This document shows positions 1 through 64,000 of a stretch of 64,000 nt of DNA, in pieces. Made by a program: the position numbers and the translations under genes. Within the stretch, counting starts at the first letter, position 1. Each line of letters starts with the position of its first letter. The notes under the pieces are model-generated. The model was given only the letters and a program-made list of their open reading frames with translations, did no database searches and had not been told where the DNA came from. The DNA is from Streptomyces sp. GS7 (GTDB lineage: Bacteria > Actinomycetota > Actinomycetes > Streptomycetales > Streptomycetaceae), in the NCBI RefSeq assembly GCF_009834125.1, contig NZ_CP047146.1, positions 6,751,501 through 6,815,500 on the forward strand, written 5' to 3'.

Positions 1-849
1 GCCGCCATCGCCGAGGAGTTCACCACCTACGCGGCGTCGCTGGGCGTCCCGGAGATCACCGCCATCCCGATCTCCGCACTGGCCGGCGACAACGTCGTGA
101 CGCCGTCGGCCAACATGGACTGGTACGGCGGCCCCACCGTGCTGGAGCACCTGGAGACCGTGCCGGTCGGCGCCGACCCGTCGGACGACCCGGCCCGCTT
201 CCCGGTCCAGTACGTCATCCGCCCGCAGACCGCCGAACACCCCGACTACCGCGGCTACGCGGGCCAGATCGCCTCCGGCGTGCTGCGCGTCGGCGACGCC
301 GTCACCGTGCTGCCCTCGGGCCGGACGAGCACCGTCGAGGGCATCGACGCGCTCGGCCAGGCCGTGGACACCGCCTGGGCGCCGCAGTCGGTGACCGTCC
401 GGCTGACCGACGACCTGGACATCTCGCGCGGCGACCTGATCGCCCCGACCGCGGCGGCCCCGTCGGTCTCGCAGGACGTCGAGGCCACCGTCTGCCATGT
501 CGCCGACCGGCCGCTGACCGTCGGCCAGCGGGTGCTGCTCAAGCACACCACCCGCACGGTCAAGGCGATCGTCAAGGAGATCCCGTCCCGGCTCACCCTC
601 GACGACCTCTCCCAGCACCCGGCCCCCGGCGAACTCGCCGCCAACGACATCGGGCGGATCGTGGTGCGCACCGCCGAGCCGCTGGCGCTGGACGCCTACG
701 CCGACTCCCGGCGCACCGGCTCCTTCCTGCTGATCGACCCGGCGGACGGTACGACGCTGACCGCCGGCATGGCCGGCACCGCCTTCGCGGAGGCGGGCGC
801 GCAGACCGCACCGGCCGCCGCGGCGGACGACGAGGGGTGGGACTTCTGA
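1..849 (+). CDS. cysN: Sulfate adenylyltransferase subunit 1 (CysN), 3' part
   Basis: C-terminal part of the GTPase subunit of ATP sulfurylase, which with CysD activates sulfate to APS in the cytoplasm. The frame is open from base 1, so the start and the GTP-binding P-loop lie outside the window. The visible part begins at the end of the G domain (the AAIAEEF and ITAIPISALAGDNVV stretches) and continues through the two EF-Tu-like beta-barrel domains (QYVIRPQ, then a barrel with VLLKHTTRTVKA). It ends in an Ala-rich tail with stop TGA at 847-849. The sulfonate importer genes follow on the same strand, as in Streptomyces sulfate-assimilation operons. Family assignment is firm. Confidence 0.95.
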   Translation, partial: AAIAEEFTTYAASLGVPEITAIPISALAGDNVVTPSANMDWYGGPTVLEHLETVPVGADPSDDPARFPVQYVIRPQTAEHPDYRGYAGQIASGVLRVGDAVTVLPSGRTSTVEGIDALGQAVDTAWAPQSVTVRLTDDLDISRGDLIAPTAAAPSVSQDVEATVCHVADRPLTVGQRVLLKHTTRTVKAIVKEIPSRLTLDDLSQHPAPGELAANDIGRIVVRTAEPLALDAYADSRRTGSFLLIDPADGTTLTAGMAGTAFAEAGAQTAPAAAADDEGWDF

Positions 850-1063
850 CCATGCTCCAGGACATCTTCTCGACCTTCGCGAAGGAAGGCGGCCGCGTAG
901 GCAGCGGCGCCCTCGGAAGCGGACAGGGCGGAGTCGGCCGATGTGCGTGCTGACGATGCTCCACTCCGCATCCCCCACACCTCCCTTCCGAAGATCCACC
1001 GTCTCGCCGGGCGCGCCTTAGAGGGGCGCACACCGCCCCGGCCCTCCGAGAGGAACGCCTCCC

Positions 1064-2173
1064 GTGACTGCCGTTCGACGCCGCCTGCTGGCGGCCACCG
1101 CCACCGTCCCGCTCCTCGTAGGCGCGCTGGGCGCCTGCGGCTACGGCTCCCAGGCCCCGAAGGACACCGCCGCCACCATCGCCCCCAAGGGCCCCAAGGT
1201 GGACGGACTGGACCAGGTCAAGATCGGCTTCTTCGGCAACACCACCCACGCCACCCCGCTGATCGGCCTCCAGACGGGCCAGTTCCAAAAGGCGCTGGGC
1301 GGCACGGCGATCAAGTCCGCGGTCTTCAACGCGGGCCCGGCCGAGATCGAGGCGCTCAACTCCGGCGCCATCGACATCGGCTGGATCGGCCCCTCCCCCG
1401 CGATCAACGGCTACGTCACGTCGCACGGCAAGAGCCTGAGGATCATCGCCGGTTCGGCCTCCGGCGGCGTCTCGCTGATCGTCAACCCCAAGAAGATCAA
1501 GAGCCTGGACGATCTCAAGGGCAAGACGATCGCCACCCCGCAGCTGGGCAACACCCAGGACGTCGCACTGCTCAACTTCCTCGCCCAGAAGGGCTACAAG
1601 GTCGACGCCACCAGCGGCAAGGGCGACGTCACCGTCCAGCGCATCGACAACAAGGTGACCCCGACCGCGTTCACACAGGGCACCATCGACGCCGCCTGGG
1701 TCCCCGAGCCCACCGCGTCCAAGCTCGTCGCCGCGGGCGGCAAGTCGCTGCTGGACGAGAAGAAGCTGTGGAAGGACGGGAAGTTCGTCATCACGAACGT
1801 GATCGTCTCGCAGAAGTTCCTCAAGGAGCACCCGAAGGCCGTCGAGGCGGTGCTGCGCGGCTCGGTGGCCACCAACACCTGGATCCGGTCCCACCCCGAC
1901 GAGGCGGTCAAGGCACTCAACGCCAGGCTCGCCGACCCGCAGATCTCCGGCAAGGCGCTGCCCAACGACGTCATCGACCCCGCGTTCCAGAACGTCGACG
2001 TCACCGACGACCCGCTGGCCGCCACCCTCCAGGAAGAGGCGGACCACGCCGTCCAGGCGGGCCTGCTGAAGAAGCCCGACCTCAAGGGCATCTACGACCT
2101 CACCCTGCTGAACAAAGTGCTCAAGGCCGAGGGGAAGCCGCCGGTCGACGACGCCGGCCTCGGCAGCAACTGA
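1064..2173 (+). CDS. ssuA: Aliphatic sulfonate ABC transporter substrate-binding lipoprotein
   Basis: Extracytoplasmic lipoprotein that captures sulfonates for import as a sulfur source. The 369-residue product has a basic N-terminus (MTAVRRR), a hydrophobic segment and the lipobox LGAC at about residues 22-25, followed by an NMT1/SsuA-type periplasmic-binding fold (VKIGFFGNTTHATPL, LNSGAIDIGWIGPSPAINGY, DAAWVPEPTASKL). The GTG start at 1064 is chosen because the signal sequence begins there and a GAGAGGAA site precedes it. Genes for the ATPase and permease follow within 40 bp. Substrate specificity is inferred from the family and from the cysN neighbourhood; taurine or another organosulfur ligand is possible. 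Confidence 0.9.
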   Translation: MTAVRRRLLAATATVPLLVGALGACGYGSQAPKDTAATIAPKGPKVDGLDQVKIGFFGNTTHATPLIGLQTGQFQKALGGTAIKSAVFNAGPAEIEALNSGAIDIGWIGPSPAINGYVTSHGKSLRIIAGSASGGVSLIVNPKKIKSLDDLKGKTIATPQLGNTQDVALLNFLAQKGYKVDATSGKGDVTVQRIDNKVTPTAFTQGTIDAAWVPEPTASKLVAAGGKSLLDEKKLWKDGKFVITNVIVSQKFLKEHPKAVEAVLRGSVATNTWIRSHPDEAVKALNARLADPQISGKALPNDVIDPAFQNVDVTDDPLAATLQEEADHAVQAGLLKKPDLKGIYDLTLLNKVLKAEGKPPVDDAGLGSN

Positions 2174-2213
2174 CCCCCGCCCCGGCACCGCAGTCCCCCA
2201 GGAGGTGACACCG

Positions 2214-3014
2214 ATGACGACCAGCACGCTCACCAAGCCCGCCGCGGCGGACACCGGATCCACCGGTCCGTACGCCGCTCGCATCCACCACGTCTCGAAG
2301 TCGTTCGGCCGCCCCGGCGCGCAACAGCACGTACTGGACGACATCAGCATCGACGTCGCCCCCGGCGAATTCGTCTGCCTCCTGGGGGCCTCGGGCTGCG
2401 GCAAGTCCACCCTCCTCGGCCTCGTGGCGGGTCTGGACAAGCCGTCCGCCGGCAGCATCGAGACGCCCGGCGGCCGGCCCGCGCTGATGTTCCAGGAGCA
2501 CGCGCTGTTCCCGTGGCTCACCGCGGGCCGCAACATCGAACTCGCGCTGCGGCTGCGCGGGGTGCCGCGCGCCGAGCGGCGCACCGAGGCCGAGCGGCTG
2601 CTGGAACTCGTACGGCTCAAGGGCGCGTACGGCAAGCGGGTCCACGAGCTGTCGGGCGGCATGCGCCAGCGCGTCGCGATGGCCCGGGCGCTCGCCCAGG
2701 ACAGCCAACTGCTCCTGATGGACGAGCCGTTCGCCGCGCTCGACGCCATCACCCGCGACGTACTGCACGACGAGCTGACCCGGATCTGGCAGGAGACGAA
2801 CCTGTCGGTCCTCTTCGTCACCCACAACGTCCGCGAGGCCGTACGGCTCGCCGAGCGGGTCGTGCTGCTGTCCTCCCGCCCCGGCCGGGTCGCCCGCGAG
2901 TGGCAGGTGGACATCCCGCAGCCGCGCCGCATCGAGGACTCCGCGGTCGCCGACCTTTCCATCGAGATCACCGAACAGCTCCGTGGGGAGATCCGCCGCC
3001 ATGGCCAGCACTGA
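2214..3014 (+). CDS. ssuB: Sulfonate ABC transporter ATP-binding protein
   Basis: Cytoplasmic ATPase of the SsuABC importer, 266 residues. Walker A is GASGCGKST at about residues 58-66; the Q-loop lies at MFQEHALFPW, the signature at LSGGMRQR, Walker B at LLLMDEPF and the switch His at VTHN. I chose ATG 2214 over GTG 2205 because AGGAGG at 2200-2205 sits 8 bases before it, and the upstream GTG overlaps that site. The end overlaps the permease start by 14 bp, indicating translational coupling. Confidence 0.92.
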   Translation: MTTSTLTKPAAADTGSTGPYAARIHHVSKSFGRPGAQQHVLDDISIDVAPGEFVCLLGASGCGKSTLLGLVAGLDKPSAGSIETPGGRPALMFQEHALFPWLTAGRNIELALRLRGVPRAERRTEAERLLELVRLKGAYGKRVHELSGGMRQRVAMARALAQDSQLLLMDEPFAALDAITRDVLHDELTRIWQETNLSVLFVTHNVREAVRLAERVVLLSSRPGRVAREWQVDIPQPRRIEDSAVADLSIEITEQLRGEIRRHGQH

Positions 3015-4071
3015 GACCACCAGCCAGTCCGCCGCCGGAGCACCCGGAGACGACTCCGCCGGTCCATCGGCCGGCGCGCCCACCGACCGCACCACGGACG
3101 GCGCCACCGGCGCGCCGCCCGATTCCGCCGCGCACACACCGGCCACGGCGCCCCCCGCGGCACCAGCCGACGCGTCCACCACCGACGCACCCGACCCCCA
3201 AACCGGTTCCGCCGCCGGCGACCTCGCCGGTCTGGAGGCCGGGCTCGACGCCCTGGACTCCGCGGTCGTCTCACGCCAACCGTGGCTGCGCACCGCCGTC
3301 TCAAAAGCGTTCCCTCCCCTCGTCGCCGTGCTGATCGTGCTCGCGCTGTGGCAACTCGCCTACCACTTCCAGCTCAAACCGCACTACCTCCTCCCAAGCC
3401 CGCTCGACGTCTACCGCTCACTGCAGCAGAAGTGGCTCGAAGGCACCCTGCTCAACTTCGTGTGGACCAGCGTCTCCCGCGGCGCCCTCGGCTTCGTCGC
3501 CTCGGTCGCCATCGGAACGCCGCTCGGGCTGATCGTCGCCCGGGTCAAGCCCGTACGCGCCGCGATCGGACCGATCCTGAGCGGCCTGCAGTCCCTCCCG
3601 TCAGTGGCCTGGGTCCCAGCCGCGATCATCTGGTTCGGACTGAGCGACGCCACCATCTACGCGGTGGTGCTGCTCGGCGCCGTCCCCTCCATCGCCAACG
3701 GCCTGGTGTCCGGAGTCGACCAGATCCCCCCTCTCTACCTGCGCGCCGGCCGCACCATCGGCGCGACGGGCCTCACCGGCGTCCGTCATGTGCTGCTGCC
3801 GGCCGCGCTGCCCGGCTACCTCGCCGGCCTGAAGCAAGGATGGGCGTTCTCCTGGCGCTCCCTGATGGCCGCCGAACTCATCGTCAACGCCCCCGACCTG
3901 GGCACCGGCCTGGGCCAACTCCTCGAACAGGGCCGCGAACTCCAGGACATGTCCTGGGTACTGGCCGCGATCCTGCTGATCCTCATCGTCGGCATCGGCA
4001 TCGAACTGCTCATCTTCGCCCCGATCGAGCGCCGGGTGCTGCGCAGCCGCGGACTCCTCGTCAAGAGCTGA
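3001..4071 (+). CDS. ssuC: Sulfonate ABC transporter permease
   Basis: Integral membrane permease of the SsuABC importer, 356 residues. An unusually long Ala/Pro/Thr-rich N-terminal tail of about 95 residues precedes the first membrane segment (FPPLVAVLIVLALWQLAYHF). The BPD_transp_1 domain follows, with the coupling motif around residues 245-275 (YLRAGRTIGATGLTGVRHVLLPAALPG is split across the EAA loop region). ATG 3001 lies within ssuB and is preceded by GGGGAGA. The tail is of low complexity and probably cytosolic. Family assignment is firm. Confidence 0.92.
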   Translation: MASTETTSQSAAGAPGDDSAGPSAGAPTDRTTDGATGAPPDSAAHTPATAPPAAPADASTTDAPDPQTGSAAGDLAGLEAGLDALDSAVVSRQPWLRTAVSKAFPPLVAVLIVLALWQLAYHFQLKPHYLLPSPLDVYRSLQQKWLEGTLLNFVWTSVSRGALGFVASVAIGTPLGLIVARVKPVRAAIGPILSGLQSLPSVAWVPAAIIWFGLSDATIYAVVLLGAVPSIANGLVSGVDQIPPLYLRAGRTIGATGLTGVRHVLLPAALPGYLAGLKQGWAFSWRSLMAAELIVNAPDLGTGLGQLLEQGRELQDMSWVLAAILLILIVGIGIELLIFAPIERRVLRSRGLLVKS

Positions 4072-4075
4072 CACC

Positions 4076-4846
4076 ATGAACCAGCGCCCCACTCTCCTCG
4101 TCATCGCCCACGGCAGCCGCGACCCGCGGCACGCCGCGACCGTCACCGCGCTCCGCGCGCGGGTCCGGAAGCTGCGCCCGGGACTGCGCGTCGAGGTCGG
4201 CTACCTCGACTTCAACGCGCCCCGGGTGCCCCGTGTGCTGGAGCGCCTCTCGGCCGAGGGAGTACGGAACGTGGTGGCGCTGCCGCTCCTCCTCACCCGC
4301 GCCTTTCACGCGAAGTCCGACATCCCCGCGGTACTGCGCGAAGCCACCGCACGACTGCCCCGGCTCACCGTCCACCAGGCCGATGTCCTCGGCCCCTCAC
4401 CCCTCCTGACCGGCGCCCTGGAACGCCGACTGGAAGAAGCCGGGCTGCGGCCCGGCGACCACCGCACGACCGGGATCGTCCTGGCCTCGGCGGGCTCCTC
4501 AGACCCGGAGGCGATCGCAGCGATCGCTCAAACCGCGCGGGAGTGGCAGCGCACCGCCCAATGGTGCGCCGTGCGACCTGCGTTCGCCTCCGCATCCCTT
4601 CCCCGCACGGCCGACGCCGTACGAGCCCTACGAGCCGAAGGCATCCAGCGAGTGGCCGTCGCCCCGTACGTCATCGCACCCGGCTTCCTCCCGGACCGCA
4701 TCGCCGCCGGCGCCCGCGAAGCCCGCGCCGACATCCTCGCCCCAGTCCTCGGCCCCGCCCCCGAACTGGCCCGGCTGCTCCTGCACCGCTACGACCAAGC
4801 CGTCCGCGCGGGCGCCCGGGGCGACCTGACGGCGCTCGCGGCCTGA
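4076..4846 (+). CDS. Sirohydrochlorin chelatase (CbiX/SirB family)
   Basis: Class II chelatase that inserts a metal, probably iron for siroheme given the sulfur-assimilation operon, into sirohydrochlorin. The 256-residue product has the N-terminal active-site motif AHGSRDPRH and the second half-domain typical of the long two-repeat CbiX form (LASAGSSDPEAIAAIAQ, VAVAPYVIAPGFLPDRI). ATG 4076 is 4 bp after the ssuC stop. Bases 4251-4818 are repeated almost exactly near 60 kb, so this gene marks the left edge of the inserted region. Cobalt instead of iron cannot be excluded. Confidence 0.88.
   Translation: MNQRPTLLVIAHGSRDPRHAATVTALRARVRKLRPGLRVEVGYLDFNAPRVPRVLERLSAEGVRNVVALPLLLTRAFHAKSDIPAVLREATARLPRLTVHQADVLGPSPLLTGALERRLEEAGLRPGDHRTTGIVLASAGSSDPEAIAAIAQTAREWQRTAQWCAVRPAFASASLPRTADAVRALRAEGIQRVAVAPYVIAPGFLPDRIAAGAREARADILAPVLGPAPELARLLLHRYDQAVRAGARGDLTALAA
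4251..4818 (+). repeat. Long direct repeat, left copy (within the chelatase gene)
   Basis: By hand alignment, 568 bases here match 59934-60501 with a constant offset of 55,683 and no gaps. I counted about 13 mismatches (roughly 98% identity). Seven of these fall in the first 110 bases, and the following 290 or so bases carry only one. Identity stops abruptly on both sides. The pair brackets the whole accessory region. Confidence 0.93.
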
Positions 4847-5094
4847 CCGGCGACCGGCCTGACCAGCCCGGCCGGCACGGCCTCGGTGGCCCGACCCGTC
4901 CGGACCGGGCCACCCACAGCCCCACCGGCATAGCGCTAGCTACGTGGCCCTGAAGAAGTCTGGATCGGTGTTGGGTTGACCTCTGGGGAGAGCTGTTGAG
5001 GGCTGCCCCTTGACCGCGACAGTGGAGGCGGGTCGTTGTAGCCGGGGGTGGGGCGATGTTACGTGTCCCGGGAGTTCAAGACCCGTGGTGAGAG

Positions 5095-5368
5095 GTGCTG
5101 CCGGAGCAAGCGCGGCAGCTGCCTGCCGAGTTGGCCAGGATCGATGCATATCTGGACGACGAGCGGTTCATTGCCCGGTGGCGCGGGATATTCGCCGAGC
5201 GGCTGGTGCGGCCGTCGATCCCGCTTGAGACGCTGCTGCGGCTGCTGTATCTCAAACACCGCTACCAGCTCGGGTACGAGACGCTGTGCCGGGAGGTCGC
5301 CGACTCGTTGAGCTGGCCGCGGTTTTGCGGGATCCCGCTGACGTCCCCGGTGCCGCACCCGACCACAC
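5095..5368 (+). pseudogene. Transposase N-terminal fragment (IS1182/ISNCY-like)
   Basis: About 90 codons encode the N-terminal region of a transposase with a DUF772-like helical domain (ARIDAYLDDERF, ETLLRLLYLKHRYQLGYETL, VADSLSWPRFCGIPL, ending at PHPTT). The catalytic DDE domain is missing: homology stops near 5368 and the frame runs on into unrelated sequence. The 150 bases upstream are non-coding and probably contain the IS left end. The fragment sits directly inside the left edge of the proposed island. Confidence 0.7.
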
Positions 5369-5385
5369 GCCGCGCCCCCTCCCCC

Positions 5386-5757
5386 TCAAGCGCCACGAGC
5401 CCACTCCCCGAGCTGGGTGAGCATCGCCTTCGTCAGCGAGTACGGGCTCGTGCCCAGGTCCGGCCTGGCCAGTACCGCACGCTCCAACTCCTCGGCATCG
5501 ATGGCCGCGAGGAACTCGGCAGCCGTTGGCTCTACGACAACCGGGCTGGCGATAGCCACTCGGGCGAGCCCCTCGAACTCAACGGCGTCGCCGTTCTCCA
5601 CGTGCAGAACGACGTGCGGAGGCTCGCCCTCCTGGTGGCTGATCGTGTAACCGCTCAGGCTCCCGGGATCCAACCGTTTCCCTTCGATCTCGATGGCTGC
5701 CCGCGGGCCCCGAGCGGTGATGCGCACACCGTGTGCCTTCTCGTCGTGGTGATCCAT
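5386..5757 (-). CDS. Hypothetical protein
   Basis: A 123-residue soluble protein that I do not recognise. It begins MDHHDEKAHGVRITARG, has a beta-strand-rich middle (SGYTISHQEGEPPHVVLHVEN) and ends in helices (AEFLAAIDAEELERAVL, LTKAMLTQLGEWARGA). No strong ribosome site precedes ATG 5757. It is wedged between a transposase fragment and a decayed phage-type gene, so it may be a passenger or a remnant. Confidence 0.5.
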   Translation of the reverse strand: MDHHDEKAHGVRITARGPRAAIEIEGKRLDPGSLSGYTISHQEGEPPHVVLHVENGDAVEFEGLARVAIASPVVVEPTAAEFLAAIDAEELERAVLARPDLGTSPYSLTKAMLTQLGEWARGA

Positions 5758-5857
5758 TCAGCCAACGGTAAGAGGGCTGTCGGACAGCGCGAGGCACTCC
5801 GCACTGCGGCGGTTCGACACAGAGCGCAGGCTCGTCACGTCAGCGTTCCCACTGGCA

Positions 5858-5973
5858 CTTTCCTGGCGACCAGGCGCCGGGACATCGGCCAAACAGGGCC
5901 CACGGTTTATGCAACTTGTGTGGCACCCTCGTGACACTTCGCATGGACCGAGTTCGCGATACACGAGGCGCAC
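5858..5973 (-). pseudogene. Decayed fragment of a phage-like (terminase-associated) gene
   Basis: In two reading frames the minus strand encodes a degraded version of the N-terminal region of the protein at 47950-48855. One frame gives LVYRELGP and the next gives RSVTRVPHKLHKPWALFG, corresponding to VYRDPGPARSVTKVARGLL and SRTLLGRW there. A frameshift separates the two parts. It is the most degraded of three copies in the window (the others are at 15545-15884 and 47950-48855). Confidence 0.6.
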
Positions 5974-6060
5974 CTCGCGCGCGTAGTCGCTGCCGTAGAC
6001 CAGTGTCCCTGTTACCGGTTGGCACGGTGTCCGGCTGCCAGATAGCGGGGCGCAGCCGGG

Positions 6061-7404
6061 TCACTCGCCTTGCAGGCTGCCCAGGTAGCGGGTGCGTTGG
6101 CGGCCGATCAGCAGCAGGCCGATGATCGGCCCGAGCGCGGCGGTCGCCAGGCAGGTGCCCAGGGCCGTGCTGTTCCCGTAGCCGATGCCTGCCGCGATGA
6201 GGCAGACGGACAGGAAAGCGAATCCGAAGGCGATGACGCCCGGCTTGTGGATGTGTGGCTGCCACAGGATGTACGGGCCCACCGCGCGGGCCGGTTTCGG
6301 GCTGGGGAGCGGATGGGTGACGGGTTCGCCAAGAGGTGCGCCCGCATTCGCGTCAGGGGGCGGTCCGTCGGGTGTCGCGCCCAGTGCGTACCGGCCGTCA
6401 TCGAGGACGAGCACGGCGGGTTCCGTCCATCCCAACTGTCCGTTGGGCCGCGGCGTCCAGTACAGCCAGCCCTGGAGGCCATCCAGCGCCTCGGCGAGCG
6501 GTACGGGGTCGAGACAGCGGTCGAGGAACAGATCCCGGCTTCCGCCGTCTGGCGAGGTCAGGCGCAGCGAGGGGGAAAGCTGACGGCGGCGGGTGGGTTT
6601 GCCGGTGCGCCCGGGGTAGGGGAAGTGGAAGCCCGCGGCGGGGCCGGCGATACGTACCCGCAGCATGTGGGAGCGTCCTGCGGCGAGGTCGGCGTTGAGG
6701 TGGCGTAGGGAGGTGCCCTCCCGCAGGTCGAGCGCGGCGAGTGCCGCGGTGAAGCAGCCCCACAGTGCCAGAAGCACGGCCTCGTACGCGGAGACGCGGC
6801 CGTTGAGGAGCGAATGCAGCTCGTCGTGGCTCGGGCTCAGAATGGCGCCGGGCGTCGCGCCAGTGGAGGAGTGCAGAGCCCAGACCCTGTCGCCTTTCTT
6901 GAGTGGGTGGCTAGTGGTGACGCTCTCCGTCGTCAGGTGTGTGCCCCGCCGCCCGTCCGGAAGGGCCACGGAGACCGTGGAGGTGTACTCGGTGAAGTTC
7001 CGCGACTGGTTGTGGCTGGTGGAATGGATCTCCTGGACGGTGACGCAGGACAGGACCGGTCCACCGTGGACAATCGCAGCCAGTTCGGGGGTGGTTGCTG
7101 CCGCCGAAGTCATCAGCAGGAGCAGCGGCATGGCCAGGATCGTGAGCGCGAGGGCGACCAGGCCACCGCGCCGTCCCGGCCACCACCGCGCGTGCCCGGC
7201 CCGTTTCTCCGGACGGGCCCCGGTCGGCCGCCGCGCCACGCGCCACCACGCCACGGTGGCCCCGCCGGAGACCGCCAAGCAGGCCAGCAGGTCCCAGCGC
7301 GGATAGGGCGCCACCTTCCGCACCAGCAGACACACCACAAACGCGGCGACGCCCGCCCAGGACACTGCCGAGGCGGACGACGCCACGCGACCCCGTTCCT
7401 TCAC
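6061..7404 (-). CDS. Membrane protein of a WXG100-type operon
   Basis: A 447-residue integral membrane protein of unknown function. Two hydrophobic segments lie near the N-terminus (SWAGVAAFVVCLLVRKV, LLACLAVSGGATVAWW), a third at LVALALTILAMPLLLLM, one in the middle (AYEAVLLALWGCFTAALAAL) and two at the C-terminus (VIAFGFAFLSVCLIAAGIGY, LATAALGPIIGLLLIG). The extracytoplasmic loop after the third segment contains a DUF3592-like pattern (VSVALPDGRRGTHLTTESV, KKGDRVWALHSSTGATPG). GTG 7404 overlaps the stop of the upstream WXG-type gene (GTGA), so it is the last gene of that operon. It may be a partner or immunity factor of the WXG protein, by position only. Confidence 0.7.
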   Translation of the reverse strand: MKERGRVASSASAVSWAGVAAFVVCLLVRKVAPYPRWDLLACLAVSGGATVAWWRVARRPTGARPEKRAGHARWWPGRRGGLVALALTILAMPLLLLMTSAAATTPELAAIVHGGPVLSCVTVQEIHSTSHNQSRNFTEYTSTVSVALPDGRRGTHLTTESVTTSHPLKKGDRVWALHSSTGATPGAILSPSHDELHSLLNGRVSAYEAVLLALWGCFTAALAALDLREGTSLRHLNADLAAGRSHMLRVRIAGPAAGFHFPYPGRTGKPTRRRQLSPSLRLTSPDGGSRDLFLDRCLDPVPLAEALDGLQGWLYWTPRPNGQLGWTEPAVLVLDDGRYALGATPDGPPPDANAGAPLGEPVTHPLPSPKPARAVGPYILWQPHIHKPGVIAFGFAFLSVCLIAAGIGYGNSTALGTCLATAALGPIIGLLLIGRQRTRYLGSLQGE

Positions 7405-8462
7405 CCGAAAACGTCCCTCACGCTCTTCTTGCCCGGGTCGCCTGGCGCGACGTTCTTCTCTGATTCTTCCTTGGCGCCGGTCATCGCATCTTTGAGTGGC
7501 TGGCCGGCCACCCCACCGGCGCCGTAGATGCCGCCGTTGATGATGCCGTCGACCGGGAAGTGCGGCCCCTCGCGGCCGGGCGGGAGATGGGTGTTGGCGC
7601 CGTGTACGGCGGCGCCACCGGCGCCTCCTGTGATGCCGTTGATGATGATGTCCGCGGCGAACTCGTTGCCGCTGACGTCCGTTCCCAGAGCGGTCTTCGC
7701 GCCGTCGACGGCCATCCCGCCGACGATGTTGCCGACAGCTCCACCGCGGATAGCGCCCTTCATTCCGCCCAGTTTCCCGGCGACACCGAGGCCCGGGCCG
7801 GTACCGGCGACAGCGGAGAGTCCGCCCTGCCAGACCGCTTCGCCGAGGTTGGTGTCTTGTCCGGACAGGCCGTTGGCCATCACCGTGGACCCGGTGTTGC
7901 TGGCCCAGTTGACCAGAACGTTCTTCAGGAAACGGTGTTCCTTCGCCAGCCGGGAGACGGTTTTGAACGCCTCGCCGACCTTGCGCAAGATGGTGCCGAG
8001 AGTCTTGGCGAGTTTGGCGGCGCGGGCGGCGAGCTGGGCCGCGCGAGCGGCCCCCGCGGCTGCCGAGAAGCCCATGGTCAGAAAGGACATGCCGACCGAG
8101 ATTCCGATAGAGATGCCGATCTCCAGATAGATCTCGTGGATCTCGTGGTTGATCTCCTCGATGGCGTCCGCGGCCTCGTCGAGGCTTTTTGCCGCCTCCG
8201 GCAGCTGCGGCAAGCTTTTTTGCATCGCCGCGTCGAGGTTTCTCCAGTGCTCCGCGAAGGAATCCGCCGCCGGACCATGCCAGCCGGAATCCAGGGTCCG
8301 CTTCACCTCGTGGTCCAGGTCCCGGAACATGGTCTGGAGGTTTTCGTGGAGATCCCGCCAGCCCTTGGCTGCCGTACGCAGGGCGTCCGGATCACCGCCG
8401 GGGTTGATGATGTCCAGGCCGGCCTCGTAGACCTCTTCCGCCACCGACTCGTCACCGCTCAC
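7401..8462 (-). CDS. WXG100/ESX-type protein with glycine-rich C-terminal domain
   Basis: A 353-residue protein whose first 110 residues form a WXG100-like helical hairpin with the WHG turn (LDSGWHGPAADSFAEHW, about residues 57-73), the signature of type VII secretion substrates. A strongly hydrophobic segment follows (GISIGISVGMSFLTMGFSAA), then Ala-rich helices and a Gly-rich C-terminal half (GGMKGAIRGGAVGNIVGGM, GITGGAGGAAVHG) with a short charged tail. I recognise no enzymatic toxin domain. The GTG start overlaps the stop of the preceding gene. No ESX ATPase genes are in the window, so secretion would need a system elsewhere. Confidence 0.72.
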   Translation of the reverse strand: MSGDESVAEEVYEAGLDIINPGGDPDALRTAAKGWRDLHENLQTMFRDLDHEVKRTLDSGWHGPAADSFAEHWRNLDAAMQKSLPQLPEAAKSLDEAADAIEEINHEIHEIYLEIGISIGISVGMSFLTMGFSAAAGAARAAQLAARAAKLAKTLGTILRKVGEAFKTVSRLAKEHRFLKNVLVNWASNTGSTVMANGLSGQDTNLGEAVWQGGLSAVAGTGPGLGVAGKLGGMKGAIRGGAVGNIVGGMAVDGAKTALGTDVSGNEFAADIIINGITGGAGGAAVHGANTHLPPGREGPHFPVDGIINGGIYGAGGVAGQPLKDAMTGAKEESEKNVAPGDPGKKSVRDVFG

Positions 8463-8788
8463 GCCTGACGCCCCCGGTCAAAGCCGGCCGCCAGAGACTC
8501 ATCCGACGCTGTGGCGTTCTGCTGGACCGTGCGCAGGCCCTGGCTGATGTGATCGAGGTGCTGCCGCAGAGCGTTCAGCGACTCCACCATGTCGGTGGAC
8601 ATCTCAATGTACGCGGAGGTTACTTCCTCGGATTCCGTGAGGACGCCGAATCCTTTGTCAATCACCTCGGCGTCGGTCTTCGCCCGGAACTCCTTTGTGT
8701 AGCTCTCCAAGTCCGACCCATGAGTATCGAAGCTTTTCGCTAACCCGGAGATGGCCGCGGCATCTACTAAGAACTCATCCTTAGACAG
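8459..8788 (-). CDS. Small ESX/WXG100-like protein, probable CTG start
   Basis: First gene of the WXG-type operon, about 109 residues, mostly helical and ESX-sized (SKDEFLVDAAAISGLAKSF, then EVIDKGFGVLTESEEVTSAY and MVESLNALRQHLDHISQGL). The earliest conventional start is a TTG that would give only 83 residues and has no ribosome site. The frame stays open upstream to a CTG at 8786-8788 preceded by GAGGAGTGAA, and the added 26 residues have the expected helical character. I therefore propose CTG initiation. The stop overlaps the next gene by four bases. Confidence 0.6.
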   Translation of the reverse strand: MSKDEFLVDAAAISGLAKSFDTHGSDLESYTKEFRAKTDAEVIDKGFGVLTESEEVTSAYIEMSTDMVESLNALRQHLDHISQGLRTVQQNATASDESLAAGFDRGRQA

Positions 8789-8859
8789 GATTCACTCCTC
8801 ACTGCTCACGAAACATACCTACGGCATATCAATCAAGATTTTCCGCAATTAATGAATTC

Positions 8860-9026
8860 TAAGGGTTTGTCCCGTAATCCCTGGTGGATCAGCGCACGGC
8901 GTCAGATGCGGTGTATCGCAAGGCGGAGGGGCATCCGGATACCGGACGTATCCGGATGTTCCGACAACGCAGCGAGGCGCCGTAGCTGTCGTCGTGCGCC
9001 CGCCAAGGATTACGGGACAACCCTTA
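8860..9026. repeat. MITE-like element with 20-bp terminal inverted repeats
   Basis: The left end TAAGGGTTTGTCCCGTAATCC (8860-8880) is matched in inverted orientation by GGATTACGGGACAACCCTTA at 9007-9026, with one base fewer in the right end. The 167-bp unit has no coding capacity and contains a further internal inverted repeat around ATCCGGAT. It lies immediately upstream of the WXG-type operon. I see no matching IS in the window. Confidence 0.6.
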
Positions 9027-9528
9027 GCGCGGCTTGCCTCGGTGTCCGCGGGGCTGTTCGTAGCCTGTCGCCGTTTCCACACACCCCGCACCCCACCTCA
9101 TATCGAACGCGAGAATTCCGTTTCAGCGTTCCATCGAATCAATGTGCGACAAATGCCCACCCTATGGCGTCGCCCTAACGTCGGTAAAGAATAGTCGTGC
9201 AATCCCATCTAACGCCTTCCGCTTCGGCGGGTTCCGCAGTACAGTGGCCGCAATACGGCAGGCCTGTACGGCGAAAGCGGCCTCGGCGGATTCCGTGGCA
9301 GCGTTCCGCATCTAGCGGACTGTGGCGCATATCCCTTCGCGGAGCCCTTTTCCGGAAGTCACCCTTTCTCGTCACGCATCCACAGCTCCACTTTTCTTGG
9401 GATTCACGGAGCGGCGAGATGCGTCCACTCGGGCTGATGGCAGTCCACTCCCCATTATTTTCCGCGCACTGCGGCATGGAATTACTTCTGCCCCGACGCA
9501 GGTCCAATTCCTCTTGGAAGGAGGAGAC
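9027..9528. other. Gene-free intergenic region
   Basis: Open frames here look like shadows without ribosome sites. The stretch is less GC-rich than its surroundings near 9100-9200 and around 9450-9500. It presumably holds the promoter of the secreted-protein gene that starts at 9529. I see no clear operator. Confidence 0.5.
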
Positions 9529-10146
9529 GTGTCAACTCAAGTAAATATCCACGGAAATCCGCAGGAAGGCGCCGTCGAGGGTTCGGGCGCGACGTCGAAG
9601 TGGCGTCGCCGTCTCACCCGCCTTGGTGTCTACGGACTGTTCGCGGTGCTGGCCGGAACCGCTGCGACGGCCACGGCGGCGCCCGCCGCGCAGTCGCGAG
9701 CGGTCAGCGTCGCGCCCGTGTCCATCACCTGCCGGAACGGCACGGGCACCGTGGTGAAGACCGACAACGACCCTGGTAAGCCGGTCATGTACCAGGCAAC
9801 GGGCACCTGCTCGGTCACGGGCACGGAGAACGGCAAGGCGAGCGGCACTGCCACGTTCTCGATCAACAAAAACAACTGCGTGAACGCTACGACACCCGTC
9901 ACGGGAACCATCGCCTGGCCCGATGGGACGCACAGCACCGTCACGGCCACCGTGGTGTGGGCCGCTACCGCCGGAAAGGGAATCACGGCCAGCATCTCCA
10001 GCGGCTCGATTACCAGCGGTGCCTTCGCGGGCACCGTGGTGAGCGGTACGGCCACGGCCGCTCAACAGGTCGAGGTCAACTGTGTCACCAGCGGGACCTT
10101 CGATGGGGCTACCGGCTCCGGCTCCGGGGCGGTGACCGGTAGCTGA
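9529..10146 (+). CDS. Secreted protein of unknown function
   Basis: A 205-residue protein with an exported N-terminus: about 30 polar residues, a basic cluster (KWRRRLTRLG), a hydrophobic core (VYGLFAVLAGTAATATAA) and a likely cleavage site after APAAQS. The mature part is a Thr/Gly/Ser-rich beta protein with paired cysteines (SITCRNGTG, GTCSVTG, NNCVNA, VNCVTSG). GTG 9529 is chosen because GGAGGAG lies 5 bases upstream; the frame extends further 5' without support. A strong hairpin follows the stop. It is on the same strand as the terpenoid operon but separated from it by the terminator. Confidence 0.7.
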   Translation: MSTQVNIHGNPQEGAVEGSGATSKWRRRLTRLGVYGLFAVLAGTAATATAAPAAQSRAVSVAPVSITCRNGTGTVVKTDNDPGKPVMYQATGTCSVTGTENGKASGTATFSINKNNCVNATTPVTGTIAWPDGTHSTVTATVVWAATAGKGITASISSGSITSGAFAGTVVSGTATAAQQVEVNCVTSGTFDGATGSGSGAVTGS

Positions 10147-10158
10147 CGGTTCCAACGG

Positions 10159-10195
10159 GCCTGTGCCGGGCGCGTCTTGCCTGCCCGGCACGGGC
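10159..10195. terminator. Rho-independent-type hairpin
   Basis: An inverted repeat GCCTGTGCCGGGC / GCCCGGCACGGGC (one mismatch pair) with an 11-base loop, 12 bases after the stop of the secreted-protein gene. No U-tract, as usual in Streptomyces. Confidence 0.65.
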
Positions 10196-10252
10196 TCCGG
10201 CAGTGGGCCCGCCCTCGACAACCGCCGGGGACTGCAGCGGTATGTCTCCCTC

Positions 10253-11152
10253 ATGAATACGGGGTGCACTGTGCGACGGGAACAGTCATATCGAGCCGAG
10301 GCACCGTCACCGGACACCGCGGTGATCAGTCCGTGCTCTGTAGCGGACAATCCCCTGGCAGCTCCGCCTCCCACCCGCTCGACGCCGCCCGTTCCCGACC
10401 ACATCGCCATCGTCATGGACGGAAACGGCCGTTGGGCCACCCGCCGGGGGCTTACGCGCACCCAAGGCCACGCAGCCGGCGCAAAGGCGCTGATACAGGT
10501 GGTCGAAGGCGCCGTCGAGATCGGTATCCGCCATCTGACGGTATTCGCGTTCTCCACCGAGAACTGGTGCCGTCCCGCAGTCGAAGTCGGTTTCCTGATG
10601 ACGCTGATGCGGAGCACCCTGCGCAAGCATCTTCAGCGGCTGCACGCCCATGCCGTGCGCGTCAGGCACGTGGGACGACGCACCGGTCTGCCTCCCGATC
10701 TCATCAGCGAGATCAAGGCAGCCGAGCAGCTGACCGCCGACAACGACCGGCTCACCCTGACCATTTGCCTCGACTACGGAGGCCGGACAGAACTGGTCGA
10801 CGCGGCCCGCAGCATCGCCGAGGCCGCCGCCATCGGCACGCTGGACCCGGCGACCCTCGACGCCCAGATGTTCGCCCGCCACCTCTACTCCCCCGAACTG
10901 CCGGACGTCGACCTGTTCATCCGCACCTCCGGTGAGCAACGCATCAGCAACTTCCTGCTCTGGCAGTGCGCTTACGCCGAACTCGTCTTCGTCGACACAC
11001 CGTGGCCCGACTTCGACCGCCATCACCTACGGCAGGCGGTGGAAATCTACGCGACCCGCAACCGCACCTTCGGAGCCGTCGAGGACCCGGGCCGCAGCAC
11101 CGAGCCATCCGTACCCAGGAGGCAGCCGTGTACCTCGACCAACGAGCCCTGA
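10253..11152 (+). CDS. cis-Prenyltransferase (UppS/undecaprenyl diphosphate synthase family)
   Basis: A soluble enzyme that condenses isopentenyl diphosphate onto an allylic diphosphate with Z geometry. All family signatures are present: MDGNGRWAT with the catalytic Asp, GHAAGAKAL, FAFSTENW and RTSGEQRISNFLLWQ. The 299-residue product has an extra 45-residue N-terminal region rich in Pro and Ala. ATG 10253 was preferred, but GTG 10271 is possible. It overlaps the next gene by 25 bp. Chromosomal cell-wall uppS genes do not usually lie in such a cluster, so this is probably a specialised paralogue. Product chain length is unknown. Confidence 0.88.
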   Translation: MNTGCTVRREQSYRAEAPSPDTAVISPCSVADNPLAAPPPTRSTPPVPDHIAIVMDGNGRWATRRGLTRTQGHAAGAKALIQVVEGAVEIGIRHLTVFAFSTENWCRPAVEVGFLMTLMRSTLRKHLQRLHAHAVRVRHVGRRTGLPPDLISEIKAAEQLTADNDRLTLTICLDYGGRTELVDAARSIAEAAAIGTLDPATLDAQMFARHLYSPELPDVDLFIRTSGEQRISNFLLWQCAYAELVFVDTPWPDFDRHHLRQAVEIYATRNRTFGAVEDPGRSTEPSVPRRQPCTSTNEP

Positions 11153-12096
11153 CCCGCGCCGGAATCCACGATCCGCTCCTGCGCGAGTCCTACGAGTACT
11201 GCCGCCGACTCCTGACCGCCATCGGGGACGGGAAAGACATCTGGCGCGGCAGCCTGCTGCTGCCACCGGAACGACGACCGCACCTGTGGACTGTGTACGG
11301 GTTCGCCCGCCACGTCGACGAGATGTCTGAGGCGGCCATCGAAACCGGGGCGGGGCGAGCACAGTTCGCTGACTGGTGCACCACCGCGATGGCCGACCTT
11401 GAATCCGGGCACTCGTGTGAGCCGAGCGTGCGCGCGCTGATCCACACACTCCGCACCTGGGACCTCGACCCCACAGGCGCCCAGGCGTTCCTCGACGCCT
11501 ATCTGATGGACCAGCGCGTCACGGAGTACTCCACCTTCGATGATCTGCTGGGCTACCTGCGTCTCATCGCCGTCGAGCCGTTCCGGATGGTCGTCGCTGT
11601 CATGGGACCTGCGAGCCGGCCGGCCGGGTCGGAAGCCGAGGCGGTGGCACTGGCCCTGTACCTGACCAACCTGATCCGTGACGTCGCCGAGGACCAGCGG
11701 CTCGGTCGGACCTATCTGCCGCTGGAGGACCTGGACCGGTTCGGCGTCACGCGTGAGGACTTGGCCTGCGGACGGATGACCCCGGCCGTCAGGGACCTGG
11801 TGAAGTTCCAGGTGGACCGGGCCCACGCCCTCTACGAGCGCGGCGCCGGCCTCCCCGGTCTCCTGCACCCCCAATGCCGGGGACTGGTCACGGCCTCGCT
11901 GATGTTCTACCGGTCCTACCTCACCGAGATCGAGCGGCGGGACTACGACGTGCTGAGCGCCAAGCCCCGGATCGGTCCCGCACACCAGGCACGGATGGCG
12001 CTGCGCCTGGGCGTGCCCCTGGTGATGTCCCGAGCCCGCCGTTCCGCTAGCGGAACGGGCCACACGTGGCACCGGGAGGGAGCCGCGTGTTCGTGA
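11128..12096 (+). CDS. Squalene/phytoene synthase-family protein
   Basis: A 322-residue trans-isoprenyl diphosphate condensing enzyme (head-to-head type). The second Asp-rich motif is clear (NLIRDVAEDQRLGRTYLP). The first motif reads FARHVDEMSE, so its first Asp is replaced compared with DDxxD. GTG 11128 is preceded by AGGAGG and lies inside the upstream cis-prenyltransferase gene, indicating translational coupling. The substrate may be the product of the upstream enzyme, which would be an unusual Z-configured precursor; this is inference. A carotenoid/squalene role is less likely because no desaturase or cyclase is adjacent. Confidence 0.82.
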   Translation: MYLDQRALTRAGIHDPLLRESYEYCRRLLTAIGDGKDIWRGSLLLPPERRPHLWTVYGFARHVDEMSEAAIETGAGRAQFADWCTTAMADLESGHSCEPSVRALIHTLRTWDLDPTGAQAFLDAYLMDQRVTEYSTFDDLLGYLRLIAVEPFRMVVAVMGPASRPAGSEAEAVALALYLTNLIRDVAEDQRLGRTYLPLEDLDRFGVTREDLACGRMTPAVRDLVKFQVDRAHALYERGAGLPGLLHPQCRGLVTASLMFYRSYLTEIERRDYDVLSAKPRIGPAHQARMALRLGVPLVMSRARRSASGTGHTWHREGAACS

Positions 12097-14255
12097 CGCT
12101 CGGCCGTGCCGCCGCACGCCGTAGTTGGGTCTTTCTCGTGGTGCCCCTGGTGTTGGCCGTACTGGCGGCGGTCGCAGCGTCAGGCATCCACGACCGGCTC
12201 AGCTACGGGGGAATCATCGCGCAGGACGCCGAGTCCAACCGGGCCGCCGTGGCGGTCCGGGAGCGCATCGGGCGCGGTGGCGCGGACGTGGTCGCCATCT
12301 ACCGCAACCCCCACCACACGGTGGACGAGCCGATGTTCCGCCGGGCAGTGGAGGATTCACTGGCGTCCGCGCCGAAAAGAACCGTCGTCTCCACCATGAC
12401 GTACTGGTCGCGCGATCTGCCCCCGCTGGTCTCCAAGGACCACCATGCGACGGCCGTCGCGATCATGCTCGCCGGTGCGGACGACACGAGCCGCGTGGCC
12501 AGTTACCACCGGCTGCGCCCGGCGTTGCGGGCCGAGGGCTTCGACATCGAGTACGCCGGGCCGGTCGCGGTGGTCGACGGGGTCGCCGAGCGGACCCTGG
12601 CGGATGTGCGGCGCGCCGAACTGATCGCGTTTCCCCTGGTGCTGGCCCTGCTCCTGCTGATCTTCCGCAGCCTGGTGGCGGCCCTGTTGCCGGTGGTCAT
12701 CGGTGGGCTCAGCATCGGTATCACGCTGGGCGTCCTGGTGCTGCTGAGCGGCACGGTGGAGATCTCGTTCATCACCGTGAGCCTGGTGACCTCCCTGGGA
12801 CTGGCGCTGGGAGTGGACGCCGCCCTTTTCGTCGTCGGCCGGTTCCGCGAGGAGCTCGCCGGCCGTCACAGCGTGCCGGACGCGGTCACGGCCACCTGCG
12901 CCACCGCCGGCCGCACGGTGTTCCTGTCCGGGGCCACCATGACCGGCATCGCTCTGGGATTCCTGCTCTTCCCCGTCGGTGTCATGCAGGCGTGCGGTGT
13001 CGGCGCAGCTGTCGTCATCGCCGTCAGCGCCGTCCTCAGCGTCACCGCGCTGCCCGCCGCTCTGGCCCTCCTCGGCCCGCGCGTGAACGCCGGACGGCTC
13101 CGCCGGCCACGGCGAAAGGACACGGTCCCGGCAGAGGGGCCCTGGGCCGGACTGGCTCGTGCGGTGATGGCCCGGCCAGGGCACTACGTGATCGGTACGC
13201 TGCTGGCGCTGCTGGCCCTGACCGCACCGTTCGCACATATCACCCTCGGCTTCCCCGACCAGCGGACCCTGCCCGCCGATGCGCCCGCCCGCCTGGCCTC
13301 CGACGCCCTGCGGCACGACTTCGCGCTCGGCGGGCTGGACACCGTGCAGGTGATGGTCACCGTGCCGCAGCGGCTGGACACCCGCGACGGACAGCGGACA
13401 CTGACCGCCTGGGCCGGCGAACTAGTCCACCTGCCCGGCACCGGCGCCGGGCTCATCGCCGCAACGTCCCAGCACAGTGCGGTGATCTATCTGAGCCACA
13501 ACGGCAGCGCCGAGGACCCGGCTACCCGCGCACTGGTGCGGCACATTCGCGCGCTACCCCCGCCGGACGGCGGCCAAGTTCTGGTGGGCGGGCTGTCGGC
13601 CATGGCCCAGGACACCCTCCAACTGCTGGGCCGCCGACTGCCGTGGGTCCTGCTGTATATCGCGGTGTTCACGTATGTGCTGCTGCTGACGACGTTGCGG
13701 TCGGTCGTCCTGCCGGCGAAGGCACTGCTCGTCAACGCGCTGTCCCTCGGAGCCTCCTTCGGCGCGCTCGTGTGGATCTTCCAGGACGGGCATCTGACCT
13801 GGCTTGTCGGCGCAAGCCGCACCGGATACATCGACGTCGCCCAACCCGTGATCATGCTGATCCTGCTGATCGGCCTCTCCATGGACTACGAGTTCTTCCT
13901 GCTGTCGCGCATCCGCGAGCAGTACGACGCCACCGGGGACAACACCGCCGCGGTCGCGACTGGGCTACAGCAGTCCGCTCCGGTCTTCACCTCAGCCGCG
14001 GCGGTAGTTATGGCCGTCAGCGCGGCCTTCACCACCAGCGGCGTAACCATGGTCAAAGAGCTGTGCGTCGGGATGTTCATCGCCATCGCGCTGGACGCCA
14101 CCCTCATCCGAGCACTGCTCGTCCCGGCCACCATGCGGCTGCTGGGCCGGGCCAACTGGTGGCTGCCCGGCGCCAAGCACCGACAGTGGGGCGGACAGGA
14201 GGCACCTGCTCCCCTGAAGCGCCCGGCGAGTGCGCGTCAAAGCAGCAACCCGTGA
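12087..14255 (+). CDS. MMPL-family (RND) lipid exporter
   Basis: A 722-residue integral membrane protein with the RND/MMPL layout: an N-terminal membrane helix, an extracytoplasmic domain, a cluster of helices (LIAFPLVLALLLLIFRSLVAALLPVVIGG onward is the first block), a second extracytoplasmic domain and a second helix cluster ending in LLGRANWW. The proton-relay Asp-Tyr pairs are visible (LALGVDAALFVVGRFREE and LSMDYEFFLLSRIREQ). GTG 12087 has GGGAGGG upstream and overlaps the previous stop. As the last gene of the terpenoid operon it probably exports the lipid product. Confidence 0.88.
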   Translation: MFVTLGRAAARRSWVFLVVPLVLAVLAAVAASGIHDRLSYGGIIAQDAESNRAAVAVRERIGRGGADVVAIYRNPHHTVDEPMFRRAVEDSLASAPKRTVVSTMTYWSRDLPPLVSKDHHATAVAIMLAGADDTSRVASYHRLRPALRAEGFDIEYAGPVAVVDGVAERTLADVRRAELIAFPLVLALLLLIFRSLVAALLPVVIGGLSIGITLGVLVLLSGTVEISFITVSLVTSLGLALGVDAALFVVGRFREELAGRHSVPDAVTATCATAGRTVFLSGATMTGIALGFLLFPVGVMQACGVGAAVVIAVSAVLSVTALPAALALLGPRVNAGRLRRPRRKDTVPAEGPWAGLARAVMARPGHYVIGTLLALLALTAPFAHITLGFPDQRTLPADAPARLASDALRHDFALGGLDTVQVMVTVPQRLDTRDGQRTLTAWAGELVHLPGTGAGLIAATSQHSAVIYLSHNGSAEDPATRALVRHIRALPPPDGGQVLVGGLSAMAQDTLQLLGRRLPWVLLYIAVFTYVLLLTTLRSVVLPAKALLVNALSLGASFGALVWIFQDGHLTWLVGASRTGYIDVAQPVIMLILLIGLSMDYEFFLLSRIREQYDATGDNTAAVATGLQQSAPVFTSAAAVVMAVSAAFTTSGVTMVKELCVGMFIAIALDATLIRALLVPATMRLLGRANWWLPGAKHRQWGGQEAPAPLKRPASARQSSNP

Positions 14256-14737
14256 GCCGTCTGGCCGAGCGCGATGAGAGCCGGCCTCCCGAGGTCGAAA
14301 TCACCAACTGGCTGCCTGCGAAGCCTCCCCAGCGACCGCTGCCCTGCCGGTATCGATTCGCGGTGACCGCGGCACAGACGGCGGCCTGTGCCGCGCGTCC
14401 GGCCTGCTGGATCCGGCGCGAGGACATGACGACAGTCAGGCCGTGCCGGACCTGGACGGGCAGGTACCGCTGTGCTCTCTTGAAAATGACGTGAGCGGAC
14501 TATGCGGCCGCACTCAGTTCGAGGATGACCTCGTAGCCGAGGGCGCCGAGTGCTTTTCGGGAAGTAAGTGCGGCAAGGCCAACACTGGCACCAAAGTGTC
14601 GTATATGCGCCGGAGATATCCCCTGGACGGCCATCCTTGCCACCTGTGATGATCCGTAAGCATTGCTCCTGTGCGGTTCCTGTGAACCGGCGGGGCAGCG
14701 CCGTACCTTTCGCACCACTTCTCAGGGGGGAACACCC
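14256..14737. other. Gene-free stretch with a possible transposase-end relic
   Basis: No supported gene is present. On the minus strand between about 14510 and 14650 a short frame reads like the C-terminal end of a larger protein (ARMAVQGISPAHIRHFGA, LTSRKALGALGYEVILELSA), possibly an IS remnant, but I cannot name the family. The promoter of the gene at 14738 must lie at the right end. Confidence 0.35.
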
Positions 14738-15166
14738 ATGAAGCAGTCCCGTCTGCGCGCCCGTATCGGCGCCACCGCGGCCGCCGCCGTCGTCCTGACC
14801 GGCGGCGCGGTGGCTCTGGCCGCTCCGGCCTCGGCCAAGGCCAACCTCATCGCCATCGACGGCGCCGAGTACGTGGCCAAGCCCAAGCACGTGATCATCG
14901 TCGATGTCACCTACTCCTGCGACACCGGCGAGACCCTGCGCATCGAGGGCGTGGCCACCAGCACGGTCAACAAGAAGGCCGTCGCCACCGGCACTCTCGC
15001 CAGCGGCGAGGTGACCTGCGACTTCGGCTCCCACATCGCGGAGGTGAAGCTGACCCCGAAGGCGGGGGCCGTCTTCCACAAGGGCGACAAGGTGAAGGTC
15101 GCCGTCAAGACCCTCGACGCGACGAACGACGTCTACGCCGACGCAGAGAAGTTCGCGAAGATCTGA
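14738..15166 (+). CDS. Small secreted protein
   Basis: A 142-residue protein with a Sec signal peptide (MKQSRLRARIG, hydrophobic AAAAVVLTGGAVALAA, cleavage near ASA-KA). The mature domain of about 110 residues is a beta-rich single domain with two cysteines (VDVTYSCDTGETLRIEG and GEVTCDFGSH), probably forming a disulfide. ATG 14738 follows AGGGGGGAAC. I do not recognise the family. It is a stand-alone gene ending at a strong terminator. Confidence 0.7.
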   Translation: MKQSRLRARIGATAAAAVVLTGGAVALAAPASAKANLIAIDGAEYVAKPKHVIIVDVTYSCDTGETLRIEGVATSTVNKKAVATGTLASGEVTCDFGSHIAEVKLTPKAGAVFHKGDKVKVAVKTLDATNDVYADAEKFAKI

Positions 15167-15175
15167 GTGCCGGGA

Positions 15176-15207
15176 GCTGTCCGGGCCGGACCGACCGCCC
15201 GGACAGC
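15176..15207. terminator. Hairpin terminator
   Basis: A perfect 11-bp inverted repeat GCTGTCCGGGC / GCCCGGACAGC with a 10-base loop, 9 bases after the stop of the small secreted protein. Confidence 0.75.
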
Positions 15208-15424
15208 CAACGCTCAGACCGCCGCACCGCCCCTACGACACCCTCGGCGCCGTCCCCCGCAGCCATGCGGCGGGCGGCGCCGAGGGCGTTCTCCCGCAGC
15301 TCGGGGCGCGCACGGCGAGCCGCTCCTCGGTGAGCTTCTTGACGGAGACGGGCGCGGCGACGGTGCCCAGCGCGGCCAGCCGCCCGGCCCAGAAGGGCTG
15401 ATCGCTGAAGCCAAGGCTGCGTCC

Positions 15425-15472
15425 GGCTGCGGCTGCGGCTGCGGCTGCGGCTGCGGCTGCGGCTGCCAGAGC
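15425..15472. repeat. Hexanucleotide tandem repeat (GGCTGC) x8
   Basis: Eight uninterrupted copies of GGCTGC. It lies in apparently non-coding DNA next to a decayed phage-type gene. Read on either strand it encodes only simple repeats (poly-Ala, Ser-Arg or Cys-Gly). Confidence 0.9.
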
Positions 15473-15544
15473 CAACCGGGCGGCCCTGATGGGGATCCTT
15501 GAAACCAAGAATCCTCATCAACGGTTCGTCGGCTTCGTGAGCCG

Positions 15545-15884
15545 CGGCGGAACGCGATACCGACCAGCTTCGAGCGCCGGGGTAGTCCGGCGGCTCGATG
15601 GCGAAATCGGAGAGCAGATACGTTGAAATGGCGATGGGTGGCACCTACTGCCGCTCGGCGACGAACAACCGATCCTGCTCACGGTCGTACGCCGCGGCCC
15701 TCATCACCCACGCGTACTGCCTCGACCAGCGGCCCAGCAGCGTCCGGGATTTATGCAACTCCTGTGCCACCTTCGCAACACTCCGCCCAGGACCAAGATC
15801 GCGGTACACAGCGAACGCCTCGAACGCCTGGGAAGACTCACCGTTCTGCCGCTCCCAGGTCTCCGCAGCAGTCCGGTCCCTCAC
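15545..15884 (-). pseudogene. Internally deleted copy of the phage-like (terminase-associated) gene
   Basis: The first 79 codons from 15884 match the N-terminus of the protein encoded at 47950-48855 ([38 protein letters not shown]). After a TAG the same frame resumes as VPPIAISTYLLSDFAIEPPDYP, which matches MPPSSY...AYLLSDFAVAPTDYP more than 100 residues further along in the intact protein. The middle is therefore deleted and the C-terminus lost. A second, more degraded relic is at 5858-5973. Confidence 0.75.
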
Positions 15885-16140
15885 CGGAAACCTTCTCTCT
15901 CCCCACGCCGCTATTCATCATGCACGAGCGACAGTCACAGCTGTCCCACGGAGCTGACCGTGCCACGGGGGCGCGGTGAGCCAGGCGCGAGGCGCGGGCT
16001 TGTGCGGCGGAGGTGTCATCGGGTACCTCGCGAGCTCTCGTTGGCGGGGGTGCCATTGCGCTCCGCGGCCTCCAGCAGGGCGAAGGTGCGGGCTGACTCT
16101 CCCCTGTCTCGCGTCCCAGCAGGAGGCAGACCAGACAGTC

Positions 16141-16712
16141 TCATTCGCGCGACCTATTCCGGATGCGAGATATGCCGGATTCGGTGGTGTTCTCCGGGTG
16201 GCTTGCGCTCTTCGATGCTGCGCTAAGGGACTTGTCGTCCAGTTCGTCGGCGAGGGCGCATACAGCGGCGTGTGCGCGGTCACGTTCGGGGGGGCGGGAA
16301 GAAGTCGCGGCGGCCGACGCGTCGCAGTTCGGCGCGCAGTCTGCGTACGACGGATGCGGTGTTGGCGGCGTCGGCGACCTGGGTTGCCTGGTCGATGACG
16401 GCTTGGTATTCGGCGGCGCGGGCTGCGGCCATGGTGGTGGCCAGTTCGCGCTCCTGGGCGTGGGTGGCGGGCTGGGCGATCCAGATGGCGGCGGTGCCGC
16501 CTGCCTCAATGGCCTCGTCGGCGAGCCACTCCAGCTGTTCGCGGGCGCGGGCGTCGGCGGGCAGTGCGACCAGACCGTCGGAGAGTTGGGCGACTCCCAG
16601 GCGCTTGAGCTTGCGTCAGATGGCGATGCGGGGCGAGGAGGGTTCGCGGGGCATCCGGTAGGAGAGCAGGACCCACTCGCCCGGGTCGCGGGTCGGCCGG
16701 TCAGCGGCCACA
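16141..16712 (-). pseudogene. ChrB-like (chromate-resistance regulator N-terminal domain) pseudogene
   Basis: The minus strand encodes a PaaX/ChrB-type domain: EWVLLSYRMPREPSSPRIAI, then a TGA (16616-16618) where a Trp codon is expected, then RKLKRLGVAQLSDGLVALP, EQLEWLADEAIEAGGTAA and AAARAAEYQAVIDQA. A run of seven G at 16288-16294 (C on the coding strand) shifts the frame just before the C-terminus (ERDRAHAAVCALADELDD). One nonsense and one frameshift mutation make it inactive unless one is a sequencing error. No chrA transporter is adjacent. Confidence 0.7.
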
Positions 16713-16813
16713 GCGTGCACCGATCCGCGCATCGGACGTTGTCCGGTCCATCGCCGCTCCCCACAGTCAACCCGCACTGGATGCAACCATGGTTTCATGC
16801 GGTTTGGGGTGCA

Positions 16814-17941
16814 TCAAGCGGACCTGGGCGGCTGTGGAAGGGTGGGGAGGGTGATCCATGCGACGGCGCCGCCGTCGGGGTGGTTGTAGGCGCCGTACTC
16901 GCCGTTGGCGGCGCGGGCGATGGCGGCGGCGATGGCCAGTCCGAGGCCGGTGCCGGTGGTGGCGCGGGAGCGGTCGGCCTGGGTGAAGCGGTCGAAGGCA
17001 TGCGGGAGGAAGTCGGGCGGGAAGCCGGGGCCGTGGTCCCGGACCTCGATGCGGACCTGCTTCTCATGCGCCGGCATTTCGTGAGCCGGCTTCTCGTAGG
17101 GGCGGGCGGTGACTTCCACGGAGCCGCGGCCGTGCTGCTGGGCGTTGTGGATCAGGTTCGTCACCGCTCGTTCCAGGCGGTCGTGCGGGACGGCGGCGGT
17201 CAGTCCGTCGGGGCAGCCGACGGTGACGGCCGTGCCGGGGGAGCCGTTCCGCAGGCGGGCGGCCACGCGGTGCAGGAGCCGGGCCAGGTCGGGCACCGCC
17301 GACCCGGCGGGGGTGGTGTCGCGGCGGTCGGTGCGGGCGAGGAGCAGCAGGTCCTCGGAGAGCTGGACGAGCCGTTCGGTCTCCTCATGGGCGGAGACGA
17401 GGGCGGCGCGCAGCTCGGCGGCTTCGCGGGGGTGGCGCAGGGCGAGTTCGATCTCCGTGCGCAGCAGGCTGAGCGGGGTGCGCAGTTCGTGGCTGGCGTC
17501 GGCGACGAAGAGCCGTTCGTGGTTGAGGGCGGTCTGGAGGCGGGTGAGCATGTCGTTGAGGGTGGTGGCGAGGCGGGCGATCTCGTCGCGGCTGGGTGGT
17601 ACGTCGAGGCGGTAGCCGGGGGTGTCCTCGGTGACGGCGGCGGCCTGGGTGCGCATGCGTTCCACTGGGCGCAGGGCCGCGGCGGCCAGCAGGTAGGCGC
17701 CGATGGTGGCGAGGATGAGAACGATGGGCAGGGCGGTGAGCAGTTCGCGTACCAGGTCGTCGAGGGCTTCCTGCTGGGCCTGGTGGGCGATGCCGGTGAC
17801 GGAGCCGTATTCGCTCTGGGACTCGCGGAATCGGCTGAGGGTGAGGTAGCCGGCGCCGGCCAGGACCAGGGCCATCACGGCGGCGAAGATCGCGGTGAGG
17901 CGGATGCGGAGCGGGATGCGGTTCATGACGGGCGGGTTCAT
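16814..17941 (-). CDS. Sensor histidine kinase (OmpR-partner type)
   Basis: A 375-residue membrane kinase. A first membrane helix (IRLTAIFAAVMALVLAGAGYL), a short extracytoplasmic loop of about 50 residues and a second helix (LLTALPIVLILATIGAYLLAA) are followed by HAMP, the HisKA box ASHELRTPLSLL, and HATPase_c with an N-box (LERAVTNLIHNAQQHG) and G-boxes (HGPGFPPDF, GTGLGLAI). ATG 17941 overlaps the response-regulator stop (ATGA), so the pair is co-translated. The small sensor loop suggests membrane or ligand sensing; the stimulus is unknown. Confidence 0.92.
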   Translation of the reverse strand: MNPPVMNRIPLRIRLTAIFAAVMALVLAGAGYLTLSRFRESQSEYGSVTGIAHQAQQEALDDLVRELLTALPIVLILATIGAYLLAAAALRPVERMRTQAAAVTEDTPGYRLDVPPSRDEIARLATTLNDMLTRLQTALNHERLFVADASHELRTPLSLLRTEIELALRHPREAAELRAALVSAHEETERLVQLSEDLLLLARTDRRDTTPAGSAVPDLARLLHRVAARLRNGSPGTAVTVGCPDGLTAAVPHDRLERAVTNLIHNAQQHGRGSVEVTARPYEKPAHEMPAHEKQVRIEVRDHGPGFPPDFLPHAFDRFTQADRSRATTGTGLGLAIAAAIARAANGEYGAYNHPDGGAVAWITLPTLPQPPRSA

Positions 17942-18639
17942 GACGGGCGGTGGGTACTGGTGCGTCCGCCGTCGCGGCGGATCCGGTATCCGGCGCCGCG
18001 GACGGTCTCGACGGCCCGAGTGCCGTACGGGCGGTCGATCTTGTCGCGCAGGGCTTTGATGTGGGCGTCGACCACGTTGGAGCCGGGGCTGGTGCCCAGG
18101 TCCCAGCAGTGCTCGACGAGCACGGCGCGGGTCAGCACTGTGCCGGGACGGTGCATGAGCGCCTCCAGGAGGGCGTACTCCTTGCCGGTCAGGGGGATCT
18201 CCTTGTCGCCGCGCCGCACCGTCCGGGTGGCCGGGTCCAGTGACAGGTCGCCGGCGGTCAGCACGGTGGGGCGTTCGACGGGGCCGCGGCGGATCAGGGC
18301 CCGCAGCCGGGCCATCAGCTCGTCCAGGCTGAAGGGTTTGGTGAGGTAGTCGTCGGCACCGCCGTCCAGACCGTGCACCCGGTCGGCGACCGCGTCCTTG
18401 GCCGTGAGCATCAGCACGGGCAGCCAGATACCGCGGTGCCGGAGGGTCGCGCACACCTCGAAGCCGTCCGGGCCCGGCAGCATGACGTCCAGCACCATCG
18501 CGTCGTAGGCGGCCACATCGGTGAGGGCGAGGGCCTGCAGGCCGTCGGCGGCCACATCGACGGCATAGCCCTCCTCAGTCAGGGCCCGGCGCAGCAAGCC
18601 CCGCATCTTGGGCTCGTCCTCGACCACCAGGATCCGCAT
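17938..18639 (-). CDS. OmpR-family response regulator
   Basis: A 233-residue DNA-binding regulator: a receiver domain with acidic pocket (VVEDEPKM), phospho-acceptor Asp in MVLDVMLPG and Lys in MLTAKDA, then a winged-helix Trans_reg_C domain (LTGKEYALLEALMHRPG, VVDAHIKALRDKI, VRGAGYRI). It is first in the operon with the kinase and is divergent from the LppY-type lipoprotein gene. The tandem repeats in the shared intergenic region fit OmpR-type half-sites, so it probably controls that gene and itself. Confidence 0.93.
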   Translation of the reverse strand: MRILVVEDEPKMRGLLRRALTEEGYAVDVAADGLQALALTDVAAYDAMVLDVMLPGPDGFEVCATLRHRGIWLPVLMLTAKDAVADRVHGLDGGADDYLTKPFSLDELMARLRALIRRGPVERPTVLTAGDLSLDPATRTVRRGDKEIPLTGKEYALLEALMHRPGTVLTRAVLVEHCWDLGTSPGSNVVDAHIKALRDKIDRPYGTRAVETVRGAGYRIRRDGGRTSTHRPS

Positions 18640-18703
18640 CGCACCGTCCTTCGTCCGCCGCTGCCGCGCACATCGTCGCGCCTTTCACGATCCCCGCCGC
18701 TGA

Positions 18704-18753
18704 TGAAGGTGGCATGAAGTCACCCGAGCGGGTCGATCTTCATGTCGACTTCA
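18704..18753. promoter_or_regulatory. Symmetrical tandem-repeat operator between two-component system and lipoprotein gene
   Basis: TGAAG occurs at 18704-18708 and 18715-18719 (11-bp period). Its complement CTTCA occurs at 18738-18742 and 18749-18753, again with an 11-bp period. This gives two direct-repeat pairs in mirror orientation, 18 bases apart, inside the divergent intergenic region. An 11-bp period is one helical turn, as for dimeric OmpR-family binding sites. The assignment is inferred from spacing and position. Confidence 0.6.
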
Positions 18754-18820
18754 TCCGGGGCGGCTTCTCTGGCCACACAGACACCTTCGACTTCGACAAC
18801 GATCTCGACGAGGAGTGGTC

Positions 18821-19825
18821 ATGTCACCCCGTTCGCTCACCAAGCCGGCCGCAGGGACCACGGCCGCGCTCCTCCTGGTGACGGGCGCCGGCCTGCTGAC
18901 AGGCTGCGGCACCCAGACGAGAAGCGGCGCCGCCGGCGGTACGAGTGCGGTCGCGGCGCAGGCCCCTTCCCGGAACCCCCACCTTCAGCAGCCCGTGCAG
19001 ACCAAGGAGGCGGACTGGAAGCCGGTCGCCGACGCCCTCGGCCGCACCGGAACGCTGATGAAGGGCACCGTCTACCGCGTCCCGCTGCCCCGCCAGGACC
19101 TCAAGGTCACCACCGAGGGCGTCACCGTCAAGCCGGGCCTGTCCCTGGGCGGTTATGCGACGTTCGCCAAGTACAAGCACACGACGATGCTCATGGGCGA
19201 CCTGGTGGTCACCGAGGACGAACTGCCCAAGGTCACCGATGCGTTGCAGGCGGCCGGCATCGAGCAGACCGCCCTGCACAAGCACCTGCTCCAGCAGTCG
19301 CCGGCGATCTGGTGGACGCACGTCCACGCCATGGGCGACCCGGTGAAACTCGCCAGGGGCCTCAAGTCCGCCCTCGCCGCGACCTCCCTCCCGCCCGCCT
19401 CGCCGCCCCCGTCCACGCAGCCGCCCATTGCCCTGGACACCGCCGGCATCGACAAGGCACTCGGCCGCAAGGGCACTGCCGACGGCGGCATCTACAAGTT
19501 CACCGTCGCCCGCAGGAACACCATCGACGACGGGGAGCACGTGCTCCCGCCCGCCCTCGGCCTGACCACCGGCATCAACTTCCAGCCCCTGGGCGGCGAC
19601 AAGGCCGCCATCAACGGCGACTTCGTCATGACCGCCCCCGAGGTGCAGAAGGTCATCCAGGCGCTCCGCAAGGGCAACATCGACATCGTCGAGCTCCACA
19701 ACCACTCCCTGGACGAGCACCCGCGCCTGTTCTACCTGCACTTCTGGGCCACCGCCGACGGAGTCACCCTGGCCAAGGCACTGCGCCCGGCCCTGGACAC
19801 GACCGCGCCGGCGCCCGCGTCGTGA
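18821..19825 (+). CDS. LppY/LpqO-family (DUF1259) lipoprotein
   Basis: A 334-residue exported protein with a lipobox (LLTGCG at about residues 26-31), a Ser/Ala-rich linker and two DUF1259-like halves. The first half contains GTVYRVPLPRQDLKV and HTTMLMGDLVVTEDELPKV, with WWTHVHAMGDPVKLARGL. The second contains GGIYKFTVARRNTI, INGDFVMTAPEVQKVIQALRKG and ELHNHSLDEHPRLFYLHFW. ATG 18821 follows AGGAG. The family is exported in mycobacteria and streptomycetes, but its biochemical role is unknown. It is divergent from a two-component system that probably regulates it. Confidence 0.82.
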   Translation: MSPRSLTKPAAGTTAALLLVTGAGLLTGCGTQTRSGAAGGTSAVAAQAPSRNPHLQQPVQTKEADWKPVADALGRTGTLMKGTVYRVPLPRQDLKVTTEGVTVKPGLSLGGYATFAKYKHTTMLMGDLVVTEDELPKVTDALQAAGIEQTALHKHLLQQSPAIWWTHVHAMGDPVKLARGLKSALAATSLPPASPPPSTQPPIALDTAGIDKALGRKGTADGGIYKFTVARRNTIDDGEHVLPPALGLTTGINFQPLGGDKAAINGDFVMTAPEVQKVIQALRKGNIDIVELHNHSLDEHPRLFYLHFWATADGVTLAKALRPALDTTAPAPAS

Positions 19826-20003
19826 TCGGCTGAGGTCGGATCGGATGCGGTGCGACGCTGTCGGCGTTGCCATCCGCGTATCCCTCGCCGTATGCCTCGT
19901 CGTCGCTGTACTGGACGACCCGGCCGTCCCGCCGCCGCTCGCCCCCCGTGGGCAGTGGCGGGCCGCCCTCACCGCTTCACCGCCGACCCCGGAAAGCCCG
20001 CAC

Positions 20004-21045
20004 ATGATCCGTCGTCTCAGCCCCCGCGCTCTACTGGCCCTGATCGTGGGCCTGGTCCTCGCTGGCGTTGCCGTCGTGGCCGTCGTACTGCTCACCCGCG
20101 GCGGCGGCCAGCCGCCCAGGGTGGCACTGCCACTCCGCGGCGAAGGAGATCGCCCTGCCGGGGGACAGCTCCCGCTTCGACTACGCGAGCCTCGATCCCG
20201 ACCGCGGGCTGCTGTTCATCGCCCACCTCGGCGCGAGCCAGGTCATCGAGGTGGACGTTCACAAGGGCCGCGTCGTACGGATCATCGACGGCCTGTCCGG
20301 CGTCCACGGCGTGCTGGTCGTCCCCGCCCTGCATCGGGTGTACGCCACCGCCACCGACGCCAACCAGGTGGTCGCCATCGACGAGGCCACGGGCACCGTC
20401 CTGCACCGCAGCCCCACCGGCGACTACCCCGACGGGCTGGCCTACGACCCGGTACACGGCACGGTGTGGACCACCAACGAATCCGGTGGCTCGGAGACCG
20501 TCGTCGACGCCGCCACCGGAGCGACCCGCGGCAACGTCCCCCTTGGCGGAGAGGCCGGCAACGTCGCCTACGACCCCACCACCCGGCAGATGCTGGTCGA
20601 CGTCCAGACCGGCAACGAACTTGCCGTCATCGACCCGACCACCCTCCACATCACCCGCCGCGTCCCCCTGCCCGGCTGCGACCACGACCACGGACTGATC
20701 CTCGCCCCCACCAACCGGCTGGCCTTTATCGCCTGCGACGGCAACGCCCGCCTGCTCACCGTCGACCTGACCACCTGGCACATCACCGGAACCGACCAGG
20801 TCGGCGACGATCCCGACGTACTCGCCTACGACCCCGCCGCCCGCCACCTCTTCGTGGCCGCCGAGTCCGGGTGGGTCACCACCGCCGACAACCACGACCG
20901 GCACCTCACCATCACCGGCCGCGCCCACCTCGCCGACGGCGCCCACGTGGTCGCCGTCGACCCCACCACCCACCTCAGCTACTACCCCATCCCGCACGGC
21001 CCCGGCGGACACCCCGCACTCCTCGTATACCGACCCGGACCGTGA
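20004..21045 (+). pseudogene. Frameshifted YncE-like beta-propeller protein
   Basis: ATG 20004 opens a membrane-anchor segment (PRALLALIVGLVLAGVAVV, then VLLTRGGGQPPRVALP) in one frame. The propeller continues in the next frame from about 20130 (AKEIALPGDSSRFDYASLD), with repeated blades such as VIEVDVHKGRVVRII, VVAIDEATGTVLHR and AVIDPTTLHITRRVPLPG up to the stop at 21043-21045. A single-base indel between about 20110 and 20150 would restore one gene of about 346 codons. It is either a pseudogene or a sequencing error. The intact protein would be a membrane-anchored surface beta-propeller. Confidence 0.7.
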
Positions 21046-21108
21046 CCCCCGGACACCACTCATCACAGTGGCGCGGGATCGAATTCCTGAACGAGGGACT
21101 TCGGGCGT

Positions 21109-21147
21109 GCCGGGTGGTGTCGCCCTCGCAGGTCAGCACCACCCGGC
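21109..21147. terminator. Hairpin terminator
   Basis: A perfect 11-bp inverted repeat GCCGGGTGGTG / CACCACCCGGC with a 17-base loop, 64 bases after the propeller gene. The rest of the 21046-21446 gap holds no supported gene. Confidence 0.6.
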
Positions 21148-21446
21148 CTCTCGACGTCCCGCATGGCAACCCCTGGTGCATGATCCCTTCCCAGGCCGCT
21201 GGCAGCCGCCGAAAACGCCGGGGTGCTCATGATGTGCCAGCCAAGTGGAGGCGGTGAAGCGCGCTGCCGAACCCTCGCTGTTCGGCGGATGCTGAGAAGG
21301 ATAAGCACTTGACTTCATCGAGACCGCTTAGCTGTCCGTGTCCGACGGATTGTGTGCCGGGTCGCTGTGCCGGGTGCGACTTTCGTCGTCGGCCGTCGCG
21401 ACCAATGGCCGGTGCCGTGTCCGGCTGAGGGGCCTAACGTGGCGGC

Positions 21447-23273
21447 GTGAATCGTGTGGAATCTACGGCCCCTGCTGCATCGGCTCGCCAGGCACTGGCG
21501 GCGAGGCTGCGTTCGGCGCCCCGCCGGCTGGCCGCCCCGGGCAGGGCTCTCTTCGCCCCCGGGATGTGGCCTCCCCGGCGCATCGTGGGCGAATCGCTGC
21601 TGAGCGTGGTGTTCGGGCTGCTGGGAGCAGGTGTCGAGGCCCTGGGCCACGGCGGCATGGTCCAGATCGTCGCCGTCGGGCTGGCGGCCGGACTGCTGTC
21701 CCCTTGGCGCCGGGTGTTGCCTGCGACGGTGCTGCTGGTGACCGCCGCCGGTTCCGTCCCGTTCGACGGTTTCACCCTGCTGGTCCTCGTCACCGCCTGG
21801 TCAGCGGGGCGGCGGATCGACGGGGTCGGCAAAGCGGTCGGCACCTTCGGCCTCGTCTACGTCCTCACCCTCGGCCTGGCGGTCGTGCAGGAGCTGCCTC
21901 GCTTTTCACTGTCGCACTTGCTCGTCGGCGCCCTCTGGCTGCTGGTCGCGATCATCGTGCCCGGCCTCGCCGGCCGCTACTGGTCGCAGCGCCGTACGCT
22001 GACCGACACGCTCCGGGAGTACAGCGCCCAGTTGCTGCGCGAGCGCGCGATGATCGCCGGACAGGCCCGGATGCGGGAGCGTCAGCGCATCGCGCAGGAC
22101 ATGCACGACAGCCTCGGGCATCAGCTGGCGCTGATCGCGGTGCACACGGGTGCGCTGGAGGTGGACCGTGAGCTGACCGGGCGGCAGCGGGAGGCGGTGG
22201 GGGTGCTGCGCGAGGCGTCGGTGGCCGCGATGCACGAGCTGCGCGAAGTGGTGGGGGTGCTGCGGGACGGCACGCCGGCTCCCGGCCAGGGGGACACCGC
22301 CCCGGGCCTCGGGGCCGCGGGAGCGGAAGACGTCACGGCGCCGTCGCGCGGGGTGGCCGGCATCGAGGGCCTGATGGAAGCGTCCCGGAGCGCGGGTACG
22401 GACGTGGAGCTGCGGTGCTTCGGCGAGCCGCGCCCGCTCCCTGCGACCGCCGATCACGCGGCGTACCGCATCGCGCAGGAGGGTCTGACCAACGCCCACA
22501 AGCACGCCCCGGGCGCCGCAATCACCATCGAGTTGCGGTATGAGCCGGACTCGCTGGTGGTGGAGGTCGCGAACGGCCCCGCACCGGAGACCGCGGGCAC
22601 CGGCCGGAGCGTGGTGAGCGGCGGTCAGGGGCTGACCGGGCTCGGTGAGCGGGCCCGGCTCGTCGGGGGCATGGTGCACGCGGGCCCGACGGCGGACGGC
22701 GGTTTCCGGCTGGCGGGCGTGCTGCCGTACACCTCCCCGGAGGGCGGTATCCCGAGCCCGGTGCTGGGCGATGCGGCGACGACGTTCGTTGATCCCACAG
22801 GCGACTTTCGGCAGCAGATTCCGGCGGGCCCCCTGGGCGAGGGTGATCCCGTCATGGACGGGATCGGTCTGCCGAAGGAGCTGGCCAAGGCGATGAGCAG
22901 GAACAAGACAAGCAGCGGCATAGCCATCGGCTGCGGGGTGGCGGCACTGATCGCCCTGCTGCTGGTGATCGCCGCGGTCGTCGGGGGAATCTTCCTGATG
23001 GGCGAGACGGACAAGGCCATGATCGAGCCGAAGCAGTACAAGGCGGTGAAGGTGGGCCAGTCCGAGGCGGAGGTCCGCAAGCAGTTGCCCCAGGGGGACT
23101 CCTTCCTGACCGACGACCTGGACAAGGGTGCGCCGCCCGTGCCCGAGGGGGCGAAGTGCCTCAGCCTGAATTCCACGGAGTCCGGCAGCAGTTGGCGCAA
23201 GGAGCCGGTCTTCCGGTTCTGCTTCAAGGACGGCACCTTGATCGAGAAGAAGTCCTTCGAGGTCAGGAACTGA
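21447..23273 (+). CDS. NarL-type sensor histidine kinase with extra membrane-anchored C-terminal domain
   Basis: A 608-residue protein. Residues 1-190 hold several membrane helices (MVQIVAVGLAAGLLSPW, LVYVLTLGLAVVQEL, LLVGALWLLVAIIVPGLAG). HisKA_3 follows with RIAQDMHDSLGHQLALIAVH, then HATPase_c (AYRIAQEGLTNAHKHAPG, GLTGLGERA). Kinases of this type normally end there. This one continues about 150 residues: a further membrane helix (GCGVAALIALLLVIAAVVGG) and a BamE/SmpA-like small domain (VKVGQSEAEVRKQLPQ, EGAKCLSLNS, VFRFCFKDGTLIEKK). The tail resembles the separate protein at 28875-29306. It is followed by its response regulator. Confidence 0.85.
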   Translation: MNRVESTAPAASARQALAARLRSAPRRLAAPGRALFAPGMWPPRRIVGESLLSVVFGLLGAGVEALGHGGMVQIVAVGLAAGLLSPWRRVLPATVLLVTAAGSVPFDGFTLLVLVTAWSAGRRIDGVGKAVGTFGLVYVLTLGLAVVQELPRFSLSHLLVGALWLLVAIIVPGLAGRYWSQRRTLTDTLREYSAQLLRERAMIAGQARMRERQRIAQDMHDSLGHQLALIAVHTGALEVDRELTGRQREAVGVLREASVAAMHELREVVGVLRDGTPAPGQGDTAPGLGAAGAEDVTAPSRGVAGIEGLMEASRSAGTDVELRCFGEPRPLPATADHAAYRIAQEGLTNAHKHAPGAAITIELRYEPDSLVVEVANGPAPETAGTGRSVVSGGQGLTGLGERARLVGGMVHAGPTADGGFRLAGVLPYTSPEGGIPSPVLGDAATTFVDPTGDFRQQIPAGPLGEGDPVMDGIGLPKELAKAMSRNKTSSGIAIGCGVAALIALLLVIAAVVGGIFLMGETDKAMIEPKQYKAVKVGQSEAEVRKQLPQGDSFLTDDLDKGAPPVPEGAKCLSLNSTESGSSWRKEPVFRFCFKDGTLIEKKSFEVRN

Positions 23274-23362
23274 GGAGGACCGGCGCCGTGCAGTCCCGGG
23301 CGCTCGGTCGGGGATGATCCAGTGGCCGCAGATATGACCGCTCAAGACCGCGCAGGAGAGTC

Positions 23363-24016
23363 GTGATCAGGGTTCTCGTCACGGATGACGAGCCGCTCAT
23401 CCGGGCGGGCATCAGGATGATTCTCTCCTCCGCCGACGACATCGACGTCGTCGCGGAGGCGGCCAACGGCCGTGAGGCGGTCGAACTGGCCCGGACCCGG
23501 CGCGTGGATGTCGTGCTGCTCGACATCCAGATGCCGGTCATGGACGGGCTGACGGCCCTGGCCGAGCTGCATCGGACCCTCCCCGATACGCGGGTGCTGA
23601 TCCTGACGACGTTCGGGGAGCAGCAGAACGTGCTGCGCGCCCTGACCGGGGGCAGTGCGGGCTTTCTGCTCAAGGACTCGGCGCCCGCGGAACTCATGCG
23701 TGCGGTACGGGCTGCCGCGGCCGGAGACGCGTACTTGTCGCCGGGCGCCACCCGCCATGTCGTGGACTCGTTGGCGTCCGGCCAGAGCGCGCACCGAGCC
23801 GAGCAGGCCCGCCGCCGGCTGGATACGCTGACGGACCGCGAGCTGGAAGTCCTGGCGCTGCTGGGTGAGGGCCTGTCCAACGCGGACGCCGGCCAGCGGA
23901 TCCATATGAGCGAGGCCACGGTCAAGACGTATGTGAGCCGGATCCTGGCCAAGCTGGACTGCGAGAACCGGGTGCAGGCCGCACTTCTGGCACGAGACGC
24001 CGGTCTGGGGACCTGA
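23363..24016 (+). CDS. NarL/LuxR-family response regulator
   Basis: A 217-residue regulator with receiver (LVTDDEPLIRAG, VVLLDIQMPVMDG with the phosphorylated Asp, FLLKDSAP) and a LuxR helix-turn-helix (LTDRELEVLALLGEGLSNADAG, ATVKTYVSRILAKL). GTG 23363 follows AGGAGAG. It lies 89 bp after the unusual kinase, as a classical pair. The adjacent secreted peptidase gene may be a target, by position only. Confidence 0.92.
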   Translation: MIRVLVTDDEPLIRAGIRMILSSADDIDVVAEAANGREAVELARTRRVDVVLLDIQMPVMDGLTALAELHRTLPDTRVLILTTFGEQQNVLRALTGGSAGFLLKDSAPAELMRAVRAAAAGDAYLSPGATRHVVDSLASGQSAHRAEQARRRLDTLTDRELEVLALLGEGLSNADAGQRIHMSEATVKTYVSRILAKLDCENRVQAALLARDAGLGT

Positions 24017-24242
24017 CCGCACCACTCGATGACGTCGACACAGAACCCGCCGCGGGCGGCTCCCGGCCTGTGACCTTCATGCCGGCTGCGTTCGCCTACG
24101 GCTCCGACCCGGGGTGACGGCCATTCAGCCGGCGGGCAGAGCCGGTACTGCCCGACGACTCCGGGCGTCCACCTTGCCGTGCGTCCACCGTGCCTTGGCC
24201 GTCGAAGGTTCACGTGAACACCACACAACACTAGGGACAGTT

Positions 24243-25805
24243 ATGTCTAGATTCCTCACTATCCGCGCCACCTCGCTGCTCTCCGCCTCCCTGCTGCTCG
24301 CCGTCGGCGCCACCGCCTGCAGCGGCGACAAGGACGGCACCGGCCTCCAAACGTCCTCTGCGTTGGCGGCCACCGTGCTGCCCACCTCGCTCACCTCCCA
24401 GAAGCTCAACTGGCAGCCCTGCCCCGCGCCGTCCACCGCCCAGGGCGGCGACGGCAAGGCACCCGGCAAACTGCCGGACGGCACGGCATGGGAGTGCACG
24501 TCCCTGAAGGCGCCCCTGGATTACGCCAAGCCCGACGGCGACACCATCGACCTCGCGATGGTCCGCGCCAAGGCCAAGGGCGGCGGCAAGCGGATCGGCT
24601 CGCTGGTCTTCAACTTCGGCGGCCCGGGCGGATCGGGCGTGGCCACTCTGCCGGGCTACGACGCTGCCCGGTCCCTGCGCTCGCGTTACGACCTGGTCAG
24701 CTTCGACCCGCGCGGTGTCGGAAACAGCGCGGGCGTGACGTGCCTGAGCGACAAGGAGACCGACGAGCAGCGCGCCAGGAACCACAACCTGGCCGAGACA
24801 GCCGAGGAGAACAAGAAGACCGCGGCGGCCTGCGCGAAGAACTCCGGGAAGGTGCTACCGCACGTCGATACCGAGAGCGCCGCCCGCGACATGGACCTGA
24901 TACGCCAAGTCCTGGGCGACGCCAAGCTCAACTACTTCGGGATCTCCTACGGAACCGAACTGGGCGGCGTCTACGCCCACTTGTTCCCGAAGAACGTGGG
25001 CCGCACCGTCCTGGACGCAGTGGTCGACCCGACCGAGAATTCCACACAACAGGCCCTGAGCCAGGCAAAGGGCTTCCAACTGGCACTGGACAACTACCTG
25101 GCGGACTGCGCGAAGACGCCCGGCACCTGCCCGTTCCAGAGCCCCGAGGACGGGCGCCGGCGAATCGCCGACCTGCTGACGAAGACCGGCAAGCAGCCGA
25201 TGCCGACCAAGAGCGGACGCAAGCTCACCCAGGAAGAGGCCGTCAACGGCATCGTCCAGCCGCTGTACTCCAAGGAGATGTGGCCGATCCTCTCGGTCTC
25301 GCTTTCCGAGGCGGAGCAGGGCCACGGCGACACCCTCCTGGCGATGGCCGATTCCCTCAACGGCCGTGATGACAACGGGCACTACAGCAACATGCAGGCC
25401 GCCAACACCGCGATCAGCTGCGCCGACACCAAGCGGCGCCTCACTCCCCAGGACGTGGGAGCCAGACTGCCGGAGTTCCGCAAGGCGTCGCCGGTCTTCG
25501 GTGAGCTGACCGCAAAGGGCCTGCTGAGCTGCACCGGCTGGCCGGTGACCGGCAAGAGCGACACCCCGCAGGTCTCGGCACCGGGCGCCGCCCCCATCGT
25601 CGTCATAGGGAACACAGGCGACCCGGCCACTCCCGTCGCGGGCGCCCGGAAGATGGCCGACAAGCTCGGGAAAGACGTGGGCGTGCTGCTCACCGTCAAG
25701 GGCGAGGGCCACGGCACGTACGGCGTCAACCAGTGCGCCACCAAGGCTGTGAACGAGCACCTGCTGAACGGCAAGGTCCCATCGAACGGCACTGTCTGCT
25801 CATGA
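24243..25805 (+). CDS. Secreted alpha/beta-hydrolase peptidase (S33, tripeptidyl aminopeptidase type)
   Basis: A 520-residue lipoprotein-type exported hydrolase (signal peptide ending VGATACSG). Alpha/beta-hydrolase landmarks are FNFGGPGGSG (oxyanion region), SFDPRGVG, the nucleophile elbow GISYGTELGG with Ser, Asp in GNTGDPATPV and His in GEGHGTYG; the cap and C-terminal TAP-like domain are present. Homologous Streptomyces enzymes remove N-terminal tripeptides from secreted proteins. ATG 24243 is chosen for the signal sequence start. It has its own long upstream region. Confidence 0.88.
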   Translation: MSRFLTIRATSLLSASLLLAVGATACSGDKDGTGLQTSSALAATVLPTSLTSQKLNWQPCPAPSTAQGGDGKAPGKLPDGTAWECTSLKAPLDYAKPDGDTIDLAMVRAKAKGGGKRIGSLVFNFGGPGGSGVATLPGYDAARSLRSRYDLVSFDPRGVGNSAGVTCLSDKETDEQRARNHNLAETAEENKKTAAACAKNSGKVLPHVDTESAARDMDLIRQVLGDAKLNYFGISYGTELGGVYAHLFPKNVGRTVLDAVVDPTENSTQQALSQAKGFQLALDNYLADCAKTPGTCPFQSPEDGRRRIADLLTKTGKQPMPTKSGRKLTQEEAVNGIVQPLYSKEMWPILSVSLSEAEQGHGDTLLAMADSLNGRDDNGHYSNMQAANTAISCADTKRRLTPQDVGARLPEFRKASPVFGELTAKGLLSCTGWPVTGKSDTPQVSAPGAAPIVVIGNTGDPATPVAGARKMADKLGKDVGVLLTVKGEGHGTYGVNQCATKAVNEHLLNGKVPSNGTVCS

Positions 25806-25841
25806 CCACGGCGTAGCGCAAAGGGCCTGCGAACGATTAAC

Positions 25842-26045
25842 TGATCGTTTCAGAATGCGATGCGTAGTCGTCTCAAGCAGTCGATGGAGCAGGCGAGTTC
25901 GAGGAGTCCTTGGTGGAAGTCGGCGCGTATCTCGTAGCGGATGCGGAGGCGTATGAACTGGTGGAGGCGAAGGTGCGCTCCACCACCCACCGCGTCTTGC
26001 CGAGTCTGGAGCAGTGCGGGGTGCCGCGGCGGGCGATCTTCAGGC
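25842..26045 (-). mobile_element. IS5-family element, one-ended relic
   Basis: It starts with the terminal repeat ACTGATCGTTTCAGAATG, the same end as the element at 28237-28640, then about 190 bases of the 3' part of an IS5-type transposase gene (minus strand). Homology with the second copy ends near 26040. The other end is missing. With the 28.2-28.6 kb copy, in the same orientation, it brackets a regulator and a TIM-barrel gene. Confidence 0.65.
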
Positions 26046-26096
26046 TCCGGGCCTCTCGAATGCCTGGTCGATCGTCAGGGCGAGCGAGGCCGCGTA

Positions 26097-26840
26097 CTAC
26101 TCCGCGTGGCTCGTCAGTGTGTATTCGTCGCTCCTGTCACCAACCATGTCACGCCAGTGCTTTTCAGCGGAGCGGATGAGGTCGTCGCCGAGGCGTTCGA
26201 GGAAACGGCCTGCCAGGGTGAGCCGGGATCCGGCAGCGGTCCCGGCTCCGAAGAGCTCGGCGCCGCGCAGCGCGGTGGCGGCGAGCCGCTGGTTGGCGGC
26301 GACGCTGGCCGCGACGGTCCGTAGGCCCGCCTTGTCGTCGAGGAAATACCGGTGGCGGCGGCCACCGTCATCGCGGCCGCGGCGGATCAGATCCTGCCGT
26401 TCCAGCAGGCGGACCGCGTGCGAGATGGTCGCTGCGCTGACTTGCAGGTGCTGTGCCATCTCGATGGCGGTGCGACTGCCGGTCTCGGAGGCGAACAGGC
26501 AGGCCATCACGCGGGCGGCGGTGCGCGGGAGGCCGGTTTCGACAAGTGCTGTGGTGAGGTCGGTGACGAACGCGGCCGTTGCGTCGGGGTCGGGGCCGAG
26601 ATGCTCGATGGTCCGCTGCACCGGGGCGGGGGGCTGCGGCCGGCGCTGGGCTCGGTGGGTGGTCGCGAGCTGTGCCAGTTCCGCGCGGTACCGGGCAGGT
26701 CCGCCGTTGCGCGCGACCTCGCGACTCACCGTCGAGGCGGGACGGTTCAGGCGTCTGGCGATGTCGGCGTAACTCAGGCGCTGCGCCAACCCCGCGGCGA
26801 TCTGTTGCCGGTCGGCTCTGGTCAGCCTGCGTCCTGGCAT
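26097..26840 (-). CDS. Transcriptional regulator: HTH_38 plus MarR/GbsR-type winged helix
   Basis: A 247-residue cytosolic regulator with two DNA-binding modules. The N-terminal 45 residues resemble the IS30-type helix-turn-helix (LTRADRQQIAAGLAQRLSYA, IARRLNRPASTVSREVARNG). The C-terminal part is a GbsR/MarR-like winged helix (RVMACLFASETGSRTAIEMA, VSAATISHAVRLLERQDLI, GRRHRYFLDD) with an effector-binding helical end. ATG 26840 follows AGAGGAAC; the open frame extends further upstream without support. It is divergent from the gene at 27228, a plausible target. Confidence 0.78.
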   Translation of the reverse strand: MPGRRLTRADRQQIAAGLAQRLSYADIARRLNRPASTVSREVARNGGPARYRAELAQLATTHRAQRRPQPPAPVQRTIEHLGPDPDATAAFVTDLTTALVETGLPRTAARVMACLFASETGSRTAIEMAQHLQVSAATISHAVRLLERQDLIRRGRDDGGRRHRYFLDDKAGLRTVAASVAANQRLAATALRGAELFGAGTAAGSRLTLAGRFLERLGDDLIRSAEKHWRDMVGDRSDEYTLTSHAE

Positions 26841-27227
26841 CGGGTCGGTTCCTCTGATTCGGTCGTCTCGGCACACAGTGTGTGCACTGGTCGCCGATCG
26901 TTGCAACACCCTCTCCTTCGCCGTGCATTGACCATCACTGTCATTGCAACCGCCAGTTGCGTAGCTGACCAGCGCAAATAGCAGGGTCCGGAGGAGATAG
27001 CCGTTGACTGGCATTTCGACTCGTGCCTAACGTTCGGCTCCGATCGCCGAACACGGGTGTCAGGTGGTCTCCCGGGGAGAAGCGGGGTGGCAGCGCGGCC
27101 AAGGCCGCCGTCGAGCTGATCTCCAGACGCACCCCGAGTCGTCCATGCGATCCGTCCGCCGAACCGATTCCCATCGACGCCCGGTGAGACGCAGCAACAG
27201 ATGTCGATTGATTGTCAGGAGCATCCC

Positions 27228-28262
27228 ATGCGAGCCAAAGGCATCACCTACGACACCGGCTTCACTCCGGGCGGAAAGAGTTCGCGGCCCGTCTTCGACC
27301 CCGATGCGGTGCGACGCGAGATCCGCGTCATCGCAGACGACCTGCACTGCGATGCCGTGCGGATCACCGGCGGCGACCCCGGACGACTGGCCCTTGCGGC
27401 CCGGCACGCCGCCGATGCCGGGCTTGAGGTCTGGTTCTCCCCCTTCCCTTGCGAACTGTCCGCCGAAGAGCTGCTGCCCTACTTCGCCACCTGTGCCGAC
27501 CGCGCCAAGGAGGTGGGAGCGGACGTCTTCGTCACCGGCTGCGAACTGAGCCTGTTTGCCGCCGACATTCTCCCCGGAGACGACAGCCTCGCCAGAATCG
27601 AAGCCCTGACCAGCGGCGCCCCCGAGGCATTGGCCGGGCTCGCCGAGGTTCCTGCCCGGCTGAACTCCTTGCTGGCCAACATCGCAGAGACGGTGCGTTC
27701 ACGGTTCCGCGGAAAGATCACCTACGCCTCCGGAACGTGGGAACAGGTCGATTGGGCGCCCTTCGACATCGTCAGTGCGGACGCCTACGGCGATTCCAGT
27801 GACGCCTTCCGTCAGGGCCTGCGCGAGTATTTCCGGCACGGCAAGCCGCTCGCGGCGACCGAATTCGGCTGCTGCACCTACCGGGGCGCAGCCGAGCGCG
27901 GCGGCATGGGCTGGGTGGATGTCGTCGATCACGACGCCGATCCGCCGCGCATCAATGGCGATTACGTCCGCGACGAGGAAGAACAGGCCCACTACCTGCG
28001 CGAGATGCTCGCCGTCTTCGACGAGGAAGGCGTGGACACCGCCTTCTGGTTCACCTTCGCCGGCTACGAGTACCCGCACCACGCCGACCCGCGCTTCGAC
28101 CTCGACATGGCCTCCTACGGAGTGTGCAAGGTTATGTCCGACGGCAGCCTCACACCGAAACGCTCATTCCACGCCATGGCTGAGGCATACCAATCAGCAA
28201 CGTCAGCGTTGCCTGTCCAGGGTGAGGACGGCCCTACTGATGTTTCAGAATGCCGTGCGTAG
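27228..28262 (+). CDS. TIM-barrel glycoside-hydrolase-like protein (sometimes annotated as abortive infection protein)
   Basis: A 344-residue cytosolic protein with a (beta/alpha)8 glycosidase-like pattern: KGITYDTGF at the start, DAVRITGGDP, LEVWFSPFP, DVFVTGCELSLF with an acidic residue, ITYASGTWEQVDW, FDIVSADAYG, the Glu in PLAATEFGCCTY and AFWFTFAGYEY. ATG 27228 follows AGGAG. Actinobacterial relatives carry the label abortive infection protein, for which I see no motif-based support. The last eight codons (TDVSECRA and stop) come from the terminal repeat of the adjacent IS5 relic, so the native C-terminus was replaced. Confidence 0.7.
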   Translation: MRAKGITYDTGFTPGGKSSRPVFDPDAVRREIRVIADDLHCDAVRITGGDPGRLALAARHAADAGLEVWFSPFPCELSAEELLPYFATCADRAKEVGADVFVTGCELSLFAADILPGDDSLARIEALTSGAPEALAGLAEVPARLNSLLANIAETVRSRFRGKITYASGTWEQVDWAPFDIVSADAYGDSSDAFRQGLREYFRHGKPLAATEFGCCTYRGAAERGGMGWVDVVDHDADPPRINGDYVRDEEEQAHYLREMLAVFDEEGVDTAFWFTFAGYEYPHHADPRFDLDMASYGVCKVMSDGSLTPKRSFHAMAEAYQSATSALPVQGEDGPTDVSECRA

Positions 28263-28640
28263 TCGTCTCAAGCAGATGATGCTGCAGGCGAGTTCGAGGA
28301 GTCATTGGTGGAGGTCGGCGCGTATCTCGTAGCGGATCCGCAGGCGTTTGAATCGGTGAAGCCAGGCGAAGGTGCGCTCTACCACCCAACGGGTCTTACC
28401 CAGGCCGGAGCCGTGCGGAGTGCCGCGGCGGGCGATCTTCGGTGTGATGCCCCGCTTGCGGATAAGGTGGCTGTACTTGTCGAAATCGCAGCCGCGATCG
28501 GCGAACAGCCTCCGTGGCCGGTGCCGTGGCCGGCCTCGCAGTCCCCGAATACGGGGGATGGCATCCAGCACCCCGCAGACCCTGCCCGATGCCGCTCTCA
28601 ACTACCAACCACCACACCGAACTCATTCTGAAACGATCAG
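28237..28640 (-). mobile_element. Internally deleted IS5-family element with both ends
   Basis: Terminal repeats CTGATGTTTCAGAATG (left, one base short) and CATTCTGAAACGATCAG (right) are flanked by TA on both sides, fitting the TA target duplication of IS5 relatives. Inside is only the C-terminal part of a transposase on the minus strand (LFADRGCDFDKYSHLIRKRG, then GKTRWVVERTFAWLHRFKRL with the catalytic Glu). The N-terminal half is deleted, so it can move only in trans. Confidence 0.75.
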
Positions 28641-28874
28641 TAACTCGGGAATATCGGCAGGCTTACGGCCATCGCCGTCGACCTTGCATGGAGACGCAAC
28701 GGGCTGCGTGTCGAGGTGAGTTGAGGCTCGGTCGTGGTCGCCGTCGCTGGCGTACTCGCGGGCGTTCTCGGCTGCGTCGCTGCCGCCGTCTACACCGCGG
28801 CGAGGTGGGTACGGTGGGCCTGGATATGTGGCACCGGGGCCGCCGGTGCTGAGACAGAAGGGTTCGACGTCGCT

Positions 28875-29306
28875 ATGGGCAAGTTCGACATCGCTAGGGG
28901 CAGGAACAAGACGAAGGGCTTAGCGATCTGGTGCGGCCTCGCACTCTTAATCATCGGTGGGTTGGGTTTTGCGGGGTGGGCCCTGCTGGACAACCCGGCC
29001 AGAAAGGATGTAATCGATCCGTCCGTCTACGACTCGGTGAAGGTCGGCGAGGCCGAGACAGATGTGCGGGACAAACTGCCGGATAGGGGCTCGATGGCTG
29101 AGGGTCTGGACGACGAGTGGCCCGCGAAGCCAAAGGACGCGAAGTGCCTCACGCTCTTCTCGGCAGAACGTGCTGAACACCAGGGCAGGAATCGCGTCTT
29201 CCGCTTCTGCTTCAAGGACAAAAAGCTGATCGAGAAGGCACAGGGGCATGCCAGGTTCACGATAGATCCGCAGGCACCCACATCCACCATCACACCGCAG
29301 GGATGA
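28875..29306 (+). CDS. Membrane-anchored BamE/SmpA-like small protein
   Basis: A 143-residue protein with one N-terminal membrane helix (GLAIWCGLALLIIGGLGFAGWAL) and an extracytoplasmic domain: SVKVGEAETDVRDKLPDRG, KDAKCLTLFSAE and RVFRFCFKDKKLIEKAQG, with two Cys. It parallels the C-terminal extension of the histidine kinase at 21447-23273 segment by segment, including the RNKT stretch before the helix. The start is uncertain: the frame is open back to GTG 28734, but similarity begins at ATG 28875. Function unknown. Confidence 0.6.
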   Translation: MGKFDIARGRNKTKGLAIWCGLALLIIGGLGFAGWALLDNPARKDVIDPSVYDSVKVGEAETDVRDKLPDRGSMAEGLDDEWPAKPKDAKCLTLFSAERAEHQGRNRVFRFCFKDKKLIEKAQGHARFTIDPQAPTSTITPQG

Positions 29307-29520
29307 CGGATCGCAGGCACCGGAACCGGACAACCTGCCTTCAAGCACTACTCTCGCCGGCCTCGCCACGAACTTCAGTCCGTCGGATGGCACCGCCCTG
29401 GACGCCGGCGTCGGTACCGGCTACTACCTCGCCGGAGTTCTGGATACTCTGCCCACCGCGAGGGGACTGGGGGCTTGCCCCTCCCCACCCATCCCCTTCC
29501 CTCGGACGCCTGTTAGCCTC

Positions 29521-29547
29521 TTCCATACCAAACCTTTTGGTATGGAA
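29521..29547. promoter_or_regulatory. Perfect 27-bp TetR-type operator
   Basis: Half-sites TTCCATACCAAA (29521-29532) and TTTGGTATGGAA (29536-29547) form a perfect 12-bp inverted repeat with 3 central bases. It ends 11 bases before the TetR start codon, so binding would block its expression (autoregulation, and of the DUF6463 gene downstream). Confidence 0.8.
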
Positions 29548-29558
29548 GAGAGGTCAAG

Positions 29559-30101
29559 GTGGGTGCGGAGAGGTCGGAGTGGCTGGATCAGGGCTTGACG
29601 CTACTGGCAGAGCAAGGTGCGCCAGCGGTGACACTGGATCGGCTGTGTGAGCGCATGGGCATGTCGAAGGGCGCCTTTTACCACCACTTCGGCTCAATGC
29701 CGAAGTATCGGACCCGATTGCTCGACCACTTCGAGGCCAAGTGCACCACGGCGATCATCAATGGAGTTGAAGCGTCCGACACGCTTCCAGCGCGGGAGCG
29801 GCTGGCCAGGCTTCTGACGGAGGTGACCAAGGACGCCGGCCCGCCGCTGGAGATCGCGATGCGGGCCTGGGCGAAGCAGGATCCCGAGGCGGCGCGGGTG
29901 CAGGAGCGTGTCGACGCAACCCGCATCGGATATCTGCGGGATCTGTGCGAACAGGCCGGCCATGGCAGACCGGATCAAGTGGCCAAGATGCTCTATCTGA
30001 TGTTGGTCGGGGCGGAGCACCTCACGCCCCCGCTCCCGAAGTCAGAGCTGCGCGGCATGTACGAGCTGCTGATGCCGCTCCTGGACCGGTCGGCCTCCTG
30101 A
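29559..30101 (+). CDS. TetR/AcrR-family regulator
   Basis: A 180-residue repressor. The N-terminal helix-turn-helix is LDRLCERMGMSKGAFYHHFG, with a helical ligand-binding domain after it. GTG 29559 follows AGAGG and lies just downstream of a perfect palindromic operator. The next gene, 58 bp away on the same strand, encodes a DUF6463 membrane protein, the likely co-regulated target. Ligand unknown. Confidence 0.88.
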   Translation: MGAERSEWLDQGLTLLAEQGAPAVTLDRLCERMGMSKGAFYHHFGSMPKYRTRLLDHFEAKCTTAIINGVEASDTLPARERLARLLTEVTKDAGPPLEIAMRAWAKQDPEAARVQERVDATRIGYLRDLCEQAGHGRPDQVAKMLYLMLVGAEHLTPPLPKSELRGMYELLMPLLDRSAS

Positions 30102-30159
30102 CTTCGTCGGCGACCGAGATGGACCCCTCACCCGGCGCTCCCGGAAGGAACACAGCGTC

Positions 30160-30657
30160 ATGAACGCCTCCGCACGCCCCGAATCCCGCACATCCAACGC
30201 CAGAGGTCTCCGCCTCTGGGTTCCCCGCCTGATGCTCACTGCCGCAGCAGTGCACATGATGGTGGGCGTCATCGCCTCGTACTCGCACTGGAGCGGCATC
30301 GTCTCCGACGGACTGTGGAATACCGTCCGCAACGACAACTACACCCGCATGACGGCCCTTTGGTTCATGATCAGCGGAGTTGCCTTCTTCGGCCTTGGCC
30401 TCCTTTCCAGGAGGGTCGTGATCGCCATAGGCGCGATGCCCGTGGAGACCGGATGGATCCTGCTAGCACTCGGAATCCCGGTGGCAGTGCTGGAACCGGT
30501 CTCAGGCGGCTGGTCACTGATTGCCATCGGCGTGCTGGCGGTGGTGGCGTCGCGGCGCGACAGTGGCGTGACGGACTTCGAACGATCGGGCGGTCGACGA
30601 GCGGGAGGGACGGTCGCTCCAGGCACGGCCCCACTGAACACCTCACCCTCTGAATAA
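30160..30657 (+). CDS. DUF6463-like membrane protein
   Basis: A 165-residue protein with four hydrophobic helices (LMLTAAAVHMMVGVIASY, ALWFMISGVAFFGLGLLS, VVIAIGAMPVETGWILLALG, WSLIAIGVLAVVA) and a polar C-terminal tail. This is the layout of small DUF6463 proteins, often next to TetR regulators. Its stop lies in the left terminal repeat region of the IS5 element at 30655. Function unknown; a role in resistance or lipid-related stress is possible. Confidence 0.7.
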   Translation: MNASARPESRTSNARGLRLWVPRLMLTAAAVHMMVGVIASYSHWSGIVSDGLWNTVRNDNYTRMTALWFMISGVAFFGLGLLSRRVVIAIGAMPVETGWILLALGIPVAVLEPVSGGWSLIAIGVLAVVASRRDSGVTDFERSGGRRAGGTVAPGTAPLNTSPSE

Positions 30658-31578
30658 GGACTCCTAGCAAAATGAGCTGTACTGCCTTGGAATGACAGGC
30701 CGTCAGCCGGTGTTGTGCCTCTGTCTGGTGTTGTGGTGGGGGCGTTGGGCATGGTGCAGCGGAGGCCGTGGGAAGTCGAGGACGGGTTGTGGGAGCGGAT
30801 TGCCGGGCTGCTGCCGGTGATTGAGCGCCGCGTGAGGTATCCGGGTCGCAAACGGCTCGATGACCGGCGGGTGCTGAGCGGGATCCTGTTCGTGCTGTAC
30901 ACCGGCATCCCTTGGGAGTTCCTGCCCCAGGAGCTGGGATACGGCTCGGGCAGCACGTGCTGGCGCAGGCTGCGCGACTGGCATCAGGCCGGGGTGTGGC
31001 AGGCTCTTCACGAACTGCTGCTGGCCGAGCTACGTGCGGCCGGGCTGCTGGACTTCTCCCGGGCCGCGGTCGACGGCTCCCATCTGCGGGCGATGAAGGG
31101 CGGCGCGAAGACCGGGCCCTCACCGGTGGATCGGGGAAAGACAGGCAGCAAGCACCACGTGATCACCGAAGCGCACGGCATCCCGCTGGCGGCCACGCTC
31201 ACAGGCGGAAACCGCCACGACGTCACCCAGCTCATGCCGCTGGTCCACGCCATACCGGCCGTCAAAGGCAAGCGGGGGCGCCCCCGAAAGCGCCCCGACG
31301 CTCTGTTCGCCGACCGCGCCTACGACTCCGACACCTACCGCCGCGAACTGCGCGAGGTGGGCATCCGCCCCCTCATCGCCCGCCGCGGCACCCAGCACGG
31401 CTCCGGTCTGGGCATTCACCGATGGGTCGCCGAAGCAGCCTTCGCCCTCCTGCACTGGTTCCGGCGCCTGCGCATCCGCTGGGAGATCAGAGAAGACCTC
31501 CACGAAGCTTTCCTCATCCTCGGCTGCAGCATCATCTGCTGGCGACGCCTGAAAACCTCATTTTGCTAGGAATCCTAA
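30655..31578 (+). mobile_element. Complete IS5-family insertion sequence
   Basis: The left end TAAGGACTCCTAGCAAAATGAG (22 bases, 30655-30676) is matched in inverse by 31557-31578 with two mismatches. One full-length transposase lies between them. TA dinucleotides sit at the outer edges. It looks recently active compared with the other, broken elements. Confidence 0.85.
30751..31569 (+). CDS. IS5-family transposase
   Basis: A 272-residue DDE transposase. N-terminal DUF4096-like domain (WEVEDGLWERIAGLLP, GIPWEFLPQELGYGSG, WRRLRDWHQAGVW), first Asp in AAVDGSHLRA, second Asp in LFADRAYDS and Glu in RWVAEAAFALLHWFRRLR, with the C-terminal end in the right terminal repeat. ATG 30751 is the first good start; GTG 30715 is an alternative. 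Length and motifs suggest an active enzyme. Confidence 0.9.
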   Translation: MVQRRPWEVEDGLWERIAGLLPVIERRVRYPGRKRLDDRRVLSGILFVLYTGIPWEFLPQELGYGSGSTCWRRLRDWHQAGVWQALHELLLAELRAAGLLDFSRAAVDGSHLRAMKGGAKTGPSPVDRGKTGSKHHVITEAHGIPLAATLTGGNRHDVTQLMPLVHAIPAVKGKRGRPRKRPDALFADRAYDSDTYRRELREVGIRPLIARRGTQHGSGLGIHRWVAEAAFALLHWFRRLRIRWEIREDLHEAFLILGCSIICWRRLKTSFC

Positions 31579-31594
31579 GTGCTCTGCACCAGTG

Positions 31595-32140
31595 TGCGGT
31601 TCATGATCATTCATGCGGGATGATCCCTGTACGAGTGGTGGCGATGGGCTGTTCGAGGTCGAACCCGTCGAGAAGAAGCAGCCGCAGGGCCGTCCGGCGT
31701 CCGTGGACAAGACGTTCCGGAACTTCGGCCGCACCAGGTCCTGCCGCTGCCCCCTCGCTGGACGACTGGCTGCCCGAGGATCGTCTCGCCCGGCTCGTTG
31801 CCGACCTGGCCGGCGAGGTGCTTGACCTTTCCCTGATCCTGGCGGACTACGCTGAAAAGCGCGGCTATCCGCCCTACGATCCACGGTTGATGGTGCGGCT
31901 GCTGATCTACGGCTTCAGCACCGGTATTCGTCCTTCGCGGGCGATCGAACGTCGTCGCGTCGAAGATGCCGCGTTCCGGTTCCTAACCGCTGACCAAGCC
32001 CCAGACTTCCGCTCGATCGCCCGGTTCCGCCGCCGTCACCTGAACGCCCTGGCCGACCTGTTCACCCAGTCCCTGCACCTCGCGCAGAAGCTGGGCATGG
32101 TCAAGATGGGCCGCGTCGTGCTGGACGGCACGAAGCTAGG
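31595..32140 (+). pseudogene. IS1182-family transposase, 5' fragment with frameshift
   Basis: Two frames together encode the N-terminal third of an IS1182 transposase. First is EKKQPQGRPASVDKTFRNFG near 31670-31730. A shift then leads to SLDDWLPEDRLARLVADLAG, AEKRGYPPYDPRLMVRLLIY, DQAPDFRSIARFRRRH and GMVKMGRVVLDGTKL with the first catalytic Asp, after which homology stops near 32140. It matches the start of the copy at 38255-39667. The IS5 element lies immediately upstream. Confidence 0.75.
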
Positions 32141-32270
32141 AGCGTGGGTCAGTAACGCTCAACCTGGGTGGGTTTCTCGCTGTCCGGTTTCGGTGGGCCT
32201 GGCGAACGTCGGGTGGACCTGGCGGCCTGCGCACCGCCCGTCTCGCTGAAGGTGGCGGACGCCAGACGTC

Positions 32271-32570
32271 TAACCTCGGGCTTTCACGAGGAGTGTTGTC
32301 TGGCTCGTGATCGAGAAGGCAGAAAGTGCCTCTGAGGTGCAGCGACAGGACTTGCTGAGGGCCCTGTACGTGGTAGTGGAAGTGGCACTTCCAGAGTGAA
32401 GAAGAGCAGAGGGTTCGACCGGCGGGGTTTGTGCCAGGCCGGGGCGGTACTGCTGGTCGAGACAGTCCGCACGTCAGGTCTGAGCGGTGCGATATCGGCG
32501 GCGTTGGCGCCGTAGCGCAAGCCCCAGGCGGGGGACGATCCGAGCAAGACCCTGCCGGATGTGGCTCTAG
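32271..32570 (+). mobile_element. Decayed left end of an IS1380-family element
   Basis: The sequence parallels the first 300 bases of the intact element at 35976-37628: end TAACCTCGGGCTTTC, the shared GCAGAAAGTGCCTCTGA, then GTACTGCTGGTCGAGACAGT and GCGATATCGGCGGCG with a stop where the intact copy reads on. The rest is lost. It is oriented as the intact copy, so the two flank 32.6-35.98 kb as direct repeats. Confidence 0.7.
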
Positions 32571-32756
32571 AACTCCCAACAGAATGGCTCGAAGATGAGG
32601 TGAGCCGGGTGGCGACCACTCGACGCCGTTGCCACGTTGGCGGCTGCCGCCCTCCGATCCGGCCAAAGGGAGGACCTGGCTACCCAGGCCCGGCTTGCCC
32701 CGGGCCGGCTGTGGCCCGGAGTCCCTAGGCTGTCACCGCTACGGAAGGGCGGTGCC

Positions 32757-33161
32757 ATGGATGCTGACTCCCGAACCAGGGCCGCGATCGAGGAGCATTG
32801 GCGGGCCTCGGAACGCGGGAGCACCGAAGCCGAGCACGCCATCTACGCCACGGACGCGATCCTGGACTACCCGCAGTCAGGCGAGCGGTTCCGGGGCCGA
32901 GCGGCAATCTCGGCGCAGCGCGGCGGGCACCCGGCCGAGCGGCACTTCGCCGTCCAGCGGATCACTGGCCATGCGAATCTGTGGGTGAGTGAATGCGTCA
33001 TCACCTACGGCGGTGTGCCTTCGTATTCGGTGAGCATCATGGAATTCGCTGACCAGCACGTGGTGCACGAGACGCAGTACTTCGCCGACCCCTTCGGCGT
33101 GCCGGCCTGGCGGGCCGCGCTCGCGGAGCCGATGCCGGGCCGGACCATTGCCGGAGCCTGA
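32757..33161 (+). CDS. NTF2-like / SnoaL-like protein
   Basis: A 134-residue single-domain protein of the NTF2 fold: N-terminal helices (TRAAIEEHWRASERGSTEAE), YATDAILDYPQSGERFRGRAA and a C-terminal beta sheet (LWVSECVITYGGVPSYSVSIMEF, VVHETQYFADPF). Such proteins act as small-molecule isomerases/hydrolases or ligand binders; no specific substrate can be assigned. ATG 32757 follows GGAAGGG. The pattern of this gene and its neighbours suggests cargo between IS copies. Confidence 0.75.
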   Translation: MDADSRTRAAIEEHWRASERGSTEAEHAIYATDAILDYPQSGERFRGRAAISAQRGGHPAERHFAVQRITGHANLWVSECVITYGGVPSYSVSIMEFADQHVVHETQYFADPFGVPAWRAALAEPMPGRTIAGA

Positions 33162-33326
33162 TTCTTGGGCTTGCTCGGGCCGGCCGGGTGACCCGGCACC
33201 ACGGCCGCGGTCAGCAGCGGCATGTCCATGTTCTCCCCCTGTCCTGCGCGCACGGGGCCGTAGCGTCCCTGTCCGGCCGACGGCCGGACCGCATTCGGCA
33301 CATCGTCACCCCGAAGGAAGACGTTC

Positions 33327-34193
33327 ATGCACATGATCGATCTCGCCTACGTCGGGCGGGGCCCGCACGAGGAACTGGTCACCTACATCGCTGACCAGCA
33401 GGACTTCTACGCCGACGAGGGCGTCCACGTCGCACTGCGCGACGGCTGCACCTGGGACGCGGAGCGGCTGCGCCGCGGCGCAGTCATCGGACTTGGCCGG
33501 ACATTGCTGTCCCGAATGAACGATGGCATCCCCTGGGTCGCGCTGAATGTCAACACCGCCCGCCCGCTGTTCTGGTTCCTCGCCCGTTCCGGTCTGGCCT
33601 CCCTGGCCGACCTGGCCGGCCAACGGCTGGCGGTAACCCCTCCTCACACCGGCCCCGGGGTTTTCACCCGGATCATTCTGCGCCAGGCCGGTCTCGACCC
33701 GGACCGCGACGTGCAGAGCATCGTCCGCTGGCCCGGCGACTACAGCATGGACCTGCGCCGGCTGCGCAACGGGAGTATCGACGCCGCCGTGGTCGGTGAC
33801 ACCATGGCACCGGAGGCGATCGCCGCCGAGCTCGGCTGGCAGTTGCTGGCCTTTGTCGGCGACCACTTCCAGATTCCCACCGTAGGCGTGGCTGTCGACC
33901 CCACCTACACCGACCCGGAGGACCCCGCGGTCCAGGCGGTCGTACGAGCCCACCGGCGCGCCCTGCAGGCGATCCACAACGACCCCGACACCACGGTGCG
34001 GTACTTGCAGACCTTCCTCGGCCGACACACCGCAGACGAAGTCCGAGCGCACTACGAGAAGTTCATCGCACCGCATTTCACCACCGACGGCCAAACCGAC
34101 CTCGCCGCCGCAGACACCGCGATCACCACGGTCGCCGCTGAACTCGGCGTCCCCGCCACCTTCACCGCAGCCGAGTTCTACCGCATCGTTTAG
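33327..34193 (+). CDS. NMT1/SsuA-like substrate-binding fold protein without signal peptide
   Basis: A 288-residue protein resembling periplasmic-binding proteins of the NMT1/THI5 type: IADQQDFYADEGVHVALRDG near the N-terminus, LADLAGQRLAVTPPHTGPG, LRRLRNGSIDAAVVGDTMA and VGVAVDPTYTDPEDPAVQAV. No signal peptide or lipobox precedes it, and no permease or ATPase gene is adjacent. It may be a cytosolic enzyme or sensor derived from such proteins (for example pyrimidine-precursor synthesis), or have lost its export signal. ATG 33327 follows AAGGAAG. Confidence 0.65.
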   Translation: MHMIDLAYVGRGPHEELVTYIADQQDFYADEGVHVALRDGCTWDAERLRRGAVIGLGRTLLSRMNDGIPWVALNVNTARPLFWFLARSGLASLADLAGQRLAVTPPHTGPGVFTRIILRQAGLDPDRDVQSIVRWPGDYSMDLRRLRNGSIDAAVVGDTMAPEAIAAELGWQLLAFVGDHFQIPTVGVAVDPTYTDPEDPAVQAVVRAHRRALQAIHNDPDTTVRYLQTFLGRHTADEVRAHYEKFIAPHFTTDGQTDLAAADTAITTVAAELGVPATFTAAEFYRIV

Positions 34194-34635
34194 TCGTCGA
34201 AGGCAGTCAGTGAGCGGCTGACCACCTGGCCGGTCTGGAAGATGCACCACACCGCGGCGGCAAGTGCCCCGACACGCTGGGCCACACCTACGACGGCACC
34301 CTGCATGGCGCGTGCTCCGTGGTGTTGCAGGTCGAGGGGCACTTTCGCAGTGTCGTCTACCGACGCGATGAGCTCCGGATCGACCGGGACCCACAGGATG
34401 GGCATTCCGGCCGGGACGCATACCAGGGACGGCAGGTCTCCGGCATACCGGTCGCCGCGACCCGATCGCCCCCGAACCGGTCGAAGATGCAGTCGCAGAC
34501 CTCCAGGCGGCAGGCGCACTCCACATAGCGGCCGGTTTGCATGCGGGCAGAACCGACTCTTCCGGCCCCCTCAGGGCCCCTCGCAGACGGTCGCGAAGCC
34601 CTGCGTCCCCCGAAGAAACAAGAGAGGAAGAGACC
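34194..34635. other. Region without a supported gene
   Basis: A 109-codon minus-strand frame (34190-34519) has protein-like amphipathic segments (MQGAVVGVAQRVGALAAAV) but no ribosome site and no recognised family. It overlaps the end of the previous gene by four bases. It could be a broken gene. Confidence 0.3.
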
Positions 34636-34929
34636 ATGAAGGAGTTCCTGGTCGAGCTGACCGCCAGTGTGCCCGAGGGGACCGACCAAGCAGAAGTCGA
34701 CCGGCGCCGCGCCGCCGAAGCTGTGCGAGCCAAGGAGCTCGCCGCCGAAGGTCACTTGTTCCGGCTGTGGCGCCCGGTCGGGGAGGATCGTGTCATCGGC
34801 GTGTGGCGCGCCGACGACGAGGCGGAGTTGCGTGAGAAGGTCCTCGGAAGCCTGCCCTTGTGGCCTTGGGCGACGGCGGTGATCACCGCCCTGCAGCCGC
34901 ACCCCAACGATCCGGACCTGACCGGATGA
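34636..34929 (+). CDS. Muconolactone delta-isomerase-like protein
   Basis: A 97-residue small protein of the muconolactone isomerase / dimeric alpha-beta barrel type: MKEFLVELTASVPEGTD, AEAVRAKELAAEGHLFRLW and DEAELREKVLGSLPLWPWA, which match the family pattern. ATG 34636 follows AGAGGAAG. No beta-ketoadipate pathway genes are near, so a specialised isomerase is more likely. The next gene, an NmrA-type oxidoreductase, may be in the same operon. Confidence 0.8.
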   Translation: MKEFLVELTASVPEGTDQAEVDRRRAAEAVRAKELAAEGHLFRLWRPVGEDRVIGVWRADDEAELREKVLGSLPLWPWATAVITALQPHPNDPDLTG

Positions 34930-35087
34930 GTCTTCCGGTGCGGCACCTCACTGCCACCGCTCGCTGTGCCGATCAGGACCACCGCACTGAAGCGGGAGTC
35001 CATGCGTTGAGGTTGAGAAACCGTTCGCTTACCGAATCGGAGACAGGGGTTCCGCGATCGACAGCGGCCCCGGACGGAGGGAAACCC

Positions 35088-35978
35088 ATGGCTGAGAAGA
35101 ACCATGCCACGGTGGCAGTCACCGGGGTGACTGGGGCGCTGGGCGGCCGCATCGCGGCCCGACTCGCGGGCCACGGCGTCCCCCAGCTCCTCGTCGGACG
35201 CAGCCCCGATCGCATGCCCGAACTGCCAGGCGCCCAGCGGCGCGGTCCGGCCGCCTACGCCGATGCCGACGCCATGCGCAAGGCGCTCGAGGGCGCGTCG
35301 ACCCTCATCCTGGTCTCCGGACACCGCACAGGGCGCCGGCTGGAGGAACACGCCACCGCAGTCGAGGCCGCGATCGCGGTCGGCGTGGACCGGGTCCTGT
35401 ACGTATCTCTCGTCGGCGCAGCGCCCGCCGCCACCTACACCAACGCCCGCGACCAGTGGCTGACCGAACAGTTCCTGGCAGGGGCCGGGATCCGCCACAC
35501 GGTGCTCCGGGCGGGCTTCTACACCTCGACGCCGGCCGCCCTCGCCAACGAGGAGTTCGTCGTGAGCGGCCCCGCGAGCACCGGCCGGGCCGCCTTCGTC
35601 ACCCACGAGGACATCGCCGACGTGATCACGGCCGTCGCCCTCGACGAGGGTCCCTGCTCCGAGCACGACGGCGCGACCCTTGAGATCACGGGGCCCGAGG
35701 CCCTGACCCTCGACGAAGCGGTCACCAGGATCGCCGCAGCCACCGGCCGGCCCTACCGCTTCGAACCCGAGACCCTCGAGGACGCCTTCACACGGCGATG
35801 GCGACTGGGCATGAGCGGGGAACAGATCGAGACCTGGATCTCGTGGTACCAGGCGATCGAGAGGGGCGAGATTTCCGTGGTCACCGATGTCGTCCCCCGG
35901 CTCACCGGCTCACCAGCGACCCCGATCTCGGACGCAGCCTGGTGGCCCGCGCCGAAGACAGCGCGCGGTACCCGCTAA
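35088..35978 (+). CDS. NmrA-like NAD(P)-binding oxidoreductase
   Basis: A 296-residue atypical short-chain dehydrogenase with N-terminal Rossmann motif (VAVTGVTGALGGRIAARLAG), DADAMRKALEGASTLILVSG, RVLYVSLVGAAP and the substrate region (LRAGFYTSTPAALANEEF, FVTHEDIADVITAVALDEG). It resembles quinone-reductase/azoreductase-like NmrA proteins. ATG 35088 follows GGAGGGA. The stop TAA at 35976-35978 lies at the left end of the IS1380 element, so a few native C-terminal residues may have been replaced. Confidence 0.82.
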   Translation: MAEKNHATVAVTGVTGALGGRIAARLAGHGVPQLLVGRSPDRMPELPGAQRRGPAAYADADAMRKALEGASTLILVSGHRTGRRLEEHATAVEAAIAVGVDRVLYVSLVGAAPAATYTNARDQWLTEQFLAGAGIRHTVLRAGFYTSTPAALANEEFVVSGPASTGRAAFVTHEDIADVITAVALDEGPCSEHDGATLEITGPEALTLDEAVTRIAAATGRPYRFEPETLEDAFTRRWRLGMSGEQIETWISWYQAIERGEISVVTDVVPRLTGSPATPISDAAWWPAPKTARGTR

Positions 35979-37628
35979 TCTCGCGCTTTAACGAAGCGGG
36001 CTGTCCGGCCACTGATCAAGAAAGCAGAAAGTGCCTCTGACCAGTGAGAATGAGGATTGCTGAGGTCTTTGTTCCCGCCGCCGTCGGAGGCAGTTCCCAG
36101 GTGAAGAAGCGTATCGGGTCCTACCCGCGTGTCCGCGTCGAGGCCGGCGGGGCAGTGGTCTCGCGGGCGGGAGCCGTGCTGCTGGTCGACACGGTCCGCA
36201 AGACCGGGCTGGACCAGGCGATATCGGCGGCGCTGTCGCCGTGGCGCAAGCCCCGTGCGGTGCACGATCCGGGTAAAGTCCTGCTGGATGTGGCAGTCGC
36301 GGTCGCACTCGGCGGAGACTGCCTTGCTGACGTGGGAATTGTGCGGGCCGAACCGGGCGTGTTCGGGCCGGTGGCATCCGATCCGACCGTCTCCCGTCTC
36401 ATCGACACCCTCGCCACGGCGGGAGACAAGGCCCTGGCGGCAGTCCGCTCGGCACGCGCTGAGGTCCGTGAATACGTATGGAAGTTGGTCGGTGTCTCGG
36501 CGCCGAATGCCGGCGGACAGGTGATCGTCGATCTGGACGGGGTGCTCGTTCTTGCGCACTCCGAGAAGCAGGACGCCGCCGCGACGTGGAAGAAGACGTT
36601 CGGGCACCACCCGCTGATGGGCTTCGTCGACCACGGAGCGGGCGGCAGCGGAGAGCCGGTCGCGGGCCTGCTGCGGCCGGGCAACGCGGGCAGTAACACC
36701 GCCGCCGACCACATCACCACCGCCGGGCTCGCGCTGGCCCAGCTGCCGAAGAAGTACCGGCGCGGACGCCAGACGCTGATCCGCTGTGATTCGGGCGGTG
36801 GCACCCATGAGTTCGTGGCCTGGCTGACGAAGCGTGGCCGGTGGCTGTCGTACTCGGTCGGGATGACCATCACCGACGCCATCCACCAGGCCGTCCTCAA
36901 GGTTCCCGCGTCCGCCTGGACGGTGGCCGTCGAGCCCGACGGCGAGGTCCGCGACGGTGCCTGGGTGGCCGAGCTGGACGGCGACGTGCTCAAAGACTGG
37001 CCCAAGGGCATGCGGCTGATCGTCCGCAAAGAACGCCCCCATCCCGGCGCCCAGCTGCGCTTCACCGACGCCGACGGGATGCGGCTGACCTGCTTCGCCA
37101 CCAACACCAACAACACACCGATCGCCGCACTGGAGCTACGGCACCGCCAACGTGCCCGCGCCGAGGACCGCATCCGCGCCGCCCGCGCCACCGGCCTACG
37201 CAACCTCCCCTTCCACGACAGTGCGCAGAACCGGATCTGGCTGAAGATCGTCCAGATCGCCCTCGACCTGCTCGCCTGGATGCCGATGCTCGCCCTGACC
37301 GGCCATACCCGTAGATGGGAACCCCGCCGCCTGCGCCTGCGACTCTTCTCCGCCGCGGCCCAACTCGTCACCACAGCCCGCCGCCGGTACCTAAGATTCG
37401 CGGCCCACTGGCCCTGGACCCACCTCATCACGGACGCGACCGAACGGCTCCACGCCCTCCCGAACCCTGGCTGACCAGCAGATCCACCCGTCCCGACGAG
37501 CCCGAACCAGCCCTCCGGAACCGTGGAACCCGGCGCCCCCGACGCGACAGCCGGGCCCTCACCCTGCCCAACAAGCCGAAACGGCCCGCCAGATGAACCA
37601 ACGAGCCGTCACGAAAGATCGAGGCTAA
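35976..37628 (+). mobile_element. IS1380-family insertion sequence
   Basis: About 1.65 kb with one long transposase gene. The left end reads TAATCTCGCGCTTT and the right end, inverted, gives TTAGCCTCGATCTTT, an imperfect terminal repeat. A decayed second left end lies at 32271-32570. The exact ends are uncertain by a few bases. Confidence 0.75.
36101..37474 (+). CDS. IS1380-family transposase
   Basis: A 457-residue DDE transposase. It starts with the family's conserved VKKRIGSYPRVRVE (GTG 36101; the frame is open 19 codons further). Catalytic regions: GGQVIVDLDGVLVLAHSEK (first Asp), RRGRQTLIRCDSGGGTHEF (second Asp), and a C-terminal block LALTGHTRRWEPRRLRLRLF typical of the family's end. 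No internal stop, so probably functional. Confidence 0.88.
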   Translation: MKKRIGSYPRVRVEAGGAVVSRAGAVLLVDTVRKTGLDQAISAALSPWRKPRAVHDPGKVLLDVAVAVALGGDCLADVGIVRAEPGVFGPVASDPTVSRLIDTLATAGDKALAAVRSARAEVREYVWKLVGVSAPNAGGQVIVDLDGVLVLAHSEKQDAAATWKKTFGHHPLMGFVDHGAGGSGEPVAGLLRPGNAGSNTAADHITTAGLALAQLPKKYRRGRQTLIRCDSGGGTHEFVAWLTKRGRWLSYSVGMTITDAIHQAVLKVPASAWTVAVEPDGEVRDGAWVAELDGDVLKDWPKGMRLIVRKERPHPGAQLRFTDADGMRLTCFATNTNNTPIAALELRHRQRARAEDRIRAARATGLRNLPFHDSAQNRIWLKIVQIALDLLAWMPMLALTGHTRRWEPRRLRLRLFSAAAQLVTTARRRYLRFAAHWPWTHLITDATERLHALPNPG

Positions 37629-37905
37629 CCTGGTCGCCACGGTGGGGCGGTTCGTCTGGGATGAGAATCCGTGAATTGAAAAGGGCCGGTGCTGCTTCTC
37701 TCCTCACTTCGTGGCGCCTTGAAGCGTGGGTTGGGCGGCGGGAATGTCGTCCAGTGTCCGGCGGTGGGTGCCGTGGCCGGGCTACACCCTGATGGCCGTC
37801 GCCAATGCGCTCCTGGGCTGCGTCGATGCAGCAGCACCGTTACGTTCCCAAGGGGGCCCGGCGCGGCCCGTCCTGGGCAGGTGCCTCAACTGCGAGGAGC
37901 ACTAG
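37629..37905. other. Intergenic region between IS1380 and a small gene
   Basis: No supported gene. It follows the IS right end and presumably holds the promoter of the gene at 37906. The remaining bases show no evident repeats. Confidence 0.4.
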
Positions 37906-38112
37906 ATGTTCACCTTCGAGCAAGTCCTGAAGACTGTTCTGGCCGGATTGAACTTCCCGGCCAAGAAGGAGCAGATCATCGCTGCGTGCAAGAAAAACGC
38001 AGGCGACCAGAAGACTCTGGACGCATTGGACAAATCCCTCAAGGACGGCCAAGAGTACAAGAACATCAGAGAGATCAACAATGCCATGGCGAACACAATG
38101 ATGGGGAGATAG
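37906..38112 (+). CDS. Small helical protein, DUF2795-like
   Basis: A 68-residue protein (MFTFEQVLKTVLAGLNFPAK, KEQIIAACKKNAGDQKTLDA, then EYKNIREINNAMANTMMGR) with the short helical pattern seen in DUF2795 proteins. ATG 37906 has GAGGAG 7 bases upstream. Its lysine/asparagine content contrasts with the GC-rich neighbours. Function unknown. Confidence 0.65.
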   Translation: MFTFEQVLKTVLAGLNFPAKKEQIIAACKKNAGDQKTLDALDKSLKDGQEYKNIREINNAMANTMMGR

Positions 38113-38254
38113 GCCCTGGCCTGGCGACGCCCCAAGTGACGCCGTGACCACCGAGACGACGGCCACAAAAGCCGTCCAGTGATCATGGCGAACGCCAGGT
38201 CAGTTCTGACGCCTCCGCCGCCTTCACGGAGAACGGACACTCGCGGATAATACG

Positions 38255-39667
38255 TTGACATGGGCGGCTGAGTGTTACACCGAGAAGCGCGGCTACCCGC
38301 CGTATGACCCGCGGCTGATGGTGCGGCTGCTGATCTACGGCTACACCACCGGCGTCCGCTCCTCCAGGGCGATCGAGTGCCGCCTGGCCGACGATGTCGC
38401 GTTCCGCTTCCTGGCCAGCGGCCAGGCCCCGGACTTCCGCTCCATCGCCCGGTTCCGCCGCCACCTGGACGCACTGGCCGGCCTGTTCACCCAGTCGCTG
38501 CACCTCGCGGCCAAGCTCGGCATGGTCAAGATGGGCCGCGTCGCGCTGGACGGCACGAAACTGGAGGCCAGCGCCTCCAAGCACAAGGCGATGAGCTACG
38601 GCCGCCTGATCGACAAGGAAGTACGCATCGAGGCCGAGATCGCCCAGCTGGAAGCGAAGGCCCAGGACCTGCTGGCCGACGCTGAGGCCGCCGACGAAGC
38701 CGAGGACCAAGCCTTCGGCGTGGACGGCAAGGAGGTGGACCTTCCCGCCGAACTGGACCGGCGTGAGAAGCGCCTGGCCAGGCTGCAGGCCGCCCGCGCG
38801 CAGATCGAGGCCGAGGCCGCCGACAAGGCCCGCGCCCACGCCGAGGACAAAGAACGCCGCCGTCAGGAGCGTGCCAGCAGCATCGACAAGCAGGCCGTCA
38901 CCGACGCTGGCGAGAAGGCCTCCGCCACGGCCCGGCCTAAGCCCAAGGCCCAGGCCAACTTCGCCGACCCCGACTCACGGATCATGAAGAACAGCAACGG
39001 CGCCTACATCCAGGCCTACACCCCCCAGGCCGTCGTCGACGAAGAACACCAGGTCATCACCGCAGCCGACGTGACGACCAACCCCTCCGACGCACTGAAC
39101 TACACCACGATGCTCGACCAGTCCGCGGCGAACACCGGCGTCCACCCCAAGCAGGCCCTGGTCGACGCCGGATACTGCTCCGAGACCAACCTTGAGGCCG
39201 CGCGAGAACGCCAACTCACCTGCGGCACTGACACGTTCATGGCCACCGGCCGACTCGCCCACGACGAGATCGTCCAACTCGCACGTCAGCTGGCCGCCGT
39301 ACCCGATCTGCAACAGTGCGCCGACCGGTCCCCGCAAGCGGCAAAGGTCGCCGACCGAGCCGCCGAGGACGCCAAGAAAGCAGGCCAACCCGCCCCGCCC
39401 GAAGCACCCATGCCGTGGCCCGGCCTGCTCACGGACCATCTCGCTGCTATCGACGCCCACCACGCCGGCACAACCGAACTCACCATCGGCGAGCGGACCG
39501 GAATCACCCACACCCTCTTCGGCCTCATCGGCTACGCCTGCCACCCCGACTACCTCGACCTAGGCGACCACAACGCCCTCGTCCGCGACATCCACCAGCT
39601 CTATCAGGCGGCCGGCGCCGCCGGTCCCCGCGGCCGCCACGACTACGCGCCCCCGAAGTGGACGTAA
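38255..39667 (+). pseudogene. IS1182-family transposase, 5'-truncated
   Basis: About 470 codons of an IS1182 transposase lacking its N-terminus. It begins abruptly at YTEKRGYPPYDPRLMVRLLI, then APDFRSIARFRRH, MVKMGRVALDGTKLEASAS (first Asp), a long coiled-coil-like insert (EAEIAQLEAKAQDLLADAEA), YIQAYTPQAVVDEEHQVITA and ALVDAGYCSETN (second Asp). The usual C-terminal block with the catalytic Glu is not recognisable and the last 75 codons look different. It is therefore inactive. Homologous start at 31595-32140. Confidence 0.78.
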
Positions 39668-39702
39668 TCGAAGCCTGGCCTGCCGGGCCCATCACGCACC
39701 GT

Positions 39703-39741
39703 CGGCCTTCACGACCCGTCCCGTTGTGGGCGTGAAGGCCG
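39703..39741. terminator. Hairpin terminator
   Basis: A perfect 11-bp inverted repeat CGGCCTTCACG / CGTGAAGGCCG with a 17-base loop, 36 bases after the IS1182 frame ends. Confidence 0.65.
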
Positions 39742-40062
39742 TCGTCGTGTTCAGGATTGTCGACGACCTCGGAAGTCACTGCGCGGCTCGGCGACATGAT
39801 CAATATCGATGACTTCGGGAGTCACTGCCGCCGTCCTCGCGGGCTGAACGGGGAGCACGGTGCTGGTCGCCGAGATCGTCGAGGGCGATCCGGCGTATGC
39901 CGACGGGCTTGCTCGCCTCCTACGGGACGGTCGCGCAGGAGATCCACGGAGGTAGAGGGGGCGATCGCCGAGAGGCGCTAATGAGGCCGGGGCCCCTCGC
40001 ACGGCACCCCTTGGCGTGCGGTGTGGCGGCTGGTAGGGAAGAAGGCTCGGCAGGCGGGGAGG
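39742..40062. other. Region without a supported gene
   Basis: It contains two near-identical 17-mers, GACCTCGGAAGTCACTG (39764-39780) and GACTTCGGGAGTCACTG (39811-39827), 47 bases apart. A short frame reads TVLVAEIVEGDPAYADGLARL before breaking, which may be a gene remnant. Nothing can be named. Confidence 0.3.
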
Positions 40063-40437
40063 TCAGGGTTGGTCCTGGTGGAGTCTTTGCAACCGGTCGC
40101 GGGTGGTGCGGGGCAGGCCGGCCACGACGCGTTCCCAGGAGTGTTCAATCATGTCGGCGAGCTCGTCGGCTGGCACGGTTCCGTCCAGGACCACGGTGTT
40201 CCAGTGCGGCAGGCGTGCGTAGTAGCTGGGGCCTACGGCCGGGTACTGCTCGCGCAGGTGCAGGGAAAGGTCGGGGTCGCACTTGAGGGTCACCTGGTCG
40301 GGGCGTGAGGCGTTGGCTTCGGTCAGGACGGCGAAGATCTTGCCGCCGACCTTGAACAGGGTCATCCCGGGGCCGGGCTCGCTCTCCGTCGCCTCTGGCA
40401 GCCCCATAGCGAACTCCGCAACATCCTGCGGGGTCAT
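40063..40437 (-). CDS. MmcQ/YjbR-family protein
   Basis: A 124-residue protein of the MmcQ/YjbR fold: DVAEFAMGLPEATESEPGPG, KVGGKIFAVLTEANASRPDQ, VTLKCDPDLSLHLREQYPAV, ARLPHWNTVVLDGTVPADEL and the terminal helix MIEHSWERVVAGLP. It is a small cytosolic domain related to DNA-binding folds, with no defined function. ATG 40437 follows AAGGAG. It lies 68 bp after the oxidoreductase stop on the same strand, perhaps in the same transcript. Confidence 0.87.
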   Translation of the reverse strand: MTPQDVAEFAMGLPEATESEPGPGMTLFKVGGKIFAVLTEANASRPDQVTLKCDPDLSLHLREQYPAVGPSYYARLPHWNTVVLDGTVPADELADMIEHSWERVVAGLPRTTRDRLQRLHQDQP

Positions 40438-40505
40438 GACACCGGCTCCTTCGCATCGGCCGTGCGGTCCGGGCGGGCCCCGAAGGCCGGGGCCCGGTGT
40501 CGTGG

Positions 40506-41426
40506 TCAGCGGTAGTCGTTGGGGTCGGGGGCCTTGCCGGTGGTCATGAAGTCCTCGAAGTACCGTGCGGGGTCCGGGGAGGAGCCGTCGGTGTCCGTGA
40601 AGCCGTACTCCTGGGCGAGGGCACCGGCGGACAGCGAGCGGCCGTTGAGGCGTGCCACTTCCGGGTCTGTGGCGAGCGACGCCACCGCCCGTGCGACGTA
40701 GGTGGGGGTCTCGGAGACCGCGAAGGTCGGGTCCATCTTGCAGCCCTCGCGCCAGTTCTCCTCGCTCACCCCGAACATCTCCAGCACCGCCTCGGTGCGC
40801 ATGAATCCGGGGGTCAGGCTCACGGCCGTGCAGCCGTACTCGGCGGTCTCCGCCGCCAGCGCCTTCGCCATCCTGATCGGCGCGTACTTGGCCAGGTCGT
40901 AGTAGAACGGCTCACGGTAGCGACGGTTGAACTCCTCCGTACCGTCGGTCATCTCCACCACCAGACCACCGGGCCGACGGATCATCAGCGGCAGGGCGTA
41001 GCGGCTGGTGACGAAGTGGGTCTCGACGCCGAGCCGCAGCATCCGCAGCCCCTTGTCCATGTCGCATTCCCACATCTTCCTGCCGTGCTCGACGAGGCCG
41101 TCGCCGCCCCAGACGGCGTTGACGAGCACGTCCAGTCGCCCCTGCTCGTTGTCGATGCGCTCGATCAGCGTCCGCACCTGCTCCGGCTGGAGGTGGTCGA
41201 CGACGACCGCGATGCCCTCGCCGCCGGCCGCCGTGACCAGCTCGGCGGTCTGCTCGATGGTCTCTGTCGGGCGGCCTGTCTCGCTCGCGCTGCCGTGCGT
41301 GGTGCGGCCGGTCACGTAGACGGTGGCGCCGGCCCGGCCGAGCTCGACCGCCATGGCCCGGCCCGCACCCCGGGTCGCCCCCGCGATCAGCGCCACCTTC
41401 CCGGCCAGCGCCTTCCCCTCGCCCAT
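40506..41426 (-). CDS. SDR-family oxidoreductase
   Basis: A short-chain dehydrogenase of 306 residues from ATG 41426, which has AGGAG upstream; ATG 41471 would add 15. Cofactor motif ALIAGATRGAGRAMAVELG, LDVLVNAVWGG, and the catalytic region FYYDLAKYAPIRMAKALA, in which the Tyr-X3-Lys of SDRs is present (YDLAK). The C-terminal part continues with SLTPGFMRTEAVLEMFGV and YVARAVASLATDPEVARL. NAD(P) dependent; substrate unknown. Confidence 0.85.
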   Translation of the reverse strand: MGEGKALAGKVALIAGATRGAGRAMAVELGRAGATVYVTGRTTHGSASETGRPTETIEQTAELVTAAGGEGIAVVVDHLQPEQVRTLIERIDNEQGRLDVLVNAVWGGDGLVEHGRKMWECDMDKGLRMLRLGVETHFVTSRYALPLMIRRPGGLVVEMTDGTEEFNRRYREPFYYDLAKYAPIRMAKALAAETAEYGCTAVSLTPGFMRTEAVLEMFGVSEENWREGCKMDPTFAVSETPTYVARAVASLATDPEVARLNGRSLSAGALAQEYGFTDTDGSSPDPARYFEDFMTTGKAPDPNDYR

Positions 41427-41490
41427 GCCCGTGCTCCTGCCTGTGATCTTGGTGTTGTCCTGAGACGTCATAGCGGAAGCATCACCCCCG

Positions 41491-41545
41491 TATAGGACGG
41501 GACGCGTCCTACACGGAGCAATCGGCGACTCTGCGGATATAGGAC
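41491..41545. promoter_or_regulatory. Duplicated TATAGGAC motif in divergent promoter region
   Basis: TATAGGAC occurs at 41491-41498 and 41538-41545, and the first copy is part of an inverted repeat TAGGAC / GTCCTA (41493-41511). It lies between the divergent SDR and SnoaL-like genes, so it may be a regulator site for both. No adjacent regulator gene is present. Confidence 0.4.
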
Positions 41546-41614
41546 ATGAATCGACCTACATCGGTGTCAACCTCTCGGTACGACTTCTCAACGGCAACAG
41601 GAAGGCCAGCAGTC

Positions 41615-42010
41615 ATGAACAGCAACACGGTTCACGCGGACGCCAGCGAACTCGCACACGAGTGGGTAGACGCCTACAACGACCAGGACTTCGACCGGTT
41701 CGGGGCGCTGTACACCGACGACGTCGCCTACACCGTCAGGGCCTACCAACTCGCCTTCAACGGCCGGGATGCCTTCGTGGGCCACATCCAGGAGTACGCG
41801 GCCGCCGTCCCCGACCGCAAGCTGACCCTCAAGCGCATCATCGCCGACGGGGACGACATCGCCCTCGAAACCGACTTCGCGGGGACCAGCTCCGGGGCCG
41901 TGCCGGCCCTTCCTCCGGCCGGGGAGCCGGTCACCGCCAGCTTCTGCACGGTCCTGCAACTGCGCGGCGGCAAGATCGCCTCGCAGGACGACTACGTCGG
42001 CGGGCAGTGA
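41615..42010 (+). CDS. SnoaL-like (NTF2 fold) protein
   Basis: A 131-residue single-domain protein: ASELAHEWVDAYNDQDFDRF, LYTDDVAYTVRAYQLAFNG, FVGHIQEYAAAVPDRKLTLK and FCTVLQLRGGKIASQDDYVG, the pattern of SnoaL-like polyketide cyclases/ester hydrolases. ATG 41615 follows GGAAGG. Divergent from the SDR gene, with which it may work. Reaction unknown. Confidence 0.8.
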   Translation: MNSNTVHADASELAHEWVDAYNDQDFDRFGALYTDDVAYTVRAYQLAFNGRDAFVGHIQEYAAAVPDRKLTLKRIIADGDDIALETDFAGTSSGAVPALPPAGEPVTASFCTVLQLRGGKIASQDDYVGGQ

Positions 42011-42119
42011 CCTCCCCTTACCGACGACATCGTCCCCAACCCCGAGAGAACTCCAGCGGGGCCATCGCGTCCGGTCCGGAGGCCGCCCGCCCAGAGCGCG
42101 GCCGTCACCAGCCGGCGAG

Positions 42120-42237
42120 CGCGCGCTGTACGAGGCGCTGGGCTGGAAGAAGCACGCGACGCTGGCGGAGTGCATCTACCCGGCCCTGAAGCAGGAGCGT
42201 CGGCCGTACGCGACTGGCCGCGTGGCAGGGTGGGGGC
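42120..42237 (+). pseudogene. Possible acetyltransferase C-terminal remnant
   Basis: One frame reads ERALYEALGWKKHATLAECI and then YPALKQERRPY before running into the next gene, similar in style to the end of a GNAT domain. There is no start and no upstream domain. Weak evidence. Confidence 0.25.
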
Positions 42238-42968
42238 GTGTGCGGCCGATATGCCTCCACCCGACGTCCTCAGGATCTGGTCGACCTGTTCGACGTCACT
42301 CGCTGGGATCCCGACCAGGCGCTGGATCCGAGCTGGAATGTGGCCCCGACCCATGATGTGTGGTCGGTGCTGGAACGCGTCGAACACGACACCGGCGAGG
42401 TCACCCGGCAGCTGCGGCCACTGCGCTGGGGCCTGGTGCCGTCGTGGGCGAAGAGCCTGAGCATCGGCGCGAAAATGATCAATGCCCGGGTGAAGACCGT
42501 CGCCGAGAAGCCGGCCTACCACCGAGCCTTCGCCAAGCGCCGCTGCCTCCTGCCGGCCGACGGCTTCTACGAATGGCAGGCCGTCGCGGCGACCGAGACG
42601 ACCAAGGCCCGCAAGCAGCCGTACTTCATCGCGCCTGCGGACGGCCAGGTCATGGCGCTGGCCGGCTTGTACGAGTTCTGGCGTGACCCGGCGGCCTCCG
42701 ACGGCCCGGAGGCGTGGTGGGCCACCTGCACGATCATCACGACCGAGGCCATCGACGCCGCGGGACGCGTCCACCCCGTATGCCGCTGGCCGTCGCTCCC
42801 GACGACTGGGACGCCTGGCTCGACCCTGCTCACCAGGACGCCGACGAACTGCGCGCTGTGCTGGCTACCCCGGCCGCCGGCCTTCTGGATGCCCGCCCGG
42901 TGTCCACCGCGGTCAACAACGTACGCAATAACGGAGCCCACCTCCTGGACGCGCTCACCGCCACCTAA
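42238..42968 (+). pseudogene. SRAP-domain (YedK/HMCES) protein with frameshift
   Basis: Family proteins bind abasic sites in single-stranded DNA and form a covalent link through Cys2. Here GTG 42238 gives MCGRYAS with Cys2, and INARVKTVAEKPAYHRAF, RRCLLPADGFYEW (Glu) and TEAIDAAGRVHP (His) are all present. Immediately after the His the frame breaks. The remaining RMPLAVAPDDWDAWLDPAHQ continues in the next frame to the stop at 42966-42968. One missing C in the CACCCCGTATG stretch near 42778 explains it. Either a recent pseudogene or a sequencing error. Confidence 0.8.
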
Positions 42969-43057
42969 GTGGTCGAGTTCGGAAATCCTTCGGGGGTTGT
43001 TCCCGTCTTCAGCGGGTCGGTGAGCAGCTTCGTCCGCGCGGTGCCTGCGTCGCGTTG

Positions 43058-44251
43058 TCAGCCCACTCGTTCCTTTGCCAGTTGCTCCTCGATCAGATCC
43101 GCGGCCCGGCGGGTGCCGCCCTCGGCGCGCACCTCGGCCCACAGCCAGGCCGAGCGCGCGGCACTGTGTGGATCGCCGATGAGTTCCATCAGGGCCGTAC
43201 GCAGCGCCGCCGCCGTGAGGTCCGCGGTGTTGATCCGGCGGGCAACGCCCAGCTCGACCAGCCGGTCGGCGTAGAGGCACTGCTCGGCGCCGTGCGGTAC
43301 TGCGATCATCGGCACACCGGCATACAGGCACGCACTGCTGCTGCCCATGCCGGTGTGCGTCACGCATGCGTCCGCGCGCTCAAGAATCGTCAACGGCGCT
43401 GTACCCGGCCGTACTTCGAAGTTGGGAGGAATCCGTTGCGGCAGCTCGGTCGGACCGCTGTCACTGCCGATGTGGAGCACCACATGCCAGCCCGGAAGAT
43501 CCGCGAAGGCCGCGACACACTGCTGGTAGATCTCCCGCGGCCCGAGGTGCGCCGAGCCGACCAGCGACACCAGCAGTACCTTCTGCGCACCGGCCGGCCG
43601 CGTCCAGCCGTCCTGCTCCTCACCGGCACCGAAGCACGGGCCGACGAACGTCACCGCCTTGGTGTCGACCCGGTCTGCATGTGGCTGCATGGCGCGCGGG
43701 ATCATGGCCAGCACTCGCCGCGGGTGGCCGGCGAACTCCTCGACGTTCGTGGTCACCGCGCCGCATCGGGCCAGCCAGGCGGCGAACCGCGCTCGGTGGG
43801 CGGAACCTCCGGGCAGCCCGGCAAACGCCGCGCCGATCTCCTCCCGGGCACCCTCCCAGGCCACAAGCGTCGGTGACAGCTGGACGAGGCCGCGGCCCTG
43901 CGCCTCGGCCAGCGCGCGGCCCGCGTACGCGCCGATGTCGTAGAGATAGAGGTCGGCTGGGGAATCGTCGTACGCGGCGTGCAACTGTGGGAGAACGGCC
44001 ATCGCCTCGTCGAGGAAGAGGGAGGCGGAGGCGATGAGGTCCTGCGGCCAGTCCTGGTGGGCGACCGTCAGCGTTGAGGGCAAGCGGACCAGCTCGGCGC
44101 CGGTGTGGGCGATCAGCTCGACGGCGTGCTCACCGTTGGCGTACGTCACGCGATGGCCGCGGGCCACCAACTCACGGATGATCTCCAGGCTGGGCAGCAC
44201 CTGGCTGACCATAGGCGTGCCAATCATGGCGATATGGGCAGGAGAGGGCAT
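43058..44251 (-). CDS. MGT-family (GT1) glycosyltransferase
   Basis: A 397-residue GT-B glycosyltransferase of the macrolide-glycosyltransferase type. N-terminal MIGTPMVSQVLPSLEIIREL, ANGEHAVELIAHTGAELVRL; C-terminal sugar-nucleotide-binding region with ERADACVTHTGMGSSSACLY, AGVPMIAVPHGAEQCLYADR and LVELGVARRI. Such enzymes glycosylate natural products or macrolide antibiotics, often for self-resistance. ATG 44251 follows AAGGAAG. The end of a related gene is at 63544. No aglycone pathway is evident nearby. Confidence 0.85.
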   Translation of the reverse strand: MPSPAHIAMIGTPMVSQVLPSLEIIRELVARGHRVTYANGEHAVELIAHTGAELVRLPSTLTVAHQDWPQDLIASASLFLDEAMAVLPQLHAAYDDSPADLYLYDIGAYAGRALAEAQGRGLVQLSPTLVAWEGAREEIGAAFAGLPGGSAHRARFAAWLARCGAVTTNVEEFAGHPRRVLAMIPRAMQPHADRVDTKAVTFVGPCFGAGEEQDGWTRPAGAQKVLLVSLVGSAHLGPREIYQQCVAAFADLPGWHVVLHIGSDSGPTELPQRIPPNFEVRPGTAPLTILERADACVTHTGMGSSSACLYAGVPMIAVPHGAEQCLYADRLVELGVARRINTADLTAAALRTALMELIGDPHSAARSAWLWAEVRAEGGTRRAADLIEEQLAKERVG

Positions 44252-44485
44252 GTCAGGACTTCCTTGAATATGAGGACTACGGCAGAGAAACGCCAAGGAG
44301 CCCAACTCGGCAACGGGCAGAGCTCAAAAGGCAACGCATCGCCCAGCGCCCGGGGCACTCCTGCGCGGACGAGGCGAGACCCCACACCCTGTCAGCGCAC
44401 CCGAGCGCGACTGCGCGCGCCCACGCCCTCCCCTGCACACGACCTCACTTCACGTCAACCCCCGAAGGAGTGCCGAACTCGACCA

Positions 44486-44631
44486 CTAGGGACTGTGTGG
44501 GGTTGTGATCAACCGGGTGTCTGCAGGAGGTCGTTGATCCAGATCATCGAGGCGCGGAGGTGGAGGCCAGCGAGGTAGCTCCCACACGGGCACGAAACCG
44601 AAGGACGATCACAACCCCACACAGCACCTAG
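44486..44631. repeat. 146-bp MITE-like element
   Basis: Ends CTAGGGACTGTGTGGGGTTG and, inverted, CTAGGTGCTGTGTGGGGTTG continue together to GTGATC: a 25-base terminal inverted repeat with two mismatches, of which 18 bases are perfect (44493-44510 and 44607-44624). The interior of about 95 bases resembles the very end of a transposase gene (SYLAGLHLRASMIWINDLL, minus strand), so it is probably a deletion derivative of an IS. Its right end overlaps the amidase stop codon. Confidence 0.75.
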
Positions 44632-46082
44632 CAGGGGTTGTGGTGGCTGCTCGCCCACACGGTGGGGGTTCGCTGCGCCCAGGGAGCGGCTTGTTCCAGC
44701 TGTCCGGCGAGACGGAAGAGGACGTCCTCGCGTCCGAATCCCGCGGCGAACTGGATGCCGATCGGGAGTCCGGTGGCGAGGTCGGTCTCCAGGGGGACGG
44801 ACATCGCGGGGGTGCCCGCGACATTGAACGCGGCGGTGAAGGGCGAGCGGTGGAGGAGTTGCTTGAGCCAGCCGAGACCGTCGGCGCCCTCGGCACTCCC
44901 GGCGTACGTGCCCAAGGGGACGGGCAGTTCGGGCAGGGTCGGGGTGAGCAGCACGTCGTAGTCGGTGAAGTACTGGCCGATCGCGCGCGCGACGCTGTTG
45001 CGCATCGCGAGCGCGTGGACGAACTCGGCCCCGCTGACCTGTTGTCCGTAGGCGTAACTGGCCAGCATCTCGGGTTCGACAGTGGTGGAGTCGACGGGTC
45101 GTTCGAAAGCCGCGGCGAAGCCGTCGATCCACGTCACCAGATTGGTGCTCCAGAGGCGGGCATTGGCCAGGATGAATTCCTCCCAGCTGACTCCGAGGTC
45201 GACCTGGACTTCTTCCACCCGGTGCCCCAGAGACTCGACGAGTCGTGCGGAGCGGAGTGTGGCGTCGACGACGGTGCCATCGACGGCCCGACCGCCCCAG
45301 GGCCGCGTAAGGAGGCCGATCCGCAGGCTCCCCGGGGAGCGAGTGATCTCCTGTGCGTAGGGCCGCTCCGGCCGCGGGGCGAAATAGGGGTCGCCGACCT
45401 CGGGGCCCTGGACGAGGTCCAGCAGCGCGGCGCTGTCGCGTACCGAGCGGCTGAGCGCGCCGTGGACGGCGAGCCCGTTGAAGACCTCGTCCGCGTCGGG
45501 GCCCATGGAGATCCGACCGCGGGTTGGCTTCAGCCCGAACAGACCGTTGCTGGCCGCGGGAACACGGATGGAGCCCGCTGCGTCGGTGGCATGCGCGATC
45601 GGGACGATGCCCGCGGCGACGGCGGCTCCCGAGCCGCCGCTGGAGCCGCCAGGGCTACGGGTCGGGTCCCAGGGGTTACGGGTGGCGCCGTACAGGACGC
45701 CTTCCGTGGTGGTGCTGTATGCGAACTCCGGAGTTGCCGTGCGTCCGAGCGTCACCAGCCCTGCGCGACGGAAGCGTGCCATGAGCGATGAGTCGGCCCC
45801 GGCGATGTTTCCGGCGGCGATACGGCTGCCCAGCTCCACCCGCTTGCCGGCCATCGCGACGGCAAGGTCCTTGATCAGGAAGGGCACCCCCGCCAGTGGC
45901 GTACTGCCAGGAGCCGGCGTGTCCTGTGCGGGCCAGGTCTCGACGACGGCGTTGATCTGTGGATTCACCACGTCGGACGCCAGCTGGGCGGTCGAGGCGA
46001 GCTCGGCGGGAGTCACTTGGCCGCGAGCCACCAGGTCTGCCAGGCCGACGCCGTCGTAGCTCACGTACTCGGAGAGCTTCAT
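44628..46082 (-). CDS. Amidase (amidase-signature family)
   Basis: A 484-residue amide hydrolase with the Ser-Ser-Lys triad: Lys71 in VPFLIKDLA, cis-Ser147 in SPGGSSGGSG and nucleophile Ser171 in DAAGSIRVPA. The substrate channel and C-terminal region (FNVAGTPAMSVPLE, GLPIGIQFAAGFGRED) match the family. ATG 46082 preferred; the frame is open 18 codons further upstream. The TAG stop is supplied by the terminal repeat of the MITE at 44486-44631. It is divergent from a TetR gene with a strong palindromic operator between. Confidence 0.9.
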   Translation of the reverse strand: MKLSEYVSYDGVGLADLVARGQVTPAELASTAQLASDVVNPQINAVVETWPAQDTPAPGSTPLAGVPFLIKDLAVAMAGKRVELGSRIAAGNIAGADSSLMARFRRAGLVTLGRTATPEFAYSTTTEGVLYGATRNPWDPTRSPGGSSGGSGAAVAAGIVPIAHATDAAGSIRVPAASNGLFGLKPTRGRISMGPDADEVFNGLAVHGALSRSVRDSAALLDLVQGPEVGDPYFAPRPERPYAQEITRSPGSLRIGLLTRPWGGRAVDGTVVDATLRSARLVESLGHRVEEVQVDLGVSWEEFILANARLWSTNLVTWIDGFAAAFERPVDSTTVEPEMLASYAYGQQVSGAEFVHALAMRNSVARAIGQYFTDYDVLLTPTLPELPVPLGTYAGSAEGADGLGWLKQLLHRSPFTAAFNVAGTPAMSVPLETDLATGLPIGIQFAAGFGREDVLFRLAGQLEQAAPWAQRTPTVWASSHHNPC

Positions 46083-46115
46083 TTTCGTCCGTTCAGGAGC
46101 ATCGATATCGGTTGG

Positions 46116-46153
46116 CGATACCGATCGGTACCTCATGAGACCGATCGGTATCG
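46116..46153. promoter_or_regulatory. Double palindromic TetR-type operator
   Basis: CGATACCGATCGGT (46116-46129) and ACCGATCGGTATCG (46140-46153) are perfect inverted copies, 10 bases apart, and each contains the palindrome ACCGATCGGT. The site is 34 bases upstream of the amidase start and about 70 upstream of the TetR gene, so it probably controls both. Confidence 0.8.
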
Positions 46154-46225
46154 TGTGGGACTGAGAGGTACCGTAGCATTGCGGCCAGGGCGGTGGACCG
46201 CCCCACGGGACCGATGAGGGGCCGT

Positions 46226-46831
46226 ATGGCGAACATGGACAGAGCCAGCAGGCAGAGCAGGGTGGCCAAGTTGCCGCCCCGGGAGCGGATCCTCGACGCG
46301 GCGGAGCACCTCTTCTCGCGTGAGGGGATCAAGGCGGTGGGTGTCCAGGCGATCGCCGACCGGGCCGAGACCACCAAGATGGCGCTGTACCGCCATTTCG
46401 CGACCAAGGACGCGCTGGTCGAGGAATGGCTGCGCATCGTCGCAGCCGACTACACCGCTGTGTTCGACCAGTTGGAGGCCGCACACCCCGACGAGCCCCG
46501 GGCGCAGATCCTGGGGATGGCCCGGTTCATCGCCGACGGACTTCCCGAGATTTCCCACCGGGGGTGTCCGTTCATCAACACCATCGCGGAACTGCCCGAC
46601 CGCACCCACCCGGCGCGGCGGCTGATCGAAGCCCATAAGGCCGGCCAGGTGCGCCGGCTCACTGACCTGTGCGCCCGGGCCGGGCTGCCCTATCCGGACG
46701 AGGCGGCCGCGGAGATCACCTTCGCCCTTGAAGGAGCCCAGGTAAGCGCCCAGAACGGAAGCATCGAGCACGCGGGTGAGCGGCTCATGAGGATCGTCGA
46801 GGCTGTCGTGAGCCCGAAGGCCGCCCCGTGA
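46226..46831 (+). CDS. TetR/AcrR-family regulator
   Basis: A 201-residue repressor with helix-turn-helix VQAIADRAETTKMALYRHFA and a helical C-terminal domain (PEISHRGCPFINTIAELPDR, ALEGAQVSAQNGS). I chose ATG 46226 because GAGGGG precedes it; ATG 46214 and GTG 46193 are in frame. Divergent from the amidase gene, with a double palindrome between, so probably its repressor. The ligand may be an amide substrate or product, by inference. Confidence 0.87.
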   Translation: MANMDRASRQSRVAKLPPRERILDAAEHLFSREGIKAVGVQAIADRAETTKMALYRHFATKDALVEEWLRIVAADYTAVFDQLEAAHPDEPRAQILGMARFIADGLPEISHRGCPFINTIAELPDRTHPARRLIEAHKAGQVRRLTDLCARAGLPYPDEAAAEITFALEGAQVSAQNGSIEHAGERLMRIVEAVVSPKAAP

Positions 46832-47044
46832 AGGGTCACGCCACGGAGTGAGGAGGGCACGTAGCTGGGCATGGCAGGAACCCTGCGCAGCTAGTGCGGC
46901 CTTCTGGCAGCCCTGACGCTCGGGAGTGCATGGCCGATGCGAGCGGGTTGAGGGGGTCGTGAAGAGCCTTCGAGCCGCAATCGGACCCGTGGCGGCCGTT
47001 CAGGCCGCGGACCGCAGGTCCGTGACTCCTCCCCCAGCGGTCGG

Positions 47045-47947
47045 TCAATCGAAGCCCTTAACCAAGACGTCCAGTGCGCGCCACGGTACGTTCTCCGGCA
47101 CCCTGCCGTCCTTGACCAGCCGATCGACGGCCGCCCGCACGGCGGCCGCGGTCTCGACCGGTACCTCCCGCACGCCGAACACGGTCTCCAGCGGGGCCGT
47201 GCCCTTGCGGGTCGCATCACCCATGGCGGCGTCGAACCAGCCGTCGGCCAGCTCGCCGAGGTGCCGATCGAATACCGCGAGGATCACCCCGAGTGCGGTT
47301 GCCGAGTTGCCGATCTTGTACGCAGCCCGCGAGGTCTCCAGCGCATCGAGCACCGGCTCGTACTGCTCCAGCCCGGCCACCCACCGCTGGTCCGCCGAGA
47401 CCGTGGAACGCGCGGCGTCGAACGCGGCCTCGGCGCGCTCCAGCTCGTCAGGCAGGAACATCAGCTGCACCGAGGCGAAGTCGAGGTTCGCTTCACCCAG
47501 GCTGGAGACGTCGACCTTCTCCAGCAGGTCCAGGGCCTTGTCGTCCAGACCTGTGTACTGGCGCCACTCGACCGACTCCAGCTCGTCGTACAGCTCCTTG
47601 AGGATCGCCGGGTCGTCCTGGCCGGCTATGGCGTTGTGCGAGAGCTGGAGCGCGATCTGCCGCTGGCGGGGCAGCGGCTCGTCGATCTGCATCCACCAGA
47701 TCGTCTTCAGGCCGGCCTCGATCGCCGCGAGGGTGCGGTGGTTGCCGGACAGCACGATCAGCCGCCCACTCCCGGCGTCGTTCCACACCAGCGGCGTCGA
47801 GGTCAGGTGTCCGTCCCGCTGGATGTTGGCCACCAGCTGCCGGAACTGCTCGTGCGGCAGGAAGCGCGCGTTGACGTCCAGCAGCGTCAGCGTGCGCGGG
47901 TCGCCCTGCACCATCCGCGGCGGGGCAAGTGGCGTCGGCTCGTCCAT
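47045..47947 (-). CDS. ParB-like nuclease-domain protein (phage type)
   Basis: A 300-residue protein with an N-terminal ParB/sulfiredoxin domain (TLTLLDVNARFLPHEQFRQL, RLIVLSGNHRTLAAIEAGL) and a helical C-terminal half (QLSHNAIAGQDDPAILKEL, DYLESVEWR-type segments, AAVRAAVDRLVKDGRVPENV). Such proteins occur beside terminase genes in actinophages. ATG 47947 follows GGGAG. It is 2 bp after the gene at 47950-48855 on the same strand, so the two form a unit. Confidence 0.78.
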   Translation of the reverse strand: MDEPTPLAPPRMVQGDPRTLTLLDVNARFLPHEQFRQLVANIQRDGHLTSTPLVWNDAGSGRLIVLSGNHRTLAAIEAGLKTIWWMQIDEPLPRQRQIALQLSHNAIAGQDDPAILKELYDELESVEWRQYTGLDDKALDLLEKVDVSSLGEANLDFASVQLMFLPDELERAEAAFDAARSTVSADQRWVAGLEQYEPVLDALETSRAAYKIGNSATALGVILAVFDRHLGELADGWFDAAMGDATRKGTAPLETVFGVREVPVETAAAVRAAVDRLVKDGRVPENVPWRALDVLVKGFD

Positions 47948-47949
47948 GG

Positions 47950-48855
47950 TCAGACTCCCGTCTGGGTCGTCGTGGCTCGGGCGCCCCACCGCTTCGCCCA
48001 CGTCTGAAGGGCCTCGTCGAGCGTGTGCCCGCCCACAGCCCCCTGGTACTGGAGCTGAAACTTCCAGCCGTCCTCGTTCGACGGGCCGCGCTTGGTCAGC
48101 CGCAGCAGCCCGCGGTACTTCATGCTCACCGGGTTGTTGCTGAACGCCGTCGTGGACAGAGCCCTGACCCTGCGGGAGAACGCCCGCTGGCACAGCAGCT
48201 GCGTCTCCGCGCTCGTGGCGGCCAGCACGATCAGCTTCGACAGCCGCGGGTAGTCCGTCGGCGCGACGGCGAAGTCGGAGAGCAGGTACGCCTCGTCGGG
48301 CGTGTAGCTGCTCGGCGGCATCGCGAAGACACCCGGAATGCGGCCGACGCCGTCCTTGACCGCGACCGCGAGGTTCGCCGCGCCTGGGGCGATGCGAGGA
48401 TTGAGATACCGCGAACGTATGGCGTTGAACTGGCCCGGCTTGAGCATCGACAGCCTCAGCAGTCCGCCCAGTTCCTCGCCGGCACGCAACCGGGGCGCTC
48501 TGACCGGCTCGATCGGCTGGTGGGGAGCGACGATCTGGGTCGGCGCCTCGCTCGCGTAGACGTAAAAGTACGCCTGTGCCAGCTTCGCGTGCCGCCTGGC
48601 GATGTCGCGTCGCGCCTGCCGCTGCTCAGCAAGGAACACCCGGTCCTGCTCACGGTCATACGCCGTTGCTCGCCTCACCCACGCGTACTGCCGCGACCAC
48701 CGGCCCAACAGTGTCCGCGATGTAAGCAACCCCCGTGCCACCTTCGTGACACTGCGCGCAGGGCCGGGATCGCGATACACCGAGATCGCCTCGAACGCCC
48801 GAGGAGACTCATGGCTCTGGCGCTCCCAGGGATCGACGGCACCACGGCCATCCAC
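47950..48855 (-). CDS. Phage-like protein with terminase-small-subunit-type N-terminus
   Basis: A 301-residue protein. Residues 1-95 resemble the DNA-binding region of phage packaging proteins ([57 protein letters not shown]). The rest is unlike known enzymes and contains AYLLSDFAVAPTDYPRLSKL and MKYRGLLRLTKRGPSNEDG. Two degraded relatives lie at 15545-15884 and 5858-5973. Capsid or portal genes are absent, so it is probably a prophage remnant or an island-borne module with the ParB-like gene. Confidence 0.65.
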   Translation of the reverse strand: MDGRGAVDPWERQSHESPRAFEAISVYRDPGPARSVTKVARGLLTSRTLLGRWSRQYAWVRRATAYDREQDRVFLAEQRQARRDIARRHAKLAQAYFYVYASEAPTQIVAPHQPIEPVRAPRLRAGEELGGLLRLSMLKPGQFNAIRSRYLNPRIAPGAANLAVAVKDGVGRIPGVFAMPPSSYTPDEAYLLSDFAVAPTDYPRLSKLIVLAATSAETQLLCQRAFSRRVRALSTTAFSNNPVSMKYRGLLRLTKRGPSNEDGWKFQLQYQGAVGGHTLDEALQTWAKRWGARATTTQTGV

Positions 48856-49397
48856 CGGTCAGCCTTCTTTCTCTCCACGCGCCACCCAGTTTCAGCCACG
48901 TCCAGGCACAGGAGTACGAATCAAGAGGCGGACCTCAGCCAGCAGTACCCCCGCCTTCGGCCGGTGAACCGTCGGCAAGCATCGCCCGCGCGGCTGGCCT
49001 CCGTGTCGGCGGCGAGCACGCCCTGGCCCTTCGACGGCTCGCACGTGGAGCGCAGATCGCGCCGCATCGATGGAAAGCGCACCCACTACCGTCCGAGGGC
49101 CGCAAAGGCTGCACCGCCGGAGCGGCAACCAGACTGAAGCGGGAGTCTTACGCCAGGACGGGAGCGTCGTGGCTCCGGCCTGCGGACGCTGTTCCTGCAT
49201 AGCGGGCGCTGGGCTCAGGGTGAGGGCATCGGGTGAGCACCCAGCTGCCGCTGCCTGTGCTGCCACCTGCCGGGATTCTTCGGGAGCCGACGTCCACGAA
49301 GCACACGCAGGAGCACACGGGGCCACTTCGCCGACCGGAACGAACTAAAGGAATGCTTAGTATATTTACCCACCAAGCGATCCGAGGGGGATAGTTC
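48856..49397. other. Gene-free region upstream of the bacteriocin-locus regulators
   Basis: No supported gene. Its right end has a local AT-rich segment (ACTAAAGGAATGCTTAG then TATATTTAC, 49344-49369) unusual for this DNA, about 30-50 bases upstream of the response regulator, a good promoter candidate. GAGGGGGA is the ribosome site. Confidence 0.5.
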
Positions 49398-50090
49398 GTG
49401 ATTCGCGTCATGGTTGTCGACGACGAACCGCTGCTGCGGACGGGGATGCAGCACATCTTGCGAGCGGAGCCGGACATCGACGTGCCGGTCACTTGCGAGG
49501 GGTGGGAGGCGGTGGCCGCTGCCGAACAGCATCGCCCTGACGTCGTTCTGCTCGACATCCGGATGCCGCGAGTCGACGGGCTGTCCGTGCTTGCCGGCCT
49601 GCGGGGGCAGGCCGATCCCCCTGTGGTGGCCATGCTGACGACGTTCTCCGCAGATGAGGACATCGCGGCCGCTCTACGGGGCGGAGCGGCGGGCTTCCTT
49701 CTGAAGGACACCGCGCCGCAGGAACTGACCCATGCCGTTCGACTGCTGGCGGCGGGCGGAACCGTGTTGTCGCCGACGGCCGCCGACACGGTTCGGCACG
49801 GTTTCCTCAACTCGGTGGCCAGGGCGCCGCAGAAGGCAGGACACGGCGGTGCAGGCGGCGGGGAGGCCGCAGGCGGGCTGACACAGCGCGAGCGGGATGT
49901 GCTCGCACTGCTCGCGGAGGGCCTGTCCAATGCGGAGATCGGGAAGCGACTGCTGATCAGTTCCTCGACGGCCAAGGATCACGTCAGCGCGATTCTGACA
50001 AAGCTCGGGCTCGCCAACCGCATTCAGGCAGCGGTCTACGCCCATCGGCACGCGGTGATACCGGATAGTCCAGCCCCCGTCAGTGTGTGA
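49398..50090 (+). CDS. NarL/LuxR-family response regulator of the bacteriocin locus
   Basis: A 230-residue regulator: receiver (MVVDDEPLLRTGMQHIL, VVLLDIRMPRVDG with the acceptor Asp, FLLKDTAPQEL) and LuxR helix-turn-helix (LTQRERDVLALLAEGLSNAE, STAKDHVSAILTKLG). A Gly-rich linker of about 20 residues joins them. GTG 49398 follows GAGGGGGA. The kinase start overlaps its stop (TGATG). It probably controls the downstream operon, by position. Confidence 0.92.
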   Translation: MIRVMVVDDEPLLRTGMQHILRAEPDIDVPVTCEGWEAVAAAEQHRPDVVLLDIRMPRVDGLSVLAGLRGQADPPVVAMLTTFSADEDIAAALRGGAAGFLLKDTAPQELTHAVRLLAAGGTVLSPTAADTVRHGFLNSVARAPQKAGHGGAGGGEAAGGLTQRERDVLALLAEGLSNAEIGKRLLISSSTAKDHVSAILTKLGLANRIQAAVYAHRHAVIPDSPAPVSV

Positions 50091-51271
50091 TGAAGCGTTC
50101 ACGTCTCGCGGCCGATGCCGGGACGGTGGCGCTGGCCGCCGTAGAGATCCCCGCGGTGTGGAGCCTGATCGGACCAGTGGAGCTGGTGCTGTACATCGTC
50201 ACCGCCCTGCTGCTCGTGGTGTGGCGCTACTGGCCGGTGCCGGTGCTGCTGCTGACCTTGCCTGCCGCCATGACAGGGCTGCTGCTGGCACCGATGATCG
50301 CGATGTGCCATGTCGCCTTCGGAGTGCGCCGCCGGGCCGTGATCGGGGCCTGTGCGGGACTGCTGTTCGCGGTGGCTCTGGTGCCGTGGCGTCCGATGCA
50401 GACCGAGGTGTGGTCCTACGAGGACGGGCTGCGCGCCGTGATCTCGTCGGCGCTGCTGGCGCTGGGGCCCACAGCGGTCGGGGCGCTGGCCCGTACGCGA
50501 CGTGAACTGGCCGGGCGCCTAGATGAGTTGATGCACAGCCGGGAGCGGGAACGGAAGCTGCTCGCCCGTTCGGCGGTGACGGAGGAGCGGGCGCGTCTTG
50601 CCCGGGAAATGCACGATGTGGTCGCCCACAACATCAGTCTGATCGCTGTGCAGGCGGGGGCCCTGCGGAGCACGGCACACACAGACGCGTCGCGAGAGAC
50701 GGCTTCGACGATCGGGGAGCTGAGCCGCCGCACCCTCCATGAACTGCGGGCGATGGTGAGTGTGCTGCGAAGCGGGGAGGACCCCGGTCGGGCGGGCGCC
50801 CATGAAGGAACGGTTGAAATGGCGGTGGATGGGCCTGGGTTGGCGGAGCTGCCCGCGCTGCTGCGGGTGAGCGGGGACCACGTACGGTACGAGGCCGCGG
50901 TGCCTGCACGTCGTTGGCCGAAGCGGGTGGAGCAGGCCGCATACCGCATCGTTCAGGAGGCGGTGACCAATGCGCTTAAGCACGCGACGGGGGCCTGTGT
51001 CACGGTGGCGTTGCGGGAGAGGGCCGGGAGTGAGGCACTGCTCGTCGAGGTGCGAAACGGTCCCGGGAGCGCGGCGGGGACGGGCGCCGCTGCGTACGGC
51101 GAGGAGAGCCGGCCGCTGCCTTCGTCCGGGTTCGGGCTGATAGGGCTGCGGGAACGGGCCGAAGCCCTCGGAGGGTGGCTGGAGGCGAGGCCGACGGCCG
51201 ACGGCGGCTTCTCGGTGCGGGCGGCTCTGCCGGCTCCGACCGGAGGGACCCCGCCGGTCGGCGGGGTCTGA
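50090..51271 (+). CDS. NarL-type sensor histidine kinase of the bacteriocin locus
   Basis: A 393-residue membrane kinase. Four or five N-terminal helices (VALAAVEIPAVWSLIGPVEL, YIVTALLLVVWRYW, VLLLTLPAAMTGLLLAPMIA, VIGACAGLLFAVALVPW, VISSALLALGPTAVGALA) without a large outer domain, HisKA_3 (RLAREMHDVVAHNISLIAVQ) and HATPase_c (AYRIVQEAVTNALKHATG, GFGLIGLRERAEAL). ATG 50090 shares a base with the regulator stop. An intramembrane-type sensor could detect membrane stress or the peptide itself; this is inference. Confidence 0.92.
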   Translation: MKRSRLAADAGTVALAAVEIPAVWSLIGPVELVLYIVTALLLVVWRYWPVPVLLLTLPAAMTGLLLAPMIAMCHVAFGVRRRAVIGACAGLLFAVALVPWRPMQTEVWSYEDGLRAVISSALLALGPTAVGALARTRRELAGRLDELMHSRERERKLLARSAVTEERARLAREMHDVVAHNISLIAVQAGALRSTAHTDASRETASTIGELSRRTLHELRAMVSVLRSGEDPGRAGAHEGTVEMAVDGPGLAELPALLRVSGDHVRYEAAVPARRWPKRVEQAAYRIVQEAVTNALKHATGACVTVALRERAGSEALLVEVRNGPGSAAGTGAAAYGEESRPLPSSGFGLIGLRERAEALGGWLEARPTADGGFSVRAALPAPTGGTPPVGGV

Positions 51272-51344
51272 GAACAGACGGTCGGCGGATGTACGGGGGC
51301 GTCCCGGCTTGGCAGCATTTCGGGGGTTCGGCCCGAACCACGCC

Positions 51345-51375
51345 GGTCCCGCCTTGAGGAAAGCAAGGCGGGACC
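51345..51375. terminator. Strong hairpin terminator between regulators and bacteriocin operon
   Basis: A perfect 11-bp inverted repeat GGTCCCGCCTT / AAGGCGGGACC with a 9-base loop, 74 bases after the kinase stop. It separates the two-component transcript from the precursor operon, whose promoter must lie between 51376 and 51440. Confidence 0.8.
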
Positions 51376-51456
51376 GACACCCATGGCCATGGGTTTTCCA
51401 GCATAAACACGTCCCCTGAACGCAGGACCGGCACACCCGGTCCTGGGAGGTATGTC

Positions 51457-51726
51457 ATGAAGAAGTCCTTCACTCGCGCGGCCGTCGCAGGCGCGAGCAT
51501 CGCCGTCGCCGGCAGCGCCCTGCTGTTCCTGGGCGTCGCCGCCCCCGCCGTCCTCACCGCGTTCTTCGGCTTCACGTCGGCGCAGGCCACGGGCGCGGCG
51601 ACCGCGATCATGGCTGGTATGGACGTCGCCACCGCGCTGTCCATCTTCGGTGGCGCCACCGCCGTCGGCGGCCTCGGCCTCACCCTGCTGCGCAAGGCCG
51701 TCGGCAAGCAGGCCATCGTCAAGTAA
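51457..51726 (+). CDS. Circular bacteriocin precursor (uberolysin/carnocyclin-like)
   Basis: An 89-residue hydrophobic peptide precursor. The last 55 residues have the saposin-like circular bacteriocin pattern: GFTSAQATGAATAIMAGMDV, then ATALSIFGGATAVGGLG (compare SIISILGGVTVGLSG in carnocyclin A, recalled from memory) and a cationic final helix LLRKAVGKQAIVK. The leader of about 30 residues is long (MKKSFTRAAV, hydrophobic core SIAVAGSALLFLGVAA); the cleavage site is unknown. ATG 51457 follows GGGAGG. A SpoIIM/DUF95 gene and ABC transporters follow, the standard neighbours of such bacteriocins. A simple small membrane protein is the alternative. Confidence 0.75.
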   Translation: MKKSFTRAAVAGASIAVAGSALLFLGVAAPAVLTAFFGFTSAQATGAATAIMAGMDVATALSIFGGATAVGGLGLTLLRKAVGKQAIVK

Positions 51727-51797
51727 CGCCGATTCCGGGGCCGCTGCGTCGCGTAACCGCCGCGCAGCGGCCCCGGTCGTACTCGCCGGGAAGCTCC

Positions 51798-52406
51798 ATG
51801 GCAGCCCTTGAAATCCCCGAACAACACGCCGCACACCGGACCTCGGACGGATCCCCACTCTGGCTCCGGTTCCTGGGCGGGCGCGCACGTCTACTGCGTC
51901 GCCAGCGGACCGCGGTCCTCCTCGGCAATCTGCTGTGGCTGGGGCCCATCGCGGTCGGCTTCGCCGTGGGCGACCGGCTCGACCTCGGCGTCGAGCAGCG
52001 CGCCGCACACGCCGGAGGTCACCTGTGGTGGTCGATCCTCAGCACGAACGCGGGTGTCGCGCTGCTGGCCTTCGCCGGTGTCCTCACGTTTGGCCTGGCC
52101 ACGATCGCCTTCAGCCTGGTGTCCGGGCTACTGACGGGGGTGGGGCTCGGCCAGGCCACGGCGCTCGCCGGGTGGGGCGACCTGGCCCGGCACGTCCTGC
52201 CGCACGCATGGCTGGAACTCCCCTCCATCGGTATAGCCGTTGGCGCTGGTCTGGTACCGCTGATCGCAGTCACCAGCTGGCTGGTCGGCAGGAAGAAGGC
52301 TCGGCCGAAGCTCCAGCACGTGCTCAGCGACTCCTTCGGACTCCTGGGGATGTCGCTCTTTCTGCTCCTCATCGCCGCGACGATCGAGACCTGGGTGAGT
52401 ACCTGA
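51798..52406 (+). CDS. SpoIIM/DUF95-family membrane protein
   Basis: A 202-residue integral membrane protein with five or so helices (AVLLGNLLWLGPIAVGFAVG, ILSTNAGVALLAFAGVLTFG, IAFSLVSGLLTGVGLGQATA, GIAVGAGLVPLIAVTSWLVG, LGMSLFLLLIAATIETWV) and the family motif LPHAWLELPSIGIA. DUF95 proteins are required for maturation, secretion or immunity in known circular bacteriocin operons (AS-48, carnocyclin, circularin). ATG 51798 is 71 bp after the precursor; the stop overlaps the next start (TGATG). Confidence 0.82.
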   Translation: MAALEIPEQHAAHRTSDGSPLWLRFLGGRARLLRRQRTAVLLGNLLWLGPIAVGFAVGDRLDLGVEQRAAHAGGHLWWSILSTNAGVALLAFAGVLTFGLATIAFSLVSGLLTGVGLGQATALAGWGDLARHVLPHAWLELPSIGIAVGAGLVPLIAVTSWLVGRKKARPKLQHVLSDSFGLLGMSLFLLLIAATIETWVST

Positions 52407-53098
52407 TGCACACGTCCCCGTGGGAAACGTCCGCAAAAGTCTCCGCGGACGCGTCCTCCTCTGGAATGACTGCTCCGGCTGTTCCGGCCGGGGCTGCCCC
52501 GCCGACCGCATCACCGGCGTCGTCCGCGCATCCTGCCGACCCGGCCGCCCCCGGGATTCCGCGCGGCGTCACGCTCGCCAGGTGGGCGCAGCTCGGCGGA
52601 CTGACGGCTTGTGTCGTGCTGTTGCCCGTTCTGATGTGGCAGTTCCGGGATCTCTACCGCTCCGAAGCAGTGACCAAGCTGCCTGGGGGAACAGCGGGAC
52701 AGCTGGACGTGGCCGCCTGGGCGGCCTGGGCGGCGAGTTCGCTCTTCAACGGCGTTGCCTACCTCGTGCTGGTCCTGGCGCTCGGGGCACTGGGCGCCGC
52801 CTGCTGCCGCTGGGCAGGCGCCACGGTCGACTTCCGCGGTCTGCGGTGGGCTGTCGGTGCGGTGACTGCCGGCTATCTCGCCCTGCGGCTGGGTGTGTTC
52901 GTACTGCTGTCGCTGGCCGGGGCAAGTGACCGTGCGCTGCTCGACTGGCTCTCCGCCCCCGAGCCGAGCCTGCTGTTGCTCGTGGCCGCTACCGCCGTCG
53001 TACTGGGTCGCGCCGCGCCCGAGCTGAGGCCGCTGCGCAGGGCGGCGTGTGCGACCGCGCCCGCCGCCCTGCTCGGACTGCTCTTCGGCGTGTTGTAA
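52406..53098 (+). CDS. Membrane protein of the bacteriocin operon
   Basis: A 230-residue protein: a polar Ala/Pro/Ser-rich N-terminal 50 residues, then helices at LGGLTACVVLLPVLMW, SSLFNGVAYLVLVLALGALG, VGAVTAGYLALRLGVFVLLS and SLLLLVAATAVVLGRAA, and a final hydrophobic end (ALLGLLFGVL). I do not recognise the family. Coupled to the SpoIIM-like gene by a one-base overlap. Accessory maturation or immunity functions are plausible by position. Confidence 0.7.
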   Translation: MHTSPWETSAKVSADASSSGMTAPAVPAGAAPPTASPASSAHPADPAAPGIPRGVTLARWAQLGGLTACVVLLPVLMWQFRDLYRSEAVTKLPGGTAGQLDVAAWAAWAASSLFNGVAYLVLVLALGALGAACCRWAGATVDFRGLRWAVGAVTAGYLALRLGVFVLLSLAGASDRALLDWLSAPEPSLLLLVAATAVVLGRAAPELRPLRRAACATAPAALLGLLFGVL

Positions 53099-53153
53099 GC
53101 CCGACAACGTCACCATCCGCGCCCGCCCCGCACGAGAAAGCATCCCCCCACCC

Positions 53154-53597
53154 ATGACTGTTCCCCACACTGCCCGGACCTCCGCCGGTTCCGCGCGGTG
53201 GCGGCGATTCGCCACGTTCGCAGTTCTTCTCACCACCGCGCTCGCCTGGTGCCGGGCGGCGCTCTACACCCTGCAGCGGGACGAGGTACGAGCCGCGGTG
53301 GCCGGTTCACCGCGCCTATCCGACACCAACCGGGCTTTCGTCGCCGAAGCGCAGGACATGCTCCAGTGGGCCTGGTGGGGCTTTCCGGCGCTACTGCTGG
53401 TGCTGACCGCCATCGCGCTGGTGCTGCGCGTGGGGCAGTTCCTGCTCATCGGCGTCAGCGGCATGGTGGGACCGGCGCTGGCGGCGAGCGGTTTCCTGTT
53501 CCCGGGGACCGTTCCGTTGCAGGTGCTGGCGGCGCTGTTCTTCGTCACGCTGGTGTGCTCCGTAGCCGCGACAGTGCTGCCCGGACGGCCAGGATGA
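53154..53597 (+). CDS. Small membrane protein of the bacteriocin operon, immunity candidate
   Basis: A 147-residue protein with an N-terminal helix (FATFAVLLTTALAWCRAALY), a 35-residue outer loop, and three hydrophobic segments (WGFPALLLVLTAIALVLRVG, FLLIGVSGMVGPALAASGFL, LQVLAALFFVTLVCSVAATVL). It is the smallest membrane protein in the operon. Its stop overlaps the next start (ATGA). Circular bacteriocin immunity proteins are small, hydrophobic and basic, so this is a candidate, but without sequence similarity I can point to. Confidence 0.65.
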   Translation: MTVPHTARTSAGSARWRRFATFAVLLTTALAWCRAALYTLQRDEVRAAVAGSPRLSDTNRAFVAEAQDMLQWAWWGFPALLLVLTAIALVLRVGQFLLIGVSGMVGPALAASGFLFPGTVPLQVLAALFFVTLVCSVAATVLPGRPG

Positions 53598-55321
53598 CGC
53601 ACCGTACCGCGGTGCCACAGCACCCCATGACGGGGGCGCGGCGGTCCCGGACGCCCGGCCGCCACGCCCGCGCGGCGTTCGCGCTGGTACTCGCCGACGG
53701 ACGACGCAAGCTCAACCTGCTTCAGGGGCGGGCCACCCCGCAGTGGGCGCAGATCGCCACTGCCGTCTGCTTCGTCCTGGGGGCAGCCGCAGCCCTCGCC
53801 CTGGCAGTCGGCGCGGGGCTGCTCGCCGCGCACACCCTCCCCGTCACCTCCGCCGACCTGGGCGGCTTGGCGCGCTACGCCTGGCTCCCCGCGGTACTCG
53901 TGGTCGCCTCCATGATCGCCGGCGTCCGGCCGAACGAGATCCGGCTCGTCGTGGACCCGCCGGACCGGGAGGTGCTGCTGTCCCTCCCCATCACGCCCGG
54001 GGACCTGCTGTTCGTGCGCGCGGTGGGGCCCGCCCTGCTGGCGGCCGGCGGGGTCGCCGTGACGGCCTGTGCGTTCCTCACCACCTGGCTGAGCGGGTCA
54101 CCTGCCGGCAGCCAACTCCTCCCCGCGGCACTCACGCTCGTCGCGGGACTGCTGCTTGTCAGCCTGGCCCTACGGCTGGCGCTGACCGGGTTGCTGGCGC
54201 TTGCCCGGGACGGCGCCGCCCGACTGCGAACCCTGCTGCTGGCAGCGGGCGGCGGGGTCGCCGTGGGGATCGCGATCGCCCCGTTCACCGAAGGGATGCG
54301 GGCACAGGGCCCGTTGGCCCAGGCACTGCCGCGCCTCGCCGGCCAGGCCCTCAACGCCGTACGGCCGGGCTGGTGGGACGCCATGGTGGGCGGCGGCGCG
54401 TACCGCATCGCGGCCGTTGCCGCCGCGACGGCCCTGCCACCCGCCGCCGTCGCGCTCATCCTGCTGCGGCGGGCCGCCCTCACCCGCGTCCTGCGGGTCG
54501 GCGGGGCTCCCCCTGCCGCGATGCTGCGCACCGGGCGCGCGGCCAGGGGGACGCACCGGTGGGACCGGCTGCACCAAAGGTCCGTGCTCATGGTGTTCCT
54601 GGCCAAGGATCTGAGGGCGGCACTGCGCGGTCCCGCAGCCGCCACCCTCGGGCTGCGGCGCTGTCTGCTGGGCGGGATCGCGCTGCTCGGAACGGGAGCC
54701 GGCCATGCGCTGGGCACCGGGGGCGGCAGTCCGCTGGCCATCCCCACTGCCACCGCGGTGGGGGCACTGGTGGGCGGCGTGCTGCTGGTGGCCGACGAGG
54801 CGGTGCAGGTCGCCGGGGTCGAGGCGGAGCGGAAAGCGTGGAACGCTCTCCTTCAATCCCCACTGTCCACCGGGCAGTTGAAGAGCTGCAAGGCGGTGTC
54901 CTTCGCGGTCGTCGTCGCGGGCTGCGTCGCACCGGGGGCCGTGGGCTGGGCCCTGCTCACCGGTGGGACCGGGCCCGACCTCGTCCCGCTTCTCCTCACC
55001 GCTCCCGCCGCCGCGTGCGCGGTCGGGGCGGCCGCCGTGGCCACATCCACCGTGATGCCGCCCGCCGAGCACAGCGGCCAGGGCCGCATCACCCGCTCCC
55101 CCGCCGCGGGGGTCCTCCAGGCGACCCTGACCGGTGCCGTCATGCTCCCCACCGTCGCACTGATCCCGCTGCTGCCGGGCGGTGAACCACTGCTCCGCGC
55201 GCTCCCTCCCCTGGTGACGTGCCTGGCCCTGCTGTCGGCAGCCGCGGTGCTCCTCGCCCGTTCCCCTTCCTCCCGCTACCCCTCCGCACCCCCCGTCGAC
55301 CGAAAGGCGGCACCCCGTTGA
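53594..55321 (+). CDS. ABC transporter permease, large (bacteriocin export/immunity)
   Basis: A 575-residue polytopic membrane protein with about 12 hydrophobic segments in two halves, separated by a soluble stretch near residue 330 (RTGRAARGTHRWDRLHQRSV). Motifs include RLVVDPPDREVLLSLPITPG near the N-terminal third, as in ABC-2-like exporter permeases. ATG 53594 overlaps the previous gene; the end overlaps the ATPase gene. Together with the ATPase at 55318 it should form one exporter. Confidence 0.72.
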   Translation: MTHRTAVPQHPMTGARRSRTPGRHARAAFALVLADGRRKLNLLQGRATPQWAQIATAVCFVLGAAAALALAVGAGLLAAHTLPVTSADLGGLARYAWLPAVLVVASMIAGVRPNEIRLVVDPPDREVLLSLPITPGDLLFVRAVGPALLAAGGVAVTACAFLTTWLSGSPAGSQLLPAALTLVAGLLLVSLALRLALTGLLALARDGAARLRTLLLAAGGGVAVGIAIAPFTEGMRAQGPLAQALPRLAGQALNAVRPGWWDAMVGGGAYRIAAVAAATALPPAAVALILLRRAALTRVLRVGGAPPAAMLRTGRAARGTHRWDRLHQRSVLMVFLAKDLRAALRGPAAATLGLRRCLLGGIALLGTGAGHALGTGGGSPLAIPTATAVGALVGGVLLVADEAVQVAGVEAERKAWNALLQSPLSTGQLKSCKAVSFAVVVAGCVAPGAVGWALLTGGTGPDLVPLLLTAPAAACAVGAAAVATSTVMPPAEHSGQGRITRSPAAGVLQATLTGAVMLPTVALIPLLPGGEPLLRALPPLVTCLALLSAAAVLLARSPSSRYPSAPPVDRKAAPR

Positions 55322-56037
55322 TCACGATGCGCGGACTGTCCGCAGGCCATGGCGAACACGCCGTACTCCGTGGCGTCGACGCCGAGTTGACGGCGGGCGA
55401 GTTCGTCCACCTCGTAGGTGAGAACGGCTCCGGCAAGAGCACCCTGCTCCGAGTCGCCGCCGGGCTCCACAAACCCAGCGGCGGCGAGATACGCATCGGC
55501 GGCCACCCCCCGGAGGCGCCCGAGGCGAAAGCCCTGCGGGGCTACGTCCAGGACGAACCCCCGCTCTACGACTACCTCAGCGTGCACGAACAACTCGCCT
55601 TCACCGCCCGCCTGTGGGGGGTACCGATAACCGGGGCTCTGGGGACACTGGAACGGTTCGGCGCGGACCAGTGGACCGGACACCTCATCCGCGAACTCTC
55701 CCTGGGCACCCGAAAAAAGGTCGGGCTGGCCGTGGCCACACTGCACAACCCGCGGCTGATCCTGCTCGACGAGCCGTTCAACGGCTTGGACCACGCAGCC
55801 GTGCGCGAACTCACCGCCCTACTGACCGAGTGGAAGCGCGACGGCCGGACGGTGCTCGCGGTCAGCCACGGACACCACGGACTCCACGGCCTCCTCGACC
55901 GCAGACTGCACCTGAAGGAAGGACTGCTTGTGGAGGGGGGCTCGGTGCCCGACCTCATTGCGGACGGCCCGGCCCCGGACCCGCGCACGACCCCACTCCC
56001 CGAGGACTCCGCCCAGACCTCCGAGGACTCCCAGTGA
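55318..56037 (+). CDS. ABC transporter ATP-binding protein (first)
   Basis: A 239-residue ATPase: Walker A GENGSGKST (about residues 38-46), Q-loop VQDEPPLYDY, signature LSLGTRKKVGLA (a variant of LSGGQ), Walker B LILLDEPFNG and switch His in VSHGH. TTG 55318 is chosen because it overlaps the permease stop as TTGA and is 7 bases from AAGGCGG; ATG 55327 is the alternative. Pairs with the permease at 53594. Confidence 0.85.
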   Translation: MITMRGLSAGHGEHAVLRGVDAELTAGEFVHLVGENGSGKSTLLRVAAGLHKPSGGEIRIGGHPPEAPEAKALRGYVQDEPPLYDYLSVHEQLAFTARLWGVPITGALGTLERFGADQWTGHLIRELSLGTRKKVGLAVATLHNPRLILLDEPFNGLDHAAVRELTALLTEWKRDGRTVLAVSHGHHGLHGLLDRRLHLKEGLLVEGGSVPDLIADGPAPDPRTTPLPEDSAQTSEDSQ

Positions 56038-56984
56038 TCGACATCCAAGACCTGACCAAGCACTACGGCGACCGGACCGCCGTGGACGCCCTCACCTTCC
56101 GCGTCGAGCCGGGCGCGGTCACCGGCTTCCTCGGCCCCAACGGCGCGGGCAAATCCACCACCATGCGGATGGTGCTCGGGCTCGACCGCCCCACAGCAGG
56201 CCGGGCCACCGTCCTCGGGCGGCCGTACACCGAGATCCGATACCCGCTGAACGAGGTCGGGGCGCTGCTCGACGCCCGCGCCATGCACAGCGGCCGCTCT
56301 GCACGCGGCCATCTGCACGTCCTGGCCCAGAGCAACCGGATCCCCACCCGCCGGGTCGACGAGGTACTGGCCCAAGTCGGCCTCTACGAGGTCGCGGGAA
56401 GGCGGGTCAAGGGCTTCTCCCTCGGTATGCGTCAGCGGCTCGGTATCGCAGCGGCCCTCCTCGGGGATCCCGCCGTCCTGCTCCTGGACGAACCGGTCAA
56501 CGGCCTTGACCCCGAGGGCATCCGATGGGTGCGCGATCTCATGCGCAGCCTGGCCGCCGAGGGGCGCACGGTACTGGTCTCCAGCCACCACATGAGCGAG
56601 ATGGCGCTGACCGCCGACCACCTCGTCGTCATCGGCCGCGGCCGCCTCCTCGCCGACACCACGGTCAAGGAATTCGTGGCCGGCCACGCCCGCCGGGTCG
56701 TCCACGTCCGCACCCCGCACCGGGACCGCCTCACCACGCTGCTGGACGGCGCCGGCATCAACCACGTCCTTTCGCCAGGGGACGACGAGCACAGCCTCCA
56801 GGCATACGACACCGAACCCGCAGCCGTAGGCGACCTGGCCGCCTCAGCGGGCCTGGCCCTACACGAACTACGGCCGGAACATGCCTCGTTGGAGGAGGCG
56901 TACCTCGGCGTCGTGGCGGGCGACACCGAATACCGCACCGCCCTCACCGGCGTCCCAGCCGTCCCCCCTCACCAGGGAGCATGA
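56034..56984 (+). CDS. ABC transporter ATP-binding protein (second, DrrA/BcrA-like)
   Basis: A 316-residue ATPase with the drug/peptide-resistance pattern: Walker A GPNGAGKSTT, signature FSLGMRQRLGIA, Walker B VLLLDEPVNGLDPEG, switch His in VSSHHMSEM, and a C-terminal extension of about 95 residues (DUF4162-like) including LRPEHASLEEAYLGV. GTG 56034 overlaps the previous stop (GTGA). With the permease at 56988 it resembles self-protection transporters. Confidence 0.88.
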   Translation: MIDIQDLTKHYGDRTAVDALTFRVEPGAVTGFLGPNGAGKSTTMRMVLGLDRPTAGRATVLGRPYTEIRYPLNEVGALLDARAMHSGRSARGHLHVLAQSNRIPTRRVDEVLAQVGLYEVAGRRVKGFSLGMRQRLGIAAALLGDPAVLLLDEPVNGLDPEGIRWVRDLMRSLAAEGRTVLVSSHHMSEMALTADHLVVIGRGRLLADTTVKEFVAGHARRVVHVRTPHRDRLTTLLDGAGINHVLSPGDDEHSLQAYDTEPAAVGDLAASAGLALHELRPEHASLEEAYLGVVAGDTEYRTALTGVPAVPPHQGA

Positions 56985-56987
56985 GCC

Positions 56988-57794
56988 ATGACCCGCCCCC
57001 TCACCACCGTGCCCGGCGGCCCCTCCCTCCTCCGCGCCGTCCTGCTCTCCGAGTTCACCAAGCTCCGCACAGTCCGTTCCACCGCCTGGACACTGGCCTC
57101 CACCACGGTCATCACCGTCGTCACCGGCACCCTCCTCTGCCTCCTCACCCGCTACGCCGCCCACGAGATGACGGCCGCCGACCGCGCGACACTCGATCCC
57201 ACCGCGACCAGTCTGTCCGGCATGGTCCTGGGCCAACTCGCCATAATCCTCTTCGGGGTTCTCGCCGCCTCGGGCGAGTTCGCCACCGGCATGCTGACCG
57301 CATCCGTCCAAGCAGTGCCTCAGCGCGGCCTGCTGCTCACCTGCAAGGCCGCGATCGTCGGCACCGTCGCCCTCCTGACCGGCTGCCTCACCTCGTTCAC
57401 GGCCTTCCTCATCGGCCAGGCGACCCTCGGCAGCCTTGCCGCCTCCCTCGGTGACCCCGGTGTCCTCCGCGCCGTCCTCGGCGGCGGCCTCTACATGGCG
57501 TCGCTCGCCCTCTTCGCCCTGGGTATCACCATGGCCCTGCGCACGTCGGTCCTCGCCCTGGGCATCCTCATCCCCTTCTTCTTCCTCATCTCCCCCCTCC
57601 TCGGCGCTCTCCCCGCCACCTCCCGGTTCGCCGCCTACCTCCCGGACGCTGCCGGCTCCAGAATCACCGAGGTCCATCCCGCGCCCGGCCCCCTCGGCCC
57701 CTGGCCCGGCTTCGGCGTCCTGACGCTGTGGGTGGCCATGGCACTGGCGATGGCTTACGCGACGCTGCGAGGAAGGGATGTACGGCAGGGCTGA
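56988..57794 (+). CDS. ABC-2-type permease (bacteriocin immunity type)
   Basis: A 268-residue membrane protein with six helices: LLSEFTKLRTVRSTAWTLAS as the N-terminal amphipathic start, LGQLAIILFGVLAASGEFAT with the family's GEFATGML, then ALLTGCLTSFTAFLIGQAT, LYMASLALFALGITMALRT, VLALGILIPFFFLISPLLG and GFGVLTLWVAMALAMAYATL. ATG 56988 is 3 bp after the ATPase stop. Probably protects the host from its own peptide. Last gene of the operon. Confidence 0.85.
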   Translation: MTRPLTTVPGGPSLLRAVLLSEFTKLRTVRSTAWTLASTTVITVVTGTLLCLLTRYAAHEMTAADRATLDPTATSLSGMVLGQLAIILFGVLAASGEFATGMLTASVQAVPQRGLLLTCKAAIVGTVALLTGCLTSFTAFLIGQATLGSLAASLGDPGVLRAVLGGGLYMASLALFALGITMALRTSVLALGILIPFFFLISPLLGALPATSRFAAYLPDAAGSRITEVHPAPGPLGPWPGFGVLTLWVAMALAMAYATLRGRDVRQG

Positions 57795-58119
57795 ACGAGG
57801 TGCGGAGCTTGACCTCACGCACAGCGGCGGTGCGAGCGCAGAAGCACAGGCGCTCGCCGGACACACGCCCGCACGGGCGCACACGACACAACCTGCACAA
57901 CGAAAGCCCGCCGGCACCCAGGCGGGTCAACATCCAGGCATAGCGCCCAGCGACTCACTCCAACCCGACACACGAACCGGCATCCACCCCACACAACCAC
58001 CAAGCACAACCACCAACCCAAAACCAAGGAACAGGAGAGGAAGGAGGGTTGTCAGCGCCTCACACGCACTTACCAACCCTCCCTGACCAGGCATTTCCTC
58101 CGGATGGCACTCTCTGTGA
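57795..58119. other. CA-rich strand-skewed non-coding stretch with inverted repeat
   Basis: No supported gene. From about 57940 to 58030 the plus strand is almost only C and A (few G or T), a strong local skew. A 9-bp inverted repeat GGAGGGTTG (58043-58051) / CAACCCTCC (58074-58082) follows. With the iteron-like array next to it, this resembles a plasmid origin region. Function is inferred. Confidence 0.5.
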
Positions 58120-58191
58120 GGGGTCCCTCAAGGAGTCCTGTAAGGGGTCTCATGAGGAGCCCCTCACGGAGTCTTTTACGGGGTCCTACTA
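58120..58191. repeat. Six iteron-like 12-bp direct repeats
   Basis: Six contiguous units of exactly 12 bases: GGGGTCCCTCAA, GGAGTCCTGTAA, GGGGTCTCATGA, GGAGCCCCTCAC, GGAGTCTTTTAC, GGGGTCCTACTA. The first six positions (GGRGTC) are nearly invariant. Read as protein they give a 4-residue repeat with RG/RS, but there is no ribosome site. The perfect phase and the neighbouring replication-relaxation gene suggest protein-binding iterons. Confidence 0.75.
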
Positions 58192-58382
58192 CGGAATCAG
58201 GCGCACGGCCACGAGAGTGCATTGCTAGCCAAACCGAAACCGCCGGACACCACGGCGGCGATACACCCCCGGGAAGGCACAGCCAAAGGTGGAGTACCCG
58301 CAGGGCGCGGGTGAATGCCCAAGGTGATGCCCGAACGGGTCGGCCCACCTTGCGAAGCGACCAATTTCCAGCGCTGGCCCGA

Positions 58383-58757
58383 CTACGAGCTTCATGTCAA
58401 CGAGACAATGACGTCGCGTGGTTCCTGAAGTGCAACGGGATGGATGGCGCCGGCTGGTCGCGGAACAACCTGGGCAGCTGCGTGGCCTGGCGGTTCCCGC
58501 TGTTCGGTACAGAGGTCATGGTCGCGGACCGCCGCGGTGGGCACAACCGGGGCCCTCCCCGCCTACGCCAAGGCCGGTCCCGCGGATCCGTACGGGGGGC
58601 CGATCGACACCACAGCGACGTCAGGCGTGGTACCGCGTGTCGTGGCCGAACTGGCGAAGATGCATGGAGAGTTGCAGTCGCTGACTCTGTGGAGCCAGGC
58701 GGTCCGGGAGCCCGGAAGGAACTCGACGATGAACCCGATCAACATAACCGTGCATAA
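58383..58757 (+). pseudogene. Possible plasmid-type gene remnant
   Basis: Two frames contain protein-like segments that do not join: WFLKCNGMDGAGWSRNNLGS and CVAWRFPLFGTEVM in one, and LPAYAKAGPADPYGGPIDTT, VVAELAKMHGELQSLTLWSQ in the next. These look like parts of short plasmid-borne proteins of actinomycetes, now frameshifted. I cannot name the family. Confidence 0.35.
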
Positions 58758-59027
58758 CCGCTCACACCCGATGTGTTGCTCACGTGTCTCTGCTGGCACC
58801 GGGAAGTCTCTGCGCCTCGTGAGCTTGCCACCACATTCCTCCCGGAAGTTGGGGGCCGCCCCACGCTGTCGGCATGTGCTGGTAAGTGCTGGTGTGATCG
58901 TTCCGTAATGGGGGCGGGGCGTAGTGGTAAGCGCGGTGGTAAGGAGTCTCGGGTGAGCTGAAGGCGAGGGTTCCCAGCCCTCCTCGCGGCCGCTTCGCCG
59001 CGGGCCCTTCCACGCCCGGGAGCTTTG

Positions 59028-59924
59028 ATGCCCACCCCCTCCTCCACGGCTTCATCCCACCGCGCAGCGCCGGTGCGGGAGCAGGCACTGGCTGCGCTGT
59101 TCGTGCACCGTGCCGCGGAGACCGAGCAGTTGCGCCGCTTGCTGGCGCCTCCGCCTGAACTGAGGTACCTGCGGCGTTGCCTTCGTGATCTCCGAGGGCT
59201 CGGTCTGGTCCACAGTGTTACCCGGGCTCACTGTCCCAGCGTCTGGTCACTTACCGATCAGGGCGCCCGGAACGTCGCGAGCTGGCCCGAGTTCGCGGGG
59301 CGGCGCCTTCGTCGGCATACGACGATGGGGGCACGCAGTGCCCACACGCTGGCCGTGACAAGGACGGCGCTGGCGTTCATCGAAGATGCGCGGCGGCGGG
59401 GCGACGAGGTCACGGCCTTGGACTGGACCCCGGAAGTGGCGCATCCGATCCGCGACGGTGCCGGTGTCGGAGACCGCGCGCTGATCGCTGATGCTCTGCT
59501 GCGCTACACCCGAACCGCGCCCACGCGGGCGATGCTGCGTGCCTTCGTCGAAGTGGACCGCGCGACAGAGTCGTCCGAGCGTCTGGCGTCGAAGGTGATC
59601 ACCTACGCGCGGTTCTACGATCACATCCCGGTCGTTGGTCGGCGCAGTGCGGCGGATCTGTCGGGGATGCGTGCCTGGCAGCGGTCGTACCTCGTCTTCC
59701 CCCGACTTCTGTTCGTCCTGACCGGAGCCGGCCGGCAGGCGCTTCTCCATCGGGTCGCGGATCTGCGAGCGATGGTGCGTGGGCATCCGTCGACGGCGCG
59801 GTTCGCCGAGGACGTGCCTGTTGGTGCCGCGGTCCTGGAGGAGTTGGAGGAGCTTGGGGCATCGGCTCCGGTGTGGTGGTCGCTCGACGGCCGCACCGGT
59901 CGGCGCAGCTGGATGGAACTATGA
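59028..59924 (+). CDS. Replication-relaxation-family protein
   Basis: A 298-residue protein with an N-terminal winged helix (EQALAALFVHRAAETEQLRR, LRYLRRCLRDLRGLGLVHSV, HCPSVWSLTDQGARN) and a C-terminal part with DADALLRY-like ADALLRYTRTA and AFVEVDRATESSERLASKV, matching the pattern of replication-relaxation proteins on Streptomyces plasmids and integrative elements. ATG 59028 follows GGGAG. Its stop is 9 bp before the displaced chelatase fragment, at the right edge of the island. Confidence 0.75.
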   Translation: MPTPSSTASSHRAAPVREQALAALFVHRAAETEQLRRLLAPPPELRYLRRCLRDLRGLGLVHSVTRAHCPSVWSLTDQGARNVASWPEFAGRRLRRHTTMGARSAHTLAVTRTALAFIEDARRRGDEVTALDWTPEVAHPIRDGAGVGDRALIADALLRYTRTAPTRAMLRAFVEVDRATESSERLASKVITYARFYDHIPVVGRRSAADLSGMRAWQRSYLVFPRLLFVLTGAGRQALLHRVADLRAMVRGHPSTARFAEDVPVGAAVLEELEELGASAPVWWSLDGRTGRRSWMEL

Positions 59925-59933
59925 CCCGCCGTC

Positions 59934-60501
59934 CGGCCGAGGGCGTACGGAATGTGGTGGCGCTGCCGCTCCTCCTCACCCGCGCCTTTCACGCGAAGTC
60001 CGACATCCCCGCGGTACTGCGGGAGGCCGCCGCGCGGCTGCCCCGGCTCACCGTCCACCAGGCCGATGTCCTCGGCCCCTCCCCCCTCCTGACCGGCGCC
60101 CTGGAACGCCGACTGGAAGAAGCCGGGCTGCGGCCCGGCGACCACCGCACGACCGGGATCGTCCTGGCCTCGGCGGGCTCCTCAGACCCGGAGGCGATCG
60201 CAGCGATCGCTCAAACCGCGCGGGAGTGGCAGCGCACCGCCCAATGGTGCGCCGTGCGACCTGCGTTCGCCTCCGCATCCCTTCCCCGCACGGCCGACGC
60301 CGTACGAGCCCTACGAGCCGAAGGCATCCAGCGGGTCGCCGTCGCCCCGTACGTCATCGCACCCGGCTTCCTCCCGGACCGCATCGCCGCCGGCGCCCGC
60401 GAAGCCCGCGCCGACATCCTCGCCCCGGTCCTCGGCCCCGCCCCCGAACTGGCCCGGCTGCTCCTGCGACGCTACGACCAAGCCGTCCGCGCGGGCGCCC
60501 G
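59934..60501 (+). repeat. Long direct repeat, right copy
   Basis: Second copy of 4251-4818, same orientation and no gaps. Left of it the sequence switches at once to the replication-relaxation gene. Right of 60501 the two gene ends diverge but both close with a TGA at the same distance. Confidence 0.93.
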
Positions 60502-60529
60502 AGGAAACGCGGCACCGCTGGCCGCCTGA
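59934..60529 (+). pseudogene. 5'-truncated sirohydrochlorin chelatase copy
   Basis: About 197 codons corresponding to residues 59-256 of the chelatase at 4076, from EGVRNVVALPLLLTRAFHAK to the stop, ending NAAPLAA instead of DLTALAA. The N-terminal half-motif AHGSRDPRH is missing, so it should be inactive. An in-frame ATG at 59873 belongs to the preceding gene's sequence. It is probably the original 3' end, displaced by the insertion. Confidence 0.85.
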
Positions 60530-60631
60530 GGGCGACCCGCGGGGCCGGCCGCCGCGGCGCCGAGCGCTCAACCCGCCGCGGCCGGCCCCCCGTTCGGTGT
60601 CCGCCGCAGCGCCGGCCGCAGCCCCGGTGCC

Positions 60632-61720
60632 TCACACCGCCACGGCCTCCGCCCCTCCCCGCGGGGTGTCGGCCCGCCCCTTCTCGTAGACCGTCAGGCC
60701 GCGGGCGAGATGCAGGGGCACCAGGACCAGTTCCACGACGAGCGCCTTCCATGCGTAGACGAGGTTGACGGCCTTGGTGGCGTAGACGCAGGGGATGTTC
60801 AGCAGCACGCCGGCCAGCGGGAGTCCGCGGCGGCGGGCGGCGTACACCAGGGGTGGTGCGGTCAGGAGCAGATCGGCACCGGCCCACCAGGCGAAGGCGG
60901 GCAGGGCCGACGCACCGCCGTTCGCGGCGATCAGGAACGGGGTGGCCAACCAGAGGGGCGCGGTGAGGATCTCGAACAGGGCGAGCAGTACCCAGAGCGC
61001 CAGCAGGGGCTTGCGCAGGATCAGCTGCCCGAGGTGCAGCCGGACGTTCTGGCAGAAGCCGGCCATCCAGCGCCAGACCTGTTTCCGCAGATAGGTGAGG
61101 TCCTCGGGATCGGCGGCCAGGGCGACCGCGTCGGAGACGTAGACCGCGCGACGGCCGGCGATCTGCTGGGACCAGGTGAAGTCCATGTCCTCGACGATGG
61201 TCCGCTCGGGGAAACCGCCGAAGGCGGTCAGCGCGTCGCGGCGGAACACCGAGCAGCAACCCGAGCACACCATGGGGCTGTTGGCGCGGGCCTGGATGGG
61301 CCGCTGCCAGTGGAACCCGAACAGATACTCCGTGGAGCGCCCGCGCTCCCACACGGTGCGGGTGTGGCGGGTGCGGACGGTGCCCGCCGCGACCGCGACG
61401 TCGGGGTCGTCGAAGACCGGGAGGACGCGGGCGAGGTAGTCCGGGGCGAGGACGGTGTCCGCGTCGACGGCCAGGACGAGGTCGGTGGTGCAGTGCGGCA
61501 GGGCGTGGTTCTGCGCCCTGGCCTTGCTGCCGAGCCGGTCCGGTGGGCGGAGAACGGTCACTCCGTACGATGCGGCGACTTCTCCGGTGCGGTCCGTGGA
61601 GCCGTCGTCCACGACCAGGATCCGGTCGGGCGGGACGGTTTGCCGTGCGAGGGATTCCAGCGTGTCCGGAAGGCCCTCTTCTTCGTTGTGGGCGGGAACG
61701 ATGACGGTGACGGTGTGCAT
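60632..61720 (-). CDS. Family 2 glycosyltransferase with C-terminal membrane helices
   Basis: A 362-residue GT-A glycosyltransferase: IVPAHNEEEGLPDTLESLAR, ILVVDDGSTDRTGEVAA, LVLAVDADTVLAP (metal-binding DAD), RTIVEDMDFTWSQ (acceptor region) and YLRKQVWRWMAGF (QxxRW motif of processive enzymes). C-terminal helices include LALWVLLALFEILTAPLWLA and ADLLLTAPPLVYAA. It probably makes a surface polysaccharide or glycolipid. It lies outside the proposed island. Confidence 0.88.
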   Translation of the reverse strand: MHTVTVIVPAHNEEEGLPDTLESLARQTVPPDRILVVDDGSTDRTGEVAASYGVTVLRPPDRLGSKARAQNHALPHCTTDLVLAVDADTVLAPDYLARVLPVFDDPDVAVAAGTVRTRHTRTVWERGRSTEYLFGFHWQRPIQARANSPMVCSGCCSVFRRDALTAFGGFPERTIVEDMDFTWSQQIAGRRAVYVSDAVALAADPEDLTYLRKQVWRWMAGFCQNVRLHLGQLILRKPLLALWVLLALFEILTAPLWLATPFLIAANGGASALPAFAWWAGADLLLTAPPLVYAARRRGLPLAGVLLNIPCVYATKAVNLVYAWKALVVELVLVPLHLARGLTVYEKGRADTPRGGAEAVAV

Positions 61721-61940
61721 GATGAGCTTCCCCCTGTCCTGCGGATCGCGCTGACCACGACGCAGACGATTCCGATGACGCCGTAGATGATGGTGCTGAT
61801 GCCGATGAACGGCAGTCCTCCGTGCATGTCACTGACGGTAGTCGCAGCACCCCGCCACCGGTTCCGGAGTGAGCCTCCTGTGGATAACTCCGAGAGAACT
61901 CCGCGCAGGGGAAGGTGAATTGCCGGCTCTCGGCACAACG

Positions 61941-61985
61941 ACGCCGGCCGCCGCGCCCCGTGGGGGCGAGCGCGACGGCCGGCGT
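61941..61985. terminator. Hairpin terminator after the subtilisin gene
   Basis: ACGCCGGCC (61941-61949) and GGCCGGCGT (61977-61985) form a perfect 9-bp stem, with an inner GCGCCCC / GGGGGCG hairpin. It serves the minus-strand protease gene that ends 24 bases away. Confidence 0.7.
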
Positions 61986-62008
61986 GCGGTGCTGAGCGAT
62001 CGTGTCGG

Positions 62009-63214
62009 TTACTCCACGATCTTCAGCAGCTTGTTGGGCGTGCCCTGGCCCGGGTTGCTGATCTTGTCCGGGGTGGCGCCGTCGGTCAGCGCCTTCTCCA
62101 CGTCCGCCGGCTTGGCGTCCTTGTGGCCGGCCAGGTAGATCGCGGCGGCACCGGTGACGTGCGGGGTCGCCATGGACGTACCCGAGATGGTCTTGGTGGC
62201 GTCGTCGCTGTTGTTCCAGTCCGAGGTGATGTCGGTACCCGGAGCGTAGAGCTTGACGACGCTGCCGTAGTTGGAGAAGTCGGACTGCTGGTCGTCCTTG
62301 GTGCTGGAGGCCACCGTGATGGCTTCCTTGACGCGTGCCGGAGAGCTCTGGCCCGCGTCGGTGGACTCGTTGCCGGCCGCGACGGCGAAAGTGACGCCGG
62401 AGTCGATGGCCCTCTTCACTGCCGCGTCGAGCGCCTCGTCCGCGCCGCCGCCGAGCGACATGTTGGCGACCGAGGGGCCCTTGTGGTTCTTGGTGACCCA
62501 GTCGATGCCGGCCACGACCTGCTCGGTGCTGCCGGACCCCTGGGCGTCCAGGACCTTGACGGCGACCAGCTTGGCCTTCTTGGCGACACCGTAGTTGGTG
62601 CCGGCGATGGTGCCGGACACGTGGGTGCCGTGGCCGTTGTCGTCCTCGGCCTTGTCGCTCTTGTCGATGGCGTTGAAGCCGTACGACGCGCGACCGCCGA
62701 AGTCCTTGTGGCTGATGTGGATACCGGTGTCGATGACGTAGGCGGTGACGCCCTCGCCCGCGCTGTCCGGGTAGGTGTACTTGCCGTCGAGCTTGGTGTC
62801 CGTCTGGTCGATGCGGTCCAGGCCCCACGACGGCGGGTTCTCCTGGGTGCCGTCGATGTGGAACGTGTGGTTCTGCACGACCTTGTCGACGGCGGGGTCG
62901 GCGGCGAGGTGCTTGGCGTCCTCGTCGGACAGGCCGTTGGCCGAGAAGCCGTTGATGGCGGAGGTGAAGGTCCGCTTGACCTTGCCGCCGTACTTGGCGG
63001 CCAGGTCGCCGCTCTCGGTGGCGTGTACGGACTTCTTCAGCATGACGATGTAGCTGCCCTTGACGGCGCCCTTGGCCTCGGCGCCGTAGACCTTGCCCTC
63101 GGCGGCGGGCGACGCACCCGCGGTGACCGCGGTGACAGCGGCGATACCAGTGGCGGCCACCGCGGCGGATATTGCCGTGACGAGCCGCTTCTTGCTGGAA
63201 CGCTTATGAGCCAT
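62009..63214 (-). CDS. Secreted subtilisin-like serine protease (S8)
   Basis: A 401-residue preproenzyme. Signal peptide (KRSSKKRLVTAISAAVAATG, cleavage after GASPAA), an I9 propeptide (GSYIVMLKKSVHA, LAADPAVDKVVQNHTFHID), then the catalytic domain with Asp in AYVIDTGIHISHKDF, His in NGHGTHVSGTIAG and Ser in SGTSMATPHVTGAA; the oxyanion Asn is in AAGNEST. No C-terminal P-domain. ATG 63214; the upstream region to 63540 is AT-richer than average. Confidence 0.95.
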   Translation of the reverse strand: MAHKRSSKKRLVTAISAAVAATGIAAVTAVTAGASPAAEGKVYGAEAKGAVKGSYIVMLKKSVHATESGDLAAKYGGKVKRTFTSAINGFSANGLSDEDAKHLAADPAVDKVVQNHTFHIDGTQENPPSWGLDRIDQTDTKLDGKYTYPDSAGEGVTAYVIDTGIHISHKDFGGRASYGFNAIDKSDKAEDDNGHGTHVSGTIAGTNYGVAKKAKLVAVKVLDAQGSGSTEQVVAGIDWVTKNHKGPSVANMSLGGGADEALDAAVKRAIDSGVTFAVAAGNESTDAGQSSPARVKEAITVASSTKDDQQSDFSNYGSVVKLYAPGTDITSDWNNSDDATKTISGTSMATPHVTGAAAIYLAGHKDAKPADVEKALTDGATPDKISNPGQGTPNKLLKIVE

Positions 63215-63454
63215 TGCGAGGGTTCTCCTCGTTCGTGGTGTGGGGGGAAGCGTTGCGCAACAGCCCGGAGGGACCGGAAGATCTCCTTCGGACTGGTTCG
63301 AAACCTTGTCGGATTGACGAGGTCAATTCAAGGGCCGCCGGGCCGTGTGAGATAGACAACAACCCTGCAAAAACACAAAAGACCGCAGAACCTTCCCAAA
63401 ACACCAGCCGAGTTGACGGTGAGCGGCTCAACTCCGTTTACGTTGACGAAATGA

Positions 63455-63498
63455 AGGGGGACAGCTGACGAGTTGTTTGCTCTGTCAACCGTCCCCCT
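63455..63498. terminator. Hairpin in the intergenic region
   Basis: AGGGGGAC (63455-63462) pairs with GTCCCCCT (63491-63498), and TGAC / GTCA extends the stem inside. It lies about 46 bases after the end of the minus-strand glycosyltransferase gene and probably terminates it. Confidence 0.55.
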
Positions 63499-63543
63499 GT
63501 GGCAGGCACGCGGTCCACGCGATCCGGCCATCTGGCTGAATTA

Positions 63544-64000
63544 TTAAGGGAGTTGGGCCTCGATCAGGTCCGCCGCCTGCCGGCTGCCGCCCTCGTCCGC
63601 CGTCTCCCGGCGGATGCGCTCGGCGGTCGCGGCCACCTCAGGGTCACGCACGAGCGAGAGCACCGCCTCCCGCAACGCCCCGGCGGTCACCTCCTCCTTC
63701 GGCAGATGCCGGGCGACGCCCAGCGCCTGGAGTCGGTCGGCGTTCATGAACTGGTCGGCGGCCTGCGGTACGCACACCATCGGCACCCCGTTGGCCAGTC
63801 CTTCCTGGCTGCCGCCCATCCCGGCGTGGGTGATGAAGGCGTCCGCCCGGCGCAGGACCGCCGGCTGCGGAATCCAGTCGCTCACCGCGAAGTTGTCCGG
63901 GATCTCGCCGAGCAGGGAGGGGTCGGTGAACTTCCCGGTCTGCATGACCACGTACCAGTCCGTCAGCCCGCCGAACGCGTCGATGCAGGCGCGGTAGAAG
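63544..64000 (-). CDS. MGT-family glycosyltransferase, C-terminal part
   Basis: The frame is open to the window end, so the N-terminus is missing. The visible 151 residues hold the sugar-nucleotide region: [60 protein letters not shown] and the terminal [12 protein letters not shown]. It resembles the enzyme at 43058-44251 in the same motifs. Probably natural-product or macrolide glycosylation. Confidence 0.85.

Follow-up and report, generated by a model that had tools for sequence, protein, structure and literature searches.

A probable circular bacteriocin-type gene cluster related to carnocyclin A on a genomic island of Streptomyces sp. GS7

The window analysed here is a stretch of 64,000 nt from Streptomyces sp. 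GS7 (NZ_CP047146.1, 6,751,501–6,815,500), and all positions below are window coordinates. The genes listed in a preliminary description of this DNA are all present where that description placed them, including a two-component pair upstream of a gene for an 89-residue precursor; all lie on the forward strand. A NarL/LuxR-type response regulator (49398..50090; PF00072, E = 4.2e-26; PF00196, E = 3.7e-17) is followed by a HisKA_3 sensor histidine kinase (50087..51271; PF07730, E = 1.3e-16; PF02518, E = 2.2e-10). The precursor gene (51457..51726), preceded by the Shine–Dalgarno-like sequence GGGAGGT, was identified through family-profile matches. Its product has a predicted leader (residues 1–32) and a predicted core of 57 residues, Leu33–Lys89 (51553..51723), delimited by alignment. 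Downstream lie a SpoIIM (formerly DUF95) membrane protein of 202 residues (51798..52406; PF01944, E = 3.6e-16), the small membrane proteins C (230 residues; 52406..53098) and D (147 residues; 53154..53597), neither of which matches a Pfam or NCBIfam family, and a large membrane protein E of 575 residues (53594..55321). Protein E is probably the ABC-2-like permease partner of the ABC ATPase F (55318..56037; PF00005, E = 3.6e-24). A second ABC ATPase, G (56034..56984), has as its best NCBIfam match the lantibiotic-protection ATPase TIGR03740 (E = 1.5e-58, below the cut-off), and its partner permease H (56988..57794) matches ABC2_membrane_4 weakly (E = 0.043). Each of the eight operon genes has an unbroken open frame here. 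The genes from 51798 to 56037 had been described as joined by overlapping stop and start codons, which holds for four of the five junctions, but C and D (53098 and 53154) are separated by 55 nt.

Two hairpins frame the precursor gene. The gap between the kinase and precursor genes contains a perfect 13-nt inverted repeat (51344..51376; arms 51344–51356 and 51364–51376; −28.6 kcal/mol, z = −4.6). It had been called a perfect terminator; the repeat is indeed perfect, but is not followed by a T-run. A strong hairpin, larger than this repeat and absent from the earlier account, lies between the precursor and SpoIIM genes (51735..51776; 19-nt arms, 89% complementary; −43.3 kcal/mol, z = −3.95).

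The whole cluster is contained in an island of roughly 56 kb that is bounded by a 612-bp repeat and carries transposases and other mobile-element genes. Searches of plasmid and phage collections gave no match to the window peptide, and the plasmids gave none to the record P0028. An empty island site in relatives was sought with the left flank and, separately, with the right flank in 31 genomes each; this was not informative, since only one relative (G008) gave a long match to the right-hand gene.

The order precursor–SpoIIM–C–D–E is found in all seven other named Streptomyces loci, and the ATPases F and G follow in each of the six that are not ended by a contig edge. The best protein segments shared with these loci are 29–69% identical. 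Since L008 and L009 are 96.7% and L010 and L011 85% alike in DNA, the seven represent about five lineages; recurrence in seven other loci takes the gene order beyond chance. A relative of SpoIIM adjoins the precursor in 7/7 loci (in pieces in L011). Likewise, in all seven a relative of C stands between SpoIIM and D and a relative of D follows C, both being weak in L010 and L011 (E = 5.3e-8 for C and about 1e-14 for D). Relatives of E are conserved in position among the loci, and permease H has relatives in the corresponding position of L010 and L011. In L011 and L006 some genes are spread over several frames. A search with the precursor profile yielded five later loci, each with SpoIIM adjoining; three of them duplicate L005, L006 and L010, leaving two that are new (L014 and L016). 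A response-regulator relative is nearby in five of the seven loci, and the two-component pair directly adjoins the cluster in the window, L008 and L009. In the latter two the response-regulator relative, within the same cluster, is 59–60% identical and the kinase relatives are 42–44% identical. The distribution is sporadic, with 6/394 genomes of the family carrying the cluster, the window genome included.

The preliminary description proposed a circular bacteriocin and a search of the precursor against TIGR03651. The window peptide alone matches neither TIGR03651 nor PF09221, and is thus not placed within the curated TIGR03651 subfamily. Its relatives do match: 10 of the 32 aligned family rows match TIGR03651 at E ≤ 1 (best 7.3e-6), all matches inspected in detail being below the cut-off of the model, and 15/32 match PF09221 at E ≤ 1 (best 8.8e-7). 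Ten of 28 family proteins carry a precomputed PF09221 label. With the single sequence, phmmer gives carnocyclin A as the better of two PDB matches up to E = 10 (E = 0.096, query residues 37–88). Among 177,635 PDB sequences searched with a 12-row family profile, the top three are all circular bacteriocins, namely carnocyclin A (1.6e-5), AS-48 (0.014) and NKR-5-3B (0.02). Carnocyclin A also ranks first with an 8-row (E = 1.9e-4) and a 32-row profile (E = 4.3e-5), and is the only PDB match that is significant by itself. The weaker matches below it are mixed, with an unrelated TRIC channel (0.012) above AS-48 (0.22) for the 8-row profile and a cadherin peptide (0.14) above AS-48 (0.17) for the 32-row profile. 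Alignment of the precursor family with the AS-48 precursor in hhalign spans the whole core (E = 8.3e-6, probability 83.5%). The 32-row profile, run in a wider protein search on the best 7981 candidates by shared words, added no further sequence, nor any named peptide from Firmicutes. A possible likeness to garvicin ML forms no part of this evidence. Family-profile homology and conserved synteny together support the proposed circular bacteriocin-type class.

The alignments place Leu33 opposite Leu1 of mature NKR-5-3B (12-row profile against the PDB) and opposite the Met preceding AKEFGIP in AS-48 (hhalign). A Leu occupies this position in 31/32 family rows, and about 32 hydrophobic, leader-like residues precede the aligned core. 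The predicted core has a net charge of +3 and a GRAVY of 0.96, and the S-I-x-G-G-x-T motif described earlier corresponds to residues 62–68. The calculated monoisotopic mass of this core is 5493.99 Da as a ring and 5512.00 Da in linear form; rings starting at Val32 or Thr34 would have masses of 5593.06 and 5380.90 Da. Circular bacteriocins are described with leaders of 2–48 residues in PMC8659200, or 2–35 otherwise, and with cores of 58–70 residues (PMC9703936). The predicted leader has 32 residues, and the predicted core of 57 falls one residue under that range; 26 of the 32 rows have a core of 60 residues if Leu33 is taken as the first. The C-terminal residue is Ala in 23 rows, Lys, Arg or Asn in eight and Gly in one. 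As set out in PMC8659200, the C-terminal residue of known circular-bacteriocin groups is Trp, Tyr or Ala, and a hydrophobic ring-closing residue is a possible, unproven requirement; the window peptide, with Lys89, does not have one. As to the saposin-like fold of four or five helices that had been suggested, the first AlphaFold model has a long N-terminal helix followed by helices at residues 41–52, 57–68 and 73–88, but mean pLDDT values of 57.6 and 54.7 for the two models indicate low confidence, too weak to establish the fold, and a Foldseek search gave no match at E ≤ 0.001.

Carnocyclin A, which belongs to the circularin A/uberolysin family, is among the closest known systems. Its alignment (PDB entry 2kjf) begins close to the start of the ring, reaches the basic end and includes the S-I-x-G-G-x-T motif. 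The 60 residues of the PDB chain equal the predicted core length of the 26 family rows, whereas the window core would have 57. The window peptide further differs in its C-terminal Lys, in being missed by the curated models and in its actinomycete source. Like the window, the AS-48-type cluster of E. faecalis pPD1 (NZ_KT290268.1) encodes a precursor and a SpoIIM protein along with a separate ATPase and another ABC unit. ATPase F is 27% identical to an ATPase of that cluster over 168 residues, and several Streptomyces relatives share a basic K-G-K/R-K/R-A-V-I-A-like end with AS-48. The likeness of the two SpoIIM proteins is weak (hhalign probability 21%, E = 0.001), the gene order differs, and the AS-48 cluster contains a 56-residue gene and an RND-type adaptor not seen here. 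The similar length of protein E and the large AS-48 membrane protein suggested that they are counterparts, which hhalign does not support (probability 0.1%).

Within Streptomyces, two records of the same profile family are already named circular bacteriocin, P0009 by NCBI (43% identity to the window peptide over the alignment) and P0012 by UniProt (31%), so that the window cluster is a variant of an already recognised kind. Unlike the window peptide, both have Ala as the last residue and bear the precomputed PF09221 label. The nearest relatives, P0001 to P0003, are annotated as hypothetical protein; P0001, a Streptomyces record, is 97% identical to the window precursor. No paper on a circular bacteriocin from Streptomyces appeared among the matches, mostly the best-ranked ones, listed for the open-licence literature. 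Three further loci (L018–L020), from one family of other Actinomycetota with genomes of about 3 Mb, encode circular bacteriocin-type cores above the PF09221 cut-off. These end in Trp, are closer to NKR-5-3B by eye, and their flanks of about 1.5 kb show nothing that matches the window-type SpoIIM; they apparently form a separate lineage.

The SpoIIM protein contains the LPHAWLELP motif reported earlier. LPHAxxELP is a general SpoIIM signature and is thus not specific to bacteriocin clusters. In PMC8534725, a circular-bacteriocin cluster is recognised by a precursor, a SpoIIM/DUF95 protein and an ATP-binding protein; here the precursor is accompanied by the PF01944 protein and, in the Pfam scan, by two PF00005 ATPases. 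Leaderless bacteriocins, as presented in PMC11580447, have no leader and no class-defining SpoIIM/DUF95 protein in the cluster, and the 32-residue leader-like stretch and the SpoIIM gene argue against a leaderless peptide of the aureocin A53 type. Protein E itself has no family, and among five aligned relatives PF12730 matches two and PF12698 one, all weakly (E = 0.007–0.017). Profiles of E and SpoIIM gave nothing useful against the PDB. According to PMC6131525, immunity to circular bacteriocins is provided by a dedicated protein that is small, cationic and hydrophobic. Of the two small hydrophobic membrane proteins C and D, the latter is a candidate for this role. Pfam and NCBIfam scans of the cluster show no cyclase or leader protease; known circular-bacteriocin clusters are described in PMC8659200 as usually having no visible ones, and the closing enzyme is given there as unknown.

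Taken together, homology and gene order argue for a circular, that is head-to-tail cyclised, bacteriocin-type cluster of a carnocyclin A-related lineage of Streptomyces/Kitasatospora, a reading to which we assign a probability of roughly 0.77 from the sequence data. Its product would be circular, exported and antibacterial. The two-component system may switch on the operon, after which the precursor would lose its hydrophobic leader of about 32 residues and the helical core Leu33–Lys89 would be joined end to end and, by analogy with known clusters, exported via SpoIIM and the E/F ABC unit. The G/H unit, probably with one or both of C and D, would protect the producer, although the roles of E/F and G/H may be swapped. 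As in the rest of the family, the cationic hydrophobic ring would damage the membranes of Gram-positive neighbours.

A more specific proposal, which we put forward tentatively and at somewhat less than even odds, is that the ring made by this clade has 57 residues and is closed via the charged C-terminal Lys. Such a ring would be smaller than those of 58–70 residues and would break the apparent rule of hydrophobic closure, and it would be made by the clade's own conserved SpoIIM–C–D–E–F–G machinery, often with a two-component switch, in the Streptomyces/Kitasatospora lineage. The main competing view is that the product of the window clade is a saposin-like linear antibacterial peptide, or is trimmed at its C-terminus before closure. 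The Lys, Arg or Asn ends of eight rows, set against 23 Ala and one Gly, fit this, as do the Trp, Tyr or Ala ends of the known groups (PMC8659200) and the helical fold shared by leaderless linear bacteriocins (PMC11580447). We regard it as unlikely, as the window retains the SpoIIM gene, shares its gene arrangement with the Ala-ending relatives and has a leader-like region before the aligned core. A membrane-active or signalling peptide that serves the producer itself, in development for instance, and is detected by the neighbouring two-component system is distinctly improbable: the adjoining pair in three loci and the frequent response-regulator relative would suit it, but the sporadic occurrence and the island location here suit an accessory weapon better, and ATPase G has its nearest match among lantibiotic-protection ATPases. 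Least probable of all is a silent or decaying cluster with no product in the window strain, as the mobile-element genes and the broken frames of L011 and L006 might suggest, given eight intact operon genes and a precursor 97% identical to P0001.

If the circular bacteriocin reading is correct, the Ala-ending and Lys/Arg/Asn-ending relatives within this compact, conserved actinomycete set would allow the requirements of the closing machinery to be compared between natural variants. The results suggest that Streptomyces, known for small-molecule antibiotics, may also be a source of stable ring peptides that has hardly been described.

The window covers positions 6751501–6815500 of a genome that consists of one contig of 9,067,183 bases, and its closest named relatives mark it as Streptomyces. 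The candidate bacteriocin cluster comprises ten genes at 49398–57794, all on the plus strand. In order, they encode a response regulator, a histidine kinase, the 89-amino-acid peptide (51457–51726), a SpoIIM protein (51798–52406), two small membrane proteins (C, 52406–53098, and D, 53154–53597), a 575-amino-acid membrane protein (E, 53594–55321) paired with an ATPase (F, 55318–56037), and a second ATPase (G, 56034–56984) paired with the permease H (56988–57794). The overlapping junctions proposed for 51798–56037 in the preliminary description are present at SpoIIM/C, D/E, E/F and F/G, but C and D are separated by a 55 nt gap. Three nucleotides lie between G and H. The peptide gene was found as a single copy in a search of the genome. 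A hairpin is present between it and the SpoIIM gene and may serve to favour the precursor transcript.

Four homologues of the peptide were obtained from a protein search, three from Streptomyces (97, 80 and 81% identity) and one from a Longispora metagenome-assembled genome (64% identity), while genome searches added more distant Streptomyces relatives with 32–52% identity in their best segments. The resulting alignment has 32 rows, corresponding to 31 distinct sequences of which several are closely related to one another. A match to the circular-bacteriocin profile TIGR03651, the check suggested beforehand, is absent for the window peptide alone but is seen for ten of the 32 rows at E ≤ 1 (best 7.3e-6); the four such matches examined in detail score 20–24 bits against a cut-off of 30.7. 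Scans of the curated profiles likewise gave no match between the window peptide and PF09221. This family is matched by 15 of the 32 rows at E ≤ 1 (best 8.8e-7) and is a precomputed label on ten of 28 relative proteins.

In a PDB search with the window peptide alone (phmmer, E up to 10) two matches were obtained, the better being carnocyclin A (E = 0.096). The signal is sharper once relatives are added to the alignment, and carnocyclin A is the top match in all profile searches, with E-values of 1.9e-4 (eight rows), 1.6e-5 (12 rows) and 4.3e-5 (32 rows). The ranks below it are unstable. In the 12-row search of 177,635 PDB sequences, ranks two and three are AS-48 (0.014) and NKR-5-3B (0.02); with eight rows a TRIC channel (0.012) stands above AS-48 (0.22), and with 32 rows NKR-5-3B (0.024) is followed by a cadherin peptide (0.14) and then by AS-48 (0.17). 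Alignment to the AS-48 precursor with hhalign covers the entire core (E = 8.3e-6). Two structure predictions of the peptide were of low confidence and yielded no fold match. By homology, the peptide is proposed to be produced, closed, exported and active.

The proposed core runs from Leu33 to Lys89. Leu33 aligns with residue 1 of the mature NKR-5-3B ring and with the Met preceding AKEFGIP in AS-48, which we take to be the mature start of that peptide. The position is Leu in 31 of the 32 rows, and a Pro stands three residues ahead of it in 30. This boundary gives a core of 60 residues, the chain length of carnocyclin A, in 26 rows, of 57 in five rows including that of the window, and of 59 in one. 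The majority fraction averages 0.63 over the core positions and 0.51 over those of the leader, and the window core has a net charge of +3 and a GRAVY of 0.96. At the C-terminus, 23 rows carry Ala and six Lys, with single rows ending in Asn, Arg and Gly. According to the survey in PMC8659200, the majority of known groups have Trp or Tyr as their last residue and two groups have Ala, and a hydrophobic end may be needed for closing; the window peptide, with its terminal Lys, does not follow this pattern.

As a minimum for calling a circular-bacteriocin cluster, PMC8534725 required a precursor, a DUF95 (SpoIIM) protein and an ATP-binding protein, and all three are present here, the SpoIIM protein matching PF01944 with E = 3.6e-16. 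The order precursor–SpoIIM–C–D–E is shared by relatives in all seven loci from named Streptomyces genomes (L005–L011), which represent about five lineages (DNA identity of 96.7% for L008/L009 and 85% for L010/L011). F and G come next in the six loci that are not cut by a contig end. E-values from the second-round profiles are flattered for rows already inside the model. In L010 and L011, detection of C (E = 5.3e-8) and D (E about 1e-14) depends on profiles that include neither locus, apart from a weak single-sequence match to D of L010 (0.0008). H has a profile relative in L010 and L011, and a permease-like open frame, judged by eye, occupies its position in L005, L006 and L009. A response-regulator relative lies nearby in five of the seven loci and a kinase relative in two. 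The SpoIIM, F and G relatives of L011 (8382–13560) and the E relative of L006 (8274–11625) are split across several frames, which suggests decay or sequencing error. In all five extra loci picked up with the precursor profile, a SpoIIM relative adjoins the precursor and a C relative follows; three of these are identical to L005, L006 and L010, so that only L014 and L016 are new, the latter being 91% like L005.

Roles can be suggested for the membrane components. G/H is our first choice for an immunity pump, because the top NCBIfam match of G, although below the cut-off, is the lantibiotic-protection ATPase TIGR03740 (E = 1.5e-58). E/F is the first choice for the exporter, because F and the AS-48-cluster ATPase share 27% identity and relatives of E give weak matches to ABC-2 permeases. 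This division is soft, since TIGR03740 is also the second-best NCBIfam match of F (E = 5.4e-31). The role of SpoIIM in closing is termed presumed in PMC6131525. When the leucocyclicin Q cluster lacks its SpoIIM protein, the mature ring stays inside the cells (work cited in PMC7132975), so that export may be as much a task of SpoIIM as closing. Either C or D might be the small immunity protein.

The cluster is enclosed by a direct repeat of ∼612 bp (95.6% identity), with copies at 4244–4855, in the frame 4076–4846, and at 59927–60537, inside a CbiX-family (chelatase) frame (PF01903). The copies enclose about 55 kb, including the cluster, and resemble the boundaries of an island that has been inserted. 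Just inside the right copy lies a replication-relaxation family gene (59025–59924; PF13814, E = 4.1e-22); such genes occur in integrative or plasmid-like elements of actinomycetes. Also within are genes for two unlike transposases, one of the DDE group 1 family (36044–37474) and one of the DUF772/DDE family (38255–39667). Given the flanking repeat, the replication-relaxation gene and the transposases, the cluster thus lies on an island that spans about 56 kb and looks mobile. The sole predicted tRNA of the window, tRNA-Leu (CAA) at 35643–35712 on the minus strand, is part of it as well. A phage GNAT-like domain protein is encoded at 47950–48855 on the minus strand (PF22559, E = 4.5e-46), and the N-terminal part of its gene (48597–48880) has a 78% identical DNA copy at 15629–15908.

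Including the source genome, matches were found in four of 199 relatives by single-sequence search and in six of 394 genomes of the family by profile search; in a phylum-wide sample of 396 genomes the profile matched the source genome only. These samples may overlap, and the profile-search counts may be lower bounds because 13 first-look candidates were scored per genome listed. PF09221 matches four of the 396 phylum genomes, three of them over the cut-off, and the source genome is not among the four. The three belong to one other actinobacterial family, and their peptides (L018–L020) are NKR-5-3B-like by eye with a Trp end. They seem to form a separate actinobacterial circular-bacteriocin lineage, perhaps that of the five propionibacterial clusters listed in PMC5695211. 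Two Actinobacteria precursors appear in the survey of PMC8534725.

Two Streptomyces relatives, P0009 and P0012, are already named circular bacteriocin, one by NCBI and the other by UniProt, and the nearest database relatives (P0001–P0003) are annotated 'hypothetical protein'. Among the best-ranked matches of literature searches covering open-licence journal articles, none was recognized by title or abstract start as dealing with a circular bacteriocin from Streptomyces. Judged from sequence, the homologous core and the standard core gene set would count as already known, and what appears to be new is a separate lineage that the curated models do not capture, in which the core is shorter and its end charged.
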